59,793 bases of DNA. It comes from Frankia nepalensis. Lineage in GTDB: Bacteria > Actinomycetota > Actinomycetes > Frankiales > Frankiaceae. Position numbers and translations under genes: made by a program. Below, piece by piece: positions 1 to 59,793 of the stretch. The notes beneath the pieces were generated by a model. It was not told the DNA's origin, searched no databases, and saw nothing but the letters and a program-made list of their open reading frames with translations. How positions within the stretch are numbered: the stretch's first letter is position 1; each line of letters opens with the position of its first letter. Where the stretch lies: the NCBI RefSeq assembly GCF_016786325.1, contig NZ_JADWYU010000089.1:1-59793 (forward strand). Direction: 5' to 3'.

Positions 1-1
1 A

Positions 2-142
2 CTCAGCTACCTCTTCCACGCCTACGGCACCAACCTCAGCTTCGAAGACGGCGAGTACAACTTCGTCAAGACCCGCGCCCAACACGGCGTCAAGCGGGCG
101 TTCGAGCTGCGCGACCTGCACTTCGAGATCCCCGAGCCGTGA
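2..142 (+). CDS. C-terminal end of an unidentified protein (5' end outside window)
   Basis: The reading frame is open from the window edge to a TGA at 140-142 and encodes about 46 residues ending in ...DLHFEIPEP. Composition and third-position GC are those of a real gene. The tail is too short to assign. It could be the end of another acyl-CoA metabolism enzyme, because the next gene is a crotonase, but that is only a guess from context. The 70 bp to the next start hold the palindrome at 201-220. Confidence 0.6.
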   Translation, partial: LSYLFHAYGTNLSFEDGEYNFVKTRAQHGVKRAFELRDLHFEIPEP

Positions 143-200
143 CCGGCGGCCGGCCCGCCCCCGCGCGGGCCGCCCTCCGGTCCCGGCCCAGCAGCAGAAA

Positions 201-220
201 GTAAACATCTAGATGTCTAC
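201..220. promoter_or_regulatory. 20-bp near-perfect palindrome overlapping the start of a crotonase gene (candidate operator)
   Basis: The core ACATCTAGATGT (205-216) is a perfect 12-bp palindrome. Symmetry extends to 201-220 with a single mismatched pair (204/217). The ATG of the crotonase gene (213-215) lies inside it and no clear ribosome binding site precedes that ATG, so the transcript may be leaderless and a bound repressor would cover the start. A nearly identical site lies at 10068-10087 upstream of the second crotonase gene. The binding protein is unknown; a TetR-family repressor would be typical. Confidence 0.5.
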
Positions 221-1127
221 GAGCGAGGCGGCCGATACCGCGACCACCGCGGAGCCGGCAACGGCAGAGCAGGCGGCAGCAGAGCCGGCCACGGCGGCGG
301 GGCCCGTCGAGATCACCGTGCGCGACGGCGTGCTGCGGATCCTCCTCAACCAGCCGGCGCGCCGCAACGCGCTCGACATGGCCGCCGTCGGCGTCCTCGT
401 CGACGCCCTCGACGCCGCCTCCACCGACGACACGCTGCGGGCGGTCGTGCTCGAGGGCGCGGGCGGCCACTTCTGCTCGGGCGCCAACTGGGTGTCGTCG
501 AACACGGGCGCCAAGGACGACGGCGCGAACGGCGCCGAGGCGCCGAAGCCCAGGACCAAGCCGCGGCCCGGCAGCGTGCAGCGGCGCACGCCCGTCCAGG
601 CACACCGCCTCGTCCAACTCCTCATGGAGATCCAGCTGCCGGTGGTCTGCGTCGTGCGCGGCTGGGCCGCCGGGCTCGGCTTCCAGCTCGCGCTGGCCGC
701 CGACGTCACGGTCGCCGCCGACGACGCGCGCTTCTGGGAGCCGTTCCTCGAACGCGGCTTCACCCCCGACAGCGGCGCCACCTGGCTGCTCCCCCGCCTC
801 GTCGGCATCGCCCGCGCCCGCGACCTGCTGCTGCTCGGGCGCAAGCTCACCGGCGCCGAGGCCGCCGCCTGGGGACTGATCCACGCCAGCGCCCCCGCCG
901 AGGAACTGGACGCCCTGGCCGCCGGGATCATCGAACAGCTCGCCACCGGCCCGACCGTCGCCATCGGCCTCGCCAAGCGGAGCATCAACCGCAACCTGGA
1001 GAACAGCTTCGCCCAGGCCCTGGAGAACGAGGCCCTGGCCCTGGAGCTCAGCTCCCGCACCGCCGACTTCCGTGAGGGCCTCGCCGCCTTCACCACCCGC
1101 CGCCCGCCCAGCTACACGGGCCGCTAG
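213..1127 (+). CDS. Enoyl-CoA hydratase/isomerase family protein (crotonase fold)
   Basis: The product is 304 aa, slightly longer than the usual 260-270 because of an Ala/Glu/Thr-rich N-terminus (about residues 1-32). The crotonase core follows. HFCSGA and GWAAGLGFQLALAADVT supply the two oxyanion-hole segments, and PDSGATWLLPRLVG is the helix region that carries catalytic acids. An Asp in this last segment, rather than the Glu of classical hydratases, resembles PaaG-like isomerases, so double-bond isomerisation of an acyl-CoA is as likely as hydration. The gene stands alone under the palindrome at 201-220. The substrate cannot be told from sequence. Confidence 0.85.
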   Translation: MSTSEAADTATTAEPATAEQAAAEPATAAGPVEITVRDGVLRILLNQPARRNALDMAAVGVLVDALDAASTDDTLRAVVLEGAGGHFCSGANWVSSNTGAKDDGANGAEAPKPRTKPRPGSVQRRTPVQAHRLVQLLMEIQLPVVCVVRGWAAGLGFQLALAADVTVAADDARFWEPFLERGFTPDSGATWLLPRLVGIARARDLLLLGRKLTGAEAAAWGLIHASAPAEELDALAAGIIEQLATGPTVAIGLAKRSINRNLENSFAQALENEALALELSSRTADFREGLAAFTTRRPPSYTGR

Positions 1128-1238
1128 GCTCCCTCGCGGATCTTCGAGGGCCCCGGCCCGTCACCGCCCGAGGACCCCGGCCTGTCACCGCCGATCCCAG
1201 AAAGCTCCATGAAAACGCCCTGACCGTCTTCGTGGCCG

Positions 1239-2075
1239 TCAGCCGACGCGGACCGCTTCTGGAAGCTGGTAGACGGCGAACGGGGCTTTGATGACCGGCG
1301 CCGCGACGTTGCGGACCGCGGTGCCGGCGGGCGTCTCGCCCACCTCGGTCCCGTAGTGCGCGTGGCCGTGCAGGGCCAGCGCGACCCGGCGACGCCCGCC
1401 TGGGGCCAGCTCGCGCGTAGGGTCGCCCCCCGGCCGTTCGCCGGGCGTCCTGGTTCCCTGGGCGCCCGCTGGCCGGGGCGCCGCCCCGAACGCCTGCTCG
1501 CCGTCGATCGCCGCGCCGAGCAGGTAGCTGCCCAGGAACGGGTACAGCTCCAGCGGCTCACCCACGAGGGTTTCCCGGGTCGGCGCGTAGTGCAGGAGCG
1601 CCACCCGCAGGTCACTGTCGAGTTGACTCAGCGCATCTCGCAAGACCTGCGCCGTCGTCACCGCGTGCTCCGCGAACGCCTTCATCTCCCGCTCACCGTG
1701 CACGGCGGCCGTACAGCCGGCGAAACCGCCGCCGAATCCCTTCACGCCGGCGATCCCGACCTGTCCCGCGGCGGTGTCGACGACCGTCGACGTCCCTTCC
1801 AGCACGGTCACGCCCGCATCGGTCAACATCTCGCTGAACGCCGCCTCATGGCCGCGGTCGTAGTCGTGGTTACCGAGAACAGCGACCACTGGCAGGTCCA
1901 GCCCACCGAACAGCTCGCAGACCTCCTCGGCAGAACTGGTACCGCCATCCTCGGTCAGGTCGCCAGCGAGCAGAAGAACGTCGGCGACGTCAACCACGCG
2001 CTCATATACCGGCCGAAGGCGGGCCGCGGCCCCGGCGGTGACGTGCAAATCTCCGACTGCCGCGATTCGGACCAT
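1239..2075 (-). CDS. Calcineurin-like metallophosphoesterase
   Basis: The 278-aa protein shows the ordered metal-binding motifs of the family: GDLHV near residue 8, LAGDLTEDG near 35, GNHDYDRG near 68, LLHYAP in the middle and HGHAHYG near the C-terminus. These bind a di-metal centre that hydrolyses phosphomono- or diesters. No signal peptide or membrane segment is visible, so it should be cytoplasmic. The centre (about residues 190-225) has a Pro/Gly/Arg-rich insert. It is on the same strand as the kinase gene upstream of it, but 140 bp of non-coding DNA with the 19-bp repeats separates them. The substrate is unknown. Confidence 0.85.
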   Translation of the reverse strand: MVRIAAVGDLHVTAGAAARLRPVYERVVDVADVLLLAGDLTEDGGTSSAEEVCELFGGLDLPVVAVLGNHDYDRGHEAAFSEMLTDAGVTVLEGTSTVVDTAAGQVGIAGVKGFGGGFAGCTAAVHGEREMKAFAEHAVTTAQVLRDALSQLDSDLRVALLHYAPTRETLVGEPLELYPFLGSYLLGAAIDGEQAFGAAPRPAGAQGTRTPGERPGGDPTRELAPGGRRRVALALHGHAHYGTEVGETPAGTAVRNVAAPVIKAPFAVYQLPEAVRVG

Positions 2076-2176
2076 GGCCCGATCATCCCTGAATCTCGCC
2101 CACCGAGCGTCAGGTCGAGCGATCCTGCCCTGAGTGTCCTGGCAGCCCCCGGCGGCAGCCGGCCGGCGGAGGCCCG

Positions 2177-2233
2177 CTCAGCCCAGGCCCCACGACTCAG
2201 CCCAGGCCCCACAGCTCAGCCCAGGTCCCACAG
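2177..2233. repeat. Three tandem 19-bp units that copy the 3' end of the kinase gene
   Basis: Units at 2177-2195, 2196-2214 and 2215-2233 are near-identical (consensus CTCAGCCCAGGCCCCACAG). The third unit contains the last codons and stop of the WD40 kinase gene, which reads leftward. The other two therefore repeat the Leu-Trp-Gly-Leu-Gly-stop stretch downstream. This looks like a slippage duplication of a gene end. Confidence 0.8.
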
Positions 2234-4246
2234 CCGCACCGTGCGGTCGGCGCTGGCGCTGACCAGGGTGTCGCCGTCCGGCGAGAACGCCACCGAGCTC
2301 ACGTGGTCGGTGTGGCCGGTCAGCTCGCCCATCGGCCGGGGCCTGGCCGGGTCGGCCACGTCCCACAGCCGCACCGAGTGATCGTCGCTGGCGCTGGCCA
2401 GTGTGTGGTTGTCCGGGGAGAACGCCAGCGAGACCACGACGTTGGTGTGACCGATCAGCTCACCGCGCTTGACGGGAGCGGACGGGTTGGTGATATCCCA
2501 CAACTGCACCTTGTCGTCGTCACCGGCGCCCGCCAGGATTCGGCCATTCGGCGAGATCGCCACCGCGTACACCCAGCCGATGCGGCTGGTCAGCGGCTCA
2601 CCCAGCGGCCGGATGTCCGTCCGGTCGGAAATGTCCCACAGCTGCACCGCCTGGTTGTAGCCGCTCGCCAGGATGTCGTCGTGCGGGGAGAAGGCCACCG
2701 ACGCCGTCCAGCCGGGTTCGCTGGCCAGCAGGTGGGGGGCCGTCCGGTCGGTGACATCCCACAGCACCATCGCGTCTTCGCCACCGGCGCTGGCCAGCAG
2801 TTTCCCATCCGGGGAGTACGCCACGGCGTACATGGGGTCGGAATCACCGGTTAGCGACTCACCCAATGGGCGGAGCCTGGTCCGGTCGGTCACGTTCCAC
2901 AACTGCACCGTCTTCCCACCGGCACTCGCCAGGGTGCGACTGTCCGGCGAGAACGCCACCTCCTCCACCTGGCCGACGGAGGCAGCCGGCTGTTCGGCGA
3001 GCCGGGTGGGCCTGGCCAGGTCGGTCACATCCCACAGGCGTATCGTGCCGGCGCCGTCGGCGCCGGCCAGGGTGTGCCCGTCCGGGGAGAAGGCCACCGA
3101 CCACATGGCCGCCGGCACGGTCAGCGGAGAACCCAACAGGTGGGGGGTGGAATCCCCACCGCGGGTGGAGATGACGGCCACGACGGTGCCGGTCACGGCG
3201 AGCAGGACCGCCACGGCGGCGGAGACCAGGCGCCGGCGCCGCGGCCGGGGGCGCCCACGGTCGGACTCGTCAGGCCTCCCGCCGCCGGCCCCGGTTCGGG
3301 GCTGGTCCCCTGTCGAGAAGGTAGGACGCACGCCGCTGGCCGTGGCCGGCCAGGTAGAGACCAACGGCTGGTCGGCGGCCGCGCGGATCTCGTCGTCAAG
3401 CCGCAGCCGGATGCCGGCCCGGGCGGTCCAGCCGGGGCCGAACACCTGGGCCGCGGCACGGGCCAGGTCCAGGGCGAACACGTGGGCGGACGGCTGGCGA
3501 GCGGCCGGATCCTTGGCGAGGCTACGCATCACCACGTCGGCCAGCGGGGCGGGCACCCCGGCCGGCGGTGGCGGGACCACATGCAGATGATGATGAGCGA
3601 GCGCCGGGGCGGACAGCCCTGGACCGAACGGCGGCCTCCCGGCGAGCAGCTCGTACAGCATTATCCCCACGGCGTACAGGTCCGTGGCCGGACTCAGCCA
3701 GCCAGCGGCCAACTGTTCGGGGGCCATGTATCGCGGGGTGCCGACAACCGCGCTCGCGGCCGCCGCCGCCCCTTCCACGAGTTTCGCGATCCCGAAGTCC
3801 GCGACTTTCAGCAGCCCGGCGCCGTCGAACAGCATGTTGTCCGGTTTGATGTCGCGGTGCAGGACGCCCTGGGCATGGGCACAGCCCAGCGCGGCGGCCA
3901 CCGCCAGCCCGACCGCGCATGCCCCCTCCGGGGACAGGCTCGCCCGGCGGCGGGTCAGCGTTCCGCCGCCCAGCAGCTCCATCACGATCAACTGCAGGTC
4001 TTCGACCACTACGGCGTCATAGACGCGGACGATGTGGGGATGGTCCAGGGCGGCGAGCAGCCGCGCCTCGCCGAGGCTGGTCGTCGCGGTCTCGTCCAGC
4101 TGGGCGAACAGAACCTTGATGGCCACGTCGCGGTGCAGCTCCCGGTGCCGGCCAGCCAGCACCACCCCGAACGCACCCCGGCCCAGCTGGGCGCCCAGCT
4201 CGTAACCGGGCAGCGCCGCGGCCACCCGCGCCTCGTCGAAAATCAC
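2216..4246 (-). CDS. Membrane Ser/Thr protein kinase with extracytoplasmic seven-blade WD40 propeller
   Basis: The product is 676 aa and begins with a GTG codon. Residues about 15-275 are a Hanks-type kinase: glycine loop GRGAFGVVLAG, AIKVL lysine, catalytic HRDIKPDN, DFGIAK and MAPEQL. Near residues 340-365 an Arg-rich stretch and a single hydrophobic segment form a transmembrane helix. The rest contains seven WD repeats, each ending in LWDV or a close variant, enough for one complete beta-propeller outside the membrane. This is the layout of actinobacterial receptor kinases in which the propeller binds a ligand or partner. The last codons lie in a triplicated 19-bp repeat. Ligand and substrates are unknown. 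Confidence 0.9.
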   Translation of the reverse strand: MIFDEARVAAALPGYELGAQLGRGAFGVVLAGRHRELHRDVAIKVLFAQLDETATTSLGEARLLAALDHPHIVRVYDAVVVEDLQLIVMELLGGGTLTRRRASLSPEGACAVGLAVAAALGCAHAQGVLHRDIKPDNMLFDGAGLLKVADFGIAKLVEGAAAAASAVVGTPRYMAPEQLAAGWLSPATDLYAVGIMLYELLAGRPPFGPGLSAPALAHHHLHVVPPPPAGVPAPLADVVMRSLAKDPAARQPSAHVFALDLARAAAQVFGPGWTARAGIRLRLDDEIRAAADQPLVSTWPATASGVRPTFSTGDQPRTGAGGGRPDESDRGRPRPRRRRLVSAAVAVLLAVTGTVVAVISTRGGDSTPHLLGSPLTVPAAMWSVAFSPDGHTLAGADGAGTIRLWDVTDLARPTRLAEQPAASVGQVEEVAFSPDSRTLASAGGKTVQLWNVTDRTRLRPLGESLTGDSDPMYAVAYSPDGKLLASAGGEDAMVLWDVTDRTAPHLLASEPGWTASVAFSPHDDILASGYNQAVQLWDISDRTDIRPLGEPLTSRIGWVYAVAISPNGRILAGAGDDDKVQLWDITNPSAPVKRGELIGHTNVVVSLAFSPDNHTLASASDDHSVRLWDVADPARPRPMGELTGHTDHVSSVAFSPDGDTLVSASADRTVRLWDLG

Positions 4247-4466
4247 GAGGTGAAAGCTGGTGCGCGCTGGCGACGGCGACCACCGTTCAGCATCCCGATT
4301 CCCCCCAGTTTGCGCCTAATCCGGGATTCTAGCGGCGCACGGCGCGACCGAGCTCACCCTCCCGCCGCCACATCCGGCAGAGACCGCCTCGTCTCCCTCG
4401 ACCGCGCCGGAGGGGAACCGGCCCGGTCAGACCCGCCGCGATCTGGCCGAATCTCGGCGGTGCGTC

Positions 4467-4571
4467 CTATCGCCCGTCGAGGAGTCTGACGACGTGTTCG
4501 GCGGCCCCACGGGCCGAGGCGGGGTTCTGCCCAGCGACGAGGCGGCCGTCGACCGCCCGACTCACCGTCGG
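4467..4571 (-). pseudogene. Remnant of a DJ-1/PfpI family gene (C-terminal tail only)
   Basis: Read on the minus strand, 4571-4467 gives about 34 codons ending in VDGRLVAGQNPASARGAAEH...LLDGR and a stop. The core G-Q-N-P-A-S is the hallmark C-terminal motif of DJ-1/PfpI (ThiJ) proteins. An in-frame stop lies at 4572-4574 and nothing upstream continues the domain, so at least 80 percent of the gene is gone. The rest of 4247-4754 holds no other recognisable gene. Confidence 0.6.
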
Positions 4572-4754
4572 TCAGCTTCCGACCTGCGCGGATGTGTGTA
4601 GATTGGCCGAGATAGTCAGATTCTCTGGCCTGGCACGGTCCGCGCCACGGGGTCGCACGTTCCGTCGATGGTCACCATCATCTCGATGGTCTTCCGCGCG
4701 GTATGCGTCGGGCGCGAGTCGCCGTTGCCTAGCCGTTGGGGGAGGGAACCAGGC

Positions 4755-5351
4755 ATGTCGTCCACCATCGATGTGACCGGTGAACGCCGGCATACGGCGC
4801 TCGACGCCGGCTGTCACCCGGCGCGCGGCGACCACCGGCGGCCATCGCCAGGGCGGACGCGGCGGGTCGGCGCGGCGGTCGCCGCGACGGCGGTGAGCGT
4901 CGTGATCGCGGTGAGCGGATGCTCGGCCGACGACGATGCCAACGAGCCCGCGGCTCAGGTGAGCCAGACGGCCGCCGGCACGACGCCCGCGGACGGTAGC
5001 GCCACGCCCGGGCCGGGTGCCGCGAGCGGCGGCCCGGCGCCGGCGACGGAATACACCAGCCCGGAGCCGGTGGCCGAAGGCACCGGCTCGGAACCGGTAA
5101 CCGGAAACGGCGGCCCGACGACGGTGAGCGAAAGCGACCTCGAGAATCGGATCGTGGAGGAGTTCACCCGCAAGAGCGGCGAGCAGTTCTCCGCCGACTG
5201 CCCCGGCGACCTCGCCGCCGAGGTCGGCGCCGAGATGCGCTGCAACGCGTCGATCCGGGCGACCGGAAATTCCTACGACGTTGATGTGACCGTGGTCAGC
5301 GTGGCCGACGGCGCCGCCACCTTCAACATGTCGGCCACGCCCATCGGTTAG
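4755..5351 (+). CDS. Lipoprotein with C-terminal DUF4333 domain
   Basis: An ATG at 4755 is preceded by GGAGG (4741-4745) at good spacing, so I prefer it to an in-frame ATG at 4668. The 198-aa product has a basic N-terminus, a hydrophobic helix and a lipobox AVSGC (Cys56), followed by a Pro/Gly/Thr/Ala-rich linker (about 60-125). The C-terminal 70 residues fit DUF4333: an E-x-x-F-x-x-x-S start, two conserved cysteines (SADCPGD and MRCNA) and a V-V-S-V-x-D-G-x-A-x-F-N end. It should be anchored on the outer face of the membrane. Such proteins are common in mycobacteria and relatives and their role is unknown. Confidence 0.8.
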   Translation: MSSTIDVTGERRHTALDAGCHPARGDHRRPSPGRTRRVGAAVAATAVSVVIAVSGCSADDDANEPAAQVSQTAAGTTPADGSATPGPGAASGGPAPATEYTSPEPVAEGTGSEPVTGNGGPTTVSESDLENRIVEEFTRKSGEQFSADCPGDLAAEVGAEMRCNASIRATGNSYDVDVTVVSVADGAATFNMSATPIG

Positions 5352-5499
5352 CCGGGCAGCCGGTCGGTAATCGCATCAGCCACCCAAATGCGGTCGCGAT
5401 GCCCTTCGGTCGGGACCTGGTCGGCGCGCACAGGCCGGCCAGGTCCGCCCGAGCGCGAGCCGGCGCGCAGGACGACGCCACCCCCGTCGTTCGTCCCGT

Positions 5500-5690
5500 C
5501 CTCCGTCGTCACCATCGGCATCGGCCTCGACGCCTATTCCGGCGAACTGTGGATCGGTGAGGGTACGACTGGCGCGCGGACTTCGAGGTTCCTTGGACCG
5601 TCATTGAGATCGCGCTAGGCAGGCTTCGAGGGAACGCACGGCTGGAGCTACAGCGCCTGGTCGCGAAGGCGGACGAGCGCCAGCAGGCGC
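5500..5690 (+). pseudogene. Decayed fragment of an unidentified plus-strand gene
   Basis: Two adjacent frames carry protein-like sequence. The first is VTIGIGLDAYSGELW (from about 5512). A frame change follows and YDWRADFEVPWTVIEIALG runs from 5564, continuing with RLRGNARLELQRLV. The join and the sudden end near 5690 suggest a gene broken by a small indel and truncated where it meets the regulator remnant on the other strand. The family is not recognised. Positions 5352-5499 hold nothing identifiable. Confidence 0.3.
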
Positions 5691-5691
5691 G

Positions 5692-5959
5692 GACGCGGTG
5701 CGCAGGCCCACGGCGACGGCGACCGCCTCCTCGTCGTCCAGCAACAGCGGCGGCATGGCCGCGCCCGCGGCAAGCCGGTAGCCGCCCGCCGCGCCCATCG
5801 TCGCCCGCGGCAGATATCCCAGTTCGCGCAGGCGATCGATATCGCGGCGGACGGTCCGAGGGCTGACCCCGAGACGCTCGGCCGTTCAGCCCCAGGCCAG
5901 TCGCGGCGAGCTTGCGGCAGGGACAGCAGACCGAGCAACCGTGCGGACCTGTCACTCAT
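5692..5959 (-). pseudogene. Frameshifted, truncated YafY-type (HTH + WYL) transcriptional regulator
   Basis: From the ATG at 5959 the minus strand reads MSDRSARLLGLLSL and ARRDWPGAE. A one-base deletion near 5883 then shifts the frame, and the homologous reading continues as ERLGVSPRTVRRDIDRLREL, GYLPRATMGAAGGYRL and LLLDDEEAVAVAVGLRTA. This is the N-terminal winged-helix DNA-binding half of a YafY/DeoR-like WYL regulator. The WYL half is absent. It lies divergent to the epoxide hydrolase gene, with starts 88 bp apart, and was probably once its regulator. Confidence 0.75.
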
Positions 5960-6047
5960 GGCCCCAGCATGCCTGGCCATATAGGACAGAAACCGACCTA
6001 GATGACCCCTACCGTCGATCCTGTCATCGCGACGAATCGGGAGAGAC

Positions 6048-7181
6048 ATGAGCACCGAGATCCGCCCATTCCAGATGGAGATCGCCGCTGCCGACCTGGA
6101 CGACCTGAACGACCGGCTGGACCGCGCCAGGTGGCCCCGGCAGCTGCCCGGCGAGGGATGGAGCCTCGGCGTCCCCGTCGCCTACCTCCAAGAACTTGCC
6201 GGCTACTGGCGCAATATGTACGACTGGCGCCGACACGAGGCGCGATTGAACGCGTTTCCGCAGTTCATGACCGAGATCGACGGCCAGGACATCCATTTCC
6301 TGCACGTCCGCTCGGTCGAGCCCGGCGCTCTGCCGCTCATCCTCGTGCACGGCTGGCCGAACTCGTTCGTGGAGTTCGGCGATCTCATCGGCCGTCTCAC
6401 CAGTCCTCGCGCGCATGGAGGTGACCCTGCCGAGGCATTTCACGTCGTCGTGCCGTCCGTGCCGGGCTTCGGGTTCTCCGCGCCGCCGGGTGGGACCGGA
6501 TGGACCGCGGCGCGTGTGGCGCGGATCGGGGCGAAGCTGATGCGCCGACTCGGCTACGAGCGGTACGGCGCGCAGGGCGGCGATTTCGGAGCCTACGTCG
6601 CCCCGGAGATGGCCAAGGTGGCGCCGGACCATGTTGTGGGCGTCTACGTCGTTGGCGGTCTCGGCTTCCCCATCGAGAAGGATCTTCCGGAGATGACCGA
6701 AGCTGAGCGGGCGGCCTATACCCGGCTGATGGAACAGGACTGGATGAACGGTGTCGACCATCACGCGTTGTTGCGCGCGGCGCCGCAGACCTTCACGTAC
6801 GGATGGCACGACTCACCAGTCGCGGCACTGGCCTGGATGACCCAGAAGTTCCACGAGTTCAACGCCTCAGGCCGGCCGCTGGAGCAGGTGATCGATCGGG
6901 ACCTGTTCCTGACCAACGTGAGTCTCTACTGGTTCACCGGAACGTTCGGAACGTCGGCCTGGCCGTACTACGACAGCACCGGCTTCGGCTGGCCGGAAGG
7001 ACAGACCGCCGCGCCGACCGGCGTCTACAGCGGACCGCCAGGCATCCGCCGGCTCGCCGAACGCCACAACATCATCCTTCACTGGCCGGAGAACAATCCG
7101 GCCGGCCACCACTTCATCGCCATGGACCAACCGGATCATCTCGCCGCTGACATCCGCGCGTTCTTCGCCAAGGTCCGCTGA
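6048..7181 (+). CDS. Epoxide hydrolase (alpha/beta hydrolase with EHN N-terminal domain)
   Basis: The 377-aa protein matches the usual size of microsomal-type epoxide hydrolases. Residues 1-105 are the EHN lid domain (IRPFQMEI start; GVPVAYLQELAGYW). HGWPNS is the oxyanion-hole motif, and the nucleophile elbow GGDFG carries the Asp that attacks the epoxide. Later Tyr residues (YWFTGTFG region) may protonate the epoxide, and a C-terminal His in NPAGHHF completes the triad. No signal peptide is seen. The gene stands alone next to the broken YafY-type regulator and so has probably lost its former control. Confidence 0.9.
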   Translation: MSTEIRPFQMEIAAADLDDLNDRLDRARWPRQLPGEGWSLGVPVAYLQELAGYWRNMYDWRRHEARLNAFPQFMTEIDGQDIHFLHVRSVEPGALPLILVHGWPNSFVEFGDLIGRLTSPRAHGGDPAEAFHVVVPSVPGFGFSAPPGGTGWTAARVARIGAKLMRRLGYERYGAQGGDFGAYVAPEMAKVAPDHVVGVYVVGGLGFPIEKDLPEMTEAERAAYTRLMEQDWMNGVDHHALLRAAPQTFTYGWHDSPVAALAWMTQKFHEFNASGRPLEQVIDRDLFLTNVSLYWFTGTFGTSAWPYYDSTGFGWPEGQTAAPTGVYSGPPGIRRLAERHNIILHWPENNPAGHHFIAMDQPDHLAADIRAFFAKVR

Positions 7182-7566
7182 CCGCCACAGGCCGGCCGCG
7201 CCGCCTCGCCAACAGCGAAGGTGGCCAGCTGTCCGCGGCGAACCTCGTCGACGGAGTACAGCAGCGTTCGTCTGCGAGATTGCAACAAACGCAGCCCTCT
7301 CGCCTGGTCAAGGGCTACATTTGTGACTTCGTGCAGACGGCTGTGACCTGTGGGTTCACCACCGTCGGACGTTCAGTCGAGTCGACGCGTGGATCGCGGA
7401 CCGCGCAGCACACTGCAGGTGGAGCCGCTCAGGGGCACGGCCACGAACGCTGAGAAGCCGCCTGGCGCCCTGATCACCGGCCACCCGGACGCCCGCCCGC
7501 ATCGCGGCCCACGATCGGCGTGCTGGACACTTGTTCCCGCGGTTGGGGCGGACGGGAAGGCGTGGC
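7182..7566. other. Gene-free interval
   Basis: No convincing coding frame, RNA gene or strong repeat is visible between the epoxide hydrolase and the VOC protein. A GGGAAGG at 7552-7558 serves as ribosome binding site for the gene starting at 7567. Confidence 0.5.
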
Positions 7567-8361
7567 ATGAGTGGCGCGACGGCATCCGGGGCGGGAAGCC
7601 CGGTCGGTTTTCTGTGGATTCCGGCGGTCGACCTGTCCGCCGCCGCCGCGTTCTACCGGGACGTGTTCGGCTGGGAGGTCGACGAGCCTGGCCAGGGCGC
7701 GAGCGCGGTCGGCTTCCGCGCGCCGGGTCTCATCGGCCAGCTGACCACTGAGCTACCGGTCGGACCCGGCGGGCCGTTGCTGTGGCTCATGGCCGACGAC
7801 CTCTATAGGGCGCTGCGCCTGGTCGAGCTGCGTGGCGGCCGGGTACTCGGGCAGCCGCGGCGGCAGGGCGGCGTCCGCTACCTCGTCCAGGTCAGTGACC
7901 CGGCCGGCAACCGGCTGGGCATCGCGGTGCCGGCCGGGTCGCCGCGGCCGCAGCCGCTGGTCGTCGCGCGTGACGTCGAGGCGTCCAGCCGCTGGTACCA
8001 GGAGTTGCTCGGACTGCGCTCCGACCACGGCGGCAAGGACTATGAGCGGCTCGTCACGGCCGACGGCATCCTCGTCCTGCAACTGCACCGCTGGGACGTC
8101 GACCACGGCCACGGCCAGCTCGCCGAGCCGGACCAGCCGTTCGGCAACGGCGCGGTGCTGTGGTTCGGTGACGTCGCCGACTTCGAGGGCGCCGTCGAAC
8201 GGGCCGGGCGGCTCGGCGCGGCGGTGGTGCACCCGCCCATGCGCAACCCGCTCAGCGGCGAGGGCAACGGCCCGGCGCACCGCGAGATCTGGCTGAAGGA
8301 TCCGGACGGCTACACCGTCGTGATCGCCAGCCCGGACGGCGAGGACCACGAGCCGAGCTGA
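7567..8361 (+). CDS. Two-domain VOC (glyoxalase/bleomycin resistance fold) protein
   Basis: The 264-aa product has two vicinal-oxygen-chelate modules. Residues about 12-120 begin GFLWIPAVDLSAAAAFYRDV and end with DPAGNRLGI. Residues about 130-255 begin PLVVARDVEASSRWYQELLG and end with EIWLKDPDGYTVVI. The second module keeps the terminal Glu/Asp-rich strand used for metal binding in active members. The ATG at 7567 has a ribosome binding site and sits just before the fold. The substrate is unknown: dioxygenase, lyase and binding roles all occur in the family. It is a single-gene unit. Confidence 0.8.
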   Translation: MSGATASGAGSPVGFLWIPAVDLSAAAAFYRDVFGWEVDEPGQGASAVGFRAPGLIGQLTTELPVGPGGPLLWLMADDLYRALRLVELRGGRVLGQPRRQGGVRYLVQVSDPAGNRLGIAVPAGSPRPQPLVVARDVEASSRWYQELLGLRSDHGGKDYERLVTADGILVLQLHRWDVDHGHGQLAEPDQPFGNGAVLWFGDVADFEGAVERAGRLGAAVVHPPMRNPLSGEGNGPAHREIWLKDPDGYTVVIASPDGEDHEPS

Positions 8362-8385
8362 GTGCCCATGCCGCCCCCGCATCGC

Positions 8386-8426
8386 CGCGCCCGCACCCGC
8401 GCCCGCACCCGCACCCGCACCCGCAC
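8386..8426. repeat. Short tandem hexamer array (CGCACC-like)
   Basis: Seven or so imperfect copies of a CGCACC/CGCGCC hexamer follow the stop of the VOC gene. It is low-complexity DNA with no obvious regulatory structure. Confidence 0.6.
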
Positions 8427-8429
8427 CTT

Positions 8430-9145
8430 CGTAACCCCGCGTCGCCAGGGCTGCGCAACGCCAAACTCCTGGCCAGCGTCGCTGGATCTCAGATCGAGCA
8501 ATCCGCCAGTCAGTGAACGGGCAGGTTGTCCGATCCCGGATGCTTGACATCTCGATCCCACCCGATGCTTGACAGCGGTCGTCAGTTGACCCGAGCGGGT
8601 GACGGCTTGTGCGCTCGTCTGCCGAACTGCAAGAAATGCGACCCTCAAGGGTGGATCAGACGATGGTGGCTGGCGCGGATCAGGGTTGCTTTTAAGGATG
8701 GTCAGGGGCCCTGGCAAGCCCGCCGGTCCCGCGGCCGGCCCACCGGCTCGCGGATCCGGGTGCGGCGAGCGTCGTGCCTGCCCGGCCCGCCGCTGTCGGT
8801 ACCGCCCGGCGAGCCCTGCCGGCGAAACGATCTCCGCGTTCCGCTGCGCGCGGCACACCGACCCGAAGGGCACGGCCACCCTCGGGATGCGCCTGGCGGC
8901 CGCGGCGGTGACGACATCCGTTCCCGGTCTGATCTCCACCGGCGGCGCCCCGGGCGGCCCGCGGAGCGACCCGCCGGGGGCAGCGACCGGCCAGCGGCAG
9001 CGCTGACCGGCCCGATGATCGCGCGGAGCCGGCAGCGCGGAGCCAGCGTGATGGCCACGGCCGGACGAACCCGTCAGGGGACGCCGGCCCGCCGGCTCCC
9101 GCGAACACGCGACCGTCGGCCCGGCTCAGCGCCGCGCAGGTTCGG
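8430..9145. other. Gene-free interval of about 0.7 kb
   Basis: All frames give Arg/Pro/Gly-rich translations without family motifs. Two near-identical segments (GATGCTTGACA at 8539 and 8571) stand out. They could be promoter-like (-35 TTGACA) or the remains of an old duplication. No gene is supported here. Confidence 0.45.
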
Positions 9146-9964
9146 CTACTTCTTGATGGCGGTCTTCATGTCGTCGAGGAGGGTGAGGATGGGCAGGCCG
9201 GACTCGGACAGGGCGTGGCCGTGGCCGGTCTGGTGGATGTCGAAGACCGACTGGATGGCCGCGTAGAAACCCTGGACGTCGAGGGTCTGGTTGACCGCGC
9301 GCTTGGCCTGGCGCAGCGCGAACGGGTGCATCTGGGCGATCTGGGTGGCGAGCTCGCGCACAGCCGGGCGCAGCTCGTCGAGCGGGACGACCCGGTTGAC
9401 CATGCCGACCTGCGCGGCCTCCTCAGCGGTCATCGCGCGACCGGTGAACAGGATCTCCTTGGCCTTGCGGGGGCCCATCTCCCAGGTGTGGCCGTGGTAC
9501 TCGACACCCCCGATGCCCATCATCACCACCGGGTCGGAGAACTTCGCGTTGTCGGCCGCGACGATCAGGTCGCACGGCCAGGCCAGCAGCAGGCCACCGG
9601 AGATGCACACACCCTGCACGGCCGCGATCGACGGCTTGGGGATGTTGCGCCAGCGCAGCGTGTACTCCAGGAACCGCTTCGCCTCGGTCTCGTAGATCCC
9701 ACCGAGGGTCCACTTCGGCCCCGCGCCGTTTCCGTTGCTGGCGGCCCGCGGGCCGACGCCCTTGATGTCGTGGCCGGCGGAGAAGTGCTTGCCGTTGGCC
9801 CGCAGGATGATGACCCGGACCTCCGGGTCGTCCGCGGCCCGCCGCCAGGCCTCGTCCAGGTCGTCGAGCAGTGCGGAGGTCTGGGCGTTGGCCGCCTCCG
9901 GCCGGTTGAGCGTGATCGTCGCGATCCGCTCGCTGACCTCGTACCCGATGAAGCTTGTGATCAC
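9146..9964 (-). CDS. Enoyl-CoA hydratase/isomerase family protein (crotonase fold)
   Basis: The 272-aa crotonase starts with GTG at 9964, preceded by GAGGAG at a 7-nt spacing. It has TLNRPEAANAQ, GKHFSAGHDIKG (first oxyanion-hole segment) and GVCISGGLLLAWPCDLIVAA (second). The segment MGIGGVEYHGHTWEMGP replaces the common catalytic-Glu helix and is typical of a mycobacterial EchA subgroup. Hydration or isomerisation of an acyl-CoA is the family role. The palindrome at 10068-10087, about 105 bp upstream, matches the site on the crotonase gene at 213, which suggests co-regulation. The specific substrate is unknown. Confidence 0.88.
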   Translation of the reverse strand: MITSFIGYEVSERIATITLNRPEAANAQTSALLDDLDEAWRRAADDPEVRVIILRANGKHFSAGHDIKGVGPRAASNGNGAGPKWTLGGIYETEAKRFLEYTLRWRNIPKPSIAAVQGVCISGGLLLAWPCDLIVAADNAKFSDPVVMMGIGGVEYHGHTWEMGPRKAKEILFTGRAMTAEEAAQVGMVNRVVPLDELRPAVRELATQIAQMHPFALRQAKRAVNQTLDVQGFYAAIQSVFDIHQTGHGHALSESGLPILTLLDDMKTAIKK

Positions 9965-10067
9965 AAAGATCTCCTCGAACCGTGCGGGGCCGCGCCGACC
10001 GCGTCCGATCCGGCGCCCCGCCAGGCGACTGCCTGACGCGCCGCCGGGCCGGGCGGCTCATGACGGC

Positions 10068-10087
10068 CGAGATATCTAGATGTTAAT
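10068..10087. promoter_or_regulatory. Second copy of the crotonase-associated palindrome (candidate operator)
   Basis: On the minus strand the segment reads TTAACATCTAGATATCT, which matches the site at 201-220 across AACATCTAGAT and has the same dyad centre (CT/AG). It lies 105-125 bp upstream of the crotonase gene start at 9964, where a promoter is expected. Confidence 0.5.
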
Positions 10088-10247
10088 AACCAGGCTGGCC
10101 GGGGGCCAGCCCTCCGGGGGCGGCATCGTCCGCGGCATGGTCATCGGCGATTCAGTCGTCGATGACTCGATCATCGACGGCGACGGCGCCTTCGCCCGGC
10201 CGCCCGCGCCTTGCGCGCCGACCCGGGCCGAGCGGCACCGCCAGGGC

Positions 10248-11204
10248 TCAGTCGCGGCGGAACCACAGCGCGGCCGTCTGGCTTCCGACCCCGGCGAGCG
10301 AGCCGTCCGGGGACCAGAGCCGCACCGAGCCGTAGCCGTAGCCGCCGGACGCCTGCTCGGGGGTGCCGTCGACGAGTACCCATTCGCTGTCGGGCGCCGA
10401 GCCGACCCGGATCGTGTTGTCGAGGCTCGACCCGGAACCGCGCTGCCCGAGAGCGGCCATCACCATCGTCGGCACGGAGTCCGCCACCATCGGAAGAATC
10501 GCGGGACGGGTCGCCGGACGTCCGGGAAAACGCATCCAGAAACGCAGCCGCGGCCCCTTGCTGAACTCGCGCATCTCCACCATACCGAAGAACCCGGGCG
10601 CGACACCCGGCGGAATGGGCAGCACGCTCGGCCGGCATTCCTCGGGCGCCGGCACGACGGGCATGCCCGGCACGGTCCCGTCCGGGATCGCGGGATTCAC
10701 GTCGCCGGACGCCCCCAGCCCGGCGAGCACGACCCGGCCGTCGACCGAGCCGGTGACCCGGACCTGCGACGTGCGCCGGCCCGCCGCCAGCACCTCGGCG
10801 ACCAGGTCCAGGCGCTCGCCGCGCCTCGGCGAGCCCACGAACTGCGCGGTCGCCCAGCGCAGCGACCGCCCGGTCGCCGCCTCGACGAGCGCCCCGACCA
10901 GCGAGAGCCCGGTGCCGCCGTACATGCGTTGCAACTGGGTGAGATGGCGCTCCGCCATCACGACGCTGGCCCGCGTCACCGCGGGCCCGGGGCCCGCCTC
11001 CTCGGCGTCGCCCACCTCGAGGCCGAGCCACCGCTGGTCGGCAAGGCGCTGCCCGGCCTCGTCCTGATCGGTGCCGTCCGGCTCCGTGCCGCCCAGCCTC
11101 GCGCCCGCCGGCGCGGGATCGGTCACCGCCGGCTCGGCGCGCCCGGCCATCTCGGCGCGCCCGGGATCCACAGTCACCTCGGACATGGGGCCCGACGTTA
11201 GCAT
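10248..11204 (-). CDS. Acyl-CoA thioesterase-like protein (TesB-type double hot-dog)
   Basis: The 318-aa product has a 60-residue Glu/Ala/Pro-rich N-terminus. A first hot-dog domain follows (LYGG-type start in MYGGTGLSLVGALVEAATGR, then FVGSPRRGERLDLVAEVL), and then a second (DNTIRVGSAPDSEWVLVDG, ending GSVRLWSPDGSLAGVGSQTA). The S-x-D-G-x-x-A-x-x-x-Q end is characteristic of TesB-like thioesterases, which release CoA from acyl-CoA. Its ATG directly abuts the TAA of an acyl-CoA dehydrogenase remnant, so the pair was once an operon. The original promoter has probably been lost. An internal ATG at 11186 is an alternative start. Confidence 0.75.
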   Translation of the reverse strand: MLTSGPMSEVTVDPGRAEMAGRAEPAVTDPAPAGARLGGTEPDGTDQDEAGQRLADQRWLGLEVGDAEEAGPGPAVTRASVVMAERHLTQLQRMYGGTGLSLVGALVEAATGRSLRWATAQFVGSPRRGERLDLVAEVLAAGRRTSQVRVTGSVDGRVVLAGLGASGDVNPAIPDGTVPGMPVVPAPEECRPSVLPIPPGVAPGFFGMVEMREFSKGPRLRFWMRFPGRPATRPAILPMVADSVPTMVMAALGQRGSGSSLDNTIRVGSAPDSEWVLVDGTPEQASGGYGYGSVRLWSPDGSLAGVGSQTAALWFRRD

Positions 11205-11423
11205 TTAATATCCAGACGTTTTGGTTATTGTGACCCGGTCGTCATCCGCCCGCGCGGCCGCCGGGCTGTTCAGCGTCGGGTCACGGGGTAGGCCGAGGAC
11301 GCGCTCGGCGATCTGGTTACGGACGATCGCCGAGGTGCCACCCGCGACGGTCCGGTGCCGCCAGGCGAGCACGGTGCGACCGGCGTCGGCGCCGAGGCCC
11401 CCGACGCGGACCATCTGGGGGCC
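11205..11423 (-). pseudogene. 3' remnant of an acyl-CoA dehydrogenase gene
   Basis: About 72 codons survive. GADAGRTVLAWRHRTVAGGT, SAIVRNQIAERVLGLPRDP and the final TSGY are the C-terminal helix of acyl-CoA dehydrogenases, with the G-G-T-S-x-I-x-R-N-x-I-A-E-R-V-L-G hallmark. Upstream the frame loses all similarity and runs into the region before the ABC-transporter gene, so roughly 80 percent of the gene is missing. The stop TAA (11205-11207) touches the thioesterase ATG. Confidence 0.8.
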
Positions 11424-11739
11424 GGGGAGCTCGGGCGCGCACGCCCGCTCCTCCGCTCCCCCCACTCCCCCACGCGTCCGTGAGGGCCGCGCGCCCCGTT
11501 TCCGGACACCGGCGGGCGCGCGGGGCGTGTAACCGGCGTGTCGCACGTATGACAGGTCAGGGAAAACCCTGAAAGGGATGGTGTTCGCCCTCGCGACGCG
11601 CCAGCATAGGGGCCAGATCGGCGCGGGCCGACGGTGGGAAAGCGGGGGGAACCAGCGATGCCGAACAATTGTGGATTGCCCGTCGGCGGGAGCCGCCGGG
11701 CGCCAGGACGGCGTACCCGCTTCTCGGCCTCCTGAATCC

Positions 11740-14457
11740 ATGAGCCTGACCATCAACGTCGGCGGGCGCTCCGTCGAGGTCCCCGCCGGACGGCCGTTCG
11801 TCGTCGGCCGCGCGGTGGCGTGCGACCTGGTCATTCCCGACGGCCGGGTGTCGCGACGGCACCTGCTGGTCGAGCCGGTCGAGGACGGCTGGGCCGTCGT
11901 CGACATCAGCAGCAACGGGACCTGGACCGCGGGCCGGCGGATGCACCGGGTGCGGGTCCGTCAGGAGACACGCCTCCAGCTCGGCGCGGTGGATGGCCCC
12001 GAGGTCGTGGTGGCCCTGACACCGGGGGCACCGACCACACCGACGGACCTGGGCGTGGTCGACCGGCCGGCGCAGGCGGCGCCCGCCGCCCGGGCGGGTG
12101 GCCCGTCGCCGCAGCGCGTCTCCGACAGCCCCGCGCCCGGCGCGCCACCGCACGGGTCGCCTGCCAGCCCGGCGGCACCGGGCCGGCAGGCCGCTCCCGC
12201 CGGCCGGCCCCAGCAGGACCCCGACGACCGGCCGAGCTGGCACTTCGACAACCCGGCCGGCCCGCCGACCGGCGGCCACCACGAGCGGCCCACGATGATC
12301 CCGGGCGGCCGGGAGCCCACGGGCCCGATGCTGCCGCCCGGCGAGCGGGAACAGCGGGCGGGCCAGCGTGACCCGGTCCGCACCCACCCGCTGAAGATGG
12401 GCCGGATGTCGATCGGGCGGGCACGCTCGAACGACATCGTCGTGGGTGACCTGCTGGCGTCCCGGGAGCACGCGGAGCTGCTCCTCGGCCGCGGCGGCGC
12501 CGAGATCGTCGACCTGGGGTCCCCGAACGGCACGTTCCTCAACGGCCAGCGCATCGACCGGGCCGTCCTCAACCCCGGCGACGTGATCGCGATCGGTCAC
12601 CACGTCTTCAACGTGACCGAGCAGGCCCTCGTCGAGCGGGTGGACACCGGGGACGTCTCGTTCGAGGTGGACGGGCTGTCCGTGGACATCGGCACCGCCC
12701 GGCTGCTGCACGACGTGACGTTCTCGCTGCCGGGGCGGGCACTGCTGGCGGTGATCGGCCCGAGCGGCGCCGGCAAGTCGACGCTGCTCGGGGCGCTCAC
12801 CGGCTTCCGGCCGGCGAACATCGGGACCGTGCGCTATGCCGGCCGGGACCTGTACGCGGAGTACGACGAGCTGCGCCGCCGGATCGGCTATGTGCCGCAG
12901 GACGACATCCTGCACACCGCGCTCACCGTCCGCCAGGCGCTCGAGTACGGCTCCAAGCTGCGCTTCCCGGCCGAGACGACCCTCGAGGAGCGGCGCAACC
13001 GCGTCAACGAGGTGCTCGTCGAGCTGAGCCTGACCAACCGGCCCGGCACCGGCGGCCGGCCGAACGGCCGGGCCATGGCCGCTGGCGCGGACTCGAACGA
13101 GCTGCGGTTCGTCGACGAGGACGAGGAGCCGGGCGCGCCGAGCGGCGGCGACCTGTCCGACCGGCAGGTGGCCCGGCTGTCCGGCGGGCAGCGCAAGCGC
13201 ACCAGCGTCGCCCTCGAGCTGCTCACCCAGCCGACGCTGCTCTACCTGGACGAGCCGACCTCCGGCCTCGACCCGGGCCTGGACAAGGAGGTCATGGAGT
13301 CGCTGCGGCGGCTCGCCGACGGCGGCCGGACCGTCATCGTCGTCACCCACAGCGTCGCCCAGCTCAACCTGTGCGACTACCTGCTGGTGCTCGCCAAGGG
13401 CGGGCATGTGGCCTATTTCGGCCCGCCGCAGCACGCGCTGGAGTTCTTCGACGAGGCCGACTGGGCCGACGCCTTCCGCGTCCTGCAGACGACGAAGGGC
13501 GCGAAGAGGCTCGCCAGCCGGTTCCGGAGCTCGCCGTACTTCATCAAGGGCTCGGCGCCGATGGCGCGGCCGCAGCCGGCGCCGCTGGCCAGGATCCGGC
13601 AGCAGTCGGTGCTGTCGCAGCTGGTCACCCTGAGCCGCCGCTACCTGCGGGTCATCGTCTCCGACAAGTCCTATCTGCGGCTGCTCATCGCCTACCCGTT
13701 CGTGCTCGGGCTTATCCCGCTGACGATCAAGACGTCCGACAAGTTCAACCTGCCGCCGAACGGGCAGCCGAACCTGGACGCGTCGCGCGCGCTGCTCGTG
13801 GTGATCCTCATGGCCTGCTTCATGGGGATGTCCAACGCGGTGCGCGAGCTGGTCAAGGAACGGGAGATCTACCGCCGCGAACGCTCGATCGGCCTGTCCG
13901 TCATCGCCTACGTCGGCTCGAAGGTCGTCGTCCTGTCGCTGATCACCGCGCTGCAGGGCGCGGTCCTGGCGACCATCGGCCTGTGGGGCCGCTGGCCACC
14001 CGACGGGGTGCTGTTCGGCGCGCCCCTGGAGATGGTGCTCGCGGTGGCAGCGACGGCGGTCGCCGCCGCGATGGTGGGTCTGATCGTCTCCTCGGTGGTC
14101 GACAACGCCGACAAGACCATGCCGCCGCTGGTCGTGCTGACGGTCGCGAACCTGGTGTTCACCGGCGCACTGATGCCGATTGCCGGGGAGAAGGGGCTCG
14201 AACAGCTCGCCTGGCTGTTCCCCGGCCGGTGGGGCTACGCCTCGGCGGCGGCGGTCGGCGACATCAACGTGATCCAGATGAACGGCAGTCAGGCCAACCC
14301 GAAGTTCCCGCCCGACCCGATGTGGGAGCACACCGCGAGCGCCTACGCCGGCGGCCTCATCGGGTTGGCGGTCATCGCCACGGTCAGCCTGATCGCGACG
14401 GCCCTGCTGCTGCGCCGGCTGGACCCGCGGGCCAGCCGCGGCCGGCGCAAGGGCTGA
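11740..14457 (+). CDS. FHA-FHA-ABC transporter (Rv1747-like exporter)
   Basis: The product is about 905 aa from the ATG at 11740, the first start that gives a complete FHA domain; the frame stays open to 11578. FHA1 spans residues about 8-90 (RPFVVGRAV, VSRRHL, SSNGTW). A Pro/Gly-rich linker follows, and FHA2 spans about 215-295 (SIGRARSNDIVV, SREHAEL, SPNGTFLNG). The ABC ATPase has GPSGAGKST near 340, LSGGQRKR near 480 and LLYLDEPTSGLDP. Six or so membrane helices end the chain. FHA domains bind phosphothreonine, so export is probably switched by a Ser/Thr kinase, as for M. tuberculosis Rv1747 and PknF. The WD40 kinase at 2216 and PknG at 56782 are nearby candidates. Positions 11424-11739 hold nothing else. 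Confidence 0.92.
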   Translation: MSLTINVGGRSVEVPAGRPFVVGRAVACDLVIPDGRVSRRHLLVEPVEDGWAVVDISSNGTWTAGRRMHRVRVRQETRLQLGAVDGPEVVVALTPGAPTTPTDLGVVDRPAQAAPAARAGGPSPQRVSDSPAPGAPPHGSPASPAAPGRQAAPAGRPQQDPDDRPSWHFDNPAGPPTGGHHERPTMIPGGREPTGPMLPPGEREQRAGQRDPVRTHPLKMGRMSIGRARSNDIVVGDLLASREHAELLLGRGGAEIVDLGSPNGTFLNGQRIDRAVLNPGDVIAIGHHVFNVTEQALVERVDTGDVSFEVDGLSVDIGTARLLHDVTFSLPGRALLAVIGPSGAGKSTLLGALTGFRPANIGTVRYAGRDLYAEYDELRRRIGYVPQDDILHTALTVRQALEYGSKLRFPAETTLEERRNRVNEVLVELSLTNRPGTGGRPNGRAMAAGADSNELRFVDEDEEPGAPSGGDLSDRQVARLSGGQRKRTSVALELLTQPTLLYLDEPTSGLDPGLDKEVMESLRRLADGGRTVIVVTHSVAQLNLCDYLLVLAKGGHVAYFGPPQHALEFFDEADWADAFRVLQTTKGAKRLASRFRSSPYFIKGSAPMARPQPAPLARIRQQSVLSQLVTLSRRYLRVIVSDKSYLRLLIAYPFVLGLIPLTIKTSDKFNLPPNGQPNLDASRALLVVILMACFMGMSNAVRELVKEREIYRRERSIGLSVIAYVGSKVVVLSLITALQGAVLATIGLWGRWPPDGVLFGAPLEMVLAVAATAVAAAMVGLIVSSVVDNADKTMPPLVVLTVANLVFTGALMPIAGEKGLEQLAWLFPGRWGYASAAAVGDINVIQMNGSQANPKFPPDPMWEHTASAYAGGLIGLAVIATVSLIATALLLRRLDPRASRGRRKG

Positions 14458-14508
14458 GCGGCCGAGCCGCCGAGCGGCCGAGCGGCTGAGCGGCTGAGCG
14501 GCTGAACC
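14453..14508. repeat. Seven tandem 8-bp units spanning the transporter stop codon
   Basis: Seven consecutive 8-mers of the form GCYGAGCG run from 14453 to 14508. The first contains the TGA of the ABC-transporter gene (14455-14457). An array like this varies easily in copy number and could move the stop or form weak structure behind the gene. Confidence 0.75.
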
Positions 14509-14575
14509 GTCGAAGAGGACCGCGCGGCTACCCGACCACGCCGCCTTACGACCGCACGGCCGTACGACCGCGCCG

Positions 14576-15802
14576 TTACAGGACCGCGCCGCGCTCCTTC
14601 AGGTCGGTGATCTCCGGCCAGGTCAGGCCCAGCTCCAGCAGGACGTCCTCGGTGTGCTCGCCGTGCTCGGGCGCCCGGGCCGGCCGGCTCGGCCGGCCGT
14701 CGAACTGGGCCGGCGCGGTGACCATCGGCAGGCCGAACCCGGCGCCCATCTCGACGTCGGCGACGTAGCCGTTGGCGACGACCTGCGGGTCGTCGTGCGC
14801 CTCACGCGGCGTCTGCACCGGCGCCCACTCGCCCGCGAACGACGCCAGGGCTTCACTCCACCGCGCGAGCGTCCGGGTGGCGAAGACGGCGTCGAGCGCG
14901 TCGACGCAGGCCGCCGCGTTGCGGCGGCGGGCGTCCAGGTCCACGAACCGCGGGTCCTCGGCGAGCTCGGGACACCCGAGGGCGACGCACAGGTCGGGCC
15001 AGTACCGGTCCGGGGAGAGCATCATCAGCGCGACGAACCGGTCGTCGGCCGTCCGGTAGGTGAGCATCAGCGGGTTCCACGCCGCGTGCCGGTCGGTCCG
15101 GGCACCTGTGTGGCCCTCGGCGTCCAGCCGGGCGTTGACGACGTCCGGCTGCACCTGCCACAGCCCCGCCGCCAGCAGCGACGAGTCGATGACCGACGGC
15201 TCGCCCGTGGCCGCGCGCCGGTAGAGCGCCGTGCTGACCGCGCCGGCCAGGGCCAGGCCCGCGACGACGTCGCCGAAGGCGGGCCGTGGCGGCCCCGGCC
15301 ACTGCCCCGCCGGCGTGTGCAGGTGCTGCATCCCGCTGCGCGCCCAGTAGGCGCCCGTGTCGTAGCCACCGCGGTTCGCGTCCGGCCCGCGGGCGCCGAA
15401 CGCGGTGCCGCGGACGTAGATCACCGACGGCGCGTCGACGCGCACGTCGGCGACGTCGATCCGTAGCTTGCGGCGCGCGTCCGCCCGCAGGCTCGTCACG
15501 AACACGTCCGCGGCCCCCAGCAGCCGCCCGAGCAGCGCGCGCCCGTCCGGGTGCGCGAGGTCGATCCCGACCGACCGCTTCCCCCGGTTCGCGGACTGGA
15601 AGAACGGGTCGACCCCCCGGTAGACGTTGTGCAGCCCCACCGTCGTCAGCGCCCGGTAGGGGTCCCCGGTCACCGGATGCTCGACCTTGACCACCGTCGC
15701 GCCCCACTCGGCGAGCACGGCGCTCGCCATCGGCACGAACACGTGCGTGGCCACCTCCACCACCCGCACCCCGGCCAACGGCCCGGCCTCGGCCACGCCC
15801 AC
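14576..15802 (-). CDS. Family III CoA-transferase (CaiB/BaiF)
   Basis: The 408-aa chain has the expected length for this family, which moves CoA between acyl groups through an Asp-bound anhydride. The N-terminal Rossmann part shows GVRVVEVATHVFVPMASAVL and WGATVVKVEHPVTGDPYR, followed by NRGKRSVGIDLAHPDGRALL. The expected catalytic Asp lies in or near the NRGGYDTGAYWARSG segment. Later sections (LMLTYRTADDRFVALM; HDDPQVVANGY) are typical. It is convergent with the ABC transporter and has no operon partner here. The substrate is not predictable; carboxylic acids of catabolic pathways are usual. Confidence 0.88.
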   Translation of the reverse strand: MGVAEAGPLAGVRVVEVATHVFVPMASAVLAEWGATVVKVEHPVTGDPYRALTTVGLHNVYRGVDPFFQSANRGKRSVGIDLAHPDGRALLGRLLGAADVFVTSLRADARRKLRIDVADVRVDAPSVIYVRGTAFGARGPDANRGGYDTGAYWARSGMQHLHTPAGQWPGPPRPAFGDVVAGLALAGAVSTALYRRAATGEPSVIDSSLLAAGLWQVQPDVVNARLDAEGHTGARTDRHAAWNPLMLTYRTADDRFVALMMLSPDRYWPDLCVALGCPELAEDPRFVDLDARRRNAAACVDALDAVFATRTLARWSEALASFAGEWAPVQTPREAHDDPQVVANGYVADVEMGAGFGLPMVTAPAQFDGRPSRPARAPEHGEHTEDVLLELGLTWPEITDLKERGAVL

Positions 15803-16038
15803 CCCCTCGTCCGCTCGTCCCGCCAGCCCGCCGGCCGCCCCGCCGCCGTGGGCGACACCCGTTCCTCAGATAAGTGACCGCTCATTAAATATCATCGACA
15901 GCACATCATTCAAGATCGTTTGATGCGTCGGCCGGCGCGTCAACGGCGTGGACAACGGCGTGCGTCGCCGGACGACGAAACGCCCGGCCACGGTCCAGCG
16001 GACCGGGCCGGGCGCCCTCGCGGGATGTTCGTGCCGGG

Positions 16039-18075
16039 CTACGTGCCGTTCGCCGGCTGCTTGTACTCCTTGCCGTTGATCGTGGTCGTCAGGGTGCCCG
16101 TGGCGTCGAAGATGTTGGTCATGACGTCGATGGTGAGGTGGAAGCCGTCGGGGCTGGTCTTCTTGGTGGCGGTCACCCCGCCACCGGTCCCGGTGAGGTC
16201 CGAGAACCAGTCGACCGTCGTCACCGTCAGGCTCGGGTTCCTGGCCGAGACCTTCTCGGTGCCGTCGATGACGTAGGTGCCGTCGTCGGTGAAGCCGTCG
16301 TAGGTGACGGCGATGGTCCCGATGGCGAACCCGTCCTCGGTGTAGGTGATCTCGACCGTGGCCGTGCCGCCCTTGGCTCCGGGCAGGGTGTAGGTGCCGG
16401 CGGGCGGATGCGGCCGGTCCGGCGGCGGGGTGCCGGGCACGTACTTCACGCCCCACGGGACCTCGTCCGAGATCGGCGCGACCTTGGGCGCCGGCGCCGG
16501 CTCACGACTGGTGAGCTTGGCGATCATCATCCGGACGCCGCGGCCACCCGGCTCCGTCGACTCCTCACAGGGCAGCGGGTTGGCGCCCCCGCACGCGGGC
16601 GGGAGGGCGAGCCGCTGCCAGTAGACGACCGCGGTCCCGTCAGGCGACCACTTCGGGTCGGCCATGCCGTTCCAGTTCGGGTCGTTGACGGCGCCGGGGC
16701 CGCCGTCGCCCGAGGCGTTGAGCCGCTGGCCGGAGTAGTCGCCGCAGTCGCCGTACCGGTCGATGAGAATCGGCTGGAAGAACCGCCGCTGGCCGTTGTT
16801 CCGGGTCGACGAGGTCACACTGGTCGTGATCAGGTCGGTGACCGGTGGGATGCCCCGCATGGCCGCGAGGAACATCTGCCGGTCACTGCCGCGGGTGTCC
16901 ATCGCGACGGTCCAGTCGCCGTCCGGGGACAGGTCGATCGGGTCGACGTACTCCGGGTGCGCGGTGAGGCGGCGGACCTCGCCGGTCGTGAGGTCGGCCG
17001 CGAAGACGTCGATGTTCGACGACTCGGTCGGGCTCCCGATGTAGGTGACCTCCTTGCCGTCCTTCGAGAAGCCGCGCAGCTCGCCGACGGCGAGGGCGCC
17101 GGGGTTGACGCGCAGCTGGCCCGGGTTGGCCGGGTCGACCTCGACCGGCTGGGTGTCTTCGGGGTCGAACAGCCGGGTGACGTCGACCACGTCGTAGCGC
17201 GGCCCACGCGACTCGCCCGTCGTCGGCGCCGGGTTGAAGCTGAGCCGGCCCAGGTAGGCGAACTGGCCCAGCTTGCCGCCCGTGAGCGTGAAGCTGTTGA
17301 ACCCGAGGTGGACGTCGTCGGGGTGGATCCGCAGCTCCCGCAGGTTCCCGCCCTTGCCCGAGTCGTCGGGGGTGTTCTGCCAACGGATCGGGTAGACGTG
17401 CGTCTGGTCCGGGGTGCAGGCGGCGTCCGCGATCGGGTGGGTCCCGCAGTCGACGATGTTGGTACCCACCAGCACCCGCTTGCCGTCGTTGAACGGCTGC
17501 GGGTAGTCCATCGGCTCGTTGCGGCCGGCCGCGTTCTGGTCCGGCACGCCGCAGGTGACGCACTTCCACGCGTCGCCGTTCGGGAACGTGGTGCCGTCCG
17601 TCTTCACGACGATCAGCTGACGGCCCGTGTAGCCGCTTCCCGGGTCGGGCGCGGCCGGGGCGCCCACGAACGTGACGACCGCGGTGACGGACGTGCCGTC
17701 CGGCAGGAAGCCGCCGGACTGCATGCTGGCGTCCCTGCCCACGCATCCGGTACCGCGGGGGTTGAGCTCCTTCGTGCACGCACCCGGGTCCTCGCTGGGC
17801 GCCACCGGCGGCAGCGGCAGCTCGCTGACCTCGACCGGCTCCGGCTCCGGCGGCGCGGGGACGCCCCCGGCCGCCGCCGACGCGGGCGCGTTCGGCGCGT
17901 CGTCGCCCGAATTGGAACATCCCACCAGGGCAAGGACGAGCGCCACCGCCAGCCCGGCGAATAACCAGCGCCCGCGGCGCGGTGCACCCTTTTCACCACG
18001 GTTTTCGGGGCGCCCGCGTTTCTTTCCCAGCTTCTCCGGTGGCAGTTTTTTCGACAGCACGTTTCTCGGTCTCAC
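16039..18075 (-). CDS. Large lipoprotein with WD40-like (PD40/TolB-type) beta-propeller
   Basis: The start is uncertain: GTG codons at 18075 and 18060 are both possible and the frame is open to 18117. A Lys/Arg-rich leader precedes a hydrophobic helix with lipobox LVGC (Cys53 from 18075), so the protein should be anchored outside the membrane. The body contains TolB/PD40-like blades (FSKDGKEVTYIG, LSPDGDWTVAMD, WSPDGTAVVYW) and several Cys residues that may form disulfides. The last 130 residues are a separate Thr/Gly-rich beta domain beginning at PPAGTYTLPG. No catalytic motif is visible, so a binding or scaffold role is plausible. Positions 15803-16038 contain AT-richer DNA near 15875-15925, likely the promoter of the CoA-transferase. 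Confidence 0.75.
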   Translation of the reverse strand: MRPRNVLSKKLPPEKLGKKRGRPENRGEKGAPRRGRWLFAGLAVALVLALVGCSNSGDDAPNAPASAAAGGVPAPPEPEPVEVSELPLPPVAPSEDPGACTKELNPRGTGCVGRDASMQSGGFLPDGTSVTAVVTFVGAPAAPDPGSGYTGRQLIVVKTDGTTFPNGDAWKCVTCGVPDQNAAGRNEPMDYPQPFNDGKRVLVGTNIVDCGTHPIADAACTPDQTHVYPIRWQNTPDDSGKGGNLRELRIHPDDVHLGFNSFTLTGGKLGQFAYLGRLSFNPAPTTGESRGPRYDVVDVTRLFDPEDTQPVEVDPANPGQLRVNPGALAVGELRGFSKDGKEVTYIGSPTESSNIDVFAADLTTGEVRRLTAHPEYVDPIDLSPDGDWTVAMDTRGSDRQMFLAAMRGIPPVTDLITTSVTSSTRNNGQRRFFQPILIDRYGDCGDYSGQRLNASGDGGPGAVNDPNWNGMADPKWSPDGTAVVYWQRLALPPACGGANPLPCEESTEPGGRGVRMMIAKLTSREPAPAPKVAPISDEVPWGVKYVPGTPPPDRPHPPAGTYTLPGAKGGTATVEITYTEDGFAIGTIAVTYDGFTDDGTYVIDGTEKVSARNPSLTVTTVDWFSDLTGTGGGVTATKKTSPDGFHLTIDVMTNIFDATGTLTTTINGKEYKQPANGT

Positions 18076-18117
18076 CCTTCCAGGCGGCAGGTCGCCGACG
18101 TGGCGAAATGCATGCAA

Positions 18118-18521
18118 GAACCCTGTCGACCGGCCGGTGCGCGGTCAATCAGCCATGTGCAGTATTCAGGTGGGCGGCCGTACTGCGAGGGCAGTAGTCC
18201 GGGGCCGGTGGTGACGGGCGCGACCCGCCGCCGCATCAGTACGAGCATGTCTCGCTGATACGTAGTAGCCCGGGTTCTCAGGGCGATGCCCTGGCCGAGG
18301 GCCCCGCCGAAGGCGGTGACAGGCCATGCGCGCCGGGGCGAGGCAAGGCAAGCCGACGTGCGGGAGCCTGTTCTGAGTGACACGGCCGCGCCGACTGCTC
18401 GCCCGCCGGGCGATGGCCGGCGCCGACTCGCCGACCGGCCGGCCATGGCCCGGCCCACGGCCATACCTTCAGCCAACCGTTGCGCCGGTCTCCGGCGCGA
18501 TGCCCGCCGGCGTCGCCGTCC
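18118..18521. other. Gene-free interval
   Basis: No frame carries a recognisable family and no strong inverted repeat is visible. It separates the lipoprotein gene from the end of the five-gene operon that reads leftward from 24444. Confidence 0.45.
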
Positions 18522-19004
18522 TCAGGCGGTTTCCGCCGGGCCCTCGGCGACGATCAGGTCCTCCAGGTTGCGCATCGAGGCCTGGAACGACCGGCGCAGG
18601 CCGGGGCGCTGGAGCCGGTCGATCAGCCGCCCGACCGGGCCGAGGCCCGGCCGGTAGCGGACCGTGTAGGTGAACCTCGTCCCCTCGCCGCCGTCGACCT
18701 GGACCGGCTCGAGCTCGAACACGTTGGTCATGTCGTGCATCGGGGCGAAACCGGTCCCGGTGTCGACCCGCCGGCGCGGCGGGTCGATCCGCTCGACGGT
18801 CCAGGTGGACCTGGTAGTCAGCGGCCCGACGGTCCGGTTGCGTTCCGAGTAGGTCCGGCCGACGGTCGCCGCGCCGTGGTGGTCGGTGACCTCGAGCACG
18901 CCGACGACCCATTCCGCGTACCGGTCGGTCGCGTCGATCACCTCCCACACCCGGGCGACGGGCACGGCGAGCACGGCGGTCTCGCTGACCTCGGTGAGTG
19001 GCAC
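18522..19004 (-). CDS. SRPBCC family protein (polyketide cyclase/dehydrase-like)
   Basis: I choose the GTG at 19004 because GGGGAGG precedes it at proper spacing. The 160-aa product shows the SRPBCC pattern: VSETAVLAVPVARVWEVIDA at the start, DRYAEWVVGVLEV, and a C-terminal helix FQASMRNLEDLIVAEG that would cap the hydrophobic pocket. Members bind lipids or aromatic ligands, or act as cyclases and aromatases. It is the last gene of the operon, 77 bp after the amine oxidase. A ligand-carrier or product-shaping role fits, but nothing in the sequence fixes it. Confidence 0.8.
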   Translation of the reverse strand: MPLTEVSETAVLAVPVARVWEVIDATDRYAEWVVGVLEVTDHHGAATVGRTYSERNRTVGPLTTRSTWTVERIDPPRRRVDTGTGFAPMHDMTNVFELEPVQVDGGEGTRFTYTVRYRPGLGPVGRLIDRLQRPGLRRSFQASMRNLEDLIVAEGPAETA

Positions 19005-19081
19005 CTGGTCCTCCCCTGTTTTCTCGGCGTCCGGTCCGGCCGCCCCAGCCCTCGCGCCGTCAGCCCGCGGTCGGCCGGCGG

Positions 19082-20458
19082 TCAGTCGGCGGCGGCCAGG
19101 ACCGCGCGCGCGGTGTCCCGTCCCGAGCGCACCGCGCCGTCCATGTAGCCGTTCCAGTAGTCGGCGTGCTCGGCCCCGGCGAAGTGGACCCGGCCGAACG
19201 GCCGGTCGCGCCACGGCCCCAGCGCGGTCAGCACGCCCGGCGCGGCGGCGGCGGTCGGGCCGCCCAGCGTCCACGGCTCGGCCGTCCAGTCCTGCTCGAA
19301 GTACTCCCGGGGCCGCAGGGCACGGCGCCCGGCGACCTGGGCGAAGGCGCGCAGCACGGCGCCCCGGCGGTGCCGGGCCGGGCGGCCGGCCCAGGCCCGC
19401 CACTGCCGGCCGCCGAGGAAGCCCATCAGCACCCCTGGGCCGTCGCCGGGGGGCGAGTTGTCGAACATCGAGCAGACCGTCGACCCGGCGCGGAAGACGC
19501 CCTGCCCGTTCAGGCCGTCCGCCCGCCAGAACGGCTCGTCGTAGACGGCCTCGCACTTCGCCAGCGCCCCGAAGGCGAGCCGGCCGAACAGCGCCTCCTG
19601 CTGGGGCGGCAGCCGGGGCGACCAGCTGACCCGGGCGGCGAGCACCGGCGGCACGGCGAGCACCACGTGCCTCGCCGTCCAGGCGCCGGCGTCGGACCGG
19701 ACGGTCACCGACCGGCCGTCCTGCTCGACGGCGCGGACCGGCGCGCCGAGCACCACCCGCCCGTCGAGCCGCCGCGCCAGCCGCACGGCGAGCAGCTGCG
19801 AGCCGCCGTGGAAGCGGAGCTCCTGGGCGCCGCCGGCGACGGCGATCCCCCGGTCGATCGTGCCCGGGGTGTGCTCGTCCCCCATGCCGGCGATGTAGTG
19901 CAGGCTGAACAGCAGCGACGCCTCGGCCGCCGTCGCGCCGTAGGCGGAGCCCAGGAAGACGTCGACCAGGTCGAGGCCGCCGGTGCCGGCCGTGACGCGC
20001 CGCAGCCAGGTGGCGAAGGTCGTCCCGTCCCAGCGCCGCGCGTGCCGCGCCGTCCACGGCTCCTCGAGGGGGATCGTCCGGGCGAGCCGGTTCATCCGGG
20101 CCATCGCGAGCCCCAGGCCGGGCAGCGCCAGCGGGTCCGGCGGGATGTCGCCGCCGAACCGCCGGGCCCGGCCGCCGTGGACGTAGACGCTGTCGCCCGC
20201 CGCGTAGGTCGGGAACGTCGCGACCCCGAGCTCGGCGGCGAGGCCGAGCACCTGGTTCTGGGTCGGCCCGACGAACTGCCCGCCGGCCTCGGCCACCAGC
20301 CCGTCGCCGAGGTCGTGGTTGACGAGCCGCCCGCCGACCCGGTCTCGGGCCTCGAGCACGACGACGTCGCGGCCGGCGGTGACCAGCGCGTCCGCCGCGG
20401 TCAGGCCGGCGAGCCCGGCGCCGACCACGACGACGTCGGCCGCCCGCGACACGCTCAC
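19082..20458 (-). CDS. Flavin-containing amine oxidase
   Basis: The 458-aa protein starts with the FAD-binding motif VVVVGAGLAGLTAADAL, then EARDRVGGR and GGQFVGPTQNQVLGL, and ends with the second FAD contact VHFAGAEHADYWNGYMDGA. This is the monoamine oxidase/polyamine oxidase type, which oxidises an amine to an imine with release of H2O2. No signal peptide is seen. Its GTG start overlaps the stop of the PfkB kinase gene by 4 bp (GTGA), so the two are translationally coupled. Together with the kinase and aldolase it suggests deamination of an amino-containing sugar or polyol, but that is inference. Related flavoenzymes can also desaturate hydrocarbons. Confidence 0.88.
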   Translation of the reverse strand: MSVSRAADVVVVGAGLAGLTAADALVTAGRDVVVLEARDRVGGRLVNHDLGDGLVAEAGGQFVGPTQNQVLGLAAELGVATFPTYAAGDSVYVHGGRARRFGGDIPPDPLALPGLGLAMARMNRLARTIPLEEPWTARHARRWDGTTFATWLRRVTAGTGGLDLVDVFLGSAYGATAAEASLLFSLHYIAGMGDEHTPGTIDRGIAVAGGAQELRFHGGSQLLAVRLARRLDGRVVLGAPVRAVEQDGRSVTVRSDAGAWTARHVVLAVPPVLAARVSWSPRLPPQQEALFGRLAFGALAKCEAVYDEPFWRADGLNGQGVFRAGSTVCSMFDNSPPGDGPGVLMGFLGGRQWRAWAGRPARHRRGAVLRAFAQVAGRRALRPREYFEQDWTAEPWTLGGPTAAAAPGVLTALGPWRDRPFGRVHFAGAEHADYWNGYMDGAVRSGRDTARAVLAAAD

Positions 20459-21459
20459 GGCCGGCCCGGCGCCGGCCCGGTCGGCACGGGCGCGAGCGCC
20501 ACGGTGGGCGCGGTCGCGGCGAACTCCAGGACGGCGGCCAGGTCGAACTCGCCGTGGTCGGTGCCGAGTCCGCCCGCGGTGAACGCGGCGCTGGCGCAGC
20601 CGATCACGGCCGCCTGCCGCGGTGGCCGGCCGAGCGCGAGGGCCCGCAGGAAGCCGGCGGAGAACGAGTCACCGCACCCGGAGGTGTCGACCACCTCGAC
20701 CGCGAACGCCGGGACGTGGTCCACGCTGTCGGCGGTCACCACCGTCGCGCCGGCGGCGCCCGCGGTGGCGACCACGCAGCCGGCGCCCCGGGCCAGCAGC
20801 GCCCGGCAGGCGTCGACGAGGGTGGCCTCGCCGGTCCAGCCGAGCACCTGTTCGTCGTTGGGCAGCAGGTAGTCGACGTGCGGCAGCGCGTCGGCGATCC
20901 ACTCGAGCATGCCGGGATCGGCGGGCGCGATCGAGTCGAGCGAGGTCGTCACGCCGTGCTCCCGGGCGAAGGCGAGGATCCGCCCGGCCGCCTCGCCTCC
21001 CATGAACTCCGGCCCGCCCAGGTGCAGGTGGGTCGCGGCGGCGATGGCGTCCCACGGAGCGTCGTCCGGCCCGTACGTGCCGTTGGCGCCGATCACGTGG
21101 AACGCGGGCCGCGAGCCGTCGGGGCGGATCGGCAGCACGCTGGCGGAGGTCTGCGCGCCGGCACGCCGCACGATCAGCGAGGTGTCCACCCCGCCGCGGC
21201 CGAGCAGGGCGAGCAGTTGGTCGCCGATCGCGTCCGTGCCGACGGCGCCGGCGCCGCGGACGGTCGCGCCCAGCTTGGCGAGCACCAGCGCGGTCCCTCC
21301 GGCGGGGCCGGCCGCCGACACGCGGATCTGCTCGACGAGCTGCCCGTCCTGCCCGGCGGGGATCTCCTCGACCGGGCGCACCAGCGTGTCGAGCACGTGC
21401 GCGCCGAGCGCCACGACGGTCATGGCCGCCTCGCCGGTCGGGTCAGTCGTCGACGTCAT
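20455..21459 (-). CDS. PfkB family carbohydrate kinase
   Basis: The 334-aa product has both PfkB signatures: AGPAGGTALVLAKLGA near the N-terminus and DTSGCGDSFSAGFLRALALG near the C-terminus, where the Asp after Gly is the catalytic base. It would phosphorylate a sugar or sugar-like alcohol with ATP in the cytoplasm. I take the ATG at 21459, preceded by GAGGAG. It overlaps the end of the aldolase gene by 17 bp; an ATG at 21423 is an alternative. In the operon it could provide the phosphorylated substrate for the class II aldolase. The specific sugar is unknown. Confidence 0.88.
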   Translation of the reverse strand: MTSTTDPTGEAAMTVVALGAHVLDTLVRPVEEIPAGQDGQLVEQIRVSAAGPAGGTALVLAKLGATVRGAGAVGTDAIGDQLLALLGRGGVDTSLIVRRAGAQTSASVLPIRPDGSRPAFHVIGANGTYGPDDAPWDAIAAATHLHLGGPEFMGGEAAGRILAFAREHGVTTSLDSIAPADPGMLEWIADALPHVDYLLPNDEQVLGWTGEATLVDACRALLARGAGCVVATAGAAGATVVTADSVDHVPAFAVEVVDTSGCGDSFSAGFLRALALGRPPRQAAVIGCASAAFTAGGLGTDHGEFDLAAVLEFAATAPTVALAPVPTGPAPGRP

Positions 21460-22159
21460 GGCGCGCTGGCTCCTCGGGGGTCGCGGGATGGGTACTGCCG
21501 TAGGCGCGGCGGGTGGCGGCGGCCACGACCGCCTGCTGGGCCTCGGCGTCCAGCGCCCTCGGGGTGCCGATGGACGCCGCTCGCCAGTAGAGCTCGCAGG
21601 CCCATTCGAGCAGCTCGGTCTGCTCGACGGCGCCGCCCAGGGAGCCGGCGTGGGTGAGCGCGCCGTGGTTGGCCATCAGCGCCGCCGCCCGGCCGTCGAG
21701 CGCCGCCAGGACCGCCTCGGCCAGCTCCGGCGTGCCGAACGTGGCGTAGGGCGCGACCCGGACGGTGCCGCCGAGCAGCAGCATCTGGTAGTGCACGCAC
21801 GGCAGCTCGTCGACGACCAGCCCGACGGCGGTGGCCATCGGCGCGTGGGTGTGCACGACCGCGCCCGCGCCGTACCGGCGGTAGACGCCCAGGTGCAGGC
21901 CGAGCTCGGAGGTCGGCGCGAGGGTGCCGCCGACCACCCGCCCGTCGAGGTCGACCACGCTGACCTGGTCGGCCGTCAGCTCCTCGAACCGGGCGCCGGT
22001 CGCCGTCACCGCGACCAGCTCCCCCACCCGGACGCTGACGTTGCCCGCCGTGCCGAGGACCAGGCGACGGGCCGCGAGCAGCCGGCAGGCTTGCGCGACC
22101 TCGGCGCGCGCCGCCTCGAGCGCCGGCGGCATCGCCGGGTCCGGCCGCTGCCGCGACAC
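21443..22159 (-). CDS. Class II aldolase/adducin family protein
   Basis: The 238-aa chain starts with GTG at 22159, two bases after the transporter stop. It shows the metal-binding HTHAPMATAVG, the preceding TSELGLHLGVYR with the catalytic-type Glu, NVSVRVGELVAVTATGA for phosphate binding and NHGALTHAGSL for the third metal His. The relatives are L-fuculose-1-phosphate and L-ribulose-5-phosphate enzymes, which cleave or epimerise sugar phosphates. In this operon, cleavage of the kinase product into a three-carbon phosphate and an aldehyde is the simplest model. Confidence 0.88.
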   Translation of the reverse strand: MSRQRPDPAMPPALEAARAEVAQACRLLAARRLVLGTAGNVSVRVGELVAVTATGARFEELTADQVSVVDLDGRVVGGTLAPTSELGLHLGVYRRYGAGAVVHTHAPMATAVGLVVDELPCVHYQMLLLGGTVRVAPYATFGTPELAEAVLAALDGRAAALMANHGALTHAGSLGGAVEQTELLEWACELYWRAASIGTPRALDAEAQQAVVAAATRRAYGSTHPATPEEPARHDVDD

Positions 22160-22161
22160 GG

Positions 22162-24444
22162 CTACCGCTCCGCCCGCGGCGGTGGCGCGGCGGGCGGCGG
22201 GTCTCCGGAGGGCTCGGCGGCGGACGGCTCGTCGGCCGGCGGTTCCTGGACTGGCGGTTCCTGGACGACCGGGGCCTGGGCCGCCGGGACCCGCACCGCT
22301 GGAGCCAGGACCGTCGGGACCGCCGTGGGCGTGGGCGGGGCGGCGGCGATCTGGGCGATCGCGGCGTCGACCGCCGCCCGGTGCTCGGCGGCGACGCGGC
22401 GCGCGGTGCGCGGTCGCCACGCCCCGGCCATCAGGAAGATCATCGGGATGAACACGACCTCGCCCGCGACCGCGATCCAGAAGTAGGTCTGCCACTGCCC
22501 TGGCGAGTCGTCGACGGCCTTCGCCACCTCCGGGCCGCTGGCCTCCAGGTAGCGCAGGACCCCCTGTACGACCGGGTCCTGCAGCGGGGTGCCGTACTCG
22601 TCGAGGAACGCGAGGTCGGCCTCGGGCACCTCCGACAGCGCCGTCAGGTCGTCGGCGGCGCGCAGCACCGCCTCGCCGTCGGTGAGCAGGAAGGCCAGGT
22701 CGTCGGCGGGCATCGCCAGCAGGGCGTCGAGGCGGGCCGGTGCCTGTCCCGCGGGGATGCCCAGGCCCGCGGCGATCTGCTCGGTGGCCTCGGCGCGCGC
22801 CGCCGGGTCGCCCGGCGCGGCCGCCAGCGCGGCCCGGGTGTCCGGGTTCAGCGTTCGCGCCGTCGCGGTCGCCTCGGCGTTGGCCTCGCCGAGCAGCACG
22901 GCGCGGATCACCTCGTCGACGGTGCGCCCGGACAGCTCGCTGACCGCGGTGGCCTGCACCGTCAGGTCGTCCGGGCGCGCGGTGAGCGCCTCCTGGGTGG
23001 CGGGGCTGAGCGTGGCCGCGGTGGCGAGCTCCGCCTCGTAGCGCGTCGCCAGCGACTGGACCCTGGTGACGATCTCGGGGTCGGCGGCGACGGCCTTCAC
23101 GACGGCGTTCTGCCTGGCGTCCAGCCGCGGGTCGGCCCCGTCCACGATCGCCTGCACCGTGGGGCCGTCCTGCACGAGCGGGGTCACGGTGGTCACGACG
23201 TACGGGAGCAGGAACGTCGAGAGGGTCACGACGACCCGGATCGTCAGTCCCCACAGGGCGAGGCCGGTGGCGGTGAGCGCCGGGTTGCGGCGCTCGACCG
23301 TCTCCGTGAAGCCGGCCATCCAGGGCGCGAACGCGAGGCCCAGCGACAGCGCCAGCGGGACGAGGATCGCGACGAACGTGTAGTAGCTGGTGTCCGGTTG
23401 CCCGGTCCGGTCGATCAGCAGAAGCGTGCTGACGATCGCGCCGACGGCCCCGACGAGCATGAACGGCTTGCGGACACCGAGCCGGTCCGAGAACAGGCCG
23501 ATGAGGATCAGCGCGGCGGTCTGGGCGCCCCACATCCAGTTCCCGAGCGCGTTGGCCTGCGAGGTGCTGAAGCCGAAGACGGTCTGGAAGAAGATCGGGA
23601 AGAAGCCGACCGCGACGAAGTAAATGAAGAGGAAGAGGCTGATCGCGACGGCGGACCCGACGATGTCCAGGCGCAGCATCTGGCGGAACGGCCGGCGCAG
23701 CGCCGCGTCGACGTCGAGCCCTCGCGCCCTGGCCTCGACGAGGGCACGGTCGCGCTCGCTGACCATCACCTGGTCGCGCAGCGCCGGCGCCAGCTCACGC
23801 AGGAACAGCAGCGCGACGACGAACACGCCGAGGCCCGCGAGGCCGGCGATCAGGTACTGGTCCTGCCAGTTCTCGATGTCGTCGGCGGTGTTGCTCACCA
23901 CGGCGCTGGTGACCAGGCTGCCGGCGACCGGGCCCACCGTCCAGAACCCCATCGCGGTGGCGCGCCCGACCTGAGGGCTGAAGTCGCGGACGAGCGCCGC
24001 GGTCGCGACGAGCACGGTGCCCTCGAACGCGCCGAGCAGGGTGTAGCAGACCCCGACCGCCCAGGCGGACTCGGCGACGGGGAAACCGAGCACGCAGACC
24101 AGGGCGCACAGCAGCACGCCCACGGTCACGACGTTCGCCCGCCCGTAGCGGTCGCAGACCCCGGCGGCGAGCGAGGTGAGCGCGCTCGCCAGCGCGGACA
24201 CCACGTTGATGTTGACGAAGAACCGGAACGACATGCCGGTGCTCTGGAGCACCTGCTCGCTGACTCCGCTGATCAGGTAGTACTGGTAGTAGAACAAGAT
24301 CGTCGTGAGCACGGCGATCGACAGGTAGGCCACGCGCGCCCGGGGACCGGGCAGATGGGCCAGCTCTCGCCGCCACAGGCGGCTGACCCCGGGCGACAGT
24401 CCCTCGGAGCGCGGTGACTGGTCCGCGTGCGTGGCTGTGCTCAT
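22162..24444 (-). CDS. MFS transporter with large extracytoplasmic insert
   Basis: The 760-aa protein is far longer than the usual 400-450. From the ATG at 24444, the first eleven helices (start YLSIAVLTTILFYYQYYL; DRYGRANVV between helices 2 and 3) cover about residues 35-415. Then comes a 230-residue hydrophilic Ala/Asp/Thr-rich segment (about 420-650), followed by one last helix (FWIAVAGEVVFIPMIFLMAG) and a Pro/Ala-rich cytoplasmic tail of some 75 residues. With normal topology the insert faces outside. The gene leads the operon of aldolase, kinase, amine oxidase and SRPBCC protein and lies divergent to a TetR gene. It probably imports that pathway's substrate. Confidence 0.88.
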   Translation of the reverse strand: MSTATHADQSPRSEGLSPGVSRLWRRELAHLPGPRARVAYLSIAVLTTILFYYQYYLISGVSEQVLQSTGMSFRFFVNINVVSALASALTSLAAGVCDRYGRANVVTVGVLLCALVCVLGFPVAESAWAVGVCYTLLGAFEGTVLVATAALVRDFSPQVGRATAMGFWTVGPVAGSLVTSAVVSNTADDIENWQDQYLIAGLAGLGVFVVALLFLRELAPALRDQVMVSERDRALVEARARGLDVDAALRRPFRQMLRLDIVGSAVAISLFLFIYFVAVGFFPIFFQTVFGFSTSQANALGNWMWGAQTAALILIGLFSDRLGVRKPFMLVGAVGAIVSTLLLIDRTGQPDTSYYTFVAILVPLALSLGLAFAPWMAGFTETVERRNPALTATGLALWGLTIRVVVTLSTFLLPYVVTTVTPLVQDGPTVQAIVDGADPRLDARQNAVVKAVAADPEIVTRVQSLATRYEAELATAATLSPATQEALTARPDDLTVQATAVSELSGRTVDEVIRAVLLGEANAEATATARTLNPDTRAALAAAPGDPAARAEATEQIAAGLGIPAGQAPARLDALLAMPADDLAFLLTDGEAVLRAADDLTALSEVPEADLAFLDEYGTPLQDPVVQGVLRYLEASGPEVAKAVDDSPGQWQTYFWIAVAGEVVFIPMIFLMAGAWRPRTARRVAAEHRAAVDAAIAQIAAAPPTPTAVPTVLAPAVRVPAAQAPVVQEPPVQEPPADEPSAAEPSGDPPPAAPPPRAER

Positions 24445-24510
24445 CGCGCGTCCTGTCGCTGGTGGGTGTCCCGGGCGTGGCCCCGCCCGCATGATCCGCC
24501 GACAGTAACG

Positions 24511-24523
24511 TGAAACTGATTCA
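24511..24523. promoter_or_regulatory. Inverted repeat TGAA-N5-TTCA between MFS operon and TetR gene
   Basis: TGAAACTGATTCA is a short dyad in an AT-richer patch 67 bp upstream of the MFS start and 208 bp upstream of the TetR start. A second TTCA follows at 24526. It is a reasonable operator candidate for the divergent TetR protein, though short enough to occur by chance. Confidence 0.3.
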
Positions 24524-24730
24524 TCTTCAAGTATGGTGATCGAAGCGGCCGGAGAAGCCCGAGAGCCGTGGCGCCCCGTCCGCGCCCCTCGGCCCTCGGC
24601 CCTCGGCCTTCAGCCCTCGGCCCCGGCGCGGTTTCGGGCACAGTGGCGTCACGGCCGTGACGAGGCGGACGGCGACGCGACGGGGGCCACCTGGTCGCGG
24701 CGCCGGATGCCGACAGGATGCGAGGTGGCG

Positions 24731-25483
24731 ATGACGGCACCGAACGGCGCGGCGATGGCGCGGCTCACCGCGCTACGCACGACGCCACGGCAGGAACGGG
24801 GCCGGGCGAAGCTCGCCCGGATCATCGCCGCCGCCGACCAGATCATGGCGGCCGAGGGCGCGGACGCGGTGACGACGACGCGCCTCGCGGCCGACGCGGG
24901 AGTCTCCGTCGGCACCGTCTACCGCTACCTGCCGCACCGGGGCGCCGTCATCGAGGCGCTCGCCCAGCACTATCTCGGCCTGCTCGAGGAGCAGCTCGAG
25001 TCGCTGATCGACGCCTTCGAGGCCGGCGCGTGGGGGCAGGACGATCTGGCCGGCGACGCCGTGGACGCCTTCGCCGAGTTCTACCGGACCCACCCCGGGT
25101 TCCGTGCGCTGTGGTTCGGCCGGCACCTGACGGCCGAGACCCGGGAACTCGACCGCGCCCACAAGCACACCATGGCCAGCCGGCTCGCCGTGCTCGTCGC
25201 GCACGGAACCGGCCTCGACGGCGACCAGCTGCCACGGGTCAGCCAGGTGATGCAGTTGGCGACCGACGCGGTCATCCAGGAGGCGTTCCGGGTCGACCCG
25301 GACGGCGACGAGGCGTTGCTGCGGCAGCTCAAGACCATGATCCGTGGCTATGTCGCGGCACTCGCCGCGGCGCCTCCCTCGTCGTCGGCGGCGGCGATCC
25401 GCGGGGTGCAGCCGGAGCCCGCGGGCTCGGACCCCGACGCCCGGCCCGTTCCGCGCGGCGGCCGGATGCCCGGCGAGCCTTAG
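24731..25483 (+). CDS. TetR family transcriptional regulator
   Basis: The 250-aa product has the N-terminal helix-turn-helix typical of TetR (RIIAAADQIMAAEGADAVTT, then LAADAGVSVGTVYRYLPHR, about residues 33-80). A helical ligand-binding domain and a Pro/Ser-rich tail follow. The start at 24731 is preceded by GAGGTGG at short spacing; the frame is open further upstream (24533) without a better start. It is divergent from the MFS-aldolase-kinase-oxidase operon and is the natural candidate to repress it until the substrate is present. Confidence 0.85.
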   Translation: MTAPNGAAMARLTALRTTPRQERGRAKLARIIAAADQIMAAEGADAVTTTRLAADAGVSVGTVYRYLPHRGAVIEALAQHYLGLLEEQLESLIDAFEAGAWGQDDLAGDAVDAFAEFYRTHPGFRALWFGRHLTAETRELDRAHKHTMASRLAVLVAHGTGLDGDQLPRVSQVMQLATDAVIQEAFRVDPDGDEALLRQLKTMIRGYVAALAAAPPSSSAAAIRGVQPEPAGSDPDARPVPRGGRMPGEP

Positions 25484-25507
25484 CCCTCGCCCCTCAAGGA
25501 TGGACGA

Positions 25508-26479
25508 TCATGGAAACGTCGTGGCGCGTCGGTATGCGCCCGGCGCGCTTCCGGTCGCGCGCTTGAAGGCGGCGGCGAACGCCACGTCGGACTGGTATCC
25601 CACCTGGGCGGCGATCGCGGCCAGCGTCGCGTCGTGGCCGCGGAGCAGCGTCTTCGCCCGCTGCATCCGTAGTGACTGCAGGTAGTGCATGACGGGCTCA
25701 CCGACGCGGCCAGTGAACCGGGCGGCGAAGGCGGCCCGAGACAGGCCCGCCGCGCGGGCGAGGCTGGCGACGGTCCACGGGCGGGCCAGATCATGGTGCA
25801 TGGCCGCGAGCGCCGGAGCGAGGTAGGGGTCTCGCAGACCCGTCAGCCAGCCCGGATGGGTGGTCGTGTCGCCGTGATGGCGCAGGGCGCGGGTGAGCAG
25901 GGCATCGGACAGCCGGGCCATGACGAGATCGCTGCCGGGGCCGCCGTGGAATGCCTCGGTGCGCAGCAGGTCGACGAAGGGACCAAGCCACGCGGCGGCG
26001 CCGGAGACGTGGAGGAGCCGGGGCAGGCCGCGCAGGGCGGGATGATCGAACTCGCCGATGACGAACGCGCCGCAGACGACCACGGCGTCGACCTCCGGGC
26101 CGCCGGCGCGCAGGCGGCCGTCCGGTGCGCGCATCGCGAGGTCGAAACCGGAGACCGTCGGCACCCGCGCGCCCGCGCCGGGGGAACGCAGCAGGTGCGC
26201 GTCACCGCGCGGGAGGATGACGAGATCGCCTGCGGTGAGCTGTTCGACGGTCCCGTCGGCGAGTTCGAGTTCGCACTGGCCGCGGTCGATGATGTGCACG
26301 CCGCGCAGCCCAGGCTGGTCGAAGCCGATCCGGTACGGCTCGCCGAGTTCGAGCCAGCGGTACGCGGCGCTTTCGAAACGCAGCTCGCGCAGCACCGAGC
26401 TCAGGACGTCCACGGGCACCAGCCGCTCGTCGATCTCCGGTGGGCGCGAGACGAACGATGTATTTTCCCGGACGTCCAC
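25508..26479 (-). CDS. AraC family transcriptional regulator (cupin N-terminal domain)
   Basis: The 323-aa protein begins with GTG at 26479. Residues about 15-195 are an AraC-binding cupin domain (GVHIIDRGQCELELADGTV, QLTAGDLVILPRGDAHLLR). Residues about 215-315 contain the double helix-turn-helix (WTVASLARAAGLSRAAFAAR; LRMQRAKTLLRG; IAAQVGYQSDVAFAAAFKRA). It is transcribed away from the SDR-VOC gene pair, whose first start lies 87 bp away, and most likely controls that pair. Confidence 0.9.
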   Translation of the reverse strand: MDVRENTSFVSRPPEIDERLVPVDVLSSVLRELRFESAAYRWLELGEPYRIGFDQPGLRGVHIIDRGQCELELADGTVEQLTAGDLVILPRGDAHLLRSPGAGARVPTVSGFDLAMRAPDGRLRAGGPEVDAVVVCGAFVIGEFDHPALRGLPRLLHVSGAAAWLGPFVDLLRTEAFHGGPGSDLVMARLSDALLTRALRHHGDTTTHPGWLTGLRDPYLAPALAAMHHDLARPWTVASLARAAGLSRAAFAARFTGRVGEPVMHYLQSLRMQRAKTLLRGHDATLAAIAAQVGYQSDVAFAAAFKRATGSAPGAYRRATTFP

Positions 26480-26566
26480 CCATGGATGGTCTCAGGCGCG
26501 GTCCCTACTGTCGATCTCGGGCGAGCGATCCACGCCGCCGGGACGACCCGCTCGAAGGGACTTGGC

Positions 26567-27532
26567 ATGCACGGATCTGGGATCGCGCCCAGCCGGCGGA
26601 CCGCGCTGGTGACGGGAGGAACCGGTGGCATCGGCCGTGCCGTCGCGGTGGAGTTGGCGCGGCGCGGGGATCGGGTACTGATCGTCGGCCGTGACCCCGG
26701 CCGGGGTGACGCGGTCCTGGCCGCGCTGGAGGACGCTGGTCCAGGCGGGGGGCACGCGCTGGTGAGGGCCGACCTCGCGCTGCTGCGGGAGACCGCGCGG
26801 GCGGCCGACGAGGTCACCGGCCTGACCGACCGCCTCGACGCGGTCGTCCTGTGCGCGGGTGTGCTGGCAGCCGTCGCCGAATGGACCGACGAGAACCTGG
26901 AACGCGGCCTCGCGCTGAACTACCTGAGCCGATACCTGATGGTGCGGCGCCTGCTACCGCAGCTCATCGCGGCGCCCTCCGGGCGGGTGGTGCTGGTGGC
27001 CAACGCCGGCAAGTACCGGGACACCCTCGACCTGGACGACCCGCACCTGCGACGGGGGAGAAACCGTGGGCTGCACGTCTCCGGCCGCACCCAGTTCGCC
27101 AACGACCTGTTCGCGGTGGAGCTGGCCGAACGGGTGCGGGACAGCCGGATCGAGGTCACCTGCGTCTTCCCTGGGCTGGTCGCCACCGATGTGTTCCGCA
27201 ACGCCCGCGGCCTGCCCCGCTCCGTGCGGGCTCCCGCCGTCGCGGCCCAGCGACTGATCGCCGCGGCGCCGGCGACCTCGGCGCGGACACCGGCGTTCCT
27301 GGCCCACGACCCCGCCGCCACCGGCGTCAGCGGCGCCTTCTACGGACCACGGCGCCGCCGGCGGCGCGTCCCCGGCCGGGTGTCACGGCCGGACCGCCGC
27401 GCCGCGCTGTGGTCGGTCAGCGAGGACCTGGTCCGGCCGTGGCTTCCCGACGCCCGCCCCGCGGGAGTGGCCGCCGGGCCGCCTCCCCCGGCAGACCGCC
27501 AGCCCGCGGCGGCGGAGACGAGGAACGCATGA
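26567..27532 (+). CDS. SDR-fold protein lacking the Ser-Tyr-Lys catalytic residues
   Basis: The 321-aa chain has the cofactor-binding TGGTGGIGRAVAVELARRG and a CAGVLA equivalent of the NNAG motif, as in retinol-dehydrogenase-like SDRs. The active site is not conserved. Where the catalytic Ser should be there is VLVANAGKY (Ala145-Asn146), and the YxxxK motif is replaced by Ser172...Gln176 within VSGRTQFANDLFAVELAERV. It may bind NAD(P) without oxidoreductase activity, or use other residues. The C-terminus is Arg/Pro-rich. It overlaps the following VOC gene by 4 bp (ATGA) and is divergent from the AraC gene. Confidence 0.8.
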   Translation: MHGSGIAPSRRTALVTGGTGGIGRAVAVELARRGDRVLIVGRDPGRGDAVLAALEDAGPGGGHALVRADLALLRETARAADEVTGLTDRLDAVVLCAGVLAAVAEWTDENLERGLALNYLSRYLMVRRLLPQLIAAPSGRVVLVANAGKYRDTLDLDDPHLRRGRNRGLHVSGRTQFANDLFAVELAERVRDSRIEVTCVFPGLVATDVFRNARGLPRSVRAPAVAAQRLIAAAPATSARTPAFLAHDPAATGVSGAFYGPRRRRRRVPGRVSRPDRRAALWSVSEDLVRPWLPDARPAGVAAGPPPPADRQPAAAETRNA

Positions 27533-28017
27533 GCACCACATCCGCCGGGATCATTGGGCTCGACCGGATCGCCCAGGTCAAGCTGCCCGTCAGCGACCTC
27601 GCCGGGAGCGTGGCGTGGTACTGCCGACTACTCGACCTGCGGCTGTGGGTCGAGATCGTCGAGGACGGCGTGCCGCGCGGCGCCGGGCTGATCGACCCCC
27701 AGGGCCGGTTCAACATCGCCCTGCGAGACCGCGCCGCCTGCGCCAGCCAGCCCGACCTGAACGGCTTCGACGTCGTCGCCTTCCTGCCCGGCTCCCGGTC
27801 GGTGCTGCACGACATGGTCGCCCGCTGTGCCCGGCTCGGCATCGGCCACGGCGGAATCCAGGACACCCCGGCCGGGGCGCTGCTGGACATACCCGACCCG
27901 GACGGCACCGTCCTGCGCTTCTACCACTTCACCGACCCCACCGACGGGTTCACCGGCGTCGAATTCCGCGACGGCAAGCACGTCGGCAACTACGACATTC
28001 CACGGCTGCGACGCTGA
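27529..28017 (+). CDS. VOC (glyoxalase-like) domain protein
   Basis: The 162-aa single-module protein reads IAQVKLPVSDLAGSVAWYCR at the start of the fold and ends with DIPDPDGTVLRFYHF, the usual VOC end strand. The start overlaps the SDR stop (ATGA), so the two proteins are made together. A strong hairpin behind the stop (28020-28057) closes the unit. The function is unknown; lyase, isomerase, dioxygenase and binding roles exist in the family. Confidence 0.8.
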   Translation: MSTTSAGIIGLDRIAQVKLPVSDLAGSVAWYCRLLDLRLWVEIVEDGVPRGAGLIDPQGRFNIALRDRAACASQPDLNGFDVVAFLPGSRSVLHDMVARCARLGIGHGGIQDTPAGALLDIPDPDGTVLRFYHFTDPTDGFTGVEFRDGKHVGNYDIPRLRR

Positions 28018-28019
28018 CG

Positions 28020-28057
28020 GCGCCGGCCCGGCTCCCGGCCACCCTCGGGCCCGGCGC
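28020..28057 (+). terminator. Hairpin behind the SDR-VOC unit
   Basis: GCGCCGG+CCCG (28020-28030) pairs with CGGG+CCGGCGC (28046-28057) with one bulged C, giving an 11-bp GC-only stem and a 15-base loop. It starts 2 bp after the stop codon. There is no T-run, which is usual for high-GC actinobacterial terminators. Confidence 0.5.
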
Positions 28058-28353
28058 ATCGAAACGACGGATCGGCGGCAGCGACATACCGTGGCCGCCA
28101 GCAGGGGGCTGGAGGATCGGGCCAGGAATTGGCGTTAAGGCGCGCGAGGACAGCGGCGCGTCATGGGGACCTCCTTGGGATGGCCTGCCGAGGCTTAGGC
28201 CCGTCTGGTCGTTCCTCGCTACCCCTGGTTGCCGCCAGGATTCCGGTTGGCAGTCACGTCCGTGAACGGGTCAGTGACCATGGGAGCACCGGACCGGGTC
28301 GTTCCGCGCTGGTTCGAACACTCAAGATTTACCACGGCTCTTAAACTGCAGTA
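28058..28353. other. Gene-free interval before the insertion element
   Basis: No coding frame or repeat is recognisable. The last bases (28352-28353, TA) are the duplicated target of the insertion element. Confidence 0.45.
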
Positions 28354-28376
28354 GAGGATGTCTGAGAAGGGTCAGG
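28354..28376. repeat. Left terminal inverted repeat of the IS element
   Basis: These 23 bp are the exact reverse complement of 29259-29281. With the flanking TA the match is 25 bp. Confidence 0.92.
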
Positions 28377-28423
28377 CTGGGTAGCTCGACGGATGCGTGA
28401 CGCCTCGGTTCGGGAGGCTGGTG

Positions 28424-29263
28424 ATGGTCGAGCGACGGCGGTATCCGACGGATCTGTCCGATGCCGAATGGGAGTTGATCGCTCCGCTGATTCCTGGTCC
28501 CAGGCCGGGTGGTCGGCCGCCGGCGCATGAGCGTCGGGAGATCGTGAATGCGTTGGCGTACTGGATACGGGCGGGGTGTGCGTGGCGGTTGTTGCCGCAT
28601 GACCTGCCGCCCTGGCAGACGGTGTACCACTACTGGCGGTGCTGGCGGATCGAGGGCCGTTGGGAGCAGATCCTGGCCCGGCTACGGGAACGCGACCGTG
28701 TCGGGGGCGGCCGGGACCCGACTCCGACGGCGGGTGTCCTGGACAGTCAGAGTGTGCGCGCCACCGACCGGGGTGGGCTGCACGGCTACGACGGCGGCAA
28801 GAAAGTCCCTGGTATCAAGCGTCATCTGCTTGTCGACACCGGCGGGACCGTGCTGGTGGCCTGCGTCAGCCCGGCCAACGTGGACGACCGGGCGGCGGCG
28901 ATGGTGGTGCTGTCCCGGGCCTGTGACCTCTTCATTCGGTTGCGGCAGGTGTGGGCTGATCAGGGCTACCGCGGCCATTTCCGCGACTGGGCCAACGACG
29001 CGGTCGGTATCGATGTCCAGGTTGTCGCCCGCCGTGACGGCGGATTCCGCCATACCTGGGCCAAGGTCGGGGCACCTGCGCCGGAGGTGCCGGCGTTCGC
29101 GGTGGTGCCTCGCCGGTGGGTGATCGAGCGCACGTTCGCGTGGCTGGGGAAATACCGCCGCCTGTCCAAGGACTACGAATACCTGGCCGCCACCGCCGAG
29201 AACGCCATCTACCTGGCAATGATCATGATCCTTCTACGCCGCCTCACCGGTACGCCACCCTGA
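28424..29263 (+). CDS. IS5 family transposase (DDE)
   Basis: The 279-aa protein starts at ATG 28424 behind GGGAGG and reads MVERRRYPTDLSDAEWELIA, a typical start of this family; a GTG at 28397 is in frame upstream. The DDE triad can be placed: Asp in TAGVLDSQSVRATDRG, Asp in VWADQGYRGHF and Glu in RRWVIERTFAWLGKYRRLSK, the last inside the conserved Y/R-x3-R-x6-K-like signature. It cuts and joins the element ends. Confidence 0.92.
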   Translation: MVERRRYPTDLSDAEWELIAPLIPGPRPGGRPPAHERREIVNALAYWIRAGCAWRLLPHDLPPWQTVYHYWRCWRIEGRWEQILARLRERDRVGGGRDPTPTAGVLDSQSVRATDRGGLHGYDGGKKVPGIKRHLLVDTGGTVLVACVSPANVDDRAAAMVVLSRACDLFIRLRQVWADQGYRGHFRDWANDAVGIDVQVVARRDGGFRHTWAKVGAPAPEVPAFAVVPRRWVIERTFAWLGKYRRLSKDYEYLAATAENAIYLAMIMILLRRLTGTPP

Positions 29264-29281
29264 CCCTTCTCAGACATCCTC
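29259..29281. repeat. Right terminal inverted repeat of the IS element
   Basis: Exact reverse complement of 28354-28376. It begins inside the last codons and stop of the transposase gene, as in many compact elements. Confidence 0.92.
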
Positions 29282-29451
29282 TATGGGATCCGGCTCACGG
29301 CCGTCACGCAGCGTTCGTCTGCCCAGTCGACCCGTGGTCGAGAGGGACCGGGCGCGCTGTCAACACAGGCCTGCCGGCGTCCGCGGTGCTTGCCTGCTTC
29401 CGTATGCTAGCCGCCGTCCATCGGGTGCTACGGCCAGGCATGACGGGGCGG

Positions 29452-29952
29452 CTAGATATGCGCCATCACCTGTCGGACGGGATGCCCGATCTCTGCGGCG
29501 ATGGCGGCCAGCTCGCCTTCCGTGAGCCAACTCCGGCCCGGGTTCCAGATCTCGATCTCGAAGCGGGCGAACCCGCACGGCCAGTCGTAATGGAGATCCG
29601 CGAGCGAACTCTGACGGCCGCAGCAAGGAAGGACCGCCGACAGGTCGTTGAAGCCATCCTCGTACCGGTCGTCGAGAAGAGCACGCCACCAGTCGGTGTC
29701 GACCTCGTTCTCGCAACGCGGGCAGGTGATGCGTTCCAGGTTCGCCCCGCAGTCCACCAGCGCGACGGACTCGTGCCACGTCAGGCTGACCTCGGGCTCG
29801 ATGGAGTCCGGGTTCCATGGGACCAGCGTCGTCACCAACCCGCGAGCCCGCTCGGCCTGGGATGCTTCCGGCTGCCACCAGGGGTCCGTCGGGATCACGG
29901 ACAGGACGTCGTCGCTCACGGACTCCACCAAGAGGGTGATCGGGGCTGTCAT
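29452..29952 (-). CDS. Hypothetical zinc-knuckle protein
   Basis: A 166-aa product starts at ATG 29952; the frame extends to 30000. It contains CPRCENEVDTDWW and, 35 residues on, LPCCGRQ, a four-Cys pattern that probably binds zinc. Trp-rich acidic segments follow (HYDWPCGFARFEIEIWNPGR). No signal peptide or membrane helix is seen. I do not recognise an exact family. The size, acidity and surroundings resemble the small cytoplasmic immunity-type proteins of polymorphic toxin loci, but no toxin gene is adjacent. Confidence 0.65.
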   Translation of the reverse strand: MTAPITLLVESVSDDVLSVIPTDPWWQPEASQAERARGLVTTLVPWNPDSIEPEVSLTWHESVALVDCGANLERITCPRCENEVDTDWWRALLDDRYEDGFNDLSAVLPCCGRQSSLADLHYDWPCGFARFEIEIWNPGRSWLTEGELAAIAAEIGHPVRQVMAHI

Positions 29953-30517
29953 CAAGGCCCCAGACGATAATGGCCCGCGGCTCCGAGAGTCACAGGTCAC
30001 CGTGGGAGGCAGGAGCAGGGACTAACCGTCGATCCTGCGCCTTTCAGGTATAGCCAGCGCGCGGCAGTCGGGAACAGCTTCCGTCCACCGACGTCCACGC
30101 CGTTGCCGCCAGGTCGCCACTGCCCGAGCAGCCAACGCATGGCGATGCACGGGCATCAGATCCGTAGTTTGATCTGGATCATCGGGGACGTCCACAGCGG
30201 TCCGCCGGTGCAGGTCGTCGACCTGGGCAGCTCCATCGCGGTCCACAGCCGTCCGCAAGCGTCCATCGGCTCGCCTGTCACTTTGGCTGTCAGCGTCAGC
30301 TCGGCGACCTCACGCCGCGCTGGTGACTGACGTTTGGGTGGCTTGGGGACGCCGCGGCACGAGGCGGTGGCGTCCCCCGGACTCGGCCCGACTCGAACGG
30401 GCTGCCACCCTCTCCTGGTCGTGGGTGCGGTCATCCGGAGCCTCCGCACCTTGAGCGAGGACGACCAGAGCGTAAGGCATGACAGCGGTCTGATCGACCA
30501 GGAAATCATGAGGAGAG
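29953..30517. other. Gene-free interval with scattered GTCCAC/GTCCGC-rich motifs
   Basis: No coding frame is convincing. Segments such as CGTCCACCGACGTCCACG (near 30078) and GTCCACAGC (near 30190 and 30243) recur here and in the other gaps of the 29-33 kb region. Confidence 0.4.
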
Positions 30518-30650
30518 GGCGAGCCGTCCACCGACGTCCGCCACGGTCCACGCTGTCGGCCCGCCCAGAGGTCCGATACCGTCGGTGTCCACGCTCGTCC
30601 GCCGCTGTCCACGGACTCGGGTACACCCTTGGGTACAGCGATCTCGACCG
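30518..30650. repeat. Degenerate dispersed repeat, copy A
   Basis: This stretch aligns with 32974-33101 over its whole length at a rough two-thirds identity by eye. It begins with GTCCACCG..CGT and ends with GGGTACACCCTTGGGTACA (copy B: GGCTACACGCTTGGCTACA). Both translate to Gly-Tyr-Thr-Leu-Gly-Tyr in the same frame, so they may be ends of a former repeated gene. Confidence 0.45.
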
Positions 30651-30707
30651 GTCCGTCCCAGGTGCCAAAACGCTACGGGACCGGGTGCCCATGCCTCTGG
30701 GTAATCC

Positions 30708-31235
30708 TCATCGACAGAGTGCCACGATCGTGCGCTCGAAATCCGGGAACTCCCGCGAGGCCTGCTCGATGACGGCCGCCGCTGTCTGACGCGCACCAGC
30801 CGCAAACCGCTCGGCGATCTCGATCAGTTCGGCATTCGGGCGAGACGGCCGGTCGCGCCGAAATGGATCGATGGCTTCCCATGGCCCGAGGCCATCCGCC
30901 AGCAGCCAGAGAAAGCCGGCCAGGTCGCGCGCCACGACCCCGGTCTCACCTTCCGAGCCGAGGAAGACGATGGGCTGATCTACGAGGGTCGTGACAGGGC
31001 GTGCCTGCCAGAAGGCCGCCAGTCCACCCGTCCCGTCCTGTCCGAAGGGCCGGAACCGTTCACCTGACACCTCGTGGTTTCCGGTCCAGGCTCGAAACCA
31101 GTCCGTAGTTTCCTGGGCAGGCATGAACTCTAGGTAGGGTTCGAAGTCGACGCCGTCGCCGTCCGCATAGTCAAACTCCACCTGCGCCACGGCACGGAGC
31201 GCGGCAGGCAGCGACCGATCATCTTCGTCCGTCAT
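30708..31235 (-). CDS. Hypothetical SUKH/SMI1-like protein
   Basis: The 175-aa product starts at ATG 31235; a TTG at 31244 is possible. It is acidic, cytoplasmic and contains RFRPFGQDGTGGLAAFW, then PIVFLGSEGETGVVARDLAG and FLWLLADGLGPWEAI. The pattern of a compact beta-rich core with a Gly-x-Asp-Gly-x-Gly turn followed by a LAxFLxLLADG helix resembles SUKH (SMI1/KNR4) proteins, many of which neutralise toxins. The assignment is from pattern only. No neighbour encodes an obvious toxin. Confidence 0.65.
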   Translation of the reverse strand: MTDEDDRSLPAALRAVAQVEFDYADGDGVDFEPYLEFMPAQETTDWFRAWTGNHEVSGERFRPFGQDGTGGLAAFWQARPVTTLVDQPIVFLGSEGETGVVARDLAGFLWLLADGLGPWEAIDPFRRDRPSRPNAELIEIAERFAAGARQTAAAVIEQASREFPDFERTIVALCR

Positions 31236-31837
31236 AGGCCGCAACCTACTGGCTGGCCCCTGGGCCCCGGCGGCACCTCGGCACCTGGAGCCCGTCGAGA
31301 TGGGCGGATGGCAAGACGGACGCAGGTTGACGGCACATGTGTGATCCGGAGCCGGTACCCTCGCGGCCGGTTCCGAACGTCGTCGCCGTCCGCGAGCGAG
31401 ACCACGCGGGGGATCATGAGAGCCTCAGCGCCTCGTTCACTGACGTCCGCAGACGTCCACCGACGCTGGTCACAGGCTCGCCCTTATCCGCCAAGCTCCA
31501 CCTGCGTCACCGCGATCCGTGCGCTTGGCTGCCATCGTGGCTGCCGGCGACCACAGCGCTGTTACCCCTCATGACCCGGCTCGAACGGACTGGCCCGTTC
31601 TACAACGGCCCAAGTTGGGGTCGACCCTGCGACCGGCAGCGAAGGCGACTTCGCGGACGCCTTCACAGTCCGCGCTCGACGGCCCACTGCCTCGCTGCTA
31701 CGGGTCACCTGGGCTGGGCGGCCAGCCGACGGTCGCAACAACTGTTGGTACATTCGGTTTCCACCGTCACCGATGCGGACTTGCGGGCACTTCGAGGAGG
31801 GATCTCGCTGGACGCCGATGTGTGGGCCGAGAGAATC
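31236..31837. other. Gene-free interval
   Basis: The plus-strand frame of the next gene is open through most of this stretch but gives a low-complexity Arg/Pro-rich translation with no homology pattern, so I do not include it. CTGACGTCCGCAGACGTCCA (31440-31459) belongs to the recurring GTCCRC motif family of this region. Confidence 0.4.
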
Positions 31838-32248
31838 ATGAATCTGCTCGTTGGCGTGAGATTTCTTTCGGTCGGCAGAGCGCTGGACCTTGTCATTTTC
31901 TCCTTCGCGCCGAAGGATGGACCGCCGGAGAGCGTCCGCCTTCACGTGAAGTGCCCTTGCAGGATCAGGCATCGAGAATGGTTGCTACTTGGAGCCGGAG
32001 ACCTCGCCTACTTCAATGCTGACCAGCAGACTCTTTTTGACAGGAGAGCTGCCAAGCTGAACGAGATCCTAGACTGTCACCAAGTCGAGGTTGAGGGCGT
32101 CAAGTGCGGTCCAGCAGGATCGCTGGCTCTTGACTTTGCCGACGAGTTCAAGATCGAAGCCTTCCCATATTCGTCAAAAAAGGTTGAGGCGTGGCGGGTC
32201 CTGAGGGTCGGCGGTGAGCACCTTGGCTATCCAGAGGATCTAATCTGA
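31838..32248 (+). CDS. Small DUF6188-like protein
   Basis: From ATG 31838 the product is 136 aa, starting MNLLVGVRFLSVGRALDLVI. In-frame GTG (31820) and TTG (31745) codons upstream are alternatives, so the N-terminus is uncertain. The pattern LVGxxxxxVxRALD, RLHVKCPCRI, LLLGAGDLAYF, FDRRAAKLNEI and a late VEAWRVLRVGGEHLGYPEDL fits a family of small actinobacterial proteins known only as DUF6188. Base composition is clearly lower in GC than the core genes, which suggests acquisition. Confidence 0.6.
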   Translation: MNLLVGVRFLSVGRALDLVIFSFAPKDGPPESVRLHVKCPCRIRHREWLLLGAGDLAYFNADQQTLFDRRAAKLNEILDCHQVEVEGVKCGPAGSLALDFADEFKIEAFPYSSKKVEAWRVLRVGGEHLGYPEDLI

Positions 32249-32374
32249 GCTTGATCTCAGTACAGCGACAATGTGAATCCGACGATATCTGAAGCGATTG
32301 ACCGTATGGAAGCGCCTGTGGCACGGCCCACGTCTGCGGGCTTGGCTGTACAGATGGATGTACGGTCCACGGCA

Positions 32375-32812
32375 TCAGGGTGAGTCTCCTACGGCCGCCA
32401 GAATGCAGCCCCTCGAAGTTTTCTCCAAGACTCGCACCCCTTTCTGGAGATCATTCAGCAGCGTGTCGGACAGGAGACCCAGATCAGCCGAATCGCCTTC
32501 GGCGAAAGTCAGGTAGGCCCGGATCTCAAAATTTTCGGACGCGATGGCCAGCGGGCGATTCTCAAACCGCATGTCGATGATCCATGCAGTCCTCTGCGCT
32601 TGACCGAGATGCGGATAGCCCATGACCGTCGCGAGCATGTAGTGAACAATCTGCGACGGTGGAAAATCCGGCGGGTCAAGCCCGAGTCGGACAGCCGAAC
32701 CCTCTGCGCCATCGCCGGAGGGTGCAGAAAAGCGTTTGAGGGCGTGCTTCAGTCGGCCCCGGATCTCGGCAGTAATGACGAACGGAGGAAGATCGATAAG
32801 GCCTGCCGACAC
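32375..32812 (-). CDS. Hypothetical small protein
   Basis: I choose GTG 32812 because GGGAGG lies 6 bases upstream; an ATG at 32833 overlaps that site. The 145-aa product (LIDLPPFVITAEIRGRLKHA...FAEGDSADLGLLSDTLLNDL) has no signal peptide, membrane helix or known motif. It is convergent with the DUF6188-like gene and separated from it by 126 bp. Like its neighbours it is a stand-alone small cytoplasmic protein. The function is unknown. Confidence 0.55.
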   Translation of the reverse strand: MSAGLIDLPPFVITAEIRGRLKHALKRFSAPSGDGAEGSAVRLGLDPPDFPPSQIVHYMLATVMGYPHLGQAQRTAWIIDMRFENRPLAIASENFEIRAYLTFAEGDSADLGLLSDTLLNDLQKGVRVLEKTSRGCILAAVGDSP

Positions 32813-32973
32813 GAGTGTCCTCCCAGGATCCATACCGAACCCAACGTACGCCGCCCTGGCGGACGTCTGTACAAGCGGTCGGCCACGCCAGCCCGGAGGG
32901 CGCCAATGATCAACACGCAGCCGTCGAGAGGTATCGACGGCACTGCCGACCGTTGCCTTGCAAAGTCGGTCGT
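32813..32973. other. Gene-free interval before repeat copy B
   Basis: No gene is recognisable. The gap between the genes at 32812 and 33515 (32813-33514) contains only repeat copy B (32974-33101) and unassigned DNA in 33102-33514. Confidence 0.4.
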
Positions 32974-33101
32974 CCCTGTCCACCGCCGTGTGCGCACGTC
33001 CGCAGCGATGGCCTGGCTCGGACGACGGTTCCGTCATTGTCCGGCGAGATCCGCCGGAGTCCGTCGGCTGGGCTACACGCTTGGCTACACGATGTGCCTT
33101 G
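32974..33101. repeat. Degenerate dispersed repeat, copy B
   Basis: Partner of 30518-30650. It runs from CTGTCCACCGCCGTG through GTCCGCAGCG to GGCTACACGCTTGGCTACAC. The two copies flank the genes at 30708-32812 in direct orientation, so recombination between them could have deleted or added material here. Confidence 0.45.
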
Positions 33102-33514
33102 AGCGGGACTGCCGATGATATCCCGTTCGTGGGCAGGTGAGACGCTATTCGCCAGCCTGAGCGGTCATTCCGCTCGTACGTAGACCGCGAGATGGCTGCC
33201 ATCAGACGGCGACGGTGTACAGAACGTAACCAGCAGGCTCGGGCAGTCACCTCTACCTGCGGCTACGAGGTTGACGGTAGGCGGGCCGGCGTGACGTGCG
33301 CGCACGGTACACAAACAAGACCGACTATGTGTCACGACGCGGAGAACACGCCCGGCACCGAGTGCGTGATGGTGGCCGCCCCGGCGAGATGGGGCGGCCA
33401 CCACCCTCTTCCACACACCGATCCGGAAGCCGGGAAGGAGTCCGTGGGGCAGAACGGCCCCGGTGCCGCGCTCCTGGACGGCCCCAGGGGACTGACGACC
33501 GCCACGGGCATACA

Positions 33515-34057
33515 TCAGAGATCAGGAAGCGACCGGGAGATCCCTGGGTAGTACCCCTCTTCAAGTCGGAACAGGTACGTCCGGAGATCCACGGCCAGCC
33601 CGCTGGATATGTATGCGGAGAAATCCCGCAGTCCCTCAGCGGCTTCCTGCTCCGCTGGGATGTCGCTGGACGACCACTCGGGCAGCAGCACTGCCAGGTA
33701 CTCCGTCACCCGTGCACGGTCATGCCACCATTCGCGAACGGCCCCAGGTGTCCACCGTCTGTCGCCGTCGCAGGCGTAGCCGCAGTAAGGATCGTTCTGC
33801 GCTGCCTCCACCAGGCTCTGGACCTCGGTAGCAGTCGCCGGTTGGCGATACACATACTCACTGAGGTACTCGCCGCCATAGAGCACATGACGCGGCGCGT
33901 GCAGGCGGCCTGTCCAGCAGTTGTCGGCGATGCCGGTGTAGAAGGGCCCAGGAACGTTCAACCAGAGCCGGTCCTCCCAACGCCCGCCGAAGGATGCCTC
34001 GGGCTCACCGTCTGGGAGCGCCGCGATCGGATCCCAGAACAGCTCTTCGTCGGTCAC
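33515..34057 (-). CDS. Conserved hypothetical protein (actinobacterial family of unknown role)
   Basis: From GTG 34057 the protein is 180 aa. The upstream frame (to 34162) is Ser/Arg-rich and unconserved in style, so I leave it out. Features are DEELFWDPIAALPDG, WEDRLWLNVPGPFYTG, NCWTGRLHAPRHVLY, YVYRQPATATEVQSL, DPYCGYACDGDRRWTP and a final YLFRLEEGYYP. The Trp-, Tyr- and His-rich conserved blocks are those of a widespread Streptomyces/Frankia family without assigned function. It often occurs in regions rich in immunity-type genes. Confidence 0.7.
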   Translation of the reverse strand: MTDEELFWDPIAALPDGEPEASFGGRWEDRLWLNVPGPFYTGIADNCWTGRLHAPRHVLYGGEYLSEYVYRQPATATEVQSLVEAAQNDPYCGYACDGDRRWTPGAVREWWHDRARVTEYLAVLLPEWSSSDIPAEQEAAEGLRDFSAYISSGLAVDLRTYLFRLEEGYYPGISRSLPDL

Positions 34058-34425
34058 GTGCGCAGGATAGACCCGACAGGACCGAGTGCGCGGGAAACGA
34101 TCTCCCATCTCGAACCTTTCCACTGGCCAGCGACTTCCATCCGTGGCCGCAGACGCGGACATGAGAGAACGTGCCTCACGTGACAGGCAGAGCCATCAGC
34201 CATCCACCGGCAAGTTGACTTGATACTTCGGGTCCAGCGTTGGTGGCCCTGAGAGCCACGGCGGCGGACGCGACGCGCCGGCGAGCAGGCCCGCCAGGGC
34301 CGCGCGCAGCCGCCGCGCGGCGCGGTCTTTGACTGCGGGTTCTTGAATCTCCAAACCGAACAATTCGGCAGCCGACGGGCCTGGTCGCTGGTCGTGGGCC
34401 TTGTCACGGCGGCGGCGCCGATCCG
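34058..34425. other. Interval with a possible short minus-strand reading frame
   Basis: From about 34420 to 34196 the minus strand reads AAELFGLEIQEPAVKDRAAR and ends ...LDPKYQVNLPVDG. This has protein-like composition but no ATG or GTG start behind a ribosome binding site. It may be a broken gene or a small protein using a TTG start. I could not assign it. Confidence 0.3.
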
Positions 34426-34914
34426 CTACCGGGCCTGTTCGTAGCGCTTTCGCCAAGCGGCGCAGCGCTCGACGTAGGCCGTGAGGTGCTCGCGGGCGAA
34501 GACGTCCGGGCTCCACGCGGCCTGGTGGGCGAGTTCGGGTGTGTCGGTGCAGGTGTAGGCCCAGCCGTGGCCGCCGTCGGTGAGAGTGAGGCGGTCGAGG
34601 GTGTAGATGTCGGCTTCGAAGGCGTCGAGGGTGTCCCACTCGGCCGGAGTGAGATCGGTCAGCAGGTGACCCGGTGCCGCGGTGTGCGGGTCGGGGATGA
34701 CCGCGGGATAGACGCGCTCGGGCAGGGTGACGACGCGCCATCCAAGTGCGCTGGCGGGGACTCGGGTGGGGTCGCGGTCGATGAGGACGTGCAGGACCTC
34801 AGGGAAGCGGAGGCTTCCGTAGACGAACAGCGGCGCCGGGTCCGCCGATACGGGGGCCAGCCGGCCAGAGGTCGGTGAGGTCGTTCGGGGTGAGGGGCTG
34901 GAGGTAGGCGGCAT
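34426..34914 (-). CDS. Gamma-glutamylcyclotransferase-like (AIG2/GGCT fold) protein
   Basis: The core begins with the family hallmark LFVYGSLRFPEV, the substrate-binding Y-G-S-L loop. It continues through RVYPAVIPD, GHLLTDLTPAEWDTLDAFEAD, which holds the catalytic-type Glu, and ends WSPDVFAREHLTAYVERC. The first ATG in frame is 34914, giving 162 aa with a 23-residue Ser/Pro-rich leader; a closer non-ATG start cannot be excluded. Enzymes of this fold cyclise gamma-glutamylamines to 5-oxoproline. The actual substrate is unknown. The leader overlaps the remnant described for 34850-35168. Confidence 0.8.
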   Translation of the reverse strand: MPPTSSPSPRTTSPTSGRLAPVSADPAPLFVYGSLRFPEVLHVLIDRDPTRVPASALGWRVVTLPERVYPAVIPDPHTAAPGHLLTDLTPAEWDTLDAFEADIYTLDRLTLTDGGHGWAYTCTDTPELAHQAAWSPDVFAREHLTAYVERCAAWRKRYEQAR

Positions 34915-35168
34915 GGAGGACCTTTCCCACAGCGTCGGCGTTGTCAGCAAGGGAGACGAACCAGTCGATGCCCGCGGGGTAGGCCCACAGGCAGCCGCAT
35001 AGTTGGGCGTCGGTGCTTCGGTCGGTGAGGGATGTCGCCGATTGCCCCGTTGGTCCAGAAGGGGACACGGGCACGGGCGTGGTCGGTGCGGTCGGCCACG
35101 CTTCCACCGGAGTTGATCACGCGGTGCAGCTCGGCGCGGACGAGGTGGCGCGGGCCCGCGGCCGATGT
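34850..35168 (-). pseudogene. Frameshifted remnant of an unidentified gene
   Basis: On the minus strand one frame reads AAGPRHLVRAELHRVINSGG and ARVPFWTNGAIGDIPH. Another continues with CGCLWAYPAGIDWFVSLADN, AVGKVLHAAYLQPL and TPNDLTDLWPAGP. Both have the composition of a soluble protein and would join into one chain of about 100 residues if a single indel near 35010-35030 were repaired. No start codon is evident. The family is not recognised. Confidence 0.35.
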
Positions 35169-35224
35169 CTGGCCTCCGCGGGCCGCCGCGCGGCATGCTC
35201 GCCTCCGTGAACAGGAGCGTGCCC

Positions 35225-36535
35225 ATGCCCACCGCCTGGCGGCGATCAGCGCCGCGCCGCCATCCGCTCGGCGACGCGGCCGTGGCGGTGGCGCTGTTCG
35301 CGGTCACCGTCGCCGGCAGCCGGGTCCAGGGGCCGCACACGACCGACACCCGGGTCTGGCTGCCCGTGGCCGTGGCGCTGGCGGGCGGGGCATGCGCCGT
35401 CCTGCCGCTGCGTCGCCGTCACCCGTGGGCCGTCGCCGCCGTGGCCAGCGCGGCGACGCTGGCTCTGGCGGCGCTGGGCGCCTTACTCACCCCCATGGTG
35501 CTCGCGCCACTGCTGGCCGCGCTGTTCTGGCTCACCTCGGCCGCCAGGGCCCGTCGTGCCGTGGTGTTCGCCGGCGCCGTCGCCGCCCTGCTCACCGCGG
35601 CGGCGACCGCCGCCGGGCCACCCGAGCGGCCTTGGTTCCTGGAGACCATCACGCCGCTGTCCTGGCTGGTCATGTCGGTGATCCTCGGCGCGTGGGCGCG
35701 GTCCCGGCGCGCATACCTGCTCGCCGAGCGGGCCCGCGCCGAGTTGGCCGAGCGCACCCGCGAGCAGGAGGCGCGCGTCCGCGTCGCGGCGGAGCGCGCC
35801 CGGATCGCCCGTGAGCTGCACGACGCCGTCGCCCACCATCTGGCGCTGGCGAACGCGCAGGCGGGCACCGCCGCGCACCTGATGCGGACCCAGCCCGAAC
35901 AGGCCCAGGTGATCCTGACCGAGCTGAACCGCAGCACGTCGGCGGCCCTGCGCGACCTGAAGGCCGCGGTAGGCGTGCTGCGCCAGCCCGACGATCCCGA
36001 CGCGCCGCTGGAACCGGCGCCTGGCCTCGCGCGGCTGGACGAGCTGACCTCCTCCTGCGCCTCGGCCGGGCTCGCCGTCACGGTCAGCACCGAGGGCAGC
36101 CCGCGGCCGCTGTCCTCGAGCGTCGACCTGGCGGCCTACCGGGTCGTCCAGGAGGCGCTCACCAACGTCACCAAGCATGCCGCGACCCCGTCGGCCCACG
36201 TCCGGCTCGCCTATGCGCCCGGCGGGCTGACCATCACCGTGACCGACGGGCCCGGCCTCCCGGCCCACCAGCGCCAGTCCAGGACGTCGGGGGCCGTCGC
36301 GTCGGGGACCTTCGCGTCGACTTCCGGCGCGACGGCGGCCTTCGCGACGGCGAAGGCCGCCACCGGGCCCGCGCTGGCCGCCGACGGCGCCACGGGCTTC
36401 GGCCTCGTCGGCCTGCGCGAGCGGGCCCGGTCGGTCGGCGGCCGGCTCGTCGCGGGTCATCGCCCGCACGGCGGCTTCCAGGTGATGGCCGAGCTGCCCC
36501 TGCCACCCGCCGACGAGCCGGAGCCGGCGCGATGA
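35225..36535 (+). CDS. Two-component sensor histidine kinase (NarL/HisKA_3 type)
   Basis: The 436-aa protein starts at ATG 35225. The first 165 residues hold about six hydrophobic helices with short loops, so it senses within or at the membrane. A basic linker leads to RIARELHDAVAHHLALANAQ, with phospho-accepting His199. The ATPase domain has YRVVQEALTNVTKHA (N-box), VTDGPG (G1) and GFGLVGLRERARSVGG (G2). Between G1 and G2 sits an unusual 40-residue Ala/Thr/Ser-rich insert (about 345-390) where the ATP lid is normally short. It overlaps the response regulator gene by 4 bp and is its cognate kinase. Confidence 0.92.
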   Translation: MPTAWRRSAPRRHPLGDAAVAVALFAVTVAGSRVQGPHTTDTRVWLPVAVALAGGACAVLPLRRRHPWAVAAVASAATLALAALGALLTPMVLAPLLAALFWLTSAARARRAVVFAGAVAALLTAAATAAGPPERPWFLETITPLSWLVMSVILGAWARSRRAYLLAERARAELAERTREQEARVRVAAERARIARELHDAVAHHLALANAQAGTAAHLMRTQPEQAQVILTELNRSTSAALRDLKAAVGVLRQPDDPDAPLEPAPGLARLDELTSSCASAGLAVTVSTEGSPRPLSSSVDLAAYRVVQEALTNVTKHAATPSAHVRLAYAPGGLTITVTDGPGLPAHQRQSRTSGAVASGTFASTSGATAAFATAKAATGPALAADGATGFGLVGLRERARSVGGRLVAGHRPHGGFQVMAELPLPPADEPEPAR

Positions 36536-37215
36536 CCATCCGGGTGCTGCTCGCCGACGACCAGCCGCTGCTGACGGCCACCTTCCGCCTGCTGATCGAC
36601 TCCCAGCCCGACCTGGAGGTGGTCGCCGAGGCGGCCGACGGCCAGCGGGCCGTCGAGCTGACCCGCCGGCACCGTCCCGACGTCGTCGTGCTCGACATCC
36701 GGATGCCGCGCATGGACGGCCTCGCCGCCACCGAGGCGATCGGCGCCGACCCGGAGCTGTCCCTGACCCGGGTGCTCATCCTGACCACGTTCGAGACCGA
36801 CGAGTACGTGGCAAGGGCGCTGCGCGCGGGCGCCAGCGGGTTCGTCGGCAAGGACGTCAGCGCCGACGGCCTGCTCGCGGCGATCCGGACCGTCGCCGGC
36901 GGCGAGGCGCTCCTGTCCCCCACCGCGACCCAGGCGCTGATCGCCCGCTTCCTCGCCACCCCGGAGCCGGCGGAGCGCCCCGAGCTGTCCGGGCTCCTCG
37001 CCGGTCTCACCACTCGTGAGCGGGAGATCGTGGCGCTGGTCGCGCGGGGGCATCCCAACGGCGAGATCGCCCAGTTGCTCACGATCAGCCCGCTGACGGT
37101 CCGCACCCACATCCAGCGGGCGATGGCGAAGCTGCGGGCCCGCGACCGGGCGCAGCTCGTCGTGATCGCCTATCAGTCCGGTCTGGTCCGCCCGACGACG
37201 CCGGCGGACCGGTAA
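36532..37215 (+). CDS. LuxR/NarL family response regulator
   Basis: The 227-aa product has a receiver domain with acidic pocket ADDQ at residues 8-11, phospho-acceptor Asp55 in VVLDIRMPRMDG, the Thr switch in ILTTFETDEYVARAL and a late Lys (FVGKDVS). The LuxR helix-turn-helix covers about 158-220 (LTTREREIVALVARGHPNGE, ISPLTVRTHIQRAMAKL). The ATGA overlap with the histidine kinase gene ensures coupled translation. Targets are unknown; the convergent alpha/beta hydrolase gene next door is one possibility. Confidence 0.93.
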   Translation: MTIRVLLADDQPLLTATFRLLIDSQPDLEVVAEAADGQRAVELTRRHRPDVVVLDIRMPRMDGLAATEAIGADPELSLTRVLILTTFETDEYVARALRAGASGFVGKDVSADGLLAAIRTVAGGEALLSPTATQALIARFLATPEPAERPELSGLLAGLTTREREIVALVARGHPNGEIAQLLTISPLTVRTHIQRAMAKLRARDRAQLVVIAYQSGLVRPTTPADR

Positions 37216-37243
37216 CGGCTCACCGCCACCGGTCCACCGACCG

Positions 37244-38833
37244 TCAGCCCTGGACGGCCGCGGGCTGGGCGTAGGCGGCGAGGGCGGCGCGGTCCTCGGC
37301 GAGGACGAAGCCCGCCGTGATCGTCGCGGCGGTCGCGGCGTCGTAGCGGCGCTGGTAGTCATCCCGGGACGGGTAGAGCGCGGCGAGCCGGTCGGCGCCG
37401 AACGGCTTCGTCGAGCCGAGCAGCAGGCAGATGACGGCCGGGTTGGGCCCTGGGACGCCGGACAGCGCCGCGACCGGGACCTCGACCGGCGGCGTGCGGA
37501 CGCCGCCGAGCGCGATGCCGTCGGCGTCGCGCCGGATCGTGGGCGCCGCGGTCGTGTCCACCTCGAGGCGCGGCGCGGTGGGCGGCGCGGTGCCGGTCTG
37601 GACCCAGGTCACGAGCGCGCGCAGCGCCGCCTTCGCGACGACGTGCATCGGGCCGTCGTTGATCGGCAGGCCGCAGTCCATCTGGGCCGCGTTCGGGCCG
37701 ACCAGGTGCGCGTCGGCGTGCGCGGTGCCGGCGACCTCCCAGGACCGGAAGCGGTCGCCGTCGTCCTGGCGGGCCTCGAAGGAGTTGAGAATGCCGGTCA
37801 CGTCGTTCTCGGCCTGGATGTTGACGATCGGGGCGTCCTGGTCGGTGCGGAGGATGACCGGGGCGTTGGCCAGCGAGCCGGCGAGGTCCGCGTACTCGCC
37901 CGGCTTGGCGAGCGGCAGGCCGGCCTTGCCGCGGCTGTGCACGAAGAAGCCGTCGAACTGTCGGGTCAGCGGCTGCACCCCGTTGAAGTAGGTGACGAGC
38001 GCGGCGGCCGACTGCGACTCGCCAGCCGCGAGCAGCAGCGCCGGCTCCCGGCCGCCGACGGCCTCGCCGGCGCGGACCGCCCGGGCGACCTGGGTGTAGA
38101 TGTCGAACGCGAAGGCGTCGCCGGGATGGTCCAGCGAGCCGTAGCGGGCCGGGTCCAGCGCCCGCAGGCCCTTGCCCGCGCGGCCCTCGCCGCCCGGGGC
38201 CTCCACCCGCACCGGACCGCCCATCACGCCGATCTGCTGCGCCGACACGCCCACCCAGGCGTGGCCCTGCCGCACGATCTCCTCGTTCACGCTGGTCCAC
38301 TCGGGATCCGCGTCGACGCCGCCGCTGACGTTCAGCCACTCGAGAACGACCGTGCCGCTGAACCTGGCCTCGTCGGCCGGCCGGCGGACCAGCACCCGGG
38401 TCACGTAGGCGGCGGTCGCGTCCTGCGCGAACGTCCAGCGGCCGTCGCCGGTGAGCTCGCCGTCGACGCGGTAGGACGTCGCGGTCCCGGCCGCCGCGTA
38501 CTCCTGTTCGACGTACCCCTGGGCGTCCACGTTCGCCGGGGTCGGCGCGCCGACGAACACGCCGTCGCCGCCGGACAGCGGGGAGAACGTGGCGGCCGGC
38601 CCGTCGACCGGCGAGGCGGTCCGGGTCACGGCCGTGGGGGTGGTCGCCGCCGCCGTCGGGGACGGCGCCGCGGAAGGCTCGTCGTCGCTGGAGCAGGCGG
38701 CGGTGAAGCCCAGCGTCGCGACGCACGCGAGCACGCCCGCCGCGCGGAACAGCTCAGGTAAGCGGAGCAGCCGGGGTAAGCGGTGAGTCTCAGCGTTCTC
38801 GCTGGTCTGTCGCTCGGTTCGGAACGCGGCCAT
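37244..38833 (-). CDS. Lipoprotein alpha/beta hydrolase domain protein
   Basis: ATG 38833 follows AGGAGG at good spacing. The 529-aa product has a hydrophobic helix and a lipobox-like TAAC (Cys47), a Pro/Ala/Thr linker, then a catalytic body with TRVLVRRPADEARFSGTVV, LEWLNVSGGVDADPEWTSVN, HAWVGVSAQQIGV and a nucleophile elbow AAGESQSA. Late DRFRSWEVAGTAHAD supplies the probable His. This matches a family annotated only as alpha/beta hydrolase domain. An ester or lactone substrate at the cell surface is plausible. It is convergent with the two-component pair. Confidence 0.8.
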   Translation of the reverse strand: MAAFRTERQTSENAETHRLPRLLRLPELFRAAGVLACVATLGFTAACSSDDEPSAAPSPTAAATTPTAVTRTASPVDGPAATFSPLSGGDGVFVGAPTPANVDAQGYVEQEYAAAGTATSYRVDGELTGDGRWTFAQDATAAYVTRVLVRRPADEARFSGTVVLEWLNVSGGVDADPEWTSVNEEIVRQGHAWVGVSAQQIGVMGGPVRVEAPGGEGRAGKGLRALDPARYGSLDHPGDAFAFDIYTQVARAVRAGEAVGGREPALLLAAGESQSAAALVTYFNGVQPLTRQFDGFFVHSRGKAGLPLAKPGEYADLAGSLANAPVILRTDQDAPIVNIQAENDVTGILNSFEARQDDGDRFRSWEVAGTAHADAHLVGPNAAQMDCGLPINDGPMHVVAKAALRALVTWVQTGTAPPTAPRLEVDTTAAPTIRRDADGIALGGVRTPPVEVPVAALSGVPGPNPAVICLLLGSTKPFGADRLAALYPSRDDYQRRYDAATAATITAGFVLAEDRAALAAYAQPAAVQG

Positions 38834-38896
38834 CGTTGCCTCCTGATCCCGGCGATGACCGATGGTCCCGCCTGACCCCACCGTGCCGAACCAGTT

Positions 38897-39973
38897 CTAG
38901 CGACTCGCCCCGCTGGCCGCATCCGTTCCGCTCCCCGTGGCCGCGGCGCGGAGGGCGGCGGTGAAGTCGGCGAGGAGGTCGTCGCCGGCCTGGTAGCCGG
39001 GAAAGTAGGCGCAGACCCGGTCGCAGTGGCCGTAGCGGGCGACGATCTCGGCGGCGACCTCGTCGGGGGTGCCGTAGACGGCGAGGGTGCGCAGCATGTC
39101 GTCGCTGATCAGCTTGGTCATCGCCGCCCACTCGCCGCGCTTGGACAGCGCGTTGAGCTCCGGTTGCAGGTCGCCCCAGCCCTCGACGTCGAGAACCGGA
39201 CGGTACGACGGGGTGGAGCCGTAGAACGCGAGCAGCGAGGTGGCCGCCCGCGCCGCCGCCAGCTCCCGGTCGTCCCGGCCGACGGCGACGATCACCTCGG
39301 CCGTCAGCTCGAGGTCCGACCGGGAACGGCCGGCGATCGCCAGCCCCGCCTCGATCGCGGGCATGGTGCGGGTGCGCATGTGCCGGTCGCTGTTGAACGG
39401 CATGACGAGGATGCCGTCGGCGACCTCGGCGGCCATCTGGTTCATCCGCGGGCCGAGCGCGCCCACTAGCACCTTCGGGGGGCCGTACGGGTTCGGGCCC
39501 GGGTTGAAGGTCGGGATCATCAGCGTGTGGGTGGTGTACTCGCCGCGGAAGTCGAGCCGGGTGCCGTTCTGCCAGCTGTCCAGGATCGCCTTGGTGGCCA
39601 GCACCCATTCGCGCATCTGGGCGACCGGCTTCCCCCAGCGGGCGCCGAACCGCTTCTCGATGTGCGCCCGGATCTGCGTGCCGAGCCCGAGCCGGAACCG
39701 GCCCTTCGAGAGCAGCTGCAGATCATGGGCGGCATGCGCCAGGTGCATGGGGCTGCGCGGGAACGCGAGCGCGACGTTCGTCATCAGGTCGAGCGAGCAC
39801 ACCGGCGCCGCCGCGACCAGCGGGAAGAAGGCGTCGTGGGAGTTCTCGAAGGTGAACACCCCGTCGACGCCGACCTTCTCCAGCGCCCGGGCCCGGTCCG
39901 CGGCCTCGACCACCGAGTTCGCCAGCATCACGTCGATCTTTAGCGGCATGAGCGCCACGGTCGCATCGGGCAT
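38897..39973 (-). CDS. LLM class F420-dependent oxidoreductase (TIGR03617-like)
   Basis: From ATG 39973 the protein is 358 aa, the usual length. It reads LKIDVMLANSVVEAADRARA, EKVGVDGVFTFENSHDAFFP, MTNVALAFPRSPMHLAHAAH, LGLGTQIRAHIEKRFG, FNPGPNPYGPPKVLVGALGP and VCAYFPGYQAGDD. These blocks match the luciferase-like TIGR03617 subgroup predicted to use coenzyme F420, which is common in mycobacteria and Frankia. The reaction is unknown. It is divergent from the aldehyde dehydrogenase gene, with starts 223 bp apart, and may share its promoter region. Confidence 0.88.
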   Translation of the reverse strand: MPDATVALMPLKIDVMLANSVVEAADRARALEKVGVDGVFTFENSHDAFFPLVAAAPVCSLDLMTNVALAFPRSPMHLAHAAHDLQLLSKGRFRLGLGTQIRAHIEKRFGARWGKPVAQMREWVLATKAILDSWQNGTRLDFRGEYTTHTLMIPTFNPGPNPYGPPKVLVGALGPRMNQMAAEVADGILVMPFNSDRHMRTRTMPAIEAGLAIAGRSRSDLELTAEVIVAVGRDDRELAAARAATSLLAFYGSTPSYRPVLDVEGWGDLQPELNALSKRGEWAAMTKLISDDMLRTLAVYGTPDEVAAEIVARYGHCDRVCAYFPGYQAGDDLLADFTAALRAAATGSGTDAASGASR

Positions 39974-40196
39974 CCCGCGCCCGCAACCGGTCTCGGGGCC
40001 GCGAGGTTGAGACCGGTCGCGAGCCGCCCGCCGGCGGCCGCGGAGTCGCCGGCGGCGGGCACGGGGCGCGAGCGTTGCGCCAGCGGACGGGCCGTGTAAC
40101 GCTGCTATACAGCTCACGGCGTGCCGGGTAGCGGTATTCGGTCGCGCCGGTGACGCCGCTCGGCGTCACCTTCTCGATCTCGCGGAGGCTTCCGTC

Positions 40197-41681
40197 ATGT
40201 CCTTAGTGCCGCCGGCGGCTGCCGCCTCCACCGGTTCGACCATCGTCAAGGACCGGCTGTTCATCGGCGGGGAATGGCTGTCTCCGGCAAGCGGCCGCAC
40301 GATCAAGGTGATCTCGCCGCACACGGAGGAGGTCATCGCGACCGTCCCGGAGGCGGATGGGACCGACATCGACCGCGCGGTCGCCGCCGCCCGGGCCGCG
40401 TTCGAGGACGGCCCGTGGCCGCGCACCTCGCCGGCCGAGCGGGCCGCGGTGATCCGGGCGGTCAGCGCCGGGATCCAGGCCCGCATGCAGGAGTTCTCCG
40501 ACACGGTGACCGCCGAGATGGGCGCGCCGTCGACCTTCGCGCTGTTCGGCAACACCCTGGCGGCGACGACCGTGCTGGACGGCTACGCCGAACTGCTCGA
40601 CACGTTCCGGTTCGAGGAGGAGCGCGCCGGCATACTGGGGCCGGTCCTGGTCACGAAGGCGCCGGTCGGGGTGTGCGCCGGCATCGTGCCGTGGAACGTG
40701 CCGCTGTTCCTCATCGCGATGAAGATCGGCGCGAGCCTCGCCTCCGGGTCGACGATGGTCATCAAGTCGGCGCCCGAGACGCCGCTGACCGGCTACCTGC
40801 TCGCCGAGGTGCTGGAGTCCGTTGGCCTGCCACCGGGCGTCATCAACATCATCACCGCCGACCGGGAGAACAGCGAGCTGCTGGTACGCCACCCCGGCCT
40901 GGACAAGGTCTCGTTCACGGGCAGCACCGCCGTCGGCCGCCGGATCGGCGCGATCTGTGGTGAGCAGCTCAAGCGCTGCACGCTGGAGCTCGGCGGCAAG
41001 TCGGCGGCGATCCTCCTCGACGACGCCGACCTCGGCGCGGCGCTGCCGGCGCTGCTGTCGGCCGCGTTCCTCAACACGGGCCAGGTCTGCGCCGCCCAGA
41101 CCCGGGTGCTCGCGCCTCGTTCCCGCTACCAGGAGGTCGTCGACGGCCTGGCCGACCTGGTCGGCGGCGCGAAGGTCGGCGACCCGGCCGATCCCGAGAC
41201 CCTGGTCGGCCCGCTCGTGGCCGCCCGCCAGCGGGACCGCGTCGAGGGCCTCATCCACGCGGGCGTCGACGAGGGCGCCCGGCTGGTGCGCGGCGGCGGG
41301 CGGCCGGCCGCGCTGGACCGGGGCTGGTACGTCGAGCCGACGCTGTTCGCCGACGTCGACAACCGCATGCGCATCGCCCAGGAGGAGATCTTCGGCCCCG
41401 TCCTGTCGGTCATCCCCTTCGACGGCGAGGACGAGGCGGTCCGCATCGCCAACGACTCGGCCTACGGCCTGTCCGGGTCGGTCTGGACCGGCGACCCCGC
41501 CCACGGCGCCGCCGTCGGCCGGCGGGTCCGCACCGGCGTCCTCGCGGTCAACTCCGGCACGGTGGTCGACCCGAAGAACCCGTTCGGCGGCTTCAAGCAG
41601 TCCGGGATCGGCCGCGAGCTCGGCCCCGAGGGCCTCGAGGCCTATCTGGAGACCCAGAGCATCGTCCTGCCCAAGGGCTGA
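40197..41681 (+). CDS. NAD(P)-dependent aldehyde dehydrogenase
   Basis: The 494-aa chain has full family length. It shows DRLFIGGEWLSPASGRTIKV, GIVPWNVPLFLIAMKIG (cofactor site), FTGSTAVGRRI, catalytic-base LELGGKSAAI, nucleophile Cys in NTGQVCAAQTRV and EEIFGPVLSVIPF. It oxidises an aldehyde to the acid in the cytoplasm. The strong hairpin at 41714-41765 closes the transcript. The substrate is not evident; the aldehyde could come from the nearby P450 or LLM enzymes. Confidence 0.93.
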   Translation: MSLVPPAAAASTGSTIVKDRLFIGGEWLSPASGRTIKVISPHTEEVIATVPEADGTDIDRAVAAARAAFEDGPWPRTSPAERAAVIRAVSAGIQARMQEFSDTVTAEMGAPSTFALFGNTLAATTVLDGYAELLDTFRFEEERAGILGPVLVTKAPVGVCAGIVPWNVPLFLIAMKIGASLASGSTMVIKSAPETPLTGYLLAEVLESVGLPPGVINIITADRENSELLVRHPGLDKVSFTGSTAVGRRIGAICGEQLKRCTLELGGKSAAILLDDADLGAALPALLSAAFLNTGQVCAAQTRVLAPRSRYQEVVDGLADLVGGAKVGDPADPETLVGPLVAARQRDRVEGLIHAGVDEGARLVRGGGRPAALDRGWYVEPTLFADVDNRMRIAQEEIFGPVLSVIPFDGEDEAVRIANDSAYGLSGSVWTGDPAHGAAVGRRVRTGVLAVNSGTVVDPKNPFGGFKQSGIGRELGPEGLEAYLETQSIVLPKG

Positions 41682-41713
41682 CGGGTCCCGGCGCGGCGGC
41701 GTCCCTCCGGGAA

Positions 41714-41765
41714 GGCCCTGCCGCCCTCCAGGAAGATCTTTGCCTCCAGGAGGGCGGCCAGGGCC
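41714..41765 (+). terminator. Strong hairpin after the aldehyde dehydrogenase gene
   Basis: GGCCCT+GCCGCCCTCC (41714-41729) pairs with GGAGGGCGGC+C+AGGGCC (41749-41765), a 16-bp stem with one bulged base and a 19-base loop. It lies 33 bp after the stop. No T-run follows. Positions 41766-42004 hold no gene. Confidence 0.6.
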
Positions 41766-42004
41766 GATCCCGTCCGGCGACCGCCTCTTCTCCTGGACCG
41801 CGCGACGATCCGCCGCCAGGAGCTGGCCGCCCAACGGCGCGCCCGGCACGCCTCGACGCTGGGCGTTTGCCCAACGCGCGCTCCGCCCGGGTGGCATCAT
41901 CTGTCCGCAGTTGGCCGCGAGCGTCCTGACGCACGATCTTGACATTGACGTCGATCTCGACGAGCGCAAGATTCGCGCTGCGCGCTACGGCGCCGACGAA
42001 GATA

Positions 42005-42029
42005 GACAACTGTCGCGAACTTGGTTGTC
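42005..42029. promoter_or_regulatory. Inverted repeat GACAAC-N13-GTTGTC upstream of a TetR gene
   Basis: GACAAC (42005-42010) and GTTGTC (42024-42029) form a dyad that ends just before the ribosome binding site AAGGAGG of the TetR gene at 42044. This placement suits autorepression. Confidence 0.45.
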
Positions 42030-42043
42030 AAGGAGGATCTTGC

Positions 42044-42814
42044 GTGTCTGAACGGACCGCACGCGTCGAGGCGCGGATCGCGCTTCCCAACGCCAGTCGC
42101 GGACGGCAGGCGGACGGCGGGGCCCGGCCGCGCGGCACCGCGCGCACGAGGCGCGGCCAGCAGACCCGCGAGCAGCTGCTCGACGCCGCCCGGGTGGTGT
42201 TCGAACGGGACGGCTTCTTACACGCGCGGGTCGCCGACATCTGCGACCAGGCCGGCACCTCGCACGGCTCGTTCTACACCTACTTCGTCTCCAAGGAAGA
42301 GGTCTTCCGCGAGATCGTCGACTCGGTGGAACTCGACCTGCTCACCGTCGAGCGCGCCGCCGTGGACGCCGATCCCGTCGAACGCATCCGCGCCGCCAAC
42401 CGGCACTACCTGCATGTTTATGCCGCCAACGCCGGCATCATGCGAGTCATCCATCAAGTCGCGACGATGGACGTGGATGTGTGGCGCGTCCGGTCGCAAC
42501 GCCAGAACGCCTTCGCGCAGACCATCGAACGCCGCATTCGCCAGTTGCAGCAGGCTGGCATCGCCGACCCGGCCGTGAACGCCACCTATGCGGCCCAGGC
42601 GCTCGGCGGCATGGTCGCGCACTTCGCCGAGTTGCTGTTCAACTCGCGCGACCCGGTCACCATGGACGCCGAGACGGCGACCGAGGAGCTCACCCGGCTG
42701 TGGCGGGGCGCCCTGGGGATCCGCGACCAGAGCCGACCCGACGGGGCCGAGACCGAGATCGGGGCCGAGATCAAGGCCGACGTCGACCAGGTTGAGCTCG
42801 GCCAGGCCAGCTGA
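42044..42814 (+). CDS. TetR family transcriptional regulator
   Basis: The 256-aa product starts with GTG 42044 behind a perfect AAGGAGG. A 35-residue basic leader precedes the helix-turn-helix (REQLLDAARVVFERDGFLHA, VADICDQAGTSHGSFYTYFV), about residues 42-88. The helical effector domain follows. The inverted repeat directly upstream suggests autoregulation. It is convergent with the second TetR gene and stands at the edge of the P450/acyl-CoA dehydrogenase cluster, which it may control. Confidence 0.87.
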   Translation: MSERTARVEARIALPNASRGRQADGGARPRGTARTRRGQQTREQLLDAARVVFERDGFLHARVADICDQAGTSHGSFYTYFVSKEEVFREIVDSVELDLLTVERAAVDADPVERIRAANRHYLHVYAANAGIMRVIHQVATMDVDVWRVRSQRQNAFAQTIERRIRQLQQAGIADPAVNATYAAQALGGMVAHFAELLFNSRDPVTMDAETATEELTRLWRGALGIRDQSRPDGAETEIGAEIKADVDQVELGQAS

Positions 42815-42826
42815 GCCGTCGACGCG

Positions 42827-43498
42827 CTAGCGGAGGCCGCTCTCGGCCATCGGAAGATGACGGGCGCCGGCGAGCATCAGCGCGGCCCGCTCGCGCAGCA
42901 CCGCGGAGAGATCCACGGGAGGCTCCGCGGGGTCGGCCAGCGCCCAGTCGCGGATCGCGTCCATGACCAGCGAGGACAGCATGAGGGCCAGCGAGCGCGC
43001 GGTGACGGACATGGGAAGGTCGCCGGTCTCCTGGGCCCGGGCGAACACGATCGAGAACGCGTGATCGAACCCGAACCGCTCCTCCTCGTCCGGCTGGACG
43101 CAGACGCTGCCCGAGTTCTGGGCCCGCAGCATCCGGCGCACCGCCGTCCGAGGAGCCTTCTCCACCCGCCGGCCGATCCGCGCCATCAGCTCGGACAACG
43201 CGGCGTCGACCGTGCGGTTCGCCTCGAGCTCGCGCAACGCGTCCTCGTAGATGACCCGCGCGGTCAGCCAGCCGGCCTCGAGCAGGATGTCTTCCTTGCG
43301 GGCGAAGTGGAAGTAGAAGGTGGCCTTCGAGATCCCGGCGCGGGCGGCGATCTCCTCCGCCGTCGTCTCGTCGATGCCGGTCTCGTACCCGCGCTGTGCC
43401 CACAGCTCCAGCGCGGCCCGGACGATGCCCCGGCGGGTGTCGCGCGAGCGTTCCTGCACGAGCAGCGACCGCTTCGGCCCCGAGCGTCGTTCGGCCAC
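42827..43498 (-). CDS. TetR family transcriptional regulator
   Basis: The 223-aa protein has the DNA-binding part at about residues 15-62 (GIVRAALELWAQRGYETGID, TAEEIAARAGISKATFYFHF). The C-terminal ligand domain is helical. Convergent with the TetR gene at 42044 (12 bp between stops). It lies on the same strand as, and downstream of, the SnoaL-like and P450 genes, so it may belong to that catabolic unit. Confidence 0.87.
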   Translation of the reverse strand: MAERRSGPKRSLLVQERSRDTRRGIVRAALELWAQRGYETGIDETTAEEIAARAGISKATFYFHFARKEDILLEAGWLTARVIYEDALRELEANRTVDAALSELMARIGRRVEKAPRTAVRRMLRAQNSGSVCVQPDEEERFGFDHAFSIVFARAQETGDLPMSVTARSLALMLSSLVMDAIRDWALADPAEPPVDLSAVLRERAALMLAGARHLPMAESGLR

Positions 43499-43602
43499 GC
43501 CACGCTCCTCACCTACGCCGCCGGAGATCCGAAAAGCCGAGCCTAGCCCAGCTCGTCCCCGTCAGGAACCACTCCAACATCCGCCAAGGCCACGCCGAGA
43601 CC

Positions 43603-44007
43603 TCATCGGTCAGGACGGTCGGACAGCCCGTCGGCGGTCTCGAACTGGCACCGGCACGCGGCGATGCGCCAACCGTCGGGCGTGCGGACCAGGTCATCGG
43701 TATAGAAGGCGCTACGGATGTCGTCGCTGCCCCGGATCAGGAAGACCAGGTTGCGCCGGACGCTGGCCCGGTCGGGGCCGACCATCTCGATGCGGGGCAG
43801 GCCGCCGAGATGGGTTCCCCTCGGGGCCGCGGTGAGCATCTTGCGCAGCTTGTCGTGCCCCTCGAACACCCGGCCGTACACCTCGTAGCGAGCGTCCGGG
43901 GTGAACAGCGCGACCCAGCCCTCGACGTCGTCCAGATCCATCGTCAGGCAGTAGTCGGCGTACAGCGCGCTGATCGCCACGTGATCCGCGGGAGAAGGAA
44001 GCACCAC
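43603..44007 (-). CDS. SnoaL-like/NTF2-fold protein
   Basis: The 134-aa chain reads ISALYADYCLTMDLDDVEGW, VALFTPDARYEVYGRVFEGH and ends DDLVRTPDGWRIAACRCQFE, the classic SnoaL_4/NTF2 pattern of a cone-shaped pocket. Members act as small isomerases, dehydratases or helper subunits in steroid and aromatic degradation. It is about 100 bp downstream of the P450 gene on the same strand and probably works in the same pathway. Confidence 0.82.
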   Translation of the reverse strand: MVLPSPADHVAISALYADYCLTMDLDDVEGWVALFTPDARYEVYGRVFEGHDKLRKMLTAAPRGTHLGGLPRIEMVGPDRASVRRNLVFLIRGSDDIRSAFYTDDLVRTPDGWRIAACRCQFETADGLSDRPDR

Positions 44008-44104
44008 ACACTCCTGCCAGGGCAGTCAGTATTCGATAGCCGCCGATAGCGCGAGCGTCCGCGGCCGAGGAGGGTCACCGCCGGGCCGCGGCACGCGGAG
44101 CGGG

Positions 44105-45334
44105 TCAGGCCATCTTGAAACGGATGGGGAGTTTCTTCGGGCCGCCGACGAAGAGGGTCTCCATGTACTCGACGGGACCGGCCAGCTCGATCTCGCGGAT
44201 GCGCGGCACCAGCTCGGCGTACAGGGCCCGGCCCTCGAGCCGGGCCAGATGGGTGCCGAGGCAGTAGTGCGCGCCGAACCCGAAGGCGACGTGCCGGTTG
44301 GGGCTGCGGCCGACGTCGAACCGGTCGGGGTGCTCGAAGACGTCCTCGTCCCGGTTCGCCGAGGGATAGGACAGCAGCACCGACTCGCCCTTGGCGATCG
44401 GCACCCCGCGCACGGACGTGTCCGCGGTGGCGGTGCGCATGAACTGCTTGACCGGCGAGACCCAGCGGATCATCTCCTCGAACGCCGTCGGGACGAGGCC
44501 CGGGTCGTCGGCGAGCCGCCGCCACTGGTCGGGGTACTGCAGCAGGGCGTGCAGCCCGCCGGCCAGCGCCGAGCTGGTGGTGTCGTGGCCGGCGGTCGCG
44601 ATCAGCACGTAGTAGCCGATCGCCTCCAGCTCACCGATCAGCTCGCCGCGCGGCGTGGCGTTCGCGATGACCGACGCCAGGTCGTCGGTCGGGTTCGCGC
44701 GGCGGTCGGTGATCAGTTTCTGGAAGTAGTTGAAGAAGTCCAGCATCGTCTCCATGAACGCGCTGTTCTCGGTGTTGCGCGCGAGATCGGCGTCGTTCGC
44801 CCCGAACAGCTCCTGGGTCAGCTTGAGCATGCGCGGGAAATCCTCCTCGGGCAGCCCGAGGAGCGACATGATCACGTAGAGCGGGTAGTTGGCGGCGATG
44901 TCCTGGAAGAAGTCGCACTCGCCGCCGAACTCGGCCAGCTGGTCGACGTAGCGCTTCGCGAGCTCCGCGATCCGGTCGGCGAGCTTGCGGACGCCCGCCG
45001 GCTTGAACCAGTCCGCGCTGATGTGCCGGTAAACCGGATGGTCGGGCGCGTCCATCTGCACCAGCGCCCGGATCGGGATGTCCTCTGGCGCGCCCTCCCG
45101 CTGCGAGCGCGGGCCGAGCGCGGGGCGCGGGGCGTTGATCCACAGCTGCGAGTCCCTGGCGATCTCCATGACGTCGTCATGCCTGGTGATCGCCCAGAAC
45201 GGCAGGAAGCGCGGATGATCGACGCGATGGACCGGCGACTCGCGGCGCAGCACCGCCGTGGCGGCGTAGAACCGCTCGTTGTCGGCATACGCCCGCGGGT
45301 CGGTGAAGACACCCGCCGCCTCGTCGACGTTCAT
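44105..45334 (-). CDS. Cytochrome P450
   Basis: The 409-aa enzyme starts at ATG 45334, with GGAGAG upstream. It has the oxygen-binding I-helix AGHDTTSSALAGGLHALL, the E-x-x-R of EEMIRWVSPVKQFMRTA and the heme-ligand loop FGFGAHYCLGTHLARLEGRA with the Cys thiolate. Being soluble, it needs a ferredoxin partner, which is not encoded nearby. CYP125/CYP124-like bacterial P450s that act on steroid or terpenoid side chains look similar in general style. The surrounding acyl-CoA dehydrogenases support oxidation of a lipid-like substrate. Confidence 0.93.
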   Translation of the reverse strand: MNVDEAAGVFTDPRAYADNERFYAATAVLRRESPVHRVDHPRFLPFWAITRHDDVMEIARDSQLWINAPRPALGPRSQREGAPEDIPIRALVQMDAPDHPVYRHISADWFKPAGVRKLADRIAELAKRYVDQLAEFGGECDFFQDIAANYPLYVIMSLLGLPEEDFPRMLKLTQELFGANDADLARNTENSAFMETMLDFFNYFQKLITDRRANPTDDLASVIANATPRGELIGELEAIGYYVLIATAGHDTTSSALAGGLHALLQYPDQWRRLADDPGLVPTAFEEMIRWVSPVKQFMRTATADTSVRGVPIAKGESVLLSYPSANRDEDVFEHPDRFDVGRSPNRHVAFGFGAHYCLGTHLARLEGRALYAELVPRIREIELAGPVEYMETLFVGGPKKLPIRFKMA

Positions 45335-45488
45335 GAGGACTCTCCGCTGCTCTGGCCGGTCCGGCCGGCGCCGGTCACATGGTGGCGGACCCCGCCGGCG
45401 CGGGCGCCTTCTCGCGGGAAACGCGTGTACTCCGGGCTGCCGGAGCACCCGGAGTACGACGCGACCGAACAGATCACGGGCCGGGCGG

Positions 45489-46787
45489 TCAGCCCCGGGC
45501 CGCGGCGCCGCCGGCCGACCCGCTGCGCACCTCACGGAACGGCACGCCCCGGTCGAGGGCCAGCTCCCGCGGCATCCCGAGCACCCGCTCGGCGATCGCG
45601 TTGCGGGCCATCTCGGTGGTGCCGCCGCCGACACACGCGACCTGGCGGGTCAGGTAGTTCACCCCCCGCGCGCCGACGGCCTCGTCGTCGTCCGCCCAGG
45701 CCGCGGCGTCGGCGCCGGCCAGCTCGTACCCGATCGTCGTCAGCCGGGTGCTGACGACACCCTGCATGAGCCGGCTGAGCGAGACGAGCTGGTCGGAGCC
45801 CTTGCGCCCGGCGATCGTCGCCTGGACGCGCCGGTCGAGCTCGCGCTGCGCGGCCTTCAGGACATGCGCCTCGCCGACGAGCTCGCGCGCCCCCGGGTCG
45901 TCGAGCCGGCCGGCCACCTCGGCCAGCTCCAGCAGGCTCGCGCCGCCCTCCCCGTACGACTCGTGCCCGCCCGAGGCGACCGCCGGGCGCAGGGTGAGCG
46001 GCGAGGAGTGGATGCTGCGCTCGTGGAACAGCCACCGGGTCGCGACGGTCCAGCCGTCGTCGACGGCGCCGATCCGGTCGCTGTCCGGCACGACGACGTC
46101 GGTCAGGAACTCCTGGCAGAACTCCTTGCTGCCGTTGAGCATCTCGATCCGGGAGATCTCGATGCCCGGCTGGTGGATCGGCAGCATGAAGACCGAGAGG
46201 CCGCGGTGCTTGGGCACGTCCCAGTTGGTCCTGGCCAGGCACAGCCCCCAGTCCGACCACCAGGCGCCGGTCGTCCAGATCTTCGAGCCGTTGAGCACCC
46301 AGTCGTCGCCCTGGCGCACCGCGCTGGTGCGTGACCCGGCCAGGTCCGAGCCCGCGCCCGGCTCGGACAGGAACTGCATCCACAGCTCGTCGCCACGCAG
46401 GATCGCCGGGATGTGCGCGAGTTTCTGCTCGTGCGTGCCGAACTCCAGCAGCACGGCCGCGCACGGCACGATGGTCGGGATCTGGAACCGGAACGGGTAG
46501 CGGTAGCCGGCCAGCTCCTTGTTGAACGCGTCCGCGTGCGCCTGCGTCAGGCCCTGGCCGCCGTACTCGGTCGGGAAGCAGAGGCCGGCGAAACCGCCGT
46601 CCCACAGCAGCCGCTGCAGCCGGCGTTCCTCGGCGACCTCGGCGAGCTCCTCCTCGTCGGGCAGGGTCGTCAGGCCCCGCCGGTAGCCGGGGCCCGCGAG
46701 CGGCATGTTCTCCCGCAGCCAGCGCCGCGCCCGCAGCCGGAACTCCTCGACCGGTTCGATGTCGACCGGCTTCACGTCCGCGCTCAT
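45489..46787 (-). CDS. Acyl-CoA dehydrogenase (larger subunit of a tandem pair)
   Basis: The 432-aa product has the FAD-binding LSEPGAGSDLAGSRT, WVLNGSKIWTTGA and a C-terminal VACVGGGTTEMARNAIAERV, LGMPRE. In the segment that carries the catalytic Glu in medium-chain enzymes (E-G-T) it has G-G-T instead. The base may therefore come from elsewhere or from the partner, as in heteromeric mycobacterial FadE pairs. Its ATG overlaps the stop of the upstream dehydrogenase gene by 4 bp, supporting an alpha2beta2-type complex. Confidence 0.9.
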   Translation of the reverse strand: MSADVKPVDIEPVEEFRLRARRWLRENMPLAGPGYRRGLTTLPDEEELAEVAEERRLQRLLWDGGFAGLCFPTEYGGQGLTQAHADAFNKELAGYRYPFRFQIPTIVPCAAVLLEFGTHEQKLAHIPAILRGDELWMQFLSEPGAGSDLAGSRTSAVRQGDDWVLNGSKIWTTGAWWSDWGLCLARTNWDVPKHRGLSVFMLPIHQPGIEISRIEMLNGSKEFCQEFLTDVVVPDSDRIGAVDDGWTVATRWLFHERSIHSSPLTLRPAVASGGHESYGEGGASLLELAEVAGRLDDPGARELVGEAHVLKAAQRELDRRVQATIAGRKGSDQLVSLSRLMQGVVSTRLTTIGYELAGADAAAWADDDEAVGARGVNYLTRQVACVGGGTTEMARNAIAERVLGMPRELALDRGVPFREVRSGSAGGAAARG

Positions 46788-47935
46788 GCCTCCGCCTTCC
46801 GCTCGTCGCGCCGCCGTTCGACCAGGTCCGCGAGCCGCAGCCGGTGGTCCCGGGGGGTCCCCAGCAGCGCGGCGCCGACCGCGACCCGGCGCAGGTAGAG
46901 GTGCAGGTCGTGCTCGAAGGTCAGGCCGATGCCGCCGTGCAGCTGCACGCAGTCCTGGCACAGCTCGGGGCCGTAGTGCCCGACGTAGGCCTTCGCGACG
47001 CTGGCCAGCTCGCCCGCCCTGGCCGGCTCGTCGCGGGCCGCGACCGCCGCCGCGTCCGCGAGCGCGTGGCTGGCCTCCAGCCACATCTTCATGTCCGCGA
47101 ACCGGTGCTTGAGGGCCTGGTAGGACGCCAGCGGCCGGCCGAAGGAGTACCGGTCGTTCGCCCAGGCGACGGTCAGCTCGAAGGCCTTGTCGAGCGCCCC
47201 GACCATCTCGGCCGTCTGGATGACCAGCGCTTCGACCAGCTGGCGCTCCACCTCGGCCGCCGCGCCGCCCGGCTCCCCGACGACGGCCGCCGCCGGCAGC
47301 CGCACGGCGTCGAACGCGACCCGGGCGAACCTGCGGGTCACGTCGAGCGTCTTCAGCGGCGTGACGGTGACGCCCGCGCTCGCCGCCGGCACCAGCAGCT
47401 GGACCAGCCCGTCGCCGGACCGCGCCGTCACCAGGAAAAGGTCCGCCTGCGCGCCGTGCTCCACCGGCGACTTCACCCCGGAGAGCACCCAGTCGCCGCC
47501 CGCGGGCTCGGCGACCGCCTCGATGCCCCCGAAGCCGCCCTTCGGCCGCGGCTCGCTCCAGCACCAGGCGGCCACCGACTCGCCGGCGCACAGCGCGCCG
47601 AGCGTCTCGGCCACCGCGTCGCCGCCCGCCCGCGACAGCGCCCCCGCCACGACGTTCGTCGTCAGCAGCGGCCCCGGCGCGGCGGCCCGGCCGAACTCGT
47701 GCGCGACCAGCGCCAGGTCGCCGAGCCCGTCGTCGCTGACGCTGCCGCCGCCGTGCTCCTCGGCGACCAGCAGCGAGGTCCAGCCGAGCTCCGCGCCCGT
47801 GGACCAGTAGCCCGGCTCGTAGCCGTCCGGGTCGTCCCGCAGCTTGCGCAGCACCGCCGTCGGCACCACGTCCGCCAGGTAGCGGCGGGTGGTGTCGAGG
47901 AGGAGCTCCTGGTCGGCCGTCAGGTCCAGCTTCAT
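46784..47935 (-). CDS. Acyl-CoA dehydrogenase (smaller subunit of a tandem pair)
   Basis: The 383-aa chain starts MKLDLTADQELLLDTTRRYL. It includes an N-terminal helical domain, a middle beta domain (VLSGVKSPVEHGAQADLFLV) and the C-terminal DRYSFGRPLASYQALKHRFA plus LHGGIGLTFEHDLHLYLRRV. The T-F-E-H-D-x-H segment places a Glu where FadE-type partners carry the catalytic base. It is translated together with the second dehydrogenase (ATGA overlap). Heteromeric pairs of this kind dehydrogenate side-chain or ring-derived acyl-CoAs in steroid-type catabolism. Confidence 0.9.
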   Translation of the reverse strand: MKLDLTADQELLLDTTRRYLADVVPTAVLRKLRDDPDGYEPGYWSTGAELGWTSLLVAEEHGGGSVSDDGLGDLALVAHEFGRAAAPGPLLTTNVVAGALSRAGGDAVAETLGALCAGESVAAWCWSEPRPKGGFGGIEAVAEPAGGDWVLSGVKSPVEHGAQADLFLVTARSGDGLVQLLVPAASAGVTVTPLKTLDVTRRFARVAFDAVRLPAAAVVGEPGGAAAEVERQLVEALVIQTAEMVGALDKAFELTVAWANDRYSFGRPLASYQALKHRFADMKMWLEASHALADAAAVAARDEPARAGELASVAKAYVGHYGPELCQDCVQLHGGIGLTFEHDLHLYLRRVAVGAALLGTPRDHRLRLADLVERRRDERKAEA

Positions 47936-47981
47936 CCGATCCCCGCTCCGTGTGAGCCGTAGGTGAGTGCCGGTAGCGGAG

Positions 47982-49208
47982 CTACAGGACCTTCTCGGCC
48001 GGGTCGATTCCCATGATCGAGGCGAGGTTGGCGCCCATGACCTTGCGCTGCTCGTCGGCGGTCAGGCTGTCGAGCTCGTCGATGAACGTCACCGGGTCGA
48101 ACAGGCCCTCCGGGTGCGGGTAGTCCGAGCCGAACACGACGTTGTCGGCGCCGATCACCTTCACCAGGCCGACCACGTCCTCCTCGTGGAACGGGTGGAC
48201 GTAGATGCAGCGGCGCCAGGCCTCCATCGGGTCCTCGTCGAACAGCGACGGGTCACGCTGGTAGAGCTTCTCCAGCTGCGTCACCAGCGGGCGGACCCAG
48301 GAGCTGCCGTTCTCGACCGGCAGGAACCGCAGGCCGGGGAACCGGGTGGTCAGGCCGTGCCCGATGATCGAGGCGACCACGTCCTTGATGATGCGGTGCT
48401 CGCTCATCACGAGCGTGGCGAACGCGGTCCGCTTGTTCTTGAACGGCAGGAACTCCGCCTTCGCGCCCTCCCAGTCGTTCAGGTAGCGCTGGAAGCCGTC
48501 GTCGGAGGCGTGCATGCCGACGACGACCCCGGCCTCCTCGACCCGCTTCCAGAACGGGTCGAACTCCGGCAGCGCGAACGACCGGCGCTGGCCGCCGTAG
48601 CCGGGCACGGGCGCCGGGCGGACCAGGATCGCGCGCGCCCCGCGCTCGATCACCCAGTCCAGCTCGCGCAGCGCCTCGTCGACGATCGGCAGCGTGATGA
48701 TCGGCGTCGGGAAGATCCGGTTCTCGTAGTCGAACGTCCAGTGCTCGTGCATCCACTGGTTGAGGGCCCGCACGACCACGACGGTGGCCTCCGGGTCGTC
48801 GGCGAGCCGCTCCTCGAGCAGGCTCGCCAGCGTCGGCCACATCATCGCCCGGTCGATGCTGAGCTCGTTCATAAGCTCGAGCCGGTCCGCCGGGTTGAAG
48901 TAGGCGGGAACCGACGGCACGTACCTCGGCGGCGGCGCGACCTTGATGTCGCCGGCCTTGGTCTTCGACGACGGGTTCTTCAGCCGGAACTCCAGCTCCT
49001 GGGCTCCGGGCGGCGCGACGACGTTGAAGGTCGGGTTCGGGATGTACTCGCTGATCTGCCCGCGCAGGGCGATCTTCGTCCGGTTGCCGACCTGGACGTA
49101 CTTCACCAGCCCGCTGTAGTCCGCCGGCAGGTACTTGGTGAACGCGTCGGTGGTCTCGTACATGTGGTTGTCCGCGTCGAAGACGGGAAACTCGATCTTT
49201 CGCGACAA
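47982..49208 (-). CDS. Amidohydrolase family protein (metal-dependent TIM barrel)
   Basis: The 408-aa product reads EFPVFDADNHMYETTDAFTK at the N-terminus, where D-A-D-N-H replaces the usual HxH metal motif, then MNELSIDRAMMWPTLASLLE, RALNQWMHEHW, GVVVGMHASDDG and GADNVVFGSDYPHPEG, whose Asp is the metal ligand at the end of the barrel. This matches the amidohydrolase_2 group near decarboxylases of the ACMSD type. It lies 46 bp upstream of the acyl-CoA dehydrogenase pair on the same strand and leads that operon. The substrate is unknown; ring-opened or beta-keto acids are possibilities. Confidence 0.88.
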   Translation of the reverse strand: MSRKIEFPVFDADNHMYETTDAFTKYLPADYSGLVKYVQVGNRTKIALRGQISEYIPNPTFNVVAPPGAQELEFRLKNPSSKTKAGDIKVAPPPRYVPSVPAYFNPADRLELMNELSIDRAMMWPTLASLLEERLADDPEATVVVVRALNQWMHEHWTFDYENRIFPTPIITLPIVDEALRELDWVIERGARAILVRPAPVPGYGGQRRSFALPEFDPFWKRVEEAGVVVGMHASDDGFQRYLNDWEGAKAEFLPFKNKRTAFATLVMSEHRIIKDVVASIIGHGLTTRFPGLRFLPVENGSSWVRPLVTQLEKLYQRDPSLFDEDPMEAWRRCIYVHPFHEEDVVGLVKVIGADNVVFGSDYPHPEGLFDPVTFIDELDSLTADEQRKVMGANLASIMGIDPAEKVL

Positions 49209-49265
49209 GACGCCCTCCCAGGACTACCAACATCACCCGACCTCGCCAACCTAGCCCAAGAAGTC

Positions 49266-49276
49266 AGACGTCGTCT
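49266..49276. promoter_or_regulatory. Short dyad AGACG-T-CGTCT between divergent genes
   Basis: A perfect 11-base dyad lies 58 bp upstream of the amidohydrolase start and 242 bp upstream of the SDR start. It could be an operator shared by the divergent units; it is too short to be certain. Confidence 0.3.
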
Positions 49277-49517
49277 AGTTTTTGCCGGCCGCCCCGGTCC
49301 GGCCCGGTCCCGCCGACGAGGCCCGACCCCGAACCGGGCACCGCCTGGGCCGATCCCCGGCCGAGCGGAGCCGGCTCGGACGTCCCCGCCAAGCAGCGCA
49401 AACAGCGCGGATGGGGCGGCAAGGAGGTAAGGAGGAACTGTTGAGTTCGGCCGAGGACGAGCGCGGCCGAGAGCGGGCGGGCCCCGCCGACGGCCGCGTG
49501 GCGAAGGATGGGATCGG

Positions 49518-50351
49518 ATGACGACTGTGGGGATCGTGACCGGGGCCGGCCGCGGGATGGGGCTGGCCTGCGCGAAGCGGCTCGCCGACCAGGTGGACGC
49601 GCTGCTGCTCGTCGACCTGGACGAGGCGACGGCGGCCGCCGCCGCCACTGACCTGGCCGCCGCCGGGCACCGGGCCGCCGTCGAGGCGTTAGTCCTCGAC
49701 ATCACCGACGCCGACGGCCTCGCCCGGCTCGCGGCGCGCGTCGGCGAGCTCGGCACGCTGCGCGCGGTCGCGCACGCGGCCGGCATCTCGCCGACCATGG
49801 CCGACTGGCGGCGCATCTTCACCGTCGACCTCGTCGGCACCGCCCTGCTGACCGAGGCGCTGCGCCCGCTGTTCACCGCCGGCACCGCGCTGGTCTGCTT
49901 CGCGTCGATGGCCGGGACCTTCACCGGCGCCGGGCCCTACCCGGTCGACCCGGTGCTGGACGACCCCCTCGCCCCGGACTTCCTCGACCGCGTCCAGGAG
50001 GCGCTCGGCCAGGGCGTCGAGGACACCGGGGTGGCCTACTCCTTCGCCAAGCGCGGCGTGCAGCGGTTCGCCCAGCGGGAGGCGGTGCGGGTCGGCCCGC
50101 TGGGCGCCCGCGTGGTCTCCCTGTCCCCCGGCATCATCGACACCCCGCAGGGCCGCCAGGAGGCGGCCGAGCACGAGGCGATGGCCACCATGGTGAAGGC
50201 GAGCGCGCTCGGCCGGGAGGGGCGCGACGACGAGATCGCCGCCGTGGTCGCCTTCCTGCTGTCCGACGAGGCCAGCTTCGTCACCGGCGTCGACATCCTG
50301 GTCGACGGCGGCGCGGTCGCCGCGCTGCGCGGCCCAGCCAGCCAGAAGTAG
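49518..50351 (+). CDS. Short-chain dehydrogenase/reductase
   Basis: The 277-aa enzyme has the NAD-binding VTGAGRGMGLACAKRLAD, AHAAGIS in place of NNAG, catalytic Ser in VCFASMAGTFTG and the intact Y-x-x-x-K as AYSFAKRGVQRFAQREA. It ends SFVTGVDILVDGGA, a typical SDR tail. The fold is close to bacterial 3-alpha-hydroxysteroid dehydrogenase/carbonyl reductases. It is divergent from the amidohydrolase and acyl-CoA dehydrogenase operon, so it may oxidise or reduce a hydroxyl or keto group in the same pathway. Confidence 0.9.
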   Translation: MTTVGIVTGAGRGMGLACAKRLADQVDALLLVDLDEATAAAAATDLAAAGHRAAVEALVLDITDADGLARLAARVGELGTLRAVAHAAGISPTMADWRRIFTVDLVGTALLTEALRPLFTAGTALVCFASMAGTFTGAGPYPVDPVLDDPLAPDFLDRVQEALGQGVEDTGVAYSFAKRGVQRFAQREAVRVGPLGARVVSLSPGIIDTPQGRQEAAEHEAMATMVKASALGREGRDDEIAAVVAFLLSDEASFVTGVDILVDGGAVAALRGPASQK

Positions 50352-50582
50352 GCCGGGCAGGAGGAGGTCGCCGACCCCGTCCCGCGGCAGCTCGACGACG
50401 GACAGCTCGACCGCGGACAACGCTGATCGCCCGTGTCAGGCGCGGCCGGCCGGCGACCCAACGAGCGCGTCCGGCGCACCGGTCGAATCCACGCCGCTTC
50501 CCGTTGATCTACACCGGATTCCGCCGATCGCCGATCCGTCGGGCGGCATTCCCGCCGCGTCAGGCAGAAGGCACGGCGCCGC

Positions 50583-50693
50583 TCATGACTTGTGGTGATT
50601 CCAGCTCATGATCCCAGCGGCCGCGGCGCCGAATATGGCGTCTTTCGGCACCACGGCCGCTGGGATCATGGACACGACGACCACAGGCCATGA
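50583..50693. repeat. 111-bp two-tier hairpin (possible MITE, terminator or structured RNA)
   Basis: Perfect 17-bp arms at 50607-50623 and 50654-50670 enclose 30 bases, in which GCCGAA (50628-50633) and TTCGGC (50644-50649) pair again. Outside the inner arms, 14-bp arms at 50583-50596 and 50680-50693 match at 12 of 14 positions. Total pairing exceeds 35 bp, far more than a terminator needs. It lies 231 bp after the SDR stop and 209 bp before the PhoX start. Nothing else is recognisable in 50352-50901. Confidence 0.75.
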
Positions 50694-50901
50694 CCCGCGG
50701 GCAGGAACACGGCCGCGGCGAGTCGACCGAGACGCTGGAAGCGGGTTCCCGCGGGAGTGAAACCCAGCGTGGCCGGACGATACCCGCGTTGTGAGAAAGT
50801 TCGGACCCGGTTCACCCGCTGTTCGCGAACAGGAGACCCGCTGCCCCGTGGGGCTGGCTAACGTCGCGCTGCGTTTTCCGGAAGACGTGCCTGGAGGAAT
50901 T

Positions 50902-52818
50902 GTGCGCGACGCCGACACCGGCTCGAACCCCACCGATAATCCCGCGCTCTCCGATCTGATTGCCACCCGGATCAGCCGTCGCTCGCTGCTTGGCGGCGGC
51001 GCGGCGATGGCGGCGGTCGGGTTGCTCGGCGTGTCCAACGCCACCCCCGCCGGCGCCAGCACCGGCGCCCGGGGCACGGGCGAGCTGATCGAGTTCACCG
51101 AGGTGCCCGTCAGCTCGGCCGACACCCTCGTCGTCCCCGAGGGCTACGTCGCGCAGGTGCTCATCCCCTGGGGCACGCCGCTGTCCACCAGCGGCCCCGC
51201 CTGGAAGAAGGACGCCTCGAACACCGCCGAGGAGCAGGCCGTCCAGATCGGCATGCACCACGACGGCATGAAGTACTTCCCGCTCAAGAGCGGCGCCAGC
51301 GGCAGCAGCAAGGGCCTGCTGGTCCTCAACCACGAGTACGTGGACCCGATCATGCTCACCCCGGACGGCGCCACGCCGATGACCCCGGAGAAGGTCGCCA
51401 AGGGGCTGGCCGCGCACGGCGTCACCGTGATCGAGATCCGCGAGAAGAAGGGCGTGTGGGCCCCGGCCGACTCGGAGTACAACCGGCGGATCACCGGCAC
51501 CACGCCGGTCACGTTCTCCGGCCCGGTCGGCCCCGACCACCCGGCGCTCGCGGCCAACAACCCGCCGATGGGCACGCTGAACAACTGCGCCAACGGGTTC
51601 ACCCCGTGGAACACCTACCTGACGTGCGAGGAGAACTGGAACGGCACCTTCGGCACGACCAGCACCACCTGGACGCCATCCGCGACGGAGCGCCGCTACG
51701 GCATCACGGCCGCCGGGTTCAACTACAACTGGCACCTCGTCGACCCGCGCTTCGACGTCGCCGTGAACCCGAAGGAGCTCAACCGCTTCGGCTGGGTCGT
51801 CGAGATCGACCCCTTCGACCCCGAGTCCACCCCGGTGAAGCGGACCGCGCTCGGCCGCATCAAGCACGAGAGCGCGACCTTCACCGAGGGCAGCCAGGGC
51901 CGGGCCGTCATCTACACCGGTGACGACGAGAACGGCGACTACTTCTACAAGTTCGTCGGCTCGGACTCGTGGCGCCAGTTGCGCCAGCAGCGCAAGAGCC
52001 CGCTCGACCACGGCACCCTCTACGTCGCCAAGTTCGCCAATGACGGGTCCGGCACCTGGGTGCCGCTGGTGTTCGGCCAGGGCGCGCTCACCGCGGCGAA
52101 CGGGTGGACCGACCAGGCCGACGTGCTGCTGCGCACCCGCGAGGCTGCGGACGCGGTCGGCGCCACCAAGCTCGACCGGCCCGAGTGGGTCACGGTGCAC
52201 CCGGAGACCGGCGAGGTCTACGTCACCCTCACCAACGGCACCCAGGGCGCGACCACAGGGCCCGACTCCCCCAACCCGCGCCCGAACAACATCTACGGCC
52301 ACATCCTGCGGATCTCGGAGGCCGGCGGCGACAACGGGGCGCTGACCTTCGAGTGGGACATCGCCTTCTTCGCCGGCGACCCGGGCTACCTGCCGGAGGG
52401 CGCGCTCGTGCCGCCCGGCCAGACCCTGTTCGGCTCGCCCGACGGCCTGTACTTCGACCGGGACGGCCGGCTGTGGATCGAGACCGACATCTCGAACAGC
52501 TCGCAGAACCTCGCGTCGCGCAAGTACGACCGGATCGGCAACAACGCGCTGCTCGCCGCCGACCCGGCGACCGGCGTGGTCCGCCGCTTCCTGACCGGGC
52601 CGCGCGGCAGCGAGATCACCGGCATCACCCAGACCCCGGACAGCTGCAACCTGTTCGTCAACATCCAGCACCCGGGTGAGACCACCACCGCGTGGGGCAC
52701 GCCGACGCCGGCGAACCCGCGCGTGGTCAGCAACTGGCCGGACTTCGACCCGGCCGGCCGACCCCGCCCGGCCACCGTCGTCATCCGCAAGAAGGACGGC
52801 GGCAAGATCGGCACCTGA
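50902..52818 (+). CDS. PhoX family phosphatase (DUF839), Tat-exported
   Basis: I take GTG 50902 behind GGAGG (50893-50897), which places the twin-arginine motif ISRRSLLGGGAAMAAVGLLG near residue 24; the frame continues upstream to 50791. The mature 600-residue chain has the PhoX pattern: HHDGMKYFPL, LLVLNHEYVDP (metal-ligand Glu region), GVTVIEI, NNCANGFTPWNTYLTCEENW, KHESATFTEG and GSPDGLYFDRDGRLWIETD. PhoX enzymes are exported folded with Ca/Fe cofactors and release phosphate from organic esters. No Pho-box is evident upstream. Confidence 0.92.
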   Translation: MRDADTGSNPTDNPALSDLIATRISRRSLLGGGAAMAAVGLLGVSNATPAGASTGARGTGELIEFTEVPVSSADTLVVPEGYVAQVLIPWGTPLSTSGPAWKKDASNTAEEQAVQIGMHHDGMKYFPLKSGASGSSKGLLVLNHEYVDPIMLTPDGATPMTPEKVAKGLAAHGVTVIEIREKKGVWAPADSEYNRRITGTTPVTFSGPVGPDHPALAANNPPMGTLNNCANGFTPWNTYLTCEENWNGTFGTTSTTWTPSATERRYGITAAGFNYNWHLVDPRFDVAVNPKELNRFGWVVEIDPFDPESTPVKRTALGRIKHESATFTEGSQGRAVIYTGDDENGDYFYKFVGSDSWRQLRQQRKSPLDHGTLYVAKFANDGSGTWVPLVFGQGALTAANGWTDQADVLLRTREAADAVGATKLDRPEWVTVHPETGEVYVTLTNGTQGATTGPDSPNPRPNNIYGHILRISEAGGDNGALTFEWDIAFFAGDPGYLPEGALVPPGQTLFGSPDGLYFDRDGRLWIETDISNSSQNLASRKYDRIGNNALLAADPATGVVRRFLTGPRGSEITGITQTPDSCNLFVNIQHPGETTTAWGTPTPANPRVVSNWPDFDPAGRPRPATVVIRKKDGGKIGT

Positions 52819-52859
52819 CCGGTCCCGGATCGTCGCGGGCACCAGCCGGCGGCTGCCGA

Positions 52860-52886
52860 GGCCGGGCCCCACCTGGGGGTCCGGCC
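52860..52886 (+). terminator. Hairpin after the PhoX gene
   Basis: GGCCGGGCCCC (52860-52870) pairs with GGGGTCCGGCC (52876-52886), an 11-bp stem including one G-T pair, with a 5-base loop. It lies 41 bp after the PhoX stop and separates it from the glnX promoter. Confidence 0.55.
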
Positions 52887-52992
52887 CCGGCGGCCGACGC
52901 GTTCGCGGCGGGGGCGAGCCGGCGCGCCGGCAGGGCCGGAGCGGGCGTGTCAGCTAATTGTCAGGCTACGAGGCGTTCCATCCCCGACACAG

Positions 52993-53006
52993 TATGATCA
53001 CGGACC
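52993..53006 (+). promoter_or_regulatory. Probable leaderless promoter of the glnX-pknG operon
   Basis: TATGAT (52993-52998) is a good -10 hexamer ending 8 bases before the GTG at 53007. The transcript would then start at or next to the start codon. There is no ribosome binding site in this gap. No clear -35 lies at normal spacing; TTGTCA at 52958 is too far. Confidence 0.5.
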
Positions 53007-54389
53007 GTGAGCCCGGTCACCGCTCCGGTCGCGCCGGTACCTGCCCACTCGCGGTGGGCGTCGGCGGCCGTGAGCGCCGCCCCGGGTGGGCCGGGCATCC
53101 GCGGGTGGGCCAGCCTCCCCCGGGAGGCGGTGGCTCTGCTGCGCTCCGGGGCGCGCACCACCCCCGGCCTGCTGCGGATCGCGGCGGTGGCGCTGACCGC
53201 GCTCATCACGCTGTTCTGGGCCGCGGCCCTCGCCTCGACGCTCGTCCGCCAGAGCGCCGTCGACGCGGTGCGTGACCGGGCCGGGCCGTCGTTCGTCGCC
53301 GCCCAGCGCCTGCACGCCGACCTGTCGGCGGCGGACGCGACCGTGGCGATCGCCTACCTGGCCGGCACGATCGAGCCGGCCGAGCGACGCCAGGCCTACG
53401 ACAGCAGCATCGAGGAGGCCGGCAGGGAGCTGGCCGCCCTCACCCGGGCCGGCGGCGGGGACGAGGCCCGTGCCGCCCTGGAAACGGTGGTCACGAGGCT
53501 GCCCGTCTACACCGGTTGGGTGGAGCAGGCGCGCGCCAACAACCGGCAGGGCCACGTCGTCGGCGCGGCCTACCTGTGGAAGGCGTCGAAGCTCATGCGG
53601 GAGGAGATCCTGCCCGCTGTCGAGACGTTCGCCGCGATCAACGCGGACCGGATCGACGACGGCTACCGCCGCGGCACCCACTGGTCACAGCCGACGGCCG
53701 TCGCGGTTCTCGGCGCCGCCACCCTGGCCGCGCTGGCCGGCGCGCAGTGGCTGCTGTTCAGGCGGGCCAACCGGGTGCTGAACCCGTGGCTGCTCACGGC
53801 GACGCTGCTGATGGCCGCGAGCCTCGTCGTCACGCTGGCCGTCTTCTCCGCCGAGCGGGCCCGGCTCGTCGAGGCTCGTGACCAGGGGTTCGTCCCGATG
53901 GCCGAGGTCGGCCAGGCCCGGGTGCTCGGCCTGCGCGTGTGGGGCGACCACAGCCTGTCCCTGATCGCCCGTGGCGACAGCTCCGCCCTGGACGCGGACG
54001 CGGCGGCCACGACCGAGCGGCTGGGCAAGGAGGTCCTTCCGGCGGTCGCGGCGCTTGCCGGCCCGGACCAGGAGACCAGAACGGTCCTGCGCCCCGCCTG
54101 GGTGACGTACGAGGGGCTCAGCGGCCAGGCATACCGACTGGTCACCGAGACCGCCGGCAGGTTCCCGGACGCGGTCGCGATCACCGTCGGGGACGGCGCC
54201 GTCGCCTTCGAGCGGTACGACGCCGCCGCCGCGGCGGCGTTCGAGAGCAGCGCGCTGCGGTTCGGCGAGGGGCTCGCGGCCGCCGACGGCCGCCTGCCGG
54301 GCCTCGCCGTCGCCGTCAGCGTGCTGGCGGCCGCCGGGGTGGCGCTGATGGCCATCGGCCTGTGGCGCCGGATCGAGGAGTACCGATGA
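53007..54389 (+). CDS. glnX: GlnX-like membrane sensor protein
   Basis: The 460-aa protein has TM1 at about 52-75 (GLLRIAAVALTALITLFWAA), a 155-residue helical extracytoplasmic region, TM2 and TM3 near 233-285 (VAVLGAATLAALAGAQWLLF; WLLTATLLMAASLVVTLAVF), a second outer helical region and TM4 near 433-453 (GLAVAVSVLAAAGVALMAIG). Size, topology and position before a GlnH-like lipoprotein and PknG match mycobacterial GlnX. GlnX is thought to pass the signal from amino-acid-loaded GlnH across the membrane to PknG. The start is GTG. The stop overlaps the next ATG. Confidence 0.82.
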   Translation: MSPVTAPVAPVPAHSRWASAAVSAAPGGPGIRGWASLPREAVALLRSGARTTPGLLRIAAVALTALITLFWAAALASTLVRQSAVDAVRDRAGPSFVAAQRLHADLSAADATVAIAYLAGTIEPAERRQAYDSSIEEAGRELAALTRAGGGDEARAALETVVTRLPVYTGWVEQARANNRQGHVVGAAYLWKASKLMREEILPAVETFAAINADRIDDGYRRGTHWSQPTAVAVLGAATLAALAGAQWLLFRRANRVLNPWLLTATLLMAASLVVTLAVFSAERARLVEARDQGFVPMAEVGQARVLGLRVWGDHSLSLIARGDSSALDADAAATTERLGKEVLPAVAALAGPDQETRTVLRPAWVTYEGLSGQAYRLVTETAGRFPDAVAITVGDGAVAFERYDAAAAAAFESSALRFGEGLAAADGRLPGLAVAVSVLAAAGVALMAIGLWRRIEEYR

Positions 54390-55444
54390 CATGGCCGGGG
54401 AGCCCGCGCGCTCCCCTGCCGGTCACCGCCCGGCTCACGCTCGCCGGCCTGGCCATGGCCGTGGCCGCTGGCTGCGCCACGCTGTCCAGCCCGCTGCCGG
54501 CCGCGGGCCGGCCCGCCGCGCTGGCCACGTCCCCGGCCCCGGCGCCGGCCACCGCCCGGGGGCCCGACGACTGCGGCGACCCGACGATCAGCGAGCGGCC
54601 ACCGGCGGTCATGCCCCCGCCGGGCGCCATGCCGGCCGGCACCCTCATGGACAGGATCCACCAGCGTGGGTCCATCACCGTCGGCGTGCTCGCCGACGTG
54701 CCGCCGTTCGGCTACATCGAGCGGACCGTCGACGAGCACGGCCAGGGCGTCTCCGCGTTCCAGGGCTTCGACGTCGACCTCGCCAAGGAGATCGCGAAGT
54801 CGATCTTCGGGCCGGACGGCGCCGACGAGACACACCTGAAGTTCCGCGCCGTCACCTACGCGGAACGCATCCCGGTGATCCAGGACGGCGACGTGGACAT
54901 CGTCGTGGCCACGATGACAACGAACTGCGCGCGGCGCGCCGCCGTCGACTTCTCGGTGCCCTACTACGACGCGGTCGCGACGGTGCTCGTCCTGAAGGAC
55001 TCGCCGTACACCGGCATGAAGGACCTGGGTGGCCGGAAGGTGTGCGCGCCGTTGGGCACGACCTCGCTGGAGCACGTCGAGGACCACCCCGCGGGCCCGG
55101 TACAGGTCGGGCTGCCCACCGTCGCCGACTGCCTGGTGGCGCTGCAGCACCACGAGGTGGAGGCCATCTCGACCGACGACGTCATCCTGGTCGGCCTGGC
55201 GCAGCAGGACCCGCAGACCCGGGTCCTCGTCGACGACCTCCTGCCGGGCGACGCGGACCACGAGCTGATCGCGGTGGGCGTCGGCAAGGACCACCCCGAG
55301 ATGACCGGCTTCGTCAACGGGGTGCTCGCGCGGATCGTGGCGGACGGCACCTGGGAGCGGCTCGTGCGCCACCACCTGTGGGACTACCTCGCCGCCTTCG
55401 CGCCCGAGTTCCCGCGGCCGCCGCTGCCGCGCTACCGGGACTGA
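54386..55444 (+). CDS. glnH: GlnH-like amino-acid-binding lipoprotein
   Basis: The 352-aa product begins at ATG 54386, overlapping the glnX stop by 4 bp. The signal peptide ends in lipobox VAAGC (Cys30), followed by a Pro/Ala linker. The SBP_bac_3 domain starts near residue 88 (SITVGVLADVPPFGYIER, FQGFDVDLAKEIAKSIFG) and continues with VDIVVATMTTNCARRAAVDF and KVCAPLGTTSLEHV. In mycobacteria GlnH binds Asp/Glu/Gln-type amino acids in the periplasm. No ABC permease gene is adjacent, consistent with sensing rather than uptake. Confidence 0.9.
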   Translation: MTWPGSPRAPLPVTARLTLAGLAMAVAAGCATLSSPLPAAGRPAALATSPAPAPATARGPDDCGDPTISERPPAVMPPPGAMPAGTLMDRIHQRGSITVGVLADVPPFGYIERTVDEHGQGVSAFQGFDVDLAKEIAKSIFGPDGADETHLKFRAVTYAERIPVIQDGDVDIVVATMTTNCARRAAVDFSVPYYDAVATVLVLKDSPYTGMKDLGGRKVCAPLGTTSLEHVEDHPAGPVQVGLPTVADCLVALQHHEVEAISTDDVILVGLAQQDPQTRVLVDDLLPGDADHELIAVGVGKDHPEMTGFVNGVLARIVADGTWERLVRHHLWDYLAAFAPEFPRPPLPRYRD

Positions 55445-55453
55445 GGCGGGGCC

Positions 55454-56785
55454 ATGGCCATGGGGGCGCTGTCCGCGCTGGACGCGACGCTGGCACTGCT
55501 GCGCTCGGGGGCGGCACGGCTGGCCGGCGCGCTGCTGGAGCTCGACACCGACGGAAACCGGGCGCTGCTCGACCCGGCCGCGCGCACCGGCGAGACGGCC
55601 GGCCGGGCCAGGGCGGTGCGGGCCCGGCTCGACTGGCTGTGGGAACGGCACCGGCTGCTGTCGGACGTCGTCACCCGGGCCGAGGCGCTGCGCGGCGACA
55701 AGCCCTGGCTCGGCCCGCGCCGGATCGGCGAGCTGGAGGCGTTGCTGCACCGGGCATCGGTGCCGCGCCAGCCACCACCGCCGCCGACACCGACACCCGA
55801 CGGCCCTGGGGCGGGCGCGGCGAGCGCGCCCGGCGGGGACGCCGCCGGCCCGCCGGGCGCCTCGCCGCCGCCCGGCGTCGCGATCTACCCGGAGGACCTG
55901 CTGCTCGGGACCGCCGAGACCGTGGAGGCGGCGCGGGCCGACGTGGCGGCGGTCATCGCCGCCTGGACGCGGACCGCCGGCGAGCTCGCCGCCGCCGAGC
56001 GGCGGCTGGCCGAACTCGCCGCGACCGCGGCGGGGATCGGGCTGCCCGACCTGCCCGAGCTCGCGGCCGCCAGGGCGGCGGTGCGCACCCTGGCCCGCGC
56101 CGCCGCGGCCGACCCGATGTCGGTGCCGACGGCGGACGTGACCGCCGCCACCGCGGCGGTCGACGCGGCCGACACGGCGCTGGCCGTGCTCGCCCGGGCC
56201 CGCGTCTCGCTCGACGACGACCTGCGCGCGGCGGGCGAAACACTGGCCGAGATCGTCGACCTGGCCGCGCGGGCCGAGCGCGCCGCCCGCCGCGCCGTCG
56301 AACGGGTCACCGGCGCCCGGGCGGCGATGGTCGACCTGGACGACGGCTGGTTCGACCACCCGAGCCGGGGACTGCGCCCCTGGCTCGACCGGCTGGTGGC
56401 GGCCGCGGCGGCCGGCGACTGGCAGCTCGCGGCCCGCGGGCTGCGCGGGTGGCACGAGTCCGCCGCGACGGCCCGCGCCGCCGCGGCACGGGCCGTGACG
56501 ACCAACGCCGCCCCCCTGCGCCGGCGCGACGAGCTGCGCGGGCTGCTCGGGGCGCTGCGCGCCAAGGCGACGGCGGACGCCCTCGCGGGGGTGCCCGAAC
56601 TGGAGACGCTCTACGGCCAGGCCCACGACGCGCTCTACGTCGCGCCGAGCGACCTCGACCACGCCGCTCGGCTCGTCCAGGACTACGCGCGCGGCGTGAC
56701 CACCGGCCGGGCGCCCGCGGGCGCCCCGCCCGTGGCGGCGCGGGACGCCCGAGCGAGGGCCGAGCAGGAAAGGGAACAGGCATGA
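55454..56785 (+). CDS. Unknown Ala-rich helical protein between glnH and pknG
   Basis: The 443-aa protein is almost entirely helical in character. An N-terminal helical unit (about 1-105) is followed by a Pro-rich linker (PPPPPTPTPDGPGAG, about 110-145). A long Ala/Asp/Arg/Glu coiled-coil-prone region then runs to the end (AAERRLAELAATAAG; RAERAARRAVERVTG). It has no signal peptide, membrane helix or catalytic motif. It starts 9 bp after glnH and overlaps pknG by 4 bp, so it is made with both. A scaffold or adaptor between sensor and kinase is my inference. The M. tuberculosis operon lacks this gene. Confidence 0.75.
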   Translation: MAMGALSALDATLALLRSGAARLAGALLELDTDGNRALLDPAARTGETAGRARAVRARLDWLWERHRLLSDVVTRAEALRGDKPWLGPRRIGELEALLHRASVPRQPPPPPTPTPDGPGAGAASAPGGDAAGPPGASPPPGVAIYPEDLLLGTAETVEAARADVAAVIAAWTRTAGELAAAERRLAELAATAAGIGLPDLPELAAARAAVRTLARAAAADPMSVPTADVTAATAAVDAADTALAVLARARVSLDDDLRAAGETLAEIVDLAARAERAARRAVERVTGARAAMVDLDDGWFDHPSRGLRPWLDRLVAAAAAGDWQLAARGLRGWHESAATARAAAARAVTTNAAPLRRRDELRGLLGALRAKATADALAGVPELETLYGQAHDALYVAPSDLDHAARLVQDYARGVTTGRAPAGAPPVAARDARARAEQEREQA

Positions 56786-59148
56786 CGGTCATCCGCTGCC
56801 CCGAGAACGACGGCGGCACCATCGAGGACGGCTACTGCGACGTCTGCGGCCTCGCCTACGTGCCGCCCGCCGTGCCCGCCCAGGCCGCCGTGCCCGCCGG
56901 CCCGTCAGCCCCGGCCCCGGCGCGGGTGCCAGCCCCGGCGCCGGCCAGCGCGCGCCGGGGCCCGAACGGCTGCGCGGACCCGGAGTGCGGCGGCCACGTC
57001 GTCGACGGCTACTGCGACACCTGCGGGCTGTCGGCCACGGCGTCGCTGGCGCCCGCCGCGCCCGCGGCGCCGGGCGGGAGCACCGCCGGGAGCTCCGGCT
57101 CGTCGGGGGGCGGCCGGACCGGGCGCAGGTCGCGGCCGACGCGCACCCGGCTCGGCGAGGGGCTCGTCCAGGTGCCGGAGATGCCGGCGCCCGACCCCAC
57201 CACGATGCTGATGGTGGACCCGGCGGTCCCCGAAGGCCATCGGTACTGTCCCAACCCGACCTGCCGGCAGCCGGTGGGACGCAGCCGCGGCGACCGTCCC
57301 GGCCGGGTCACCGGCTTCTGCGGGGTCTGCCGGACGTCGTTCGACTTCACCCCGCCGCTCAAGGCCGGCGACGAGGCCGGCGCCTACGAGATCGTGGGCG
57401 CCCTCGCGCACGGCGGCCAGGGCTGGGTCTACCTGGCGAAGGACAGCAAGGTCGAGAAACGCCGGGTCGTGCTCAAGGGGATCCTCGACAGCGAGGACGC
57501 GGACAACCGCGCCGCCGCCATCGCCGAGCGCCGGTTCCTCGCCGCCGTCGACCACTCCTCGATCGTCAAGATCTTCGCGTTCGTGGAGCACGCCGGGGCC
57601 GGCTACATCGTGATGGAGTACGTCGGCGGAACGTCGCTGCGCGAGCTGCTCAAGCGCCGCCGCGACGGGAACGCGGGCAGGCCGAGCCCGCTGCCGGTCG
57701 CCCAGGCGATCTCCTACATCCTCGCGGTGCTTCCCGCCTTCAGCTATCTGCACCGCAACCGCCTGGTCTTCTGCGACTTCAAGCCGGACAACGTCATGCT
57801 CTCCGGCGACTCGCTGAAGCTGATCGACCTCGGCGCGGTCCGCCACCTCGACGCCGAGGGCGGCGCGATCTACGGCACGCCGGGCTACCAGGCGCCCGAG
57901 GTGGCTCGGGAGGGGCCGTCCGTCGCCTCCGACCTCTACACGATCGGGCGCACGCTGCTGGCCCTGATCCTCAACTTCCGGGGCAACATCACGAAGTACC
58001 GGTACAGTCTGCCGCCGGTCGCCGAACACCCGGTCCTGGAGCAGTACGACTCGCTGTACCGGTTCCTGCGCAAGTCGACCGCGCCCAAGCCGGACGACCG
58101 GTTCGCCAGCGCCGACGAGATGCGCGACGAGCTGCTCGGCGTGCTGCGCGAGATCGCCGCGGACCAGACCGGCGAGCCGAAGCCGGCTCCGAGCCGGGTC
58201 TTCGGCGGGGACAACCACCTCACGGGCGAGAACCCTGACGGCACGCGGGCCGGGCCGGCCTGGGCGGTGCTGCCGACGCTGCGCGTGGACCCCGAGGACG
58301 CCGCCGCGAGCACGCTCAAGGCTTTGCCCGACACCGACCCCGACACACTCGCCCAGTTCCTGACCGCGATCAGCCCGGCGACCGTGGAGGTGCGGCTGCG
58401 CCTCGCCAGGGCCCGGATGGAGTCCGGCGACGAGGCGGCGGCCCGCGCGCTGCTCGCGGAGCTGGAGGCCGAGGACCCCTGGGAATGGCGGGTCGAGTAC
58501 TACCAGGGGCTGCTCGCGCTCGCCGCCGACAACGCCGCGGCGGCCCGGGTCGCCTTCGACAGCGTGTACTCGCAGGCACCCGGCGAGCTCGCGCCGAAGC
58601 TCGCCCTCGGGCTCGCCGCCGAGGCCGGCGGCGACCTGGCCTACGCCGCGAAGCTGTACGACATCGTGTCCCGCACCGACGACGGCTTCACCAGCGCGGC
58701 CTTCGGGCTCGCGCGGGTGCGGCTCGCGGCCGGTGACCGGGCCGGTGCCGCCAGCGCCTACGAACGGGTCCCGAGGACGTCGGCGGCCTACGTGGACGCC
58801 CAGATGCGGCTGGCTCGGGTGCTCGGCACCCGCACAGCCGCGGGCGAGCCCAGCCGGGACGACCTCGCCCAGGCGTCGCGGGTGCTCGGCCGGCTCGACC
58901 TCGACCCTGGACGGCGGGCCGCGCTGTCGCGCGACCTGCTCGACGCCGCGCTCGCCATGGTCACCTCCGGCGCGGTGACACCCGGCGAGGACGTCACCGT
59001 GGTCGGCGCGCCGCTGCGGGAGACCCCGCTGCGGTTCCGGCTGGAAGGCGTCTACCGCGAGCTCGCCAAGCAGGCGGGCGGCAACCGGGCGGAGCGCTAC
59101 CGGCTGGTCGACCTCGCCAACGGCGTCCGTCCCAGGACCTGGTTCTGA
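56782..59148 (+). CDS. pknG: Serine/threonine protein kinase PknG with extra zinc knuckles
   Basis: The 788-aa protein opens with a knuckle holding three Cys (C6, C19, C22) and a second with four (C64, C69, C78, C81), both ending DGYCDxCGL. Next comes the PknG rubredoxin-like domain with C156-x4-C161 and C180-x2-C183. The kinase domain (about 200-465) has AHGGQGWVYLAKD, Lys232, FCDFKPDNVML with Asp332, DLG at 349-351 and GTPGYQAPEV. The last 300 residues are TPR-like repeats (LRLARARMESGDEAAARALL). Mycobacterial PknG phosphorylates GarA to steer glutamate and TCA metabolism. The extra knuckle region is not part of M. tuberculosis PknG. Confidence 0.93.
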   Translation: MTVIRCPENDGGTIEDGYCDVCGLAYVPPAVPAQAAVPAGPSAPAPARVPAPAPASARRGPNGCADPECGGHVVDGYCDTCGLSATASLAPAAPAAPGGSTAGSSGSSGGGRTGRRSRPTRTRLGEGLVQVPEMPAPDPTTMLMVDPAVPEGHRYCPNPTCRQPVGRSRGDRPGRVTGFCGVCRTSFDFTPPLKAGDEAGAYEIVGALAHGGQGWVYLAKDSKVEKRRVVLKGILDSEDADNRAAAIAERRFLAAVDHSSIVKIFAFVEHAGAGYIVMEYVGGTSLRELLKRRRDGNAGRPSPLPVAQAISYILAVLPAFSYLHRNRLVFCDFKPDNVMLSGDSLKLIDLGAVRHLDAEGGAIYGTPGYQAPEVAREGPSVASDLYTIGRTLLALILNFRGNITKYRYSLPPVAEHPVLEQYDSLYRFLRKSTAPKPDDRFASADEMRDELLGVLREIAADQTGEPKPAPSRVFGGDNHLTGENPDGTRAGPAWAVLPTLRVDPEDAAASTLKALPDTDPDTLAQFLTAISPATVEVRLRLARARMESGDEAAARALLAELEAEDPWEWRVEYYQGLLALAADNAAAARVAFDSVYSQAPGELAPKLALGLAAEAGGDLAYAAKLYDIVSRTDDGFTSAAFGLARVRLAAGDRAGAASAYERVPRTSAAYVDAQMRLARVLGTRTAAGEPSRDDLAQASRVLGRLDLDPGRRAALSRDLLDAALAMVTSGAVTPGEDVTVVGAPLRETPLRFRLEGVYRELAKQAGGNRAERYRLVDLANGVRPRTWF

Positions 59149-59793
59149 TGGCCCGGGTCGGGCCGATGGCGGCCGGCGACGGCGAGCCGGGCGTTCTGGG
59201 CGCGGCGGGGACCGGCGCGGCCCGCCGCTGTCCCGTCTGCCAGGCCGAGGCGGGGCCGGGGCACCGCTACTGCGAGGAGTGCGGCACCCAGGTCCCCGCC
59301 GCCTTCGACCGGGGCGCGGCCGACCAGGTCGACCCGGCGCCCCCCGCCGGTCGGCCCGACCTCCACGAGTGGCCCGGCGACCCGGCCGCCGGCACCGCTG
59401 ACGACGCTGACGACGCTGACGACGCTGACGACCGTGATCGCGGTGGCGACGACGACGACGGTGACGACGACTTCTGGCTGCCGGCGAAGACCCAGCCCGT
59501 CGTCTCCGAGGACACCCGCGGCGACGAGCCCGTGAGCGACCGGACCACCTCGGCCGCGTCTCGCTGCCCGACCTGCGGCTCGGCCACGGCCGACGCCGAC
59601 GGCTACTGCGTGGACTGCGGCCTGCTGCTGGAGTCGACGCCTCCCGGAGACCACGTGGAACGGGACCTGGGCCCGATCGCCGGCGTCAGCGACCGCGGCC
59701 TGGTCCACCTGGAGAACGAGGACGCGATGGGCCTGTCGCTGGTGCCGACCCGGCGGCCGTCAGCCGCCGGGTGGCCCGCGGCCGTGGCCCGGG
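59148..59793 (+). CDS. PP2C-type protein phosphatase, N-terminal part (runs off window)
   Basis: The ATG at 59148 shares one base with the pknG stop (TGATG). The visible 215 residues hold a four-Cys zinc ribbon (C28, C31, C42, C45), a very acidic stretch coded by 9-bp tandem repeats, and a second ribbon (RCPTCGSATADADGYCVDCG). Then comes the start of a PP2C domain, GVSDRGLVHLENEDAM, whose Asp and Glu-Asp bind the metals. It is the natural counter-enzyme to PknG in the same operon. The catalytic core continues beyond 59793. Confidence 0.87.
   Translation, partial: MARVGPMAAGDGEPGVLGAAGTGAARRCPVCQAEAGPGHRYCEECGTQVPAAFDRGAADQVDPAPPAGRPDLHEWPGDPAAGTADDADDADDADDRDRGGDDDDGDDDFWLPAKTQPVVSEDTRGDEPVSDRTTSAASRCPTCGSATADADGYCVDCGLLLESTPPGDHVERDLGPIAGVSDRGLVHLENEDAMGLSLVPTRRPSAAGWPAAVAR
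59397..59432. repeat. Four perfect tandem 9-bp repeats inside the phosphatase gene
   Basis: GCTGACGAC is repeated four times without error, coding Ala-Asp-Asp four times, and is followed by more GAC-rich sequence. Nine-base units keep the frame, so copy-number change would only alter the length of the acidic linker. Confidence 0.9.

Follow-up and report, generated by a model that had tools for sequence, protein, structure and literature searches.

Plants, fungi and animals all contain large amounts of sphingolipids. In the sphingosine-1-phosphate (S1P) lyase route, a phosphate at C1 is followed by cleavage between C2 and C3, which releases a long-chain aldehyde. A comparable logic is found in sugar metabolism, where ketohexokinase plus aldolase and the fuculose and 5-deoxyribulose 1-phosphate pathways convert a ketose to its 1-phosphate and then to DHAP and an aldehyde. 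For bacterial sphingosine degradation, sphBCD of Pseudomonas aeruginosa, part of the SphR regulon, has been described as sphingosine-induced with a ceramidase in the same regulon; oxidation followed by a threonine-aldolase-like PLP enzyme yielding glycine and an aldehyde was proposed (excerpts of PMC3900636). Removal of the C2 amine from a sphinganine-like molecule by an aminotransferase or an oxidase is known from fumonisin catabolism (excerpts of PMC2933618 and PMC9858248). There, hydrolysed fumonisin B1 loses this amine through FumI, and in yeasts an amine oxidase catalyses the step (PMC2933618).

Here, an operon of Frankia nepalensis was analyzed in a stretch of 59,793 nucleotides, referred to as the window. 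This operon likely serves to break down, and probably also to detoxify, 2-amino-1,3-diols; among these, sphingoid bases are the most likely substrates. In the open-access literature covered, neither this gene set nor such a route to DHAP was found in any paper. Sphingoid-base breakdown via this gene set would therefore be a route without a description in that literature, in agreement with the original prediction, which knew of no described pathway with exactly this set.

Operon structure and conservation

Table 1. Features of the operon and its divergent regulator (positions within the window).
Feature	Position	Strand	Remarks
MFS transporter, 760 aa	22162..24444	-	First gene of the operon; Pfam MFS_1, 1.2e-25
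Helical insert of the MFS transporter, residues about 435-650	22495..23142	-	AF2 model, helix count
Class II aldolase (FucA/DrdA-like)	21443..22159	-	Pfam Aldolase_II, 9.1e-48
PfkB-family kinase	20455..21459	-	Pfam PfkB, 2.1e-43
MAO-family flavin amine oxidase	19082..20458	-	Pfam Amino_oxidase, 4.7e-65
SRPBCC small-ligand-binding protein	18522..19004	-	Pfam Polyketide_cyc2, 3e-16
Inverted repeat TGAAACTGATTCA in the divergent promoter, probable TetR operator	24511..24523	.	Conservation of the site
TetR-family regulator, divergent from the operon	24731..25483	+	Pfam TetR_N, TetR_C_22

The five-gene operon and the divergent TetR gene lie at the positions and on the strands originally predicted, as judged by gene ends and Pfam matches, and each of the six family names is backed by Pfam (Table 1). 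All five open reading frames are intact. The junctions from the MFS to the SRPBCC gene, recomputed from the gene ends, reproduce the claimed 2-bp gap, 17-bp overlap, 4-bp overlap and 77-bp gap. Since the gene order recurs in three other Frankiaceae genomes, two of which carry the full set of six and one of which lacks the SRPBCC gene, the operon is more than a chance arrangement.

The kinase and the aldolase form one unit. Both are present in 65 of the 80 named loci, and 63 of these 65 have them on the same strand at most 300 bp apart. The aldolase (E<=1e-35, anywhere in the genome) was found in 31/31 PfkB-positive and 37/265 PfkB-negative genomes (p=2e-23; here and throughout, the Fisher tests ignore shared ancestry). 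This core is thus kept among relatives, and the possibility, raised in the original prediction, of a cluster without conservation fell away. The amine oxidase, SRPBCC and TetR genes recur with the pair in varying combinations in several actinobacterial groups, and the oxidase accompanies it in Frankiaceae, Nocardia, Amycolatopsis, Rhodococcus, Dietzia, Nocardioides and Gordonia. At the preset cut-off of E<=1e-85, the oxidase occurs in 21 of the 31 PfkB-positive genomes versus 22 of the 265 others. The SRPBCC gene, whose product is perhaps a lipid carrier, stands beside the oxidase in nine loci and in 13/33 loci of a further set. An aldehyde dehydrogenase gene is absent from the window's operon; such a gene lies within the gene row in three loci and adjoins the cluster on the opposite strand in three others.

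The MFS transporter is as unusual as claimed: its 760 aa include an inserted helical segment of roughly 200 residues, which a count of the helices puts ahead of the final membrane helix. The insert varies in length and is shorter in paralogues. In the AF2 model, the insert blocks reach a pLDDT of 82-91 and the whole model 71 (pTM 0.54), and the structural matches of this model are MFS transporters in general. The predicted role in import is upheld in part: the step fits the proposed order, and the transporter is also the first gene in L027, L028 and L029. However, orthologues with 69-72% identity stand without the other cluster genes in the stretches fetched from five congeneric genomes (L030-L034), and for this reason the MFS gene is not tied to the pathway. 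One paralogue (L030) lies near a fatty-acid-desaturase-fold (AlkB-like) gene and an adenosine deaminase gene, and another (L036) near CoA-transferase and nitronate-monooxygenase-family genes. Due to these differing neighbours, the transporter gives no single substrate answer and was discarded as a pointer to the substrate.

The inverted repeat TGAAACTGATTCA is probably the TetR operator, as its conservation suggests. It is kept in 4/4 Frankiaceae loci, where the L028 copy differs by a single base, and a similar site is present in two Nocardia loci (L181, L199). The operator pattern, which was derived from the window's own site, was found in 6/37 regions compared to 0.09 expected from simple shuffles. 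It was found in none of the Streptomyces regions, from which the window's site is missing, and Streptomyces was not retained as a test of the operator.

Enzyme families and the proposed route

The kinase can be assigned to the PfkB/ribokinase-like kinases by its fold and by the GCGD/GAGD anion-hole motif with the catalytic Asp. Its structure model (pLDDT 89) was matched to the ribokinase fold by Foldseek with a TM of about 0.8, and D258, T259, G261, C262, G263 and D264 are invariant in an alignment of 15 sequences. An assignment as a sugar-specific ribokinase did not hold, with 106.6 bits for the NCBIfam ribokinase model against a cut-off of 299.65 and with both sugar-contacting Asn replaced. 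We take these to be N14 and N46 of E. coli ribokinase, where they would contact ribose; the corresponding residues are Val and Gly when the window's kinase is aligned to Brucella ribokinase 11bl, and Val/Ile and Gly across this PfkB group.

The aldolase keeps GTAGNVS, TSE, HTH and the NHG histidines, and thereby the features of FucA-type class II aldolases: the metal-binding His of HxH and NHG/HHG, the catalytic Glu and the phosphate-binding GTAGN/TG/TSE. H103, H105, H165, E85, G39, N40 and G55 are invariant among 12 aligned sequences, and the aldolase was also aligned to FucA structures. Scores for the fuculose-/ribulose-1-phosphate aldolase equivalogs fell short of the cut-offs (NF053831, 176.7/300 bits; TIGR01086, 105.6/400.25 bits). 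The oxidase belongs to the MAO family, as the FAD-binding Rossmann motif GAGLAG and the Lys of ALAKCEAVYDEPFW, presumably the MAO active-site Lys, align with 8p84 and putrescine oxidases. No papers on the structures 8P84 and 9H5P were found in the open-access literature.

For the reactions, their order, the substrate and the ligand of the regulator, we infer the following scheme. The substrates would be sphinganine, sphingosine or plant phytosphingosine, and the MFS transporter would import either the base itself or the ketone left after deamination. The oxidase would turn the C2 amine into a ketone (R-CHOH-CH(NH2)-CH2OH + O2 -> R-CHOH-CO-CH2OH + NH3 + H2O2), and the resulting 1,3-dihydroxy-2-ketone would chemically be a ketose with a fatty tail. 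Its C1 hydroxyl would be phosphorylated by the PfkB kinase, as ketohexokinase does with fructose. The aldolase would then cleave the ketone 1-phosphate in a retro-aldol reaction to R-CHO and DHAP, an intermediate of glycolysis, as FucA does with fuculose 1-phosphate. The long-chain aldehyde would be oxidised and passed on to beta-oxidation. TetR would repress the gene set from TGAAACTGATTCA until the substrate or a product is present.

Neighbouring genes and alternative explanations

In Microbispora-type genomes (f17 variants), a FumI-type aminotransferase gene follows the kinase gene and takes the place of the oxidase. The protein shares 50% identity over 395 residues with 6hbs, an 'aminopentol aminotransferase', and its 437.6 bits to 6hbs versus 182.5 bits to the next family place it there rather than with the GSA aminomutases. 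It was detected in 12 of the 296 genomes, 11 of which are PfkB-positive and carry it within about 10 kb of PfkB. Deaminases of several kinds adjoin the same aldolase-PfkB pair. On balance, we lean towards a widespread bacterial route that treats sphingoid bases by sugar logic, in which either an oxidase or, interchangeably, a FumI-type aminotransferase removes the C2 amine, PfkB acts as a lipid-ketone kinase and the aldolase follows; the fumonisin-degrading FumI enzymes would then have been recruited from this more ancient sphingolipid pathway.

Among the PfkB neighbourhoods fetched, a neutral ceramidase gene stands beside the aldolase-PfkB pair at two loci. In Nocardia (L199), ceramidase and TetR genes are divergent from the pair, and at L285 the row aldolase-PfkB-oxidase-SRPBCC-like faces a divergent TetR-ceramidase pair. 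The L285 ceramidase frame contains one early in-frame stop, its oxidase shares no more than 42% identity with that of the window, and its small protein matches the L183 type and not the window's SRPBCC query. Among 59 Gordonia genomes, an L222-type oxidase lies less than 1 kb from a ceramidase in 20 of 21 carriers, and at L303 an oxidase 60% identical to this type adjoins the aldolase-PfkB pair. PfkB is missing at E<=1e-35 in 10 of the 21 genomes with the ceramidase-linked oxidase. In the tree, the ceramidase-linked Gordonia oxidase has a long branch and groups with a Streptomyces oxidase (98/96), and the clade of the window's oxidase lies on the other side of the midpoint root. By this placement, the window's oxidase has closer relatives, and the ceramidase-linked oxidases do not fall with it.

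In the ceramidase loci of 20 genomes, only L222 matched the oxidase or other cluster genes with more than 60 bits. Ceramidase was ruled out as a genome-wide marker of the PfkB cluster, as it is not enriched class-wide (5/31 PfkB-positive versus 20/265 PfkB-negative genomes, p=0.16); it occurs in 0/7 PfkB-positive genomes of f18 (Streptomyces). The window's genome, a 96.8%-complete assembly, contains no PF04734 ceramidase match at 1e-20; the route would thus have to start from free sphingoid bases or rely on a different amidase. An S1P-lyase-like gene lies near the cluster, in convergent orientation, in 7/80 named loci, among them some Nocardioides-type loci. The window's operon cannot be assigned to the S1P lyase pathway, as the L085 lyase as query had no match in the window (tblastn, 1e-6). 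At L130, the lyase-oxidase neighbourhood occurs without the aldolase-PfkB pair in the fetched stretch and without PfkB at 1e-35 in the genome. The lyase may therefore be old synteny, or one syntenic accident, and is weak evidence only.

The order of deamination, phosphorylation and aldol cleavage in the original prediction fits the comparative evidence, but the aminated sugar or aminopolyol proposed there as substrate is not favoured. In that case, the oxidase would make a ketose from a 2-amino-2-deoxy polyol, and the kinase and aldolase would form and split its 1-phosphate. The chemistry is identical, and the solved relatives of both enzymes are mostly sugar enzymes. Nevertheless, because of the FumI-type aminotransferase and neutral ceramidase neighbours and the replaced Asn positions, sphingoid bases are favoured and the sugar explanation appears unlikely. 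The same neighbours favour long-chain bases over aryl 2-amino-1,3-diols such as p-nitrophenylserinol from chloramphenicol, where an esterase or amidase would free the amine before the same three steps lead to DHAP and an aromatic aldehyde. Some esterases of the Abhydrolase_3 family cleave chloramphenicol, and a hydrolase of this family lies upstream of the oxidase in two loci, one from Dietzia, and in 4/33 loci of the further set, one of them in the same Dietzia genome. Since ceramide catabolism has no need for it, this hydrolase counts against the sphingoid-base explanation. It is, however, restricted to a minority of the loci scanned and not part of the window's operon, which leaves aryl aminodiols distinctly unlikely.

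Deamination, by the oxidase or by FumI, and the aldolase-PfkB pair could also be separate pathways that are mere neighbours, with the pair serving, for example, a deoxy-pentulose. Many Streptomyces and Gordonia carry the pair without an adjacent oxidase, and the close solved aldolases include 6btd, which we take to have a 5-deoxyribose role. This explanation is very improbable in view of the several kinds of deaminases beside the same pair, the 4-bp overlap of the PfkB and oxidase genes in the window, and the distribution within genus g24 (Streptomyces). There, the oxidase occurs elsewhere in the genome in 7/7 PfkB-positive genomes and in 0/16 of the other genomes listed, each time at E<=1e-110, a cut-off set after the gap in scores was visible.

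Significance and comparison with known systems

For soil and host-associated actinobacteria, the gene set would be a direct, testable route for the disposal of sphingoid backbones. If this is true, a function could be assigned to a PfkB clade that now reads as generic sugar kinase, a natural origin would be given for the FumI enzymes investigated as a means against feed-borne fumonisin, and new deaminases would become candidates against sphinganine-like toxins. The Frankiaceae relatives of the window's organism are plant-associated, which in this case suggests that plant sphingoid bases are consumed by these bacteria or that the gene set protects against them.

Compared to the S1P lyase route, in which the amine stays, a PLP-dependent lyase acts and phosphoethanolamine is released, the route proposed here would lose the amine at the outset and yield DHAP through a metal aldolase. 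The sphBCD system of P. aeruginosa also degrades sphingosine, but its enzymes and regulator differ from those of the window's operon. FumI and the fumonisin amine oxidase share the removal of the C2 amine and are known from toxin degradation; the main text of PMC2933618 does not contain the term 'aldolase'. According to its systematic name, hydrolysed fumonisin B1 lacks a hydroxyl at C1, so that phosphorylation is not possible there. The ketose 1-phosphate pathways act on sugars, without deamination or a ceramidase link, unlike the proposed route, with which they share the enzyme families and the logic of converting a ketose to DHAP and an aldehyde.

Conservation of the operon

The original prediction of a five-gene operon opposite a TetR gene was borne out; the operon is real, and its positions and make-up were exactly right (see table). 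It lies on contig C347 of a 10.7-Mb genome.

Coordinates of the features discussed
Feature	Location	Strand
Operon, in the order MFS, class II aldolase (Ald), PfkB kinase, amine oxidase (AmOx), SRPBCC; TetR divergent	window, 18522-24444	-
Site TGAAACTGATTCA	window, 24511-24523	
Transposase, IS4/5-family (DDE_Tnp_1), about 3 kb past the TetR gene	window, 28397-29263	
ORF overlapping an aldehyde dehydrogenase (ALDH) match, 42% to the enzyme of the Nocardioides-type locus L085	window, 40197-41681	
Amine oxidase, TetR-like gene and neutral ceramidase, consecutive	locus L222 (Gordonia genome G164), 4590-8770	
Assembled neutral ceramidase frame, interrupted early by one in-frame stop	locus L285 (genome G395), 10296-12341	

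The MFS query matched in 17 of the 58 genomes searched, the window's own included, and neighbourhoods were fetched around 20 matches. All six genes are present in L027 and L028, and L029 has the same set without SRPBCC. The fetched stretches of five same-genus genomes (L030-L034) hold an MFS orthologue (69-72% identity) without the other cluster genes. The cluster is therefore gained or lost as a unit, to which the MFS gene is not exclusive. In relatives of the window's genome (L030-L034, L036, L040-L046), MFS proteins with the helical insert make up a family of paralogues; the L030 copy lies near a fatty-acid-desaturase-fold (AlkB-like) gene and an adenosine deaminase, and the L036 copy near CoA-transferase and nitronate-monooxygenase-family genes.

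Across the 296 genomes of the class, PfkB was found in 31 and Ald in 68 (both E<=1e-35), with Ald anywhere in the genome in 31/31 PfkB-positive versus 37/265 PfkB-negative genomes. AmOx (E<=1e-85) occurs in 43 genomes, namely 21/31 versus 22/265, and at 1e-110, a cut-off placed at a gap in the matches, in 16/31 versus 1/265. Among 29 PfkB neighbourhoods of the 31, a count leaving out the window and the L028 genome, Ald is present in 17 and AmOx in 6. Named genomes were scanned with a PfkB alignment, and the best 80 matches cover Streptomyces, Nocardioides, Nocardia, Mycobacterium, Rhodococcus, Gordonia, Dietzia and Amycolatopsis as well as a few Binatota-type and other MAGs; at our own bit cut-offs, these loci contain Ald (62), TetR (41), AmOx (25) and SRPBCC (5). 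In the family of Gordonia, PfkB (E<=1e-60) was detected in 42 of 281 genomes. The 33 neighbourhoods fetched there, all outside the genus itself, contain Ald (32), AmOx (17), a window-type SRPBCC (13), an Abhydrolase_3 hydrolase (4) and a ceramidase (1). Features of the Streptomyces jeddahensis locus L183 recur among them, namely its ALDH (3), its MFS (2) and, in 3 further loci without the window's SRPBCC, its small protein. The counts from these genome sets should not be summed, since some genomes are shared (e.g. L182/L296 and L192/L297). The conservation check proposed with the prediction returned a conserved and coherent cluster.

The window's order from Ald to SRPBCC recurs in Nocardia (L143) and Amycolatopsis (L149). 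L183 carries PfkB, MFS, AmOx, the small protein, Ald and ALDH consecutively on one strand; the small protein falls below the Polyketide_cyc2 cut-off (20.4 versus 27.4 bits), and its relative in L288 passes it (29.2 bits). The arrangement ALDH-Ald-PfkB is found in L213 and L214 (Binatus-type; uncultured proteobacterium). An S1P-lyase-like PLP enzyme is convergent with the aldolase-kinase pair in L085, L089, L091, L093, L141, where it has two copies, and other Nocardioides-type loci, several of which also carry an MFS_2 transporter.

The site TGAAACTGATTCA is kept in four Frankiaceae promoters, in L028 with one base changed, and a similar site occurs in two Nocardia loci. The pattern, derived from the window's own site, is present in 6 of 37 divergent TetR regions versus 0.09 expected from letter shuffles. 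Among the best 80 PfkB loci, a similar TetR (mostly 45-52% identity) faces Ald-PfkB in Streptomyces, and such a site is absent from the Streptomyces regions scanned.

Proposed chemistry

Loss of the amine at C2 would turn R-CHOH-CH(NH2)-CH2OH into R-CHOH-CO-CH2OH, a 1-hydroxy-2-ketone with a 3-hydroxyl and thus the ketose motif. A ketohexokinase-type PfkB would phosphorylate C1, and a FucA-type aldolase would split the ketone 1-phosphate into DHAP and R-CHO. In alignments, Ald retains its motifs for metal and phosphate binding and the Glu. PfkB keeps the catalytic GCGD block, but has Val/Ile and Gly in the places of two sugar-binding asparagines; its AF2 model is a confident ribokinase fold (pLDDT 89). 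The aldehyde product could be a substrate of the putative ALDH encoded far from the operon.

Judged by eye, oxidases of the Gordonia, Streptomyces and Nocardioides types have export-like N-termini, and deamination would there take place outside the cell, as the initial step. No such N-terminus is present on the window's oxidase, which would therefore act inside the cell, after uptake; this order is inferred. Streptomyces-type oxidases were found at E<=1e-110 in 7/7 PfkB-positive genomes of the genus versus 0/16 of the other Streptomyces genomes listed. In L118-L120 and L123, the export-tagged oxidase lies near a flavin-monooxygenase-like gene.

Ceramidase genes and the substrate

The L222 oxidase has a twin-arginine-like N-terminus, and the ceramidase both ceramidase domains. 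Among 59 Gordonia genomes, 53 have the ceramidase and 21 an L222-type oxidase (E<=1e-100); in 20 of these 21 genomes, 174-914 bp separate the oxidase match from the ceramidase match, and in the remaining one (G314) they lie on separate contigs. The row seen in L222, together with the close oxidase-ceramidase pairs of the 19 further genomes, looks like a separate extracellular sphingolipid-degrading set. PfkB (E<=1e-35) is present in 17 of the 59, 11/21 with the oxidase versus 6/38 without (p=0.006, Fisher test, which ignores phylogeny); one of these six, G315, carries an SRPBCC-AmOx-TetR set of its own next to Ald-PfkB (L256).

The oxidase that adjoins Ald-PfkB on the same strand in L303 (G416) has 60% identity to the ceramidase-linked one. 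The ceramidase frame of L199 (Nocardia sp. SYP-A9097) is intact and, together with TetR, is divergent from Ald-PfkB. L285 encodes on one strand PfkB, Ald, an amine oxidase (71%, 67% and 42% identical to the window's proteins) and an L183-type small protein; a divergent TetR gene leads into a ceramidase match, which begins 4 bp before the end of TetR. The stop in this ceramidase frame may be a sequencing error or decay. What points most strongly to the substrate is an amine oxidase sharing a locus with this kinase, this aldolase and the enzyme releasing sphingoid bases. In the oxidase tree, ceramidase-linked oxidases stand apart from the window's clade, and therefore the link runs via the shared Ald-PfkB unit, not oxidase orthology. 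No clear genome-wide enrichment of the ceramidase profile (PF04734) with PfkB was seen: it matches 25 of the 296 genomes, 5/31 PfkB-positive versus 20/265 PfkB-negative (p=0.16, likewise ignoring phylogeny), and a profile search of the window's own genome gave no match.

Most likely, the operon is a sphingoid-base catabolic operon yielding DHAP. The general scheme, from a 2-amino-1,3-diol to DHAP and an aldehyde, is held with high confidence, and the natural substrate is probably a sphingoid base. Since an Abhydrolase_3 hydrolase is found in Dietzia and others, there is room for other 2-amino-1,3-diols.

Comparison with fumonisin deamination

The prediction knew of no pathway with this gene set, and no description of the operon or of this route to DHAP was found in the open-access literature either. 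A comparison is offered by Microbispora-type genomes (Planobispora, Herbidospora and Microbispora among the best 80 PfkB matches), in which a class III aminotransferase comes after PfkB. Among solved structures, this enzyme matches the aminopentol aminotransferase FumI best (6hbs; 437.6 bits, next 182.5), with 50% identity over 395 residues. FumI-type aminotransferases (E<=1e-80) occur in 12 of the 296 genomes; 11 are PfkB-positive, with the two genes always within about 10 kb, and the twelfth (G031) lacks PfkB and reaches just 44% identity. In L105 (G303), oligopeptide-type ABC transporter genes, possibly an alternative importer, lie between the PfkB-aldolase pair and this aminotransferase. 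According to PMC2933618 and PMC9858248, hydrolysed fumonisin B1, a sphinganine analogue, loses its C2 amine to FumI, and in yeasts an amine oxidase performs the same deamination. Therefore, two unrelated deaminase types, both known for sphinganine-like amines, alternate next to a single kinase family.
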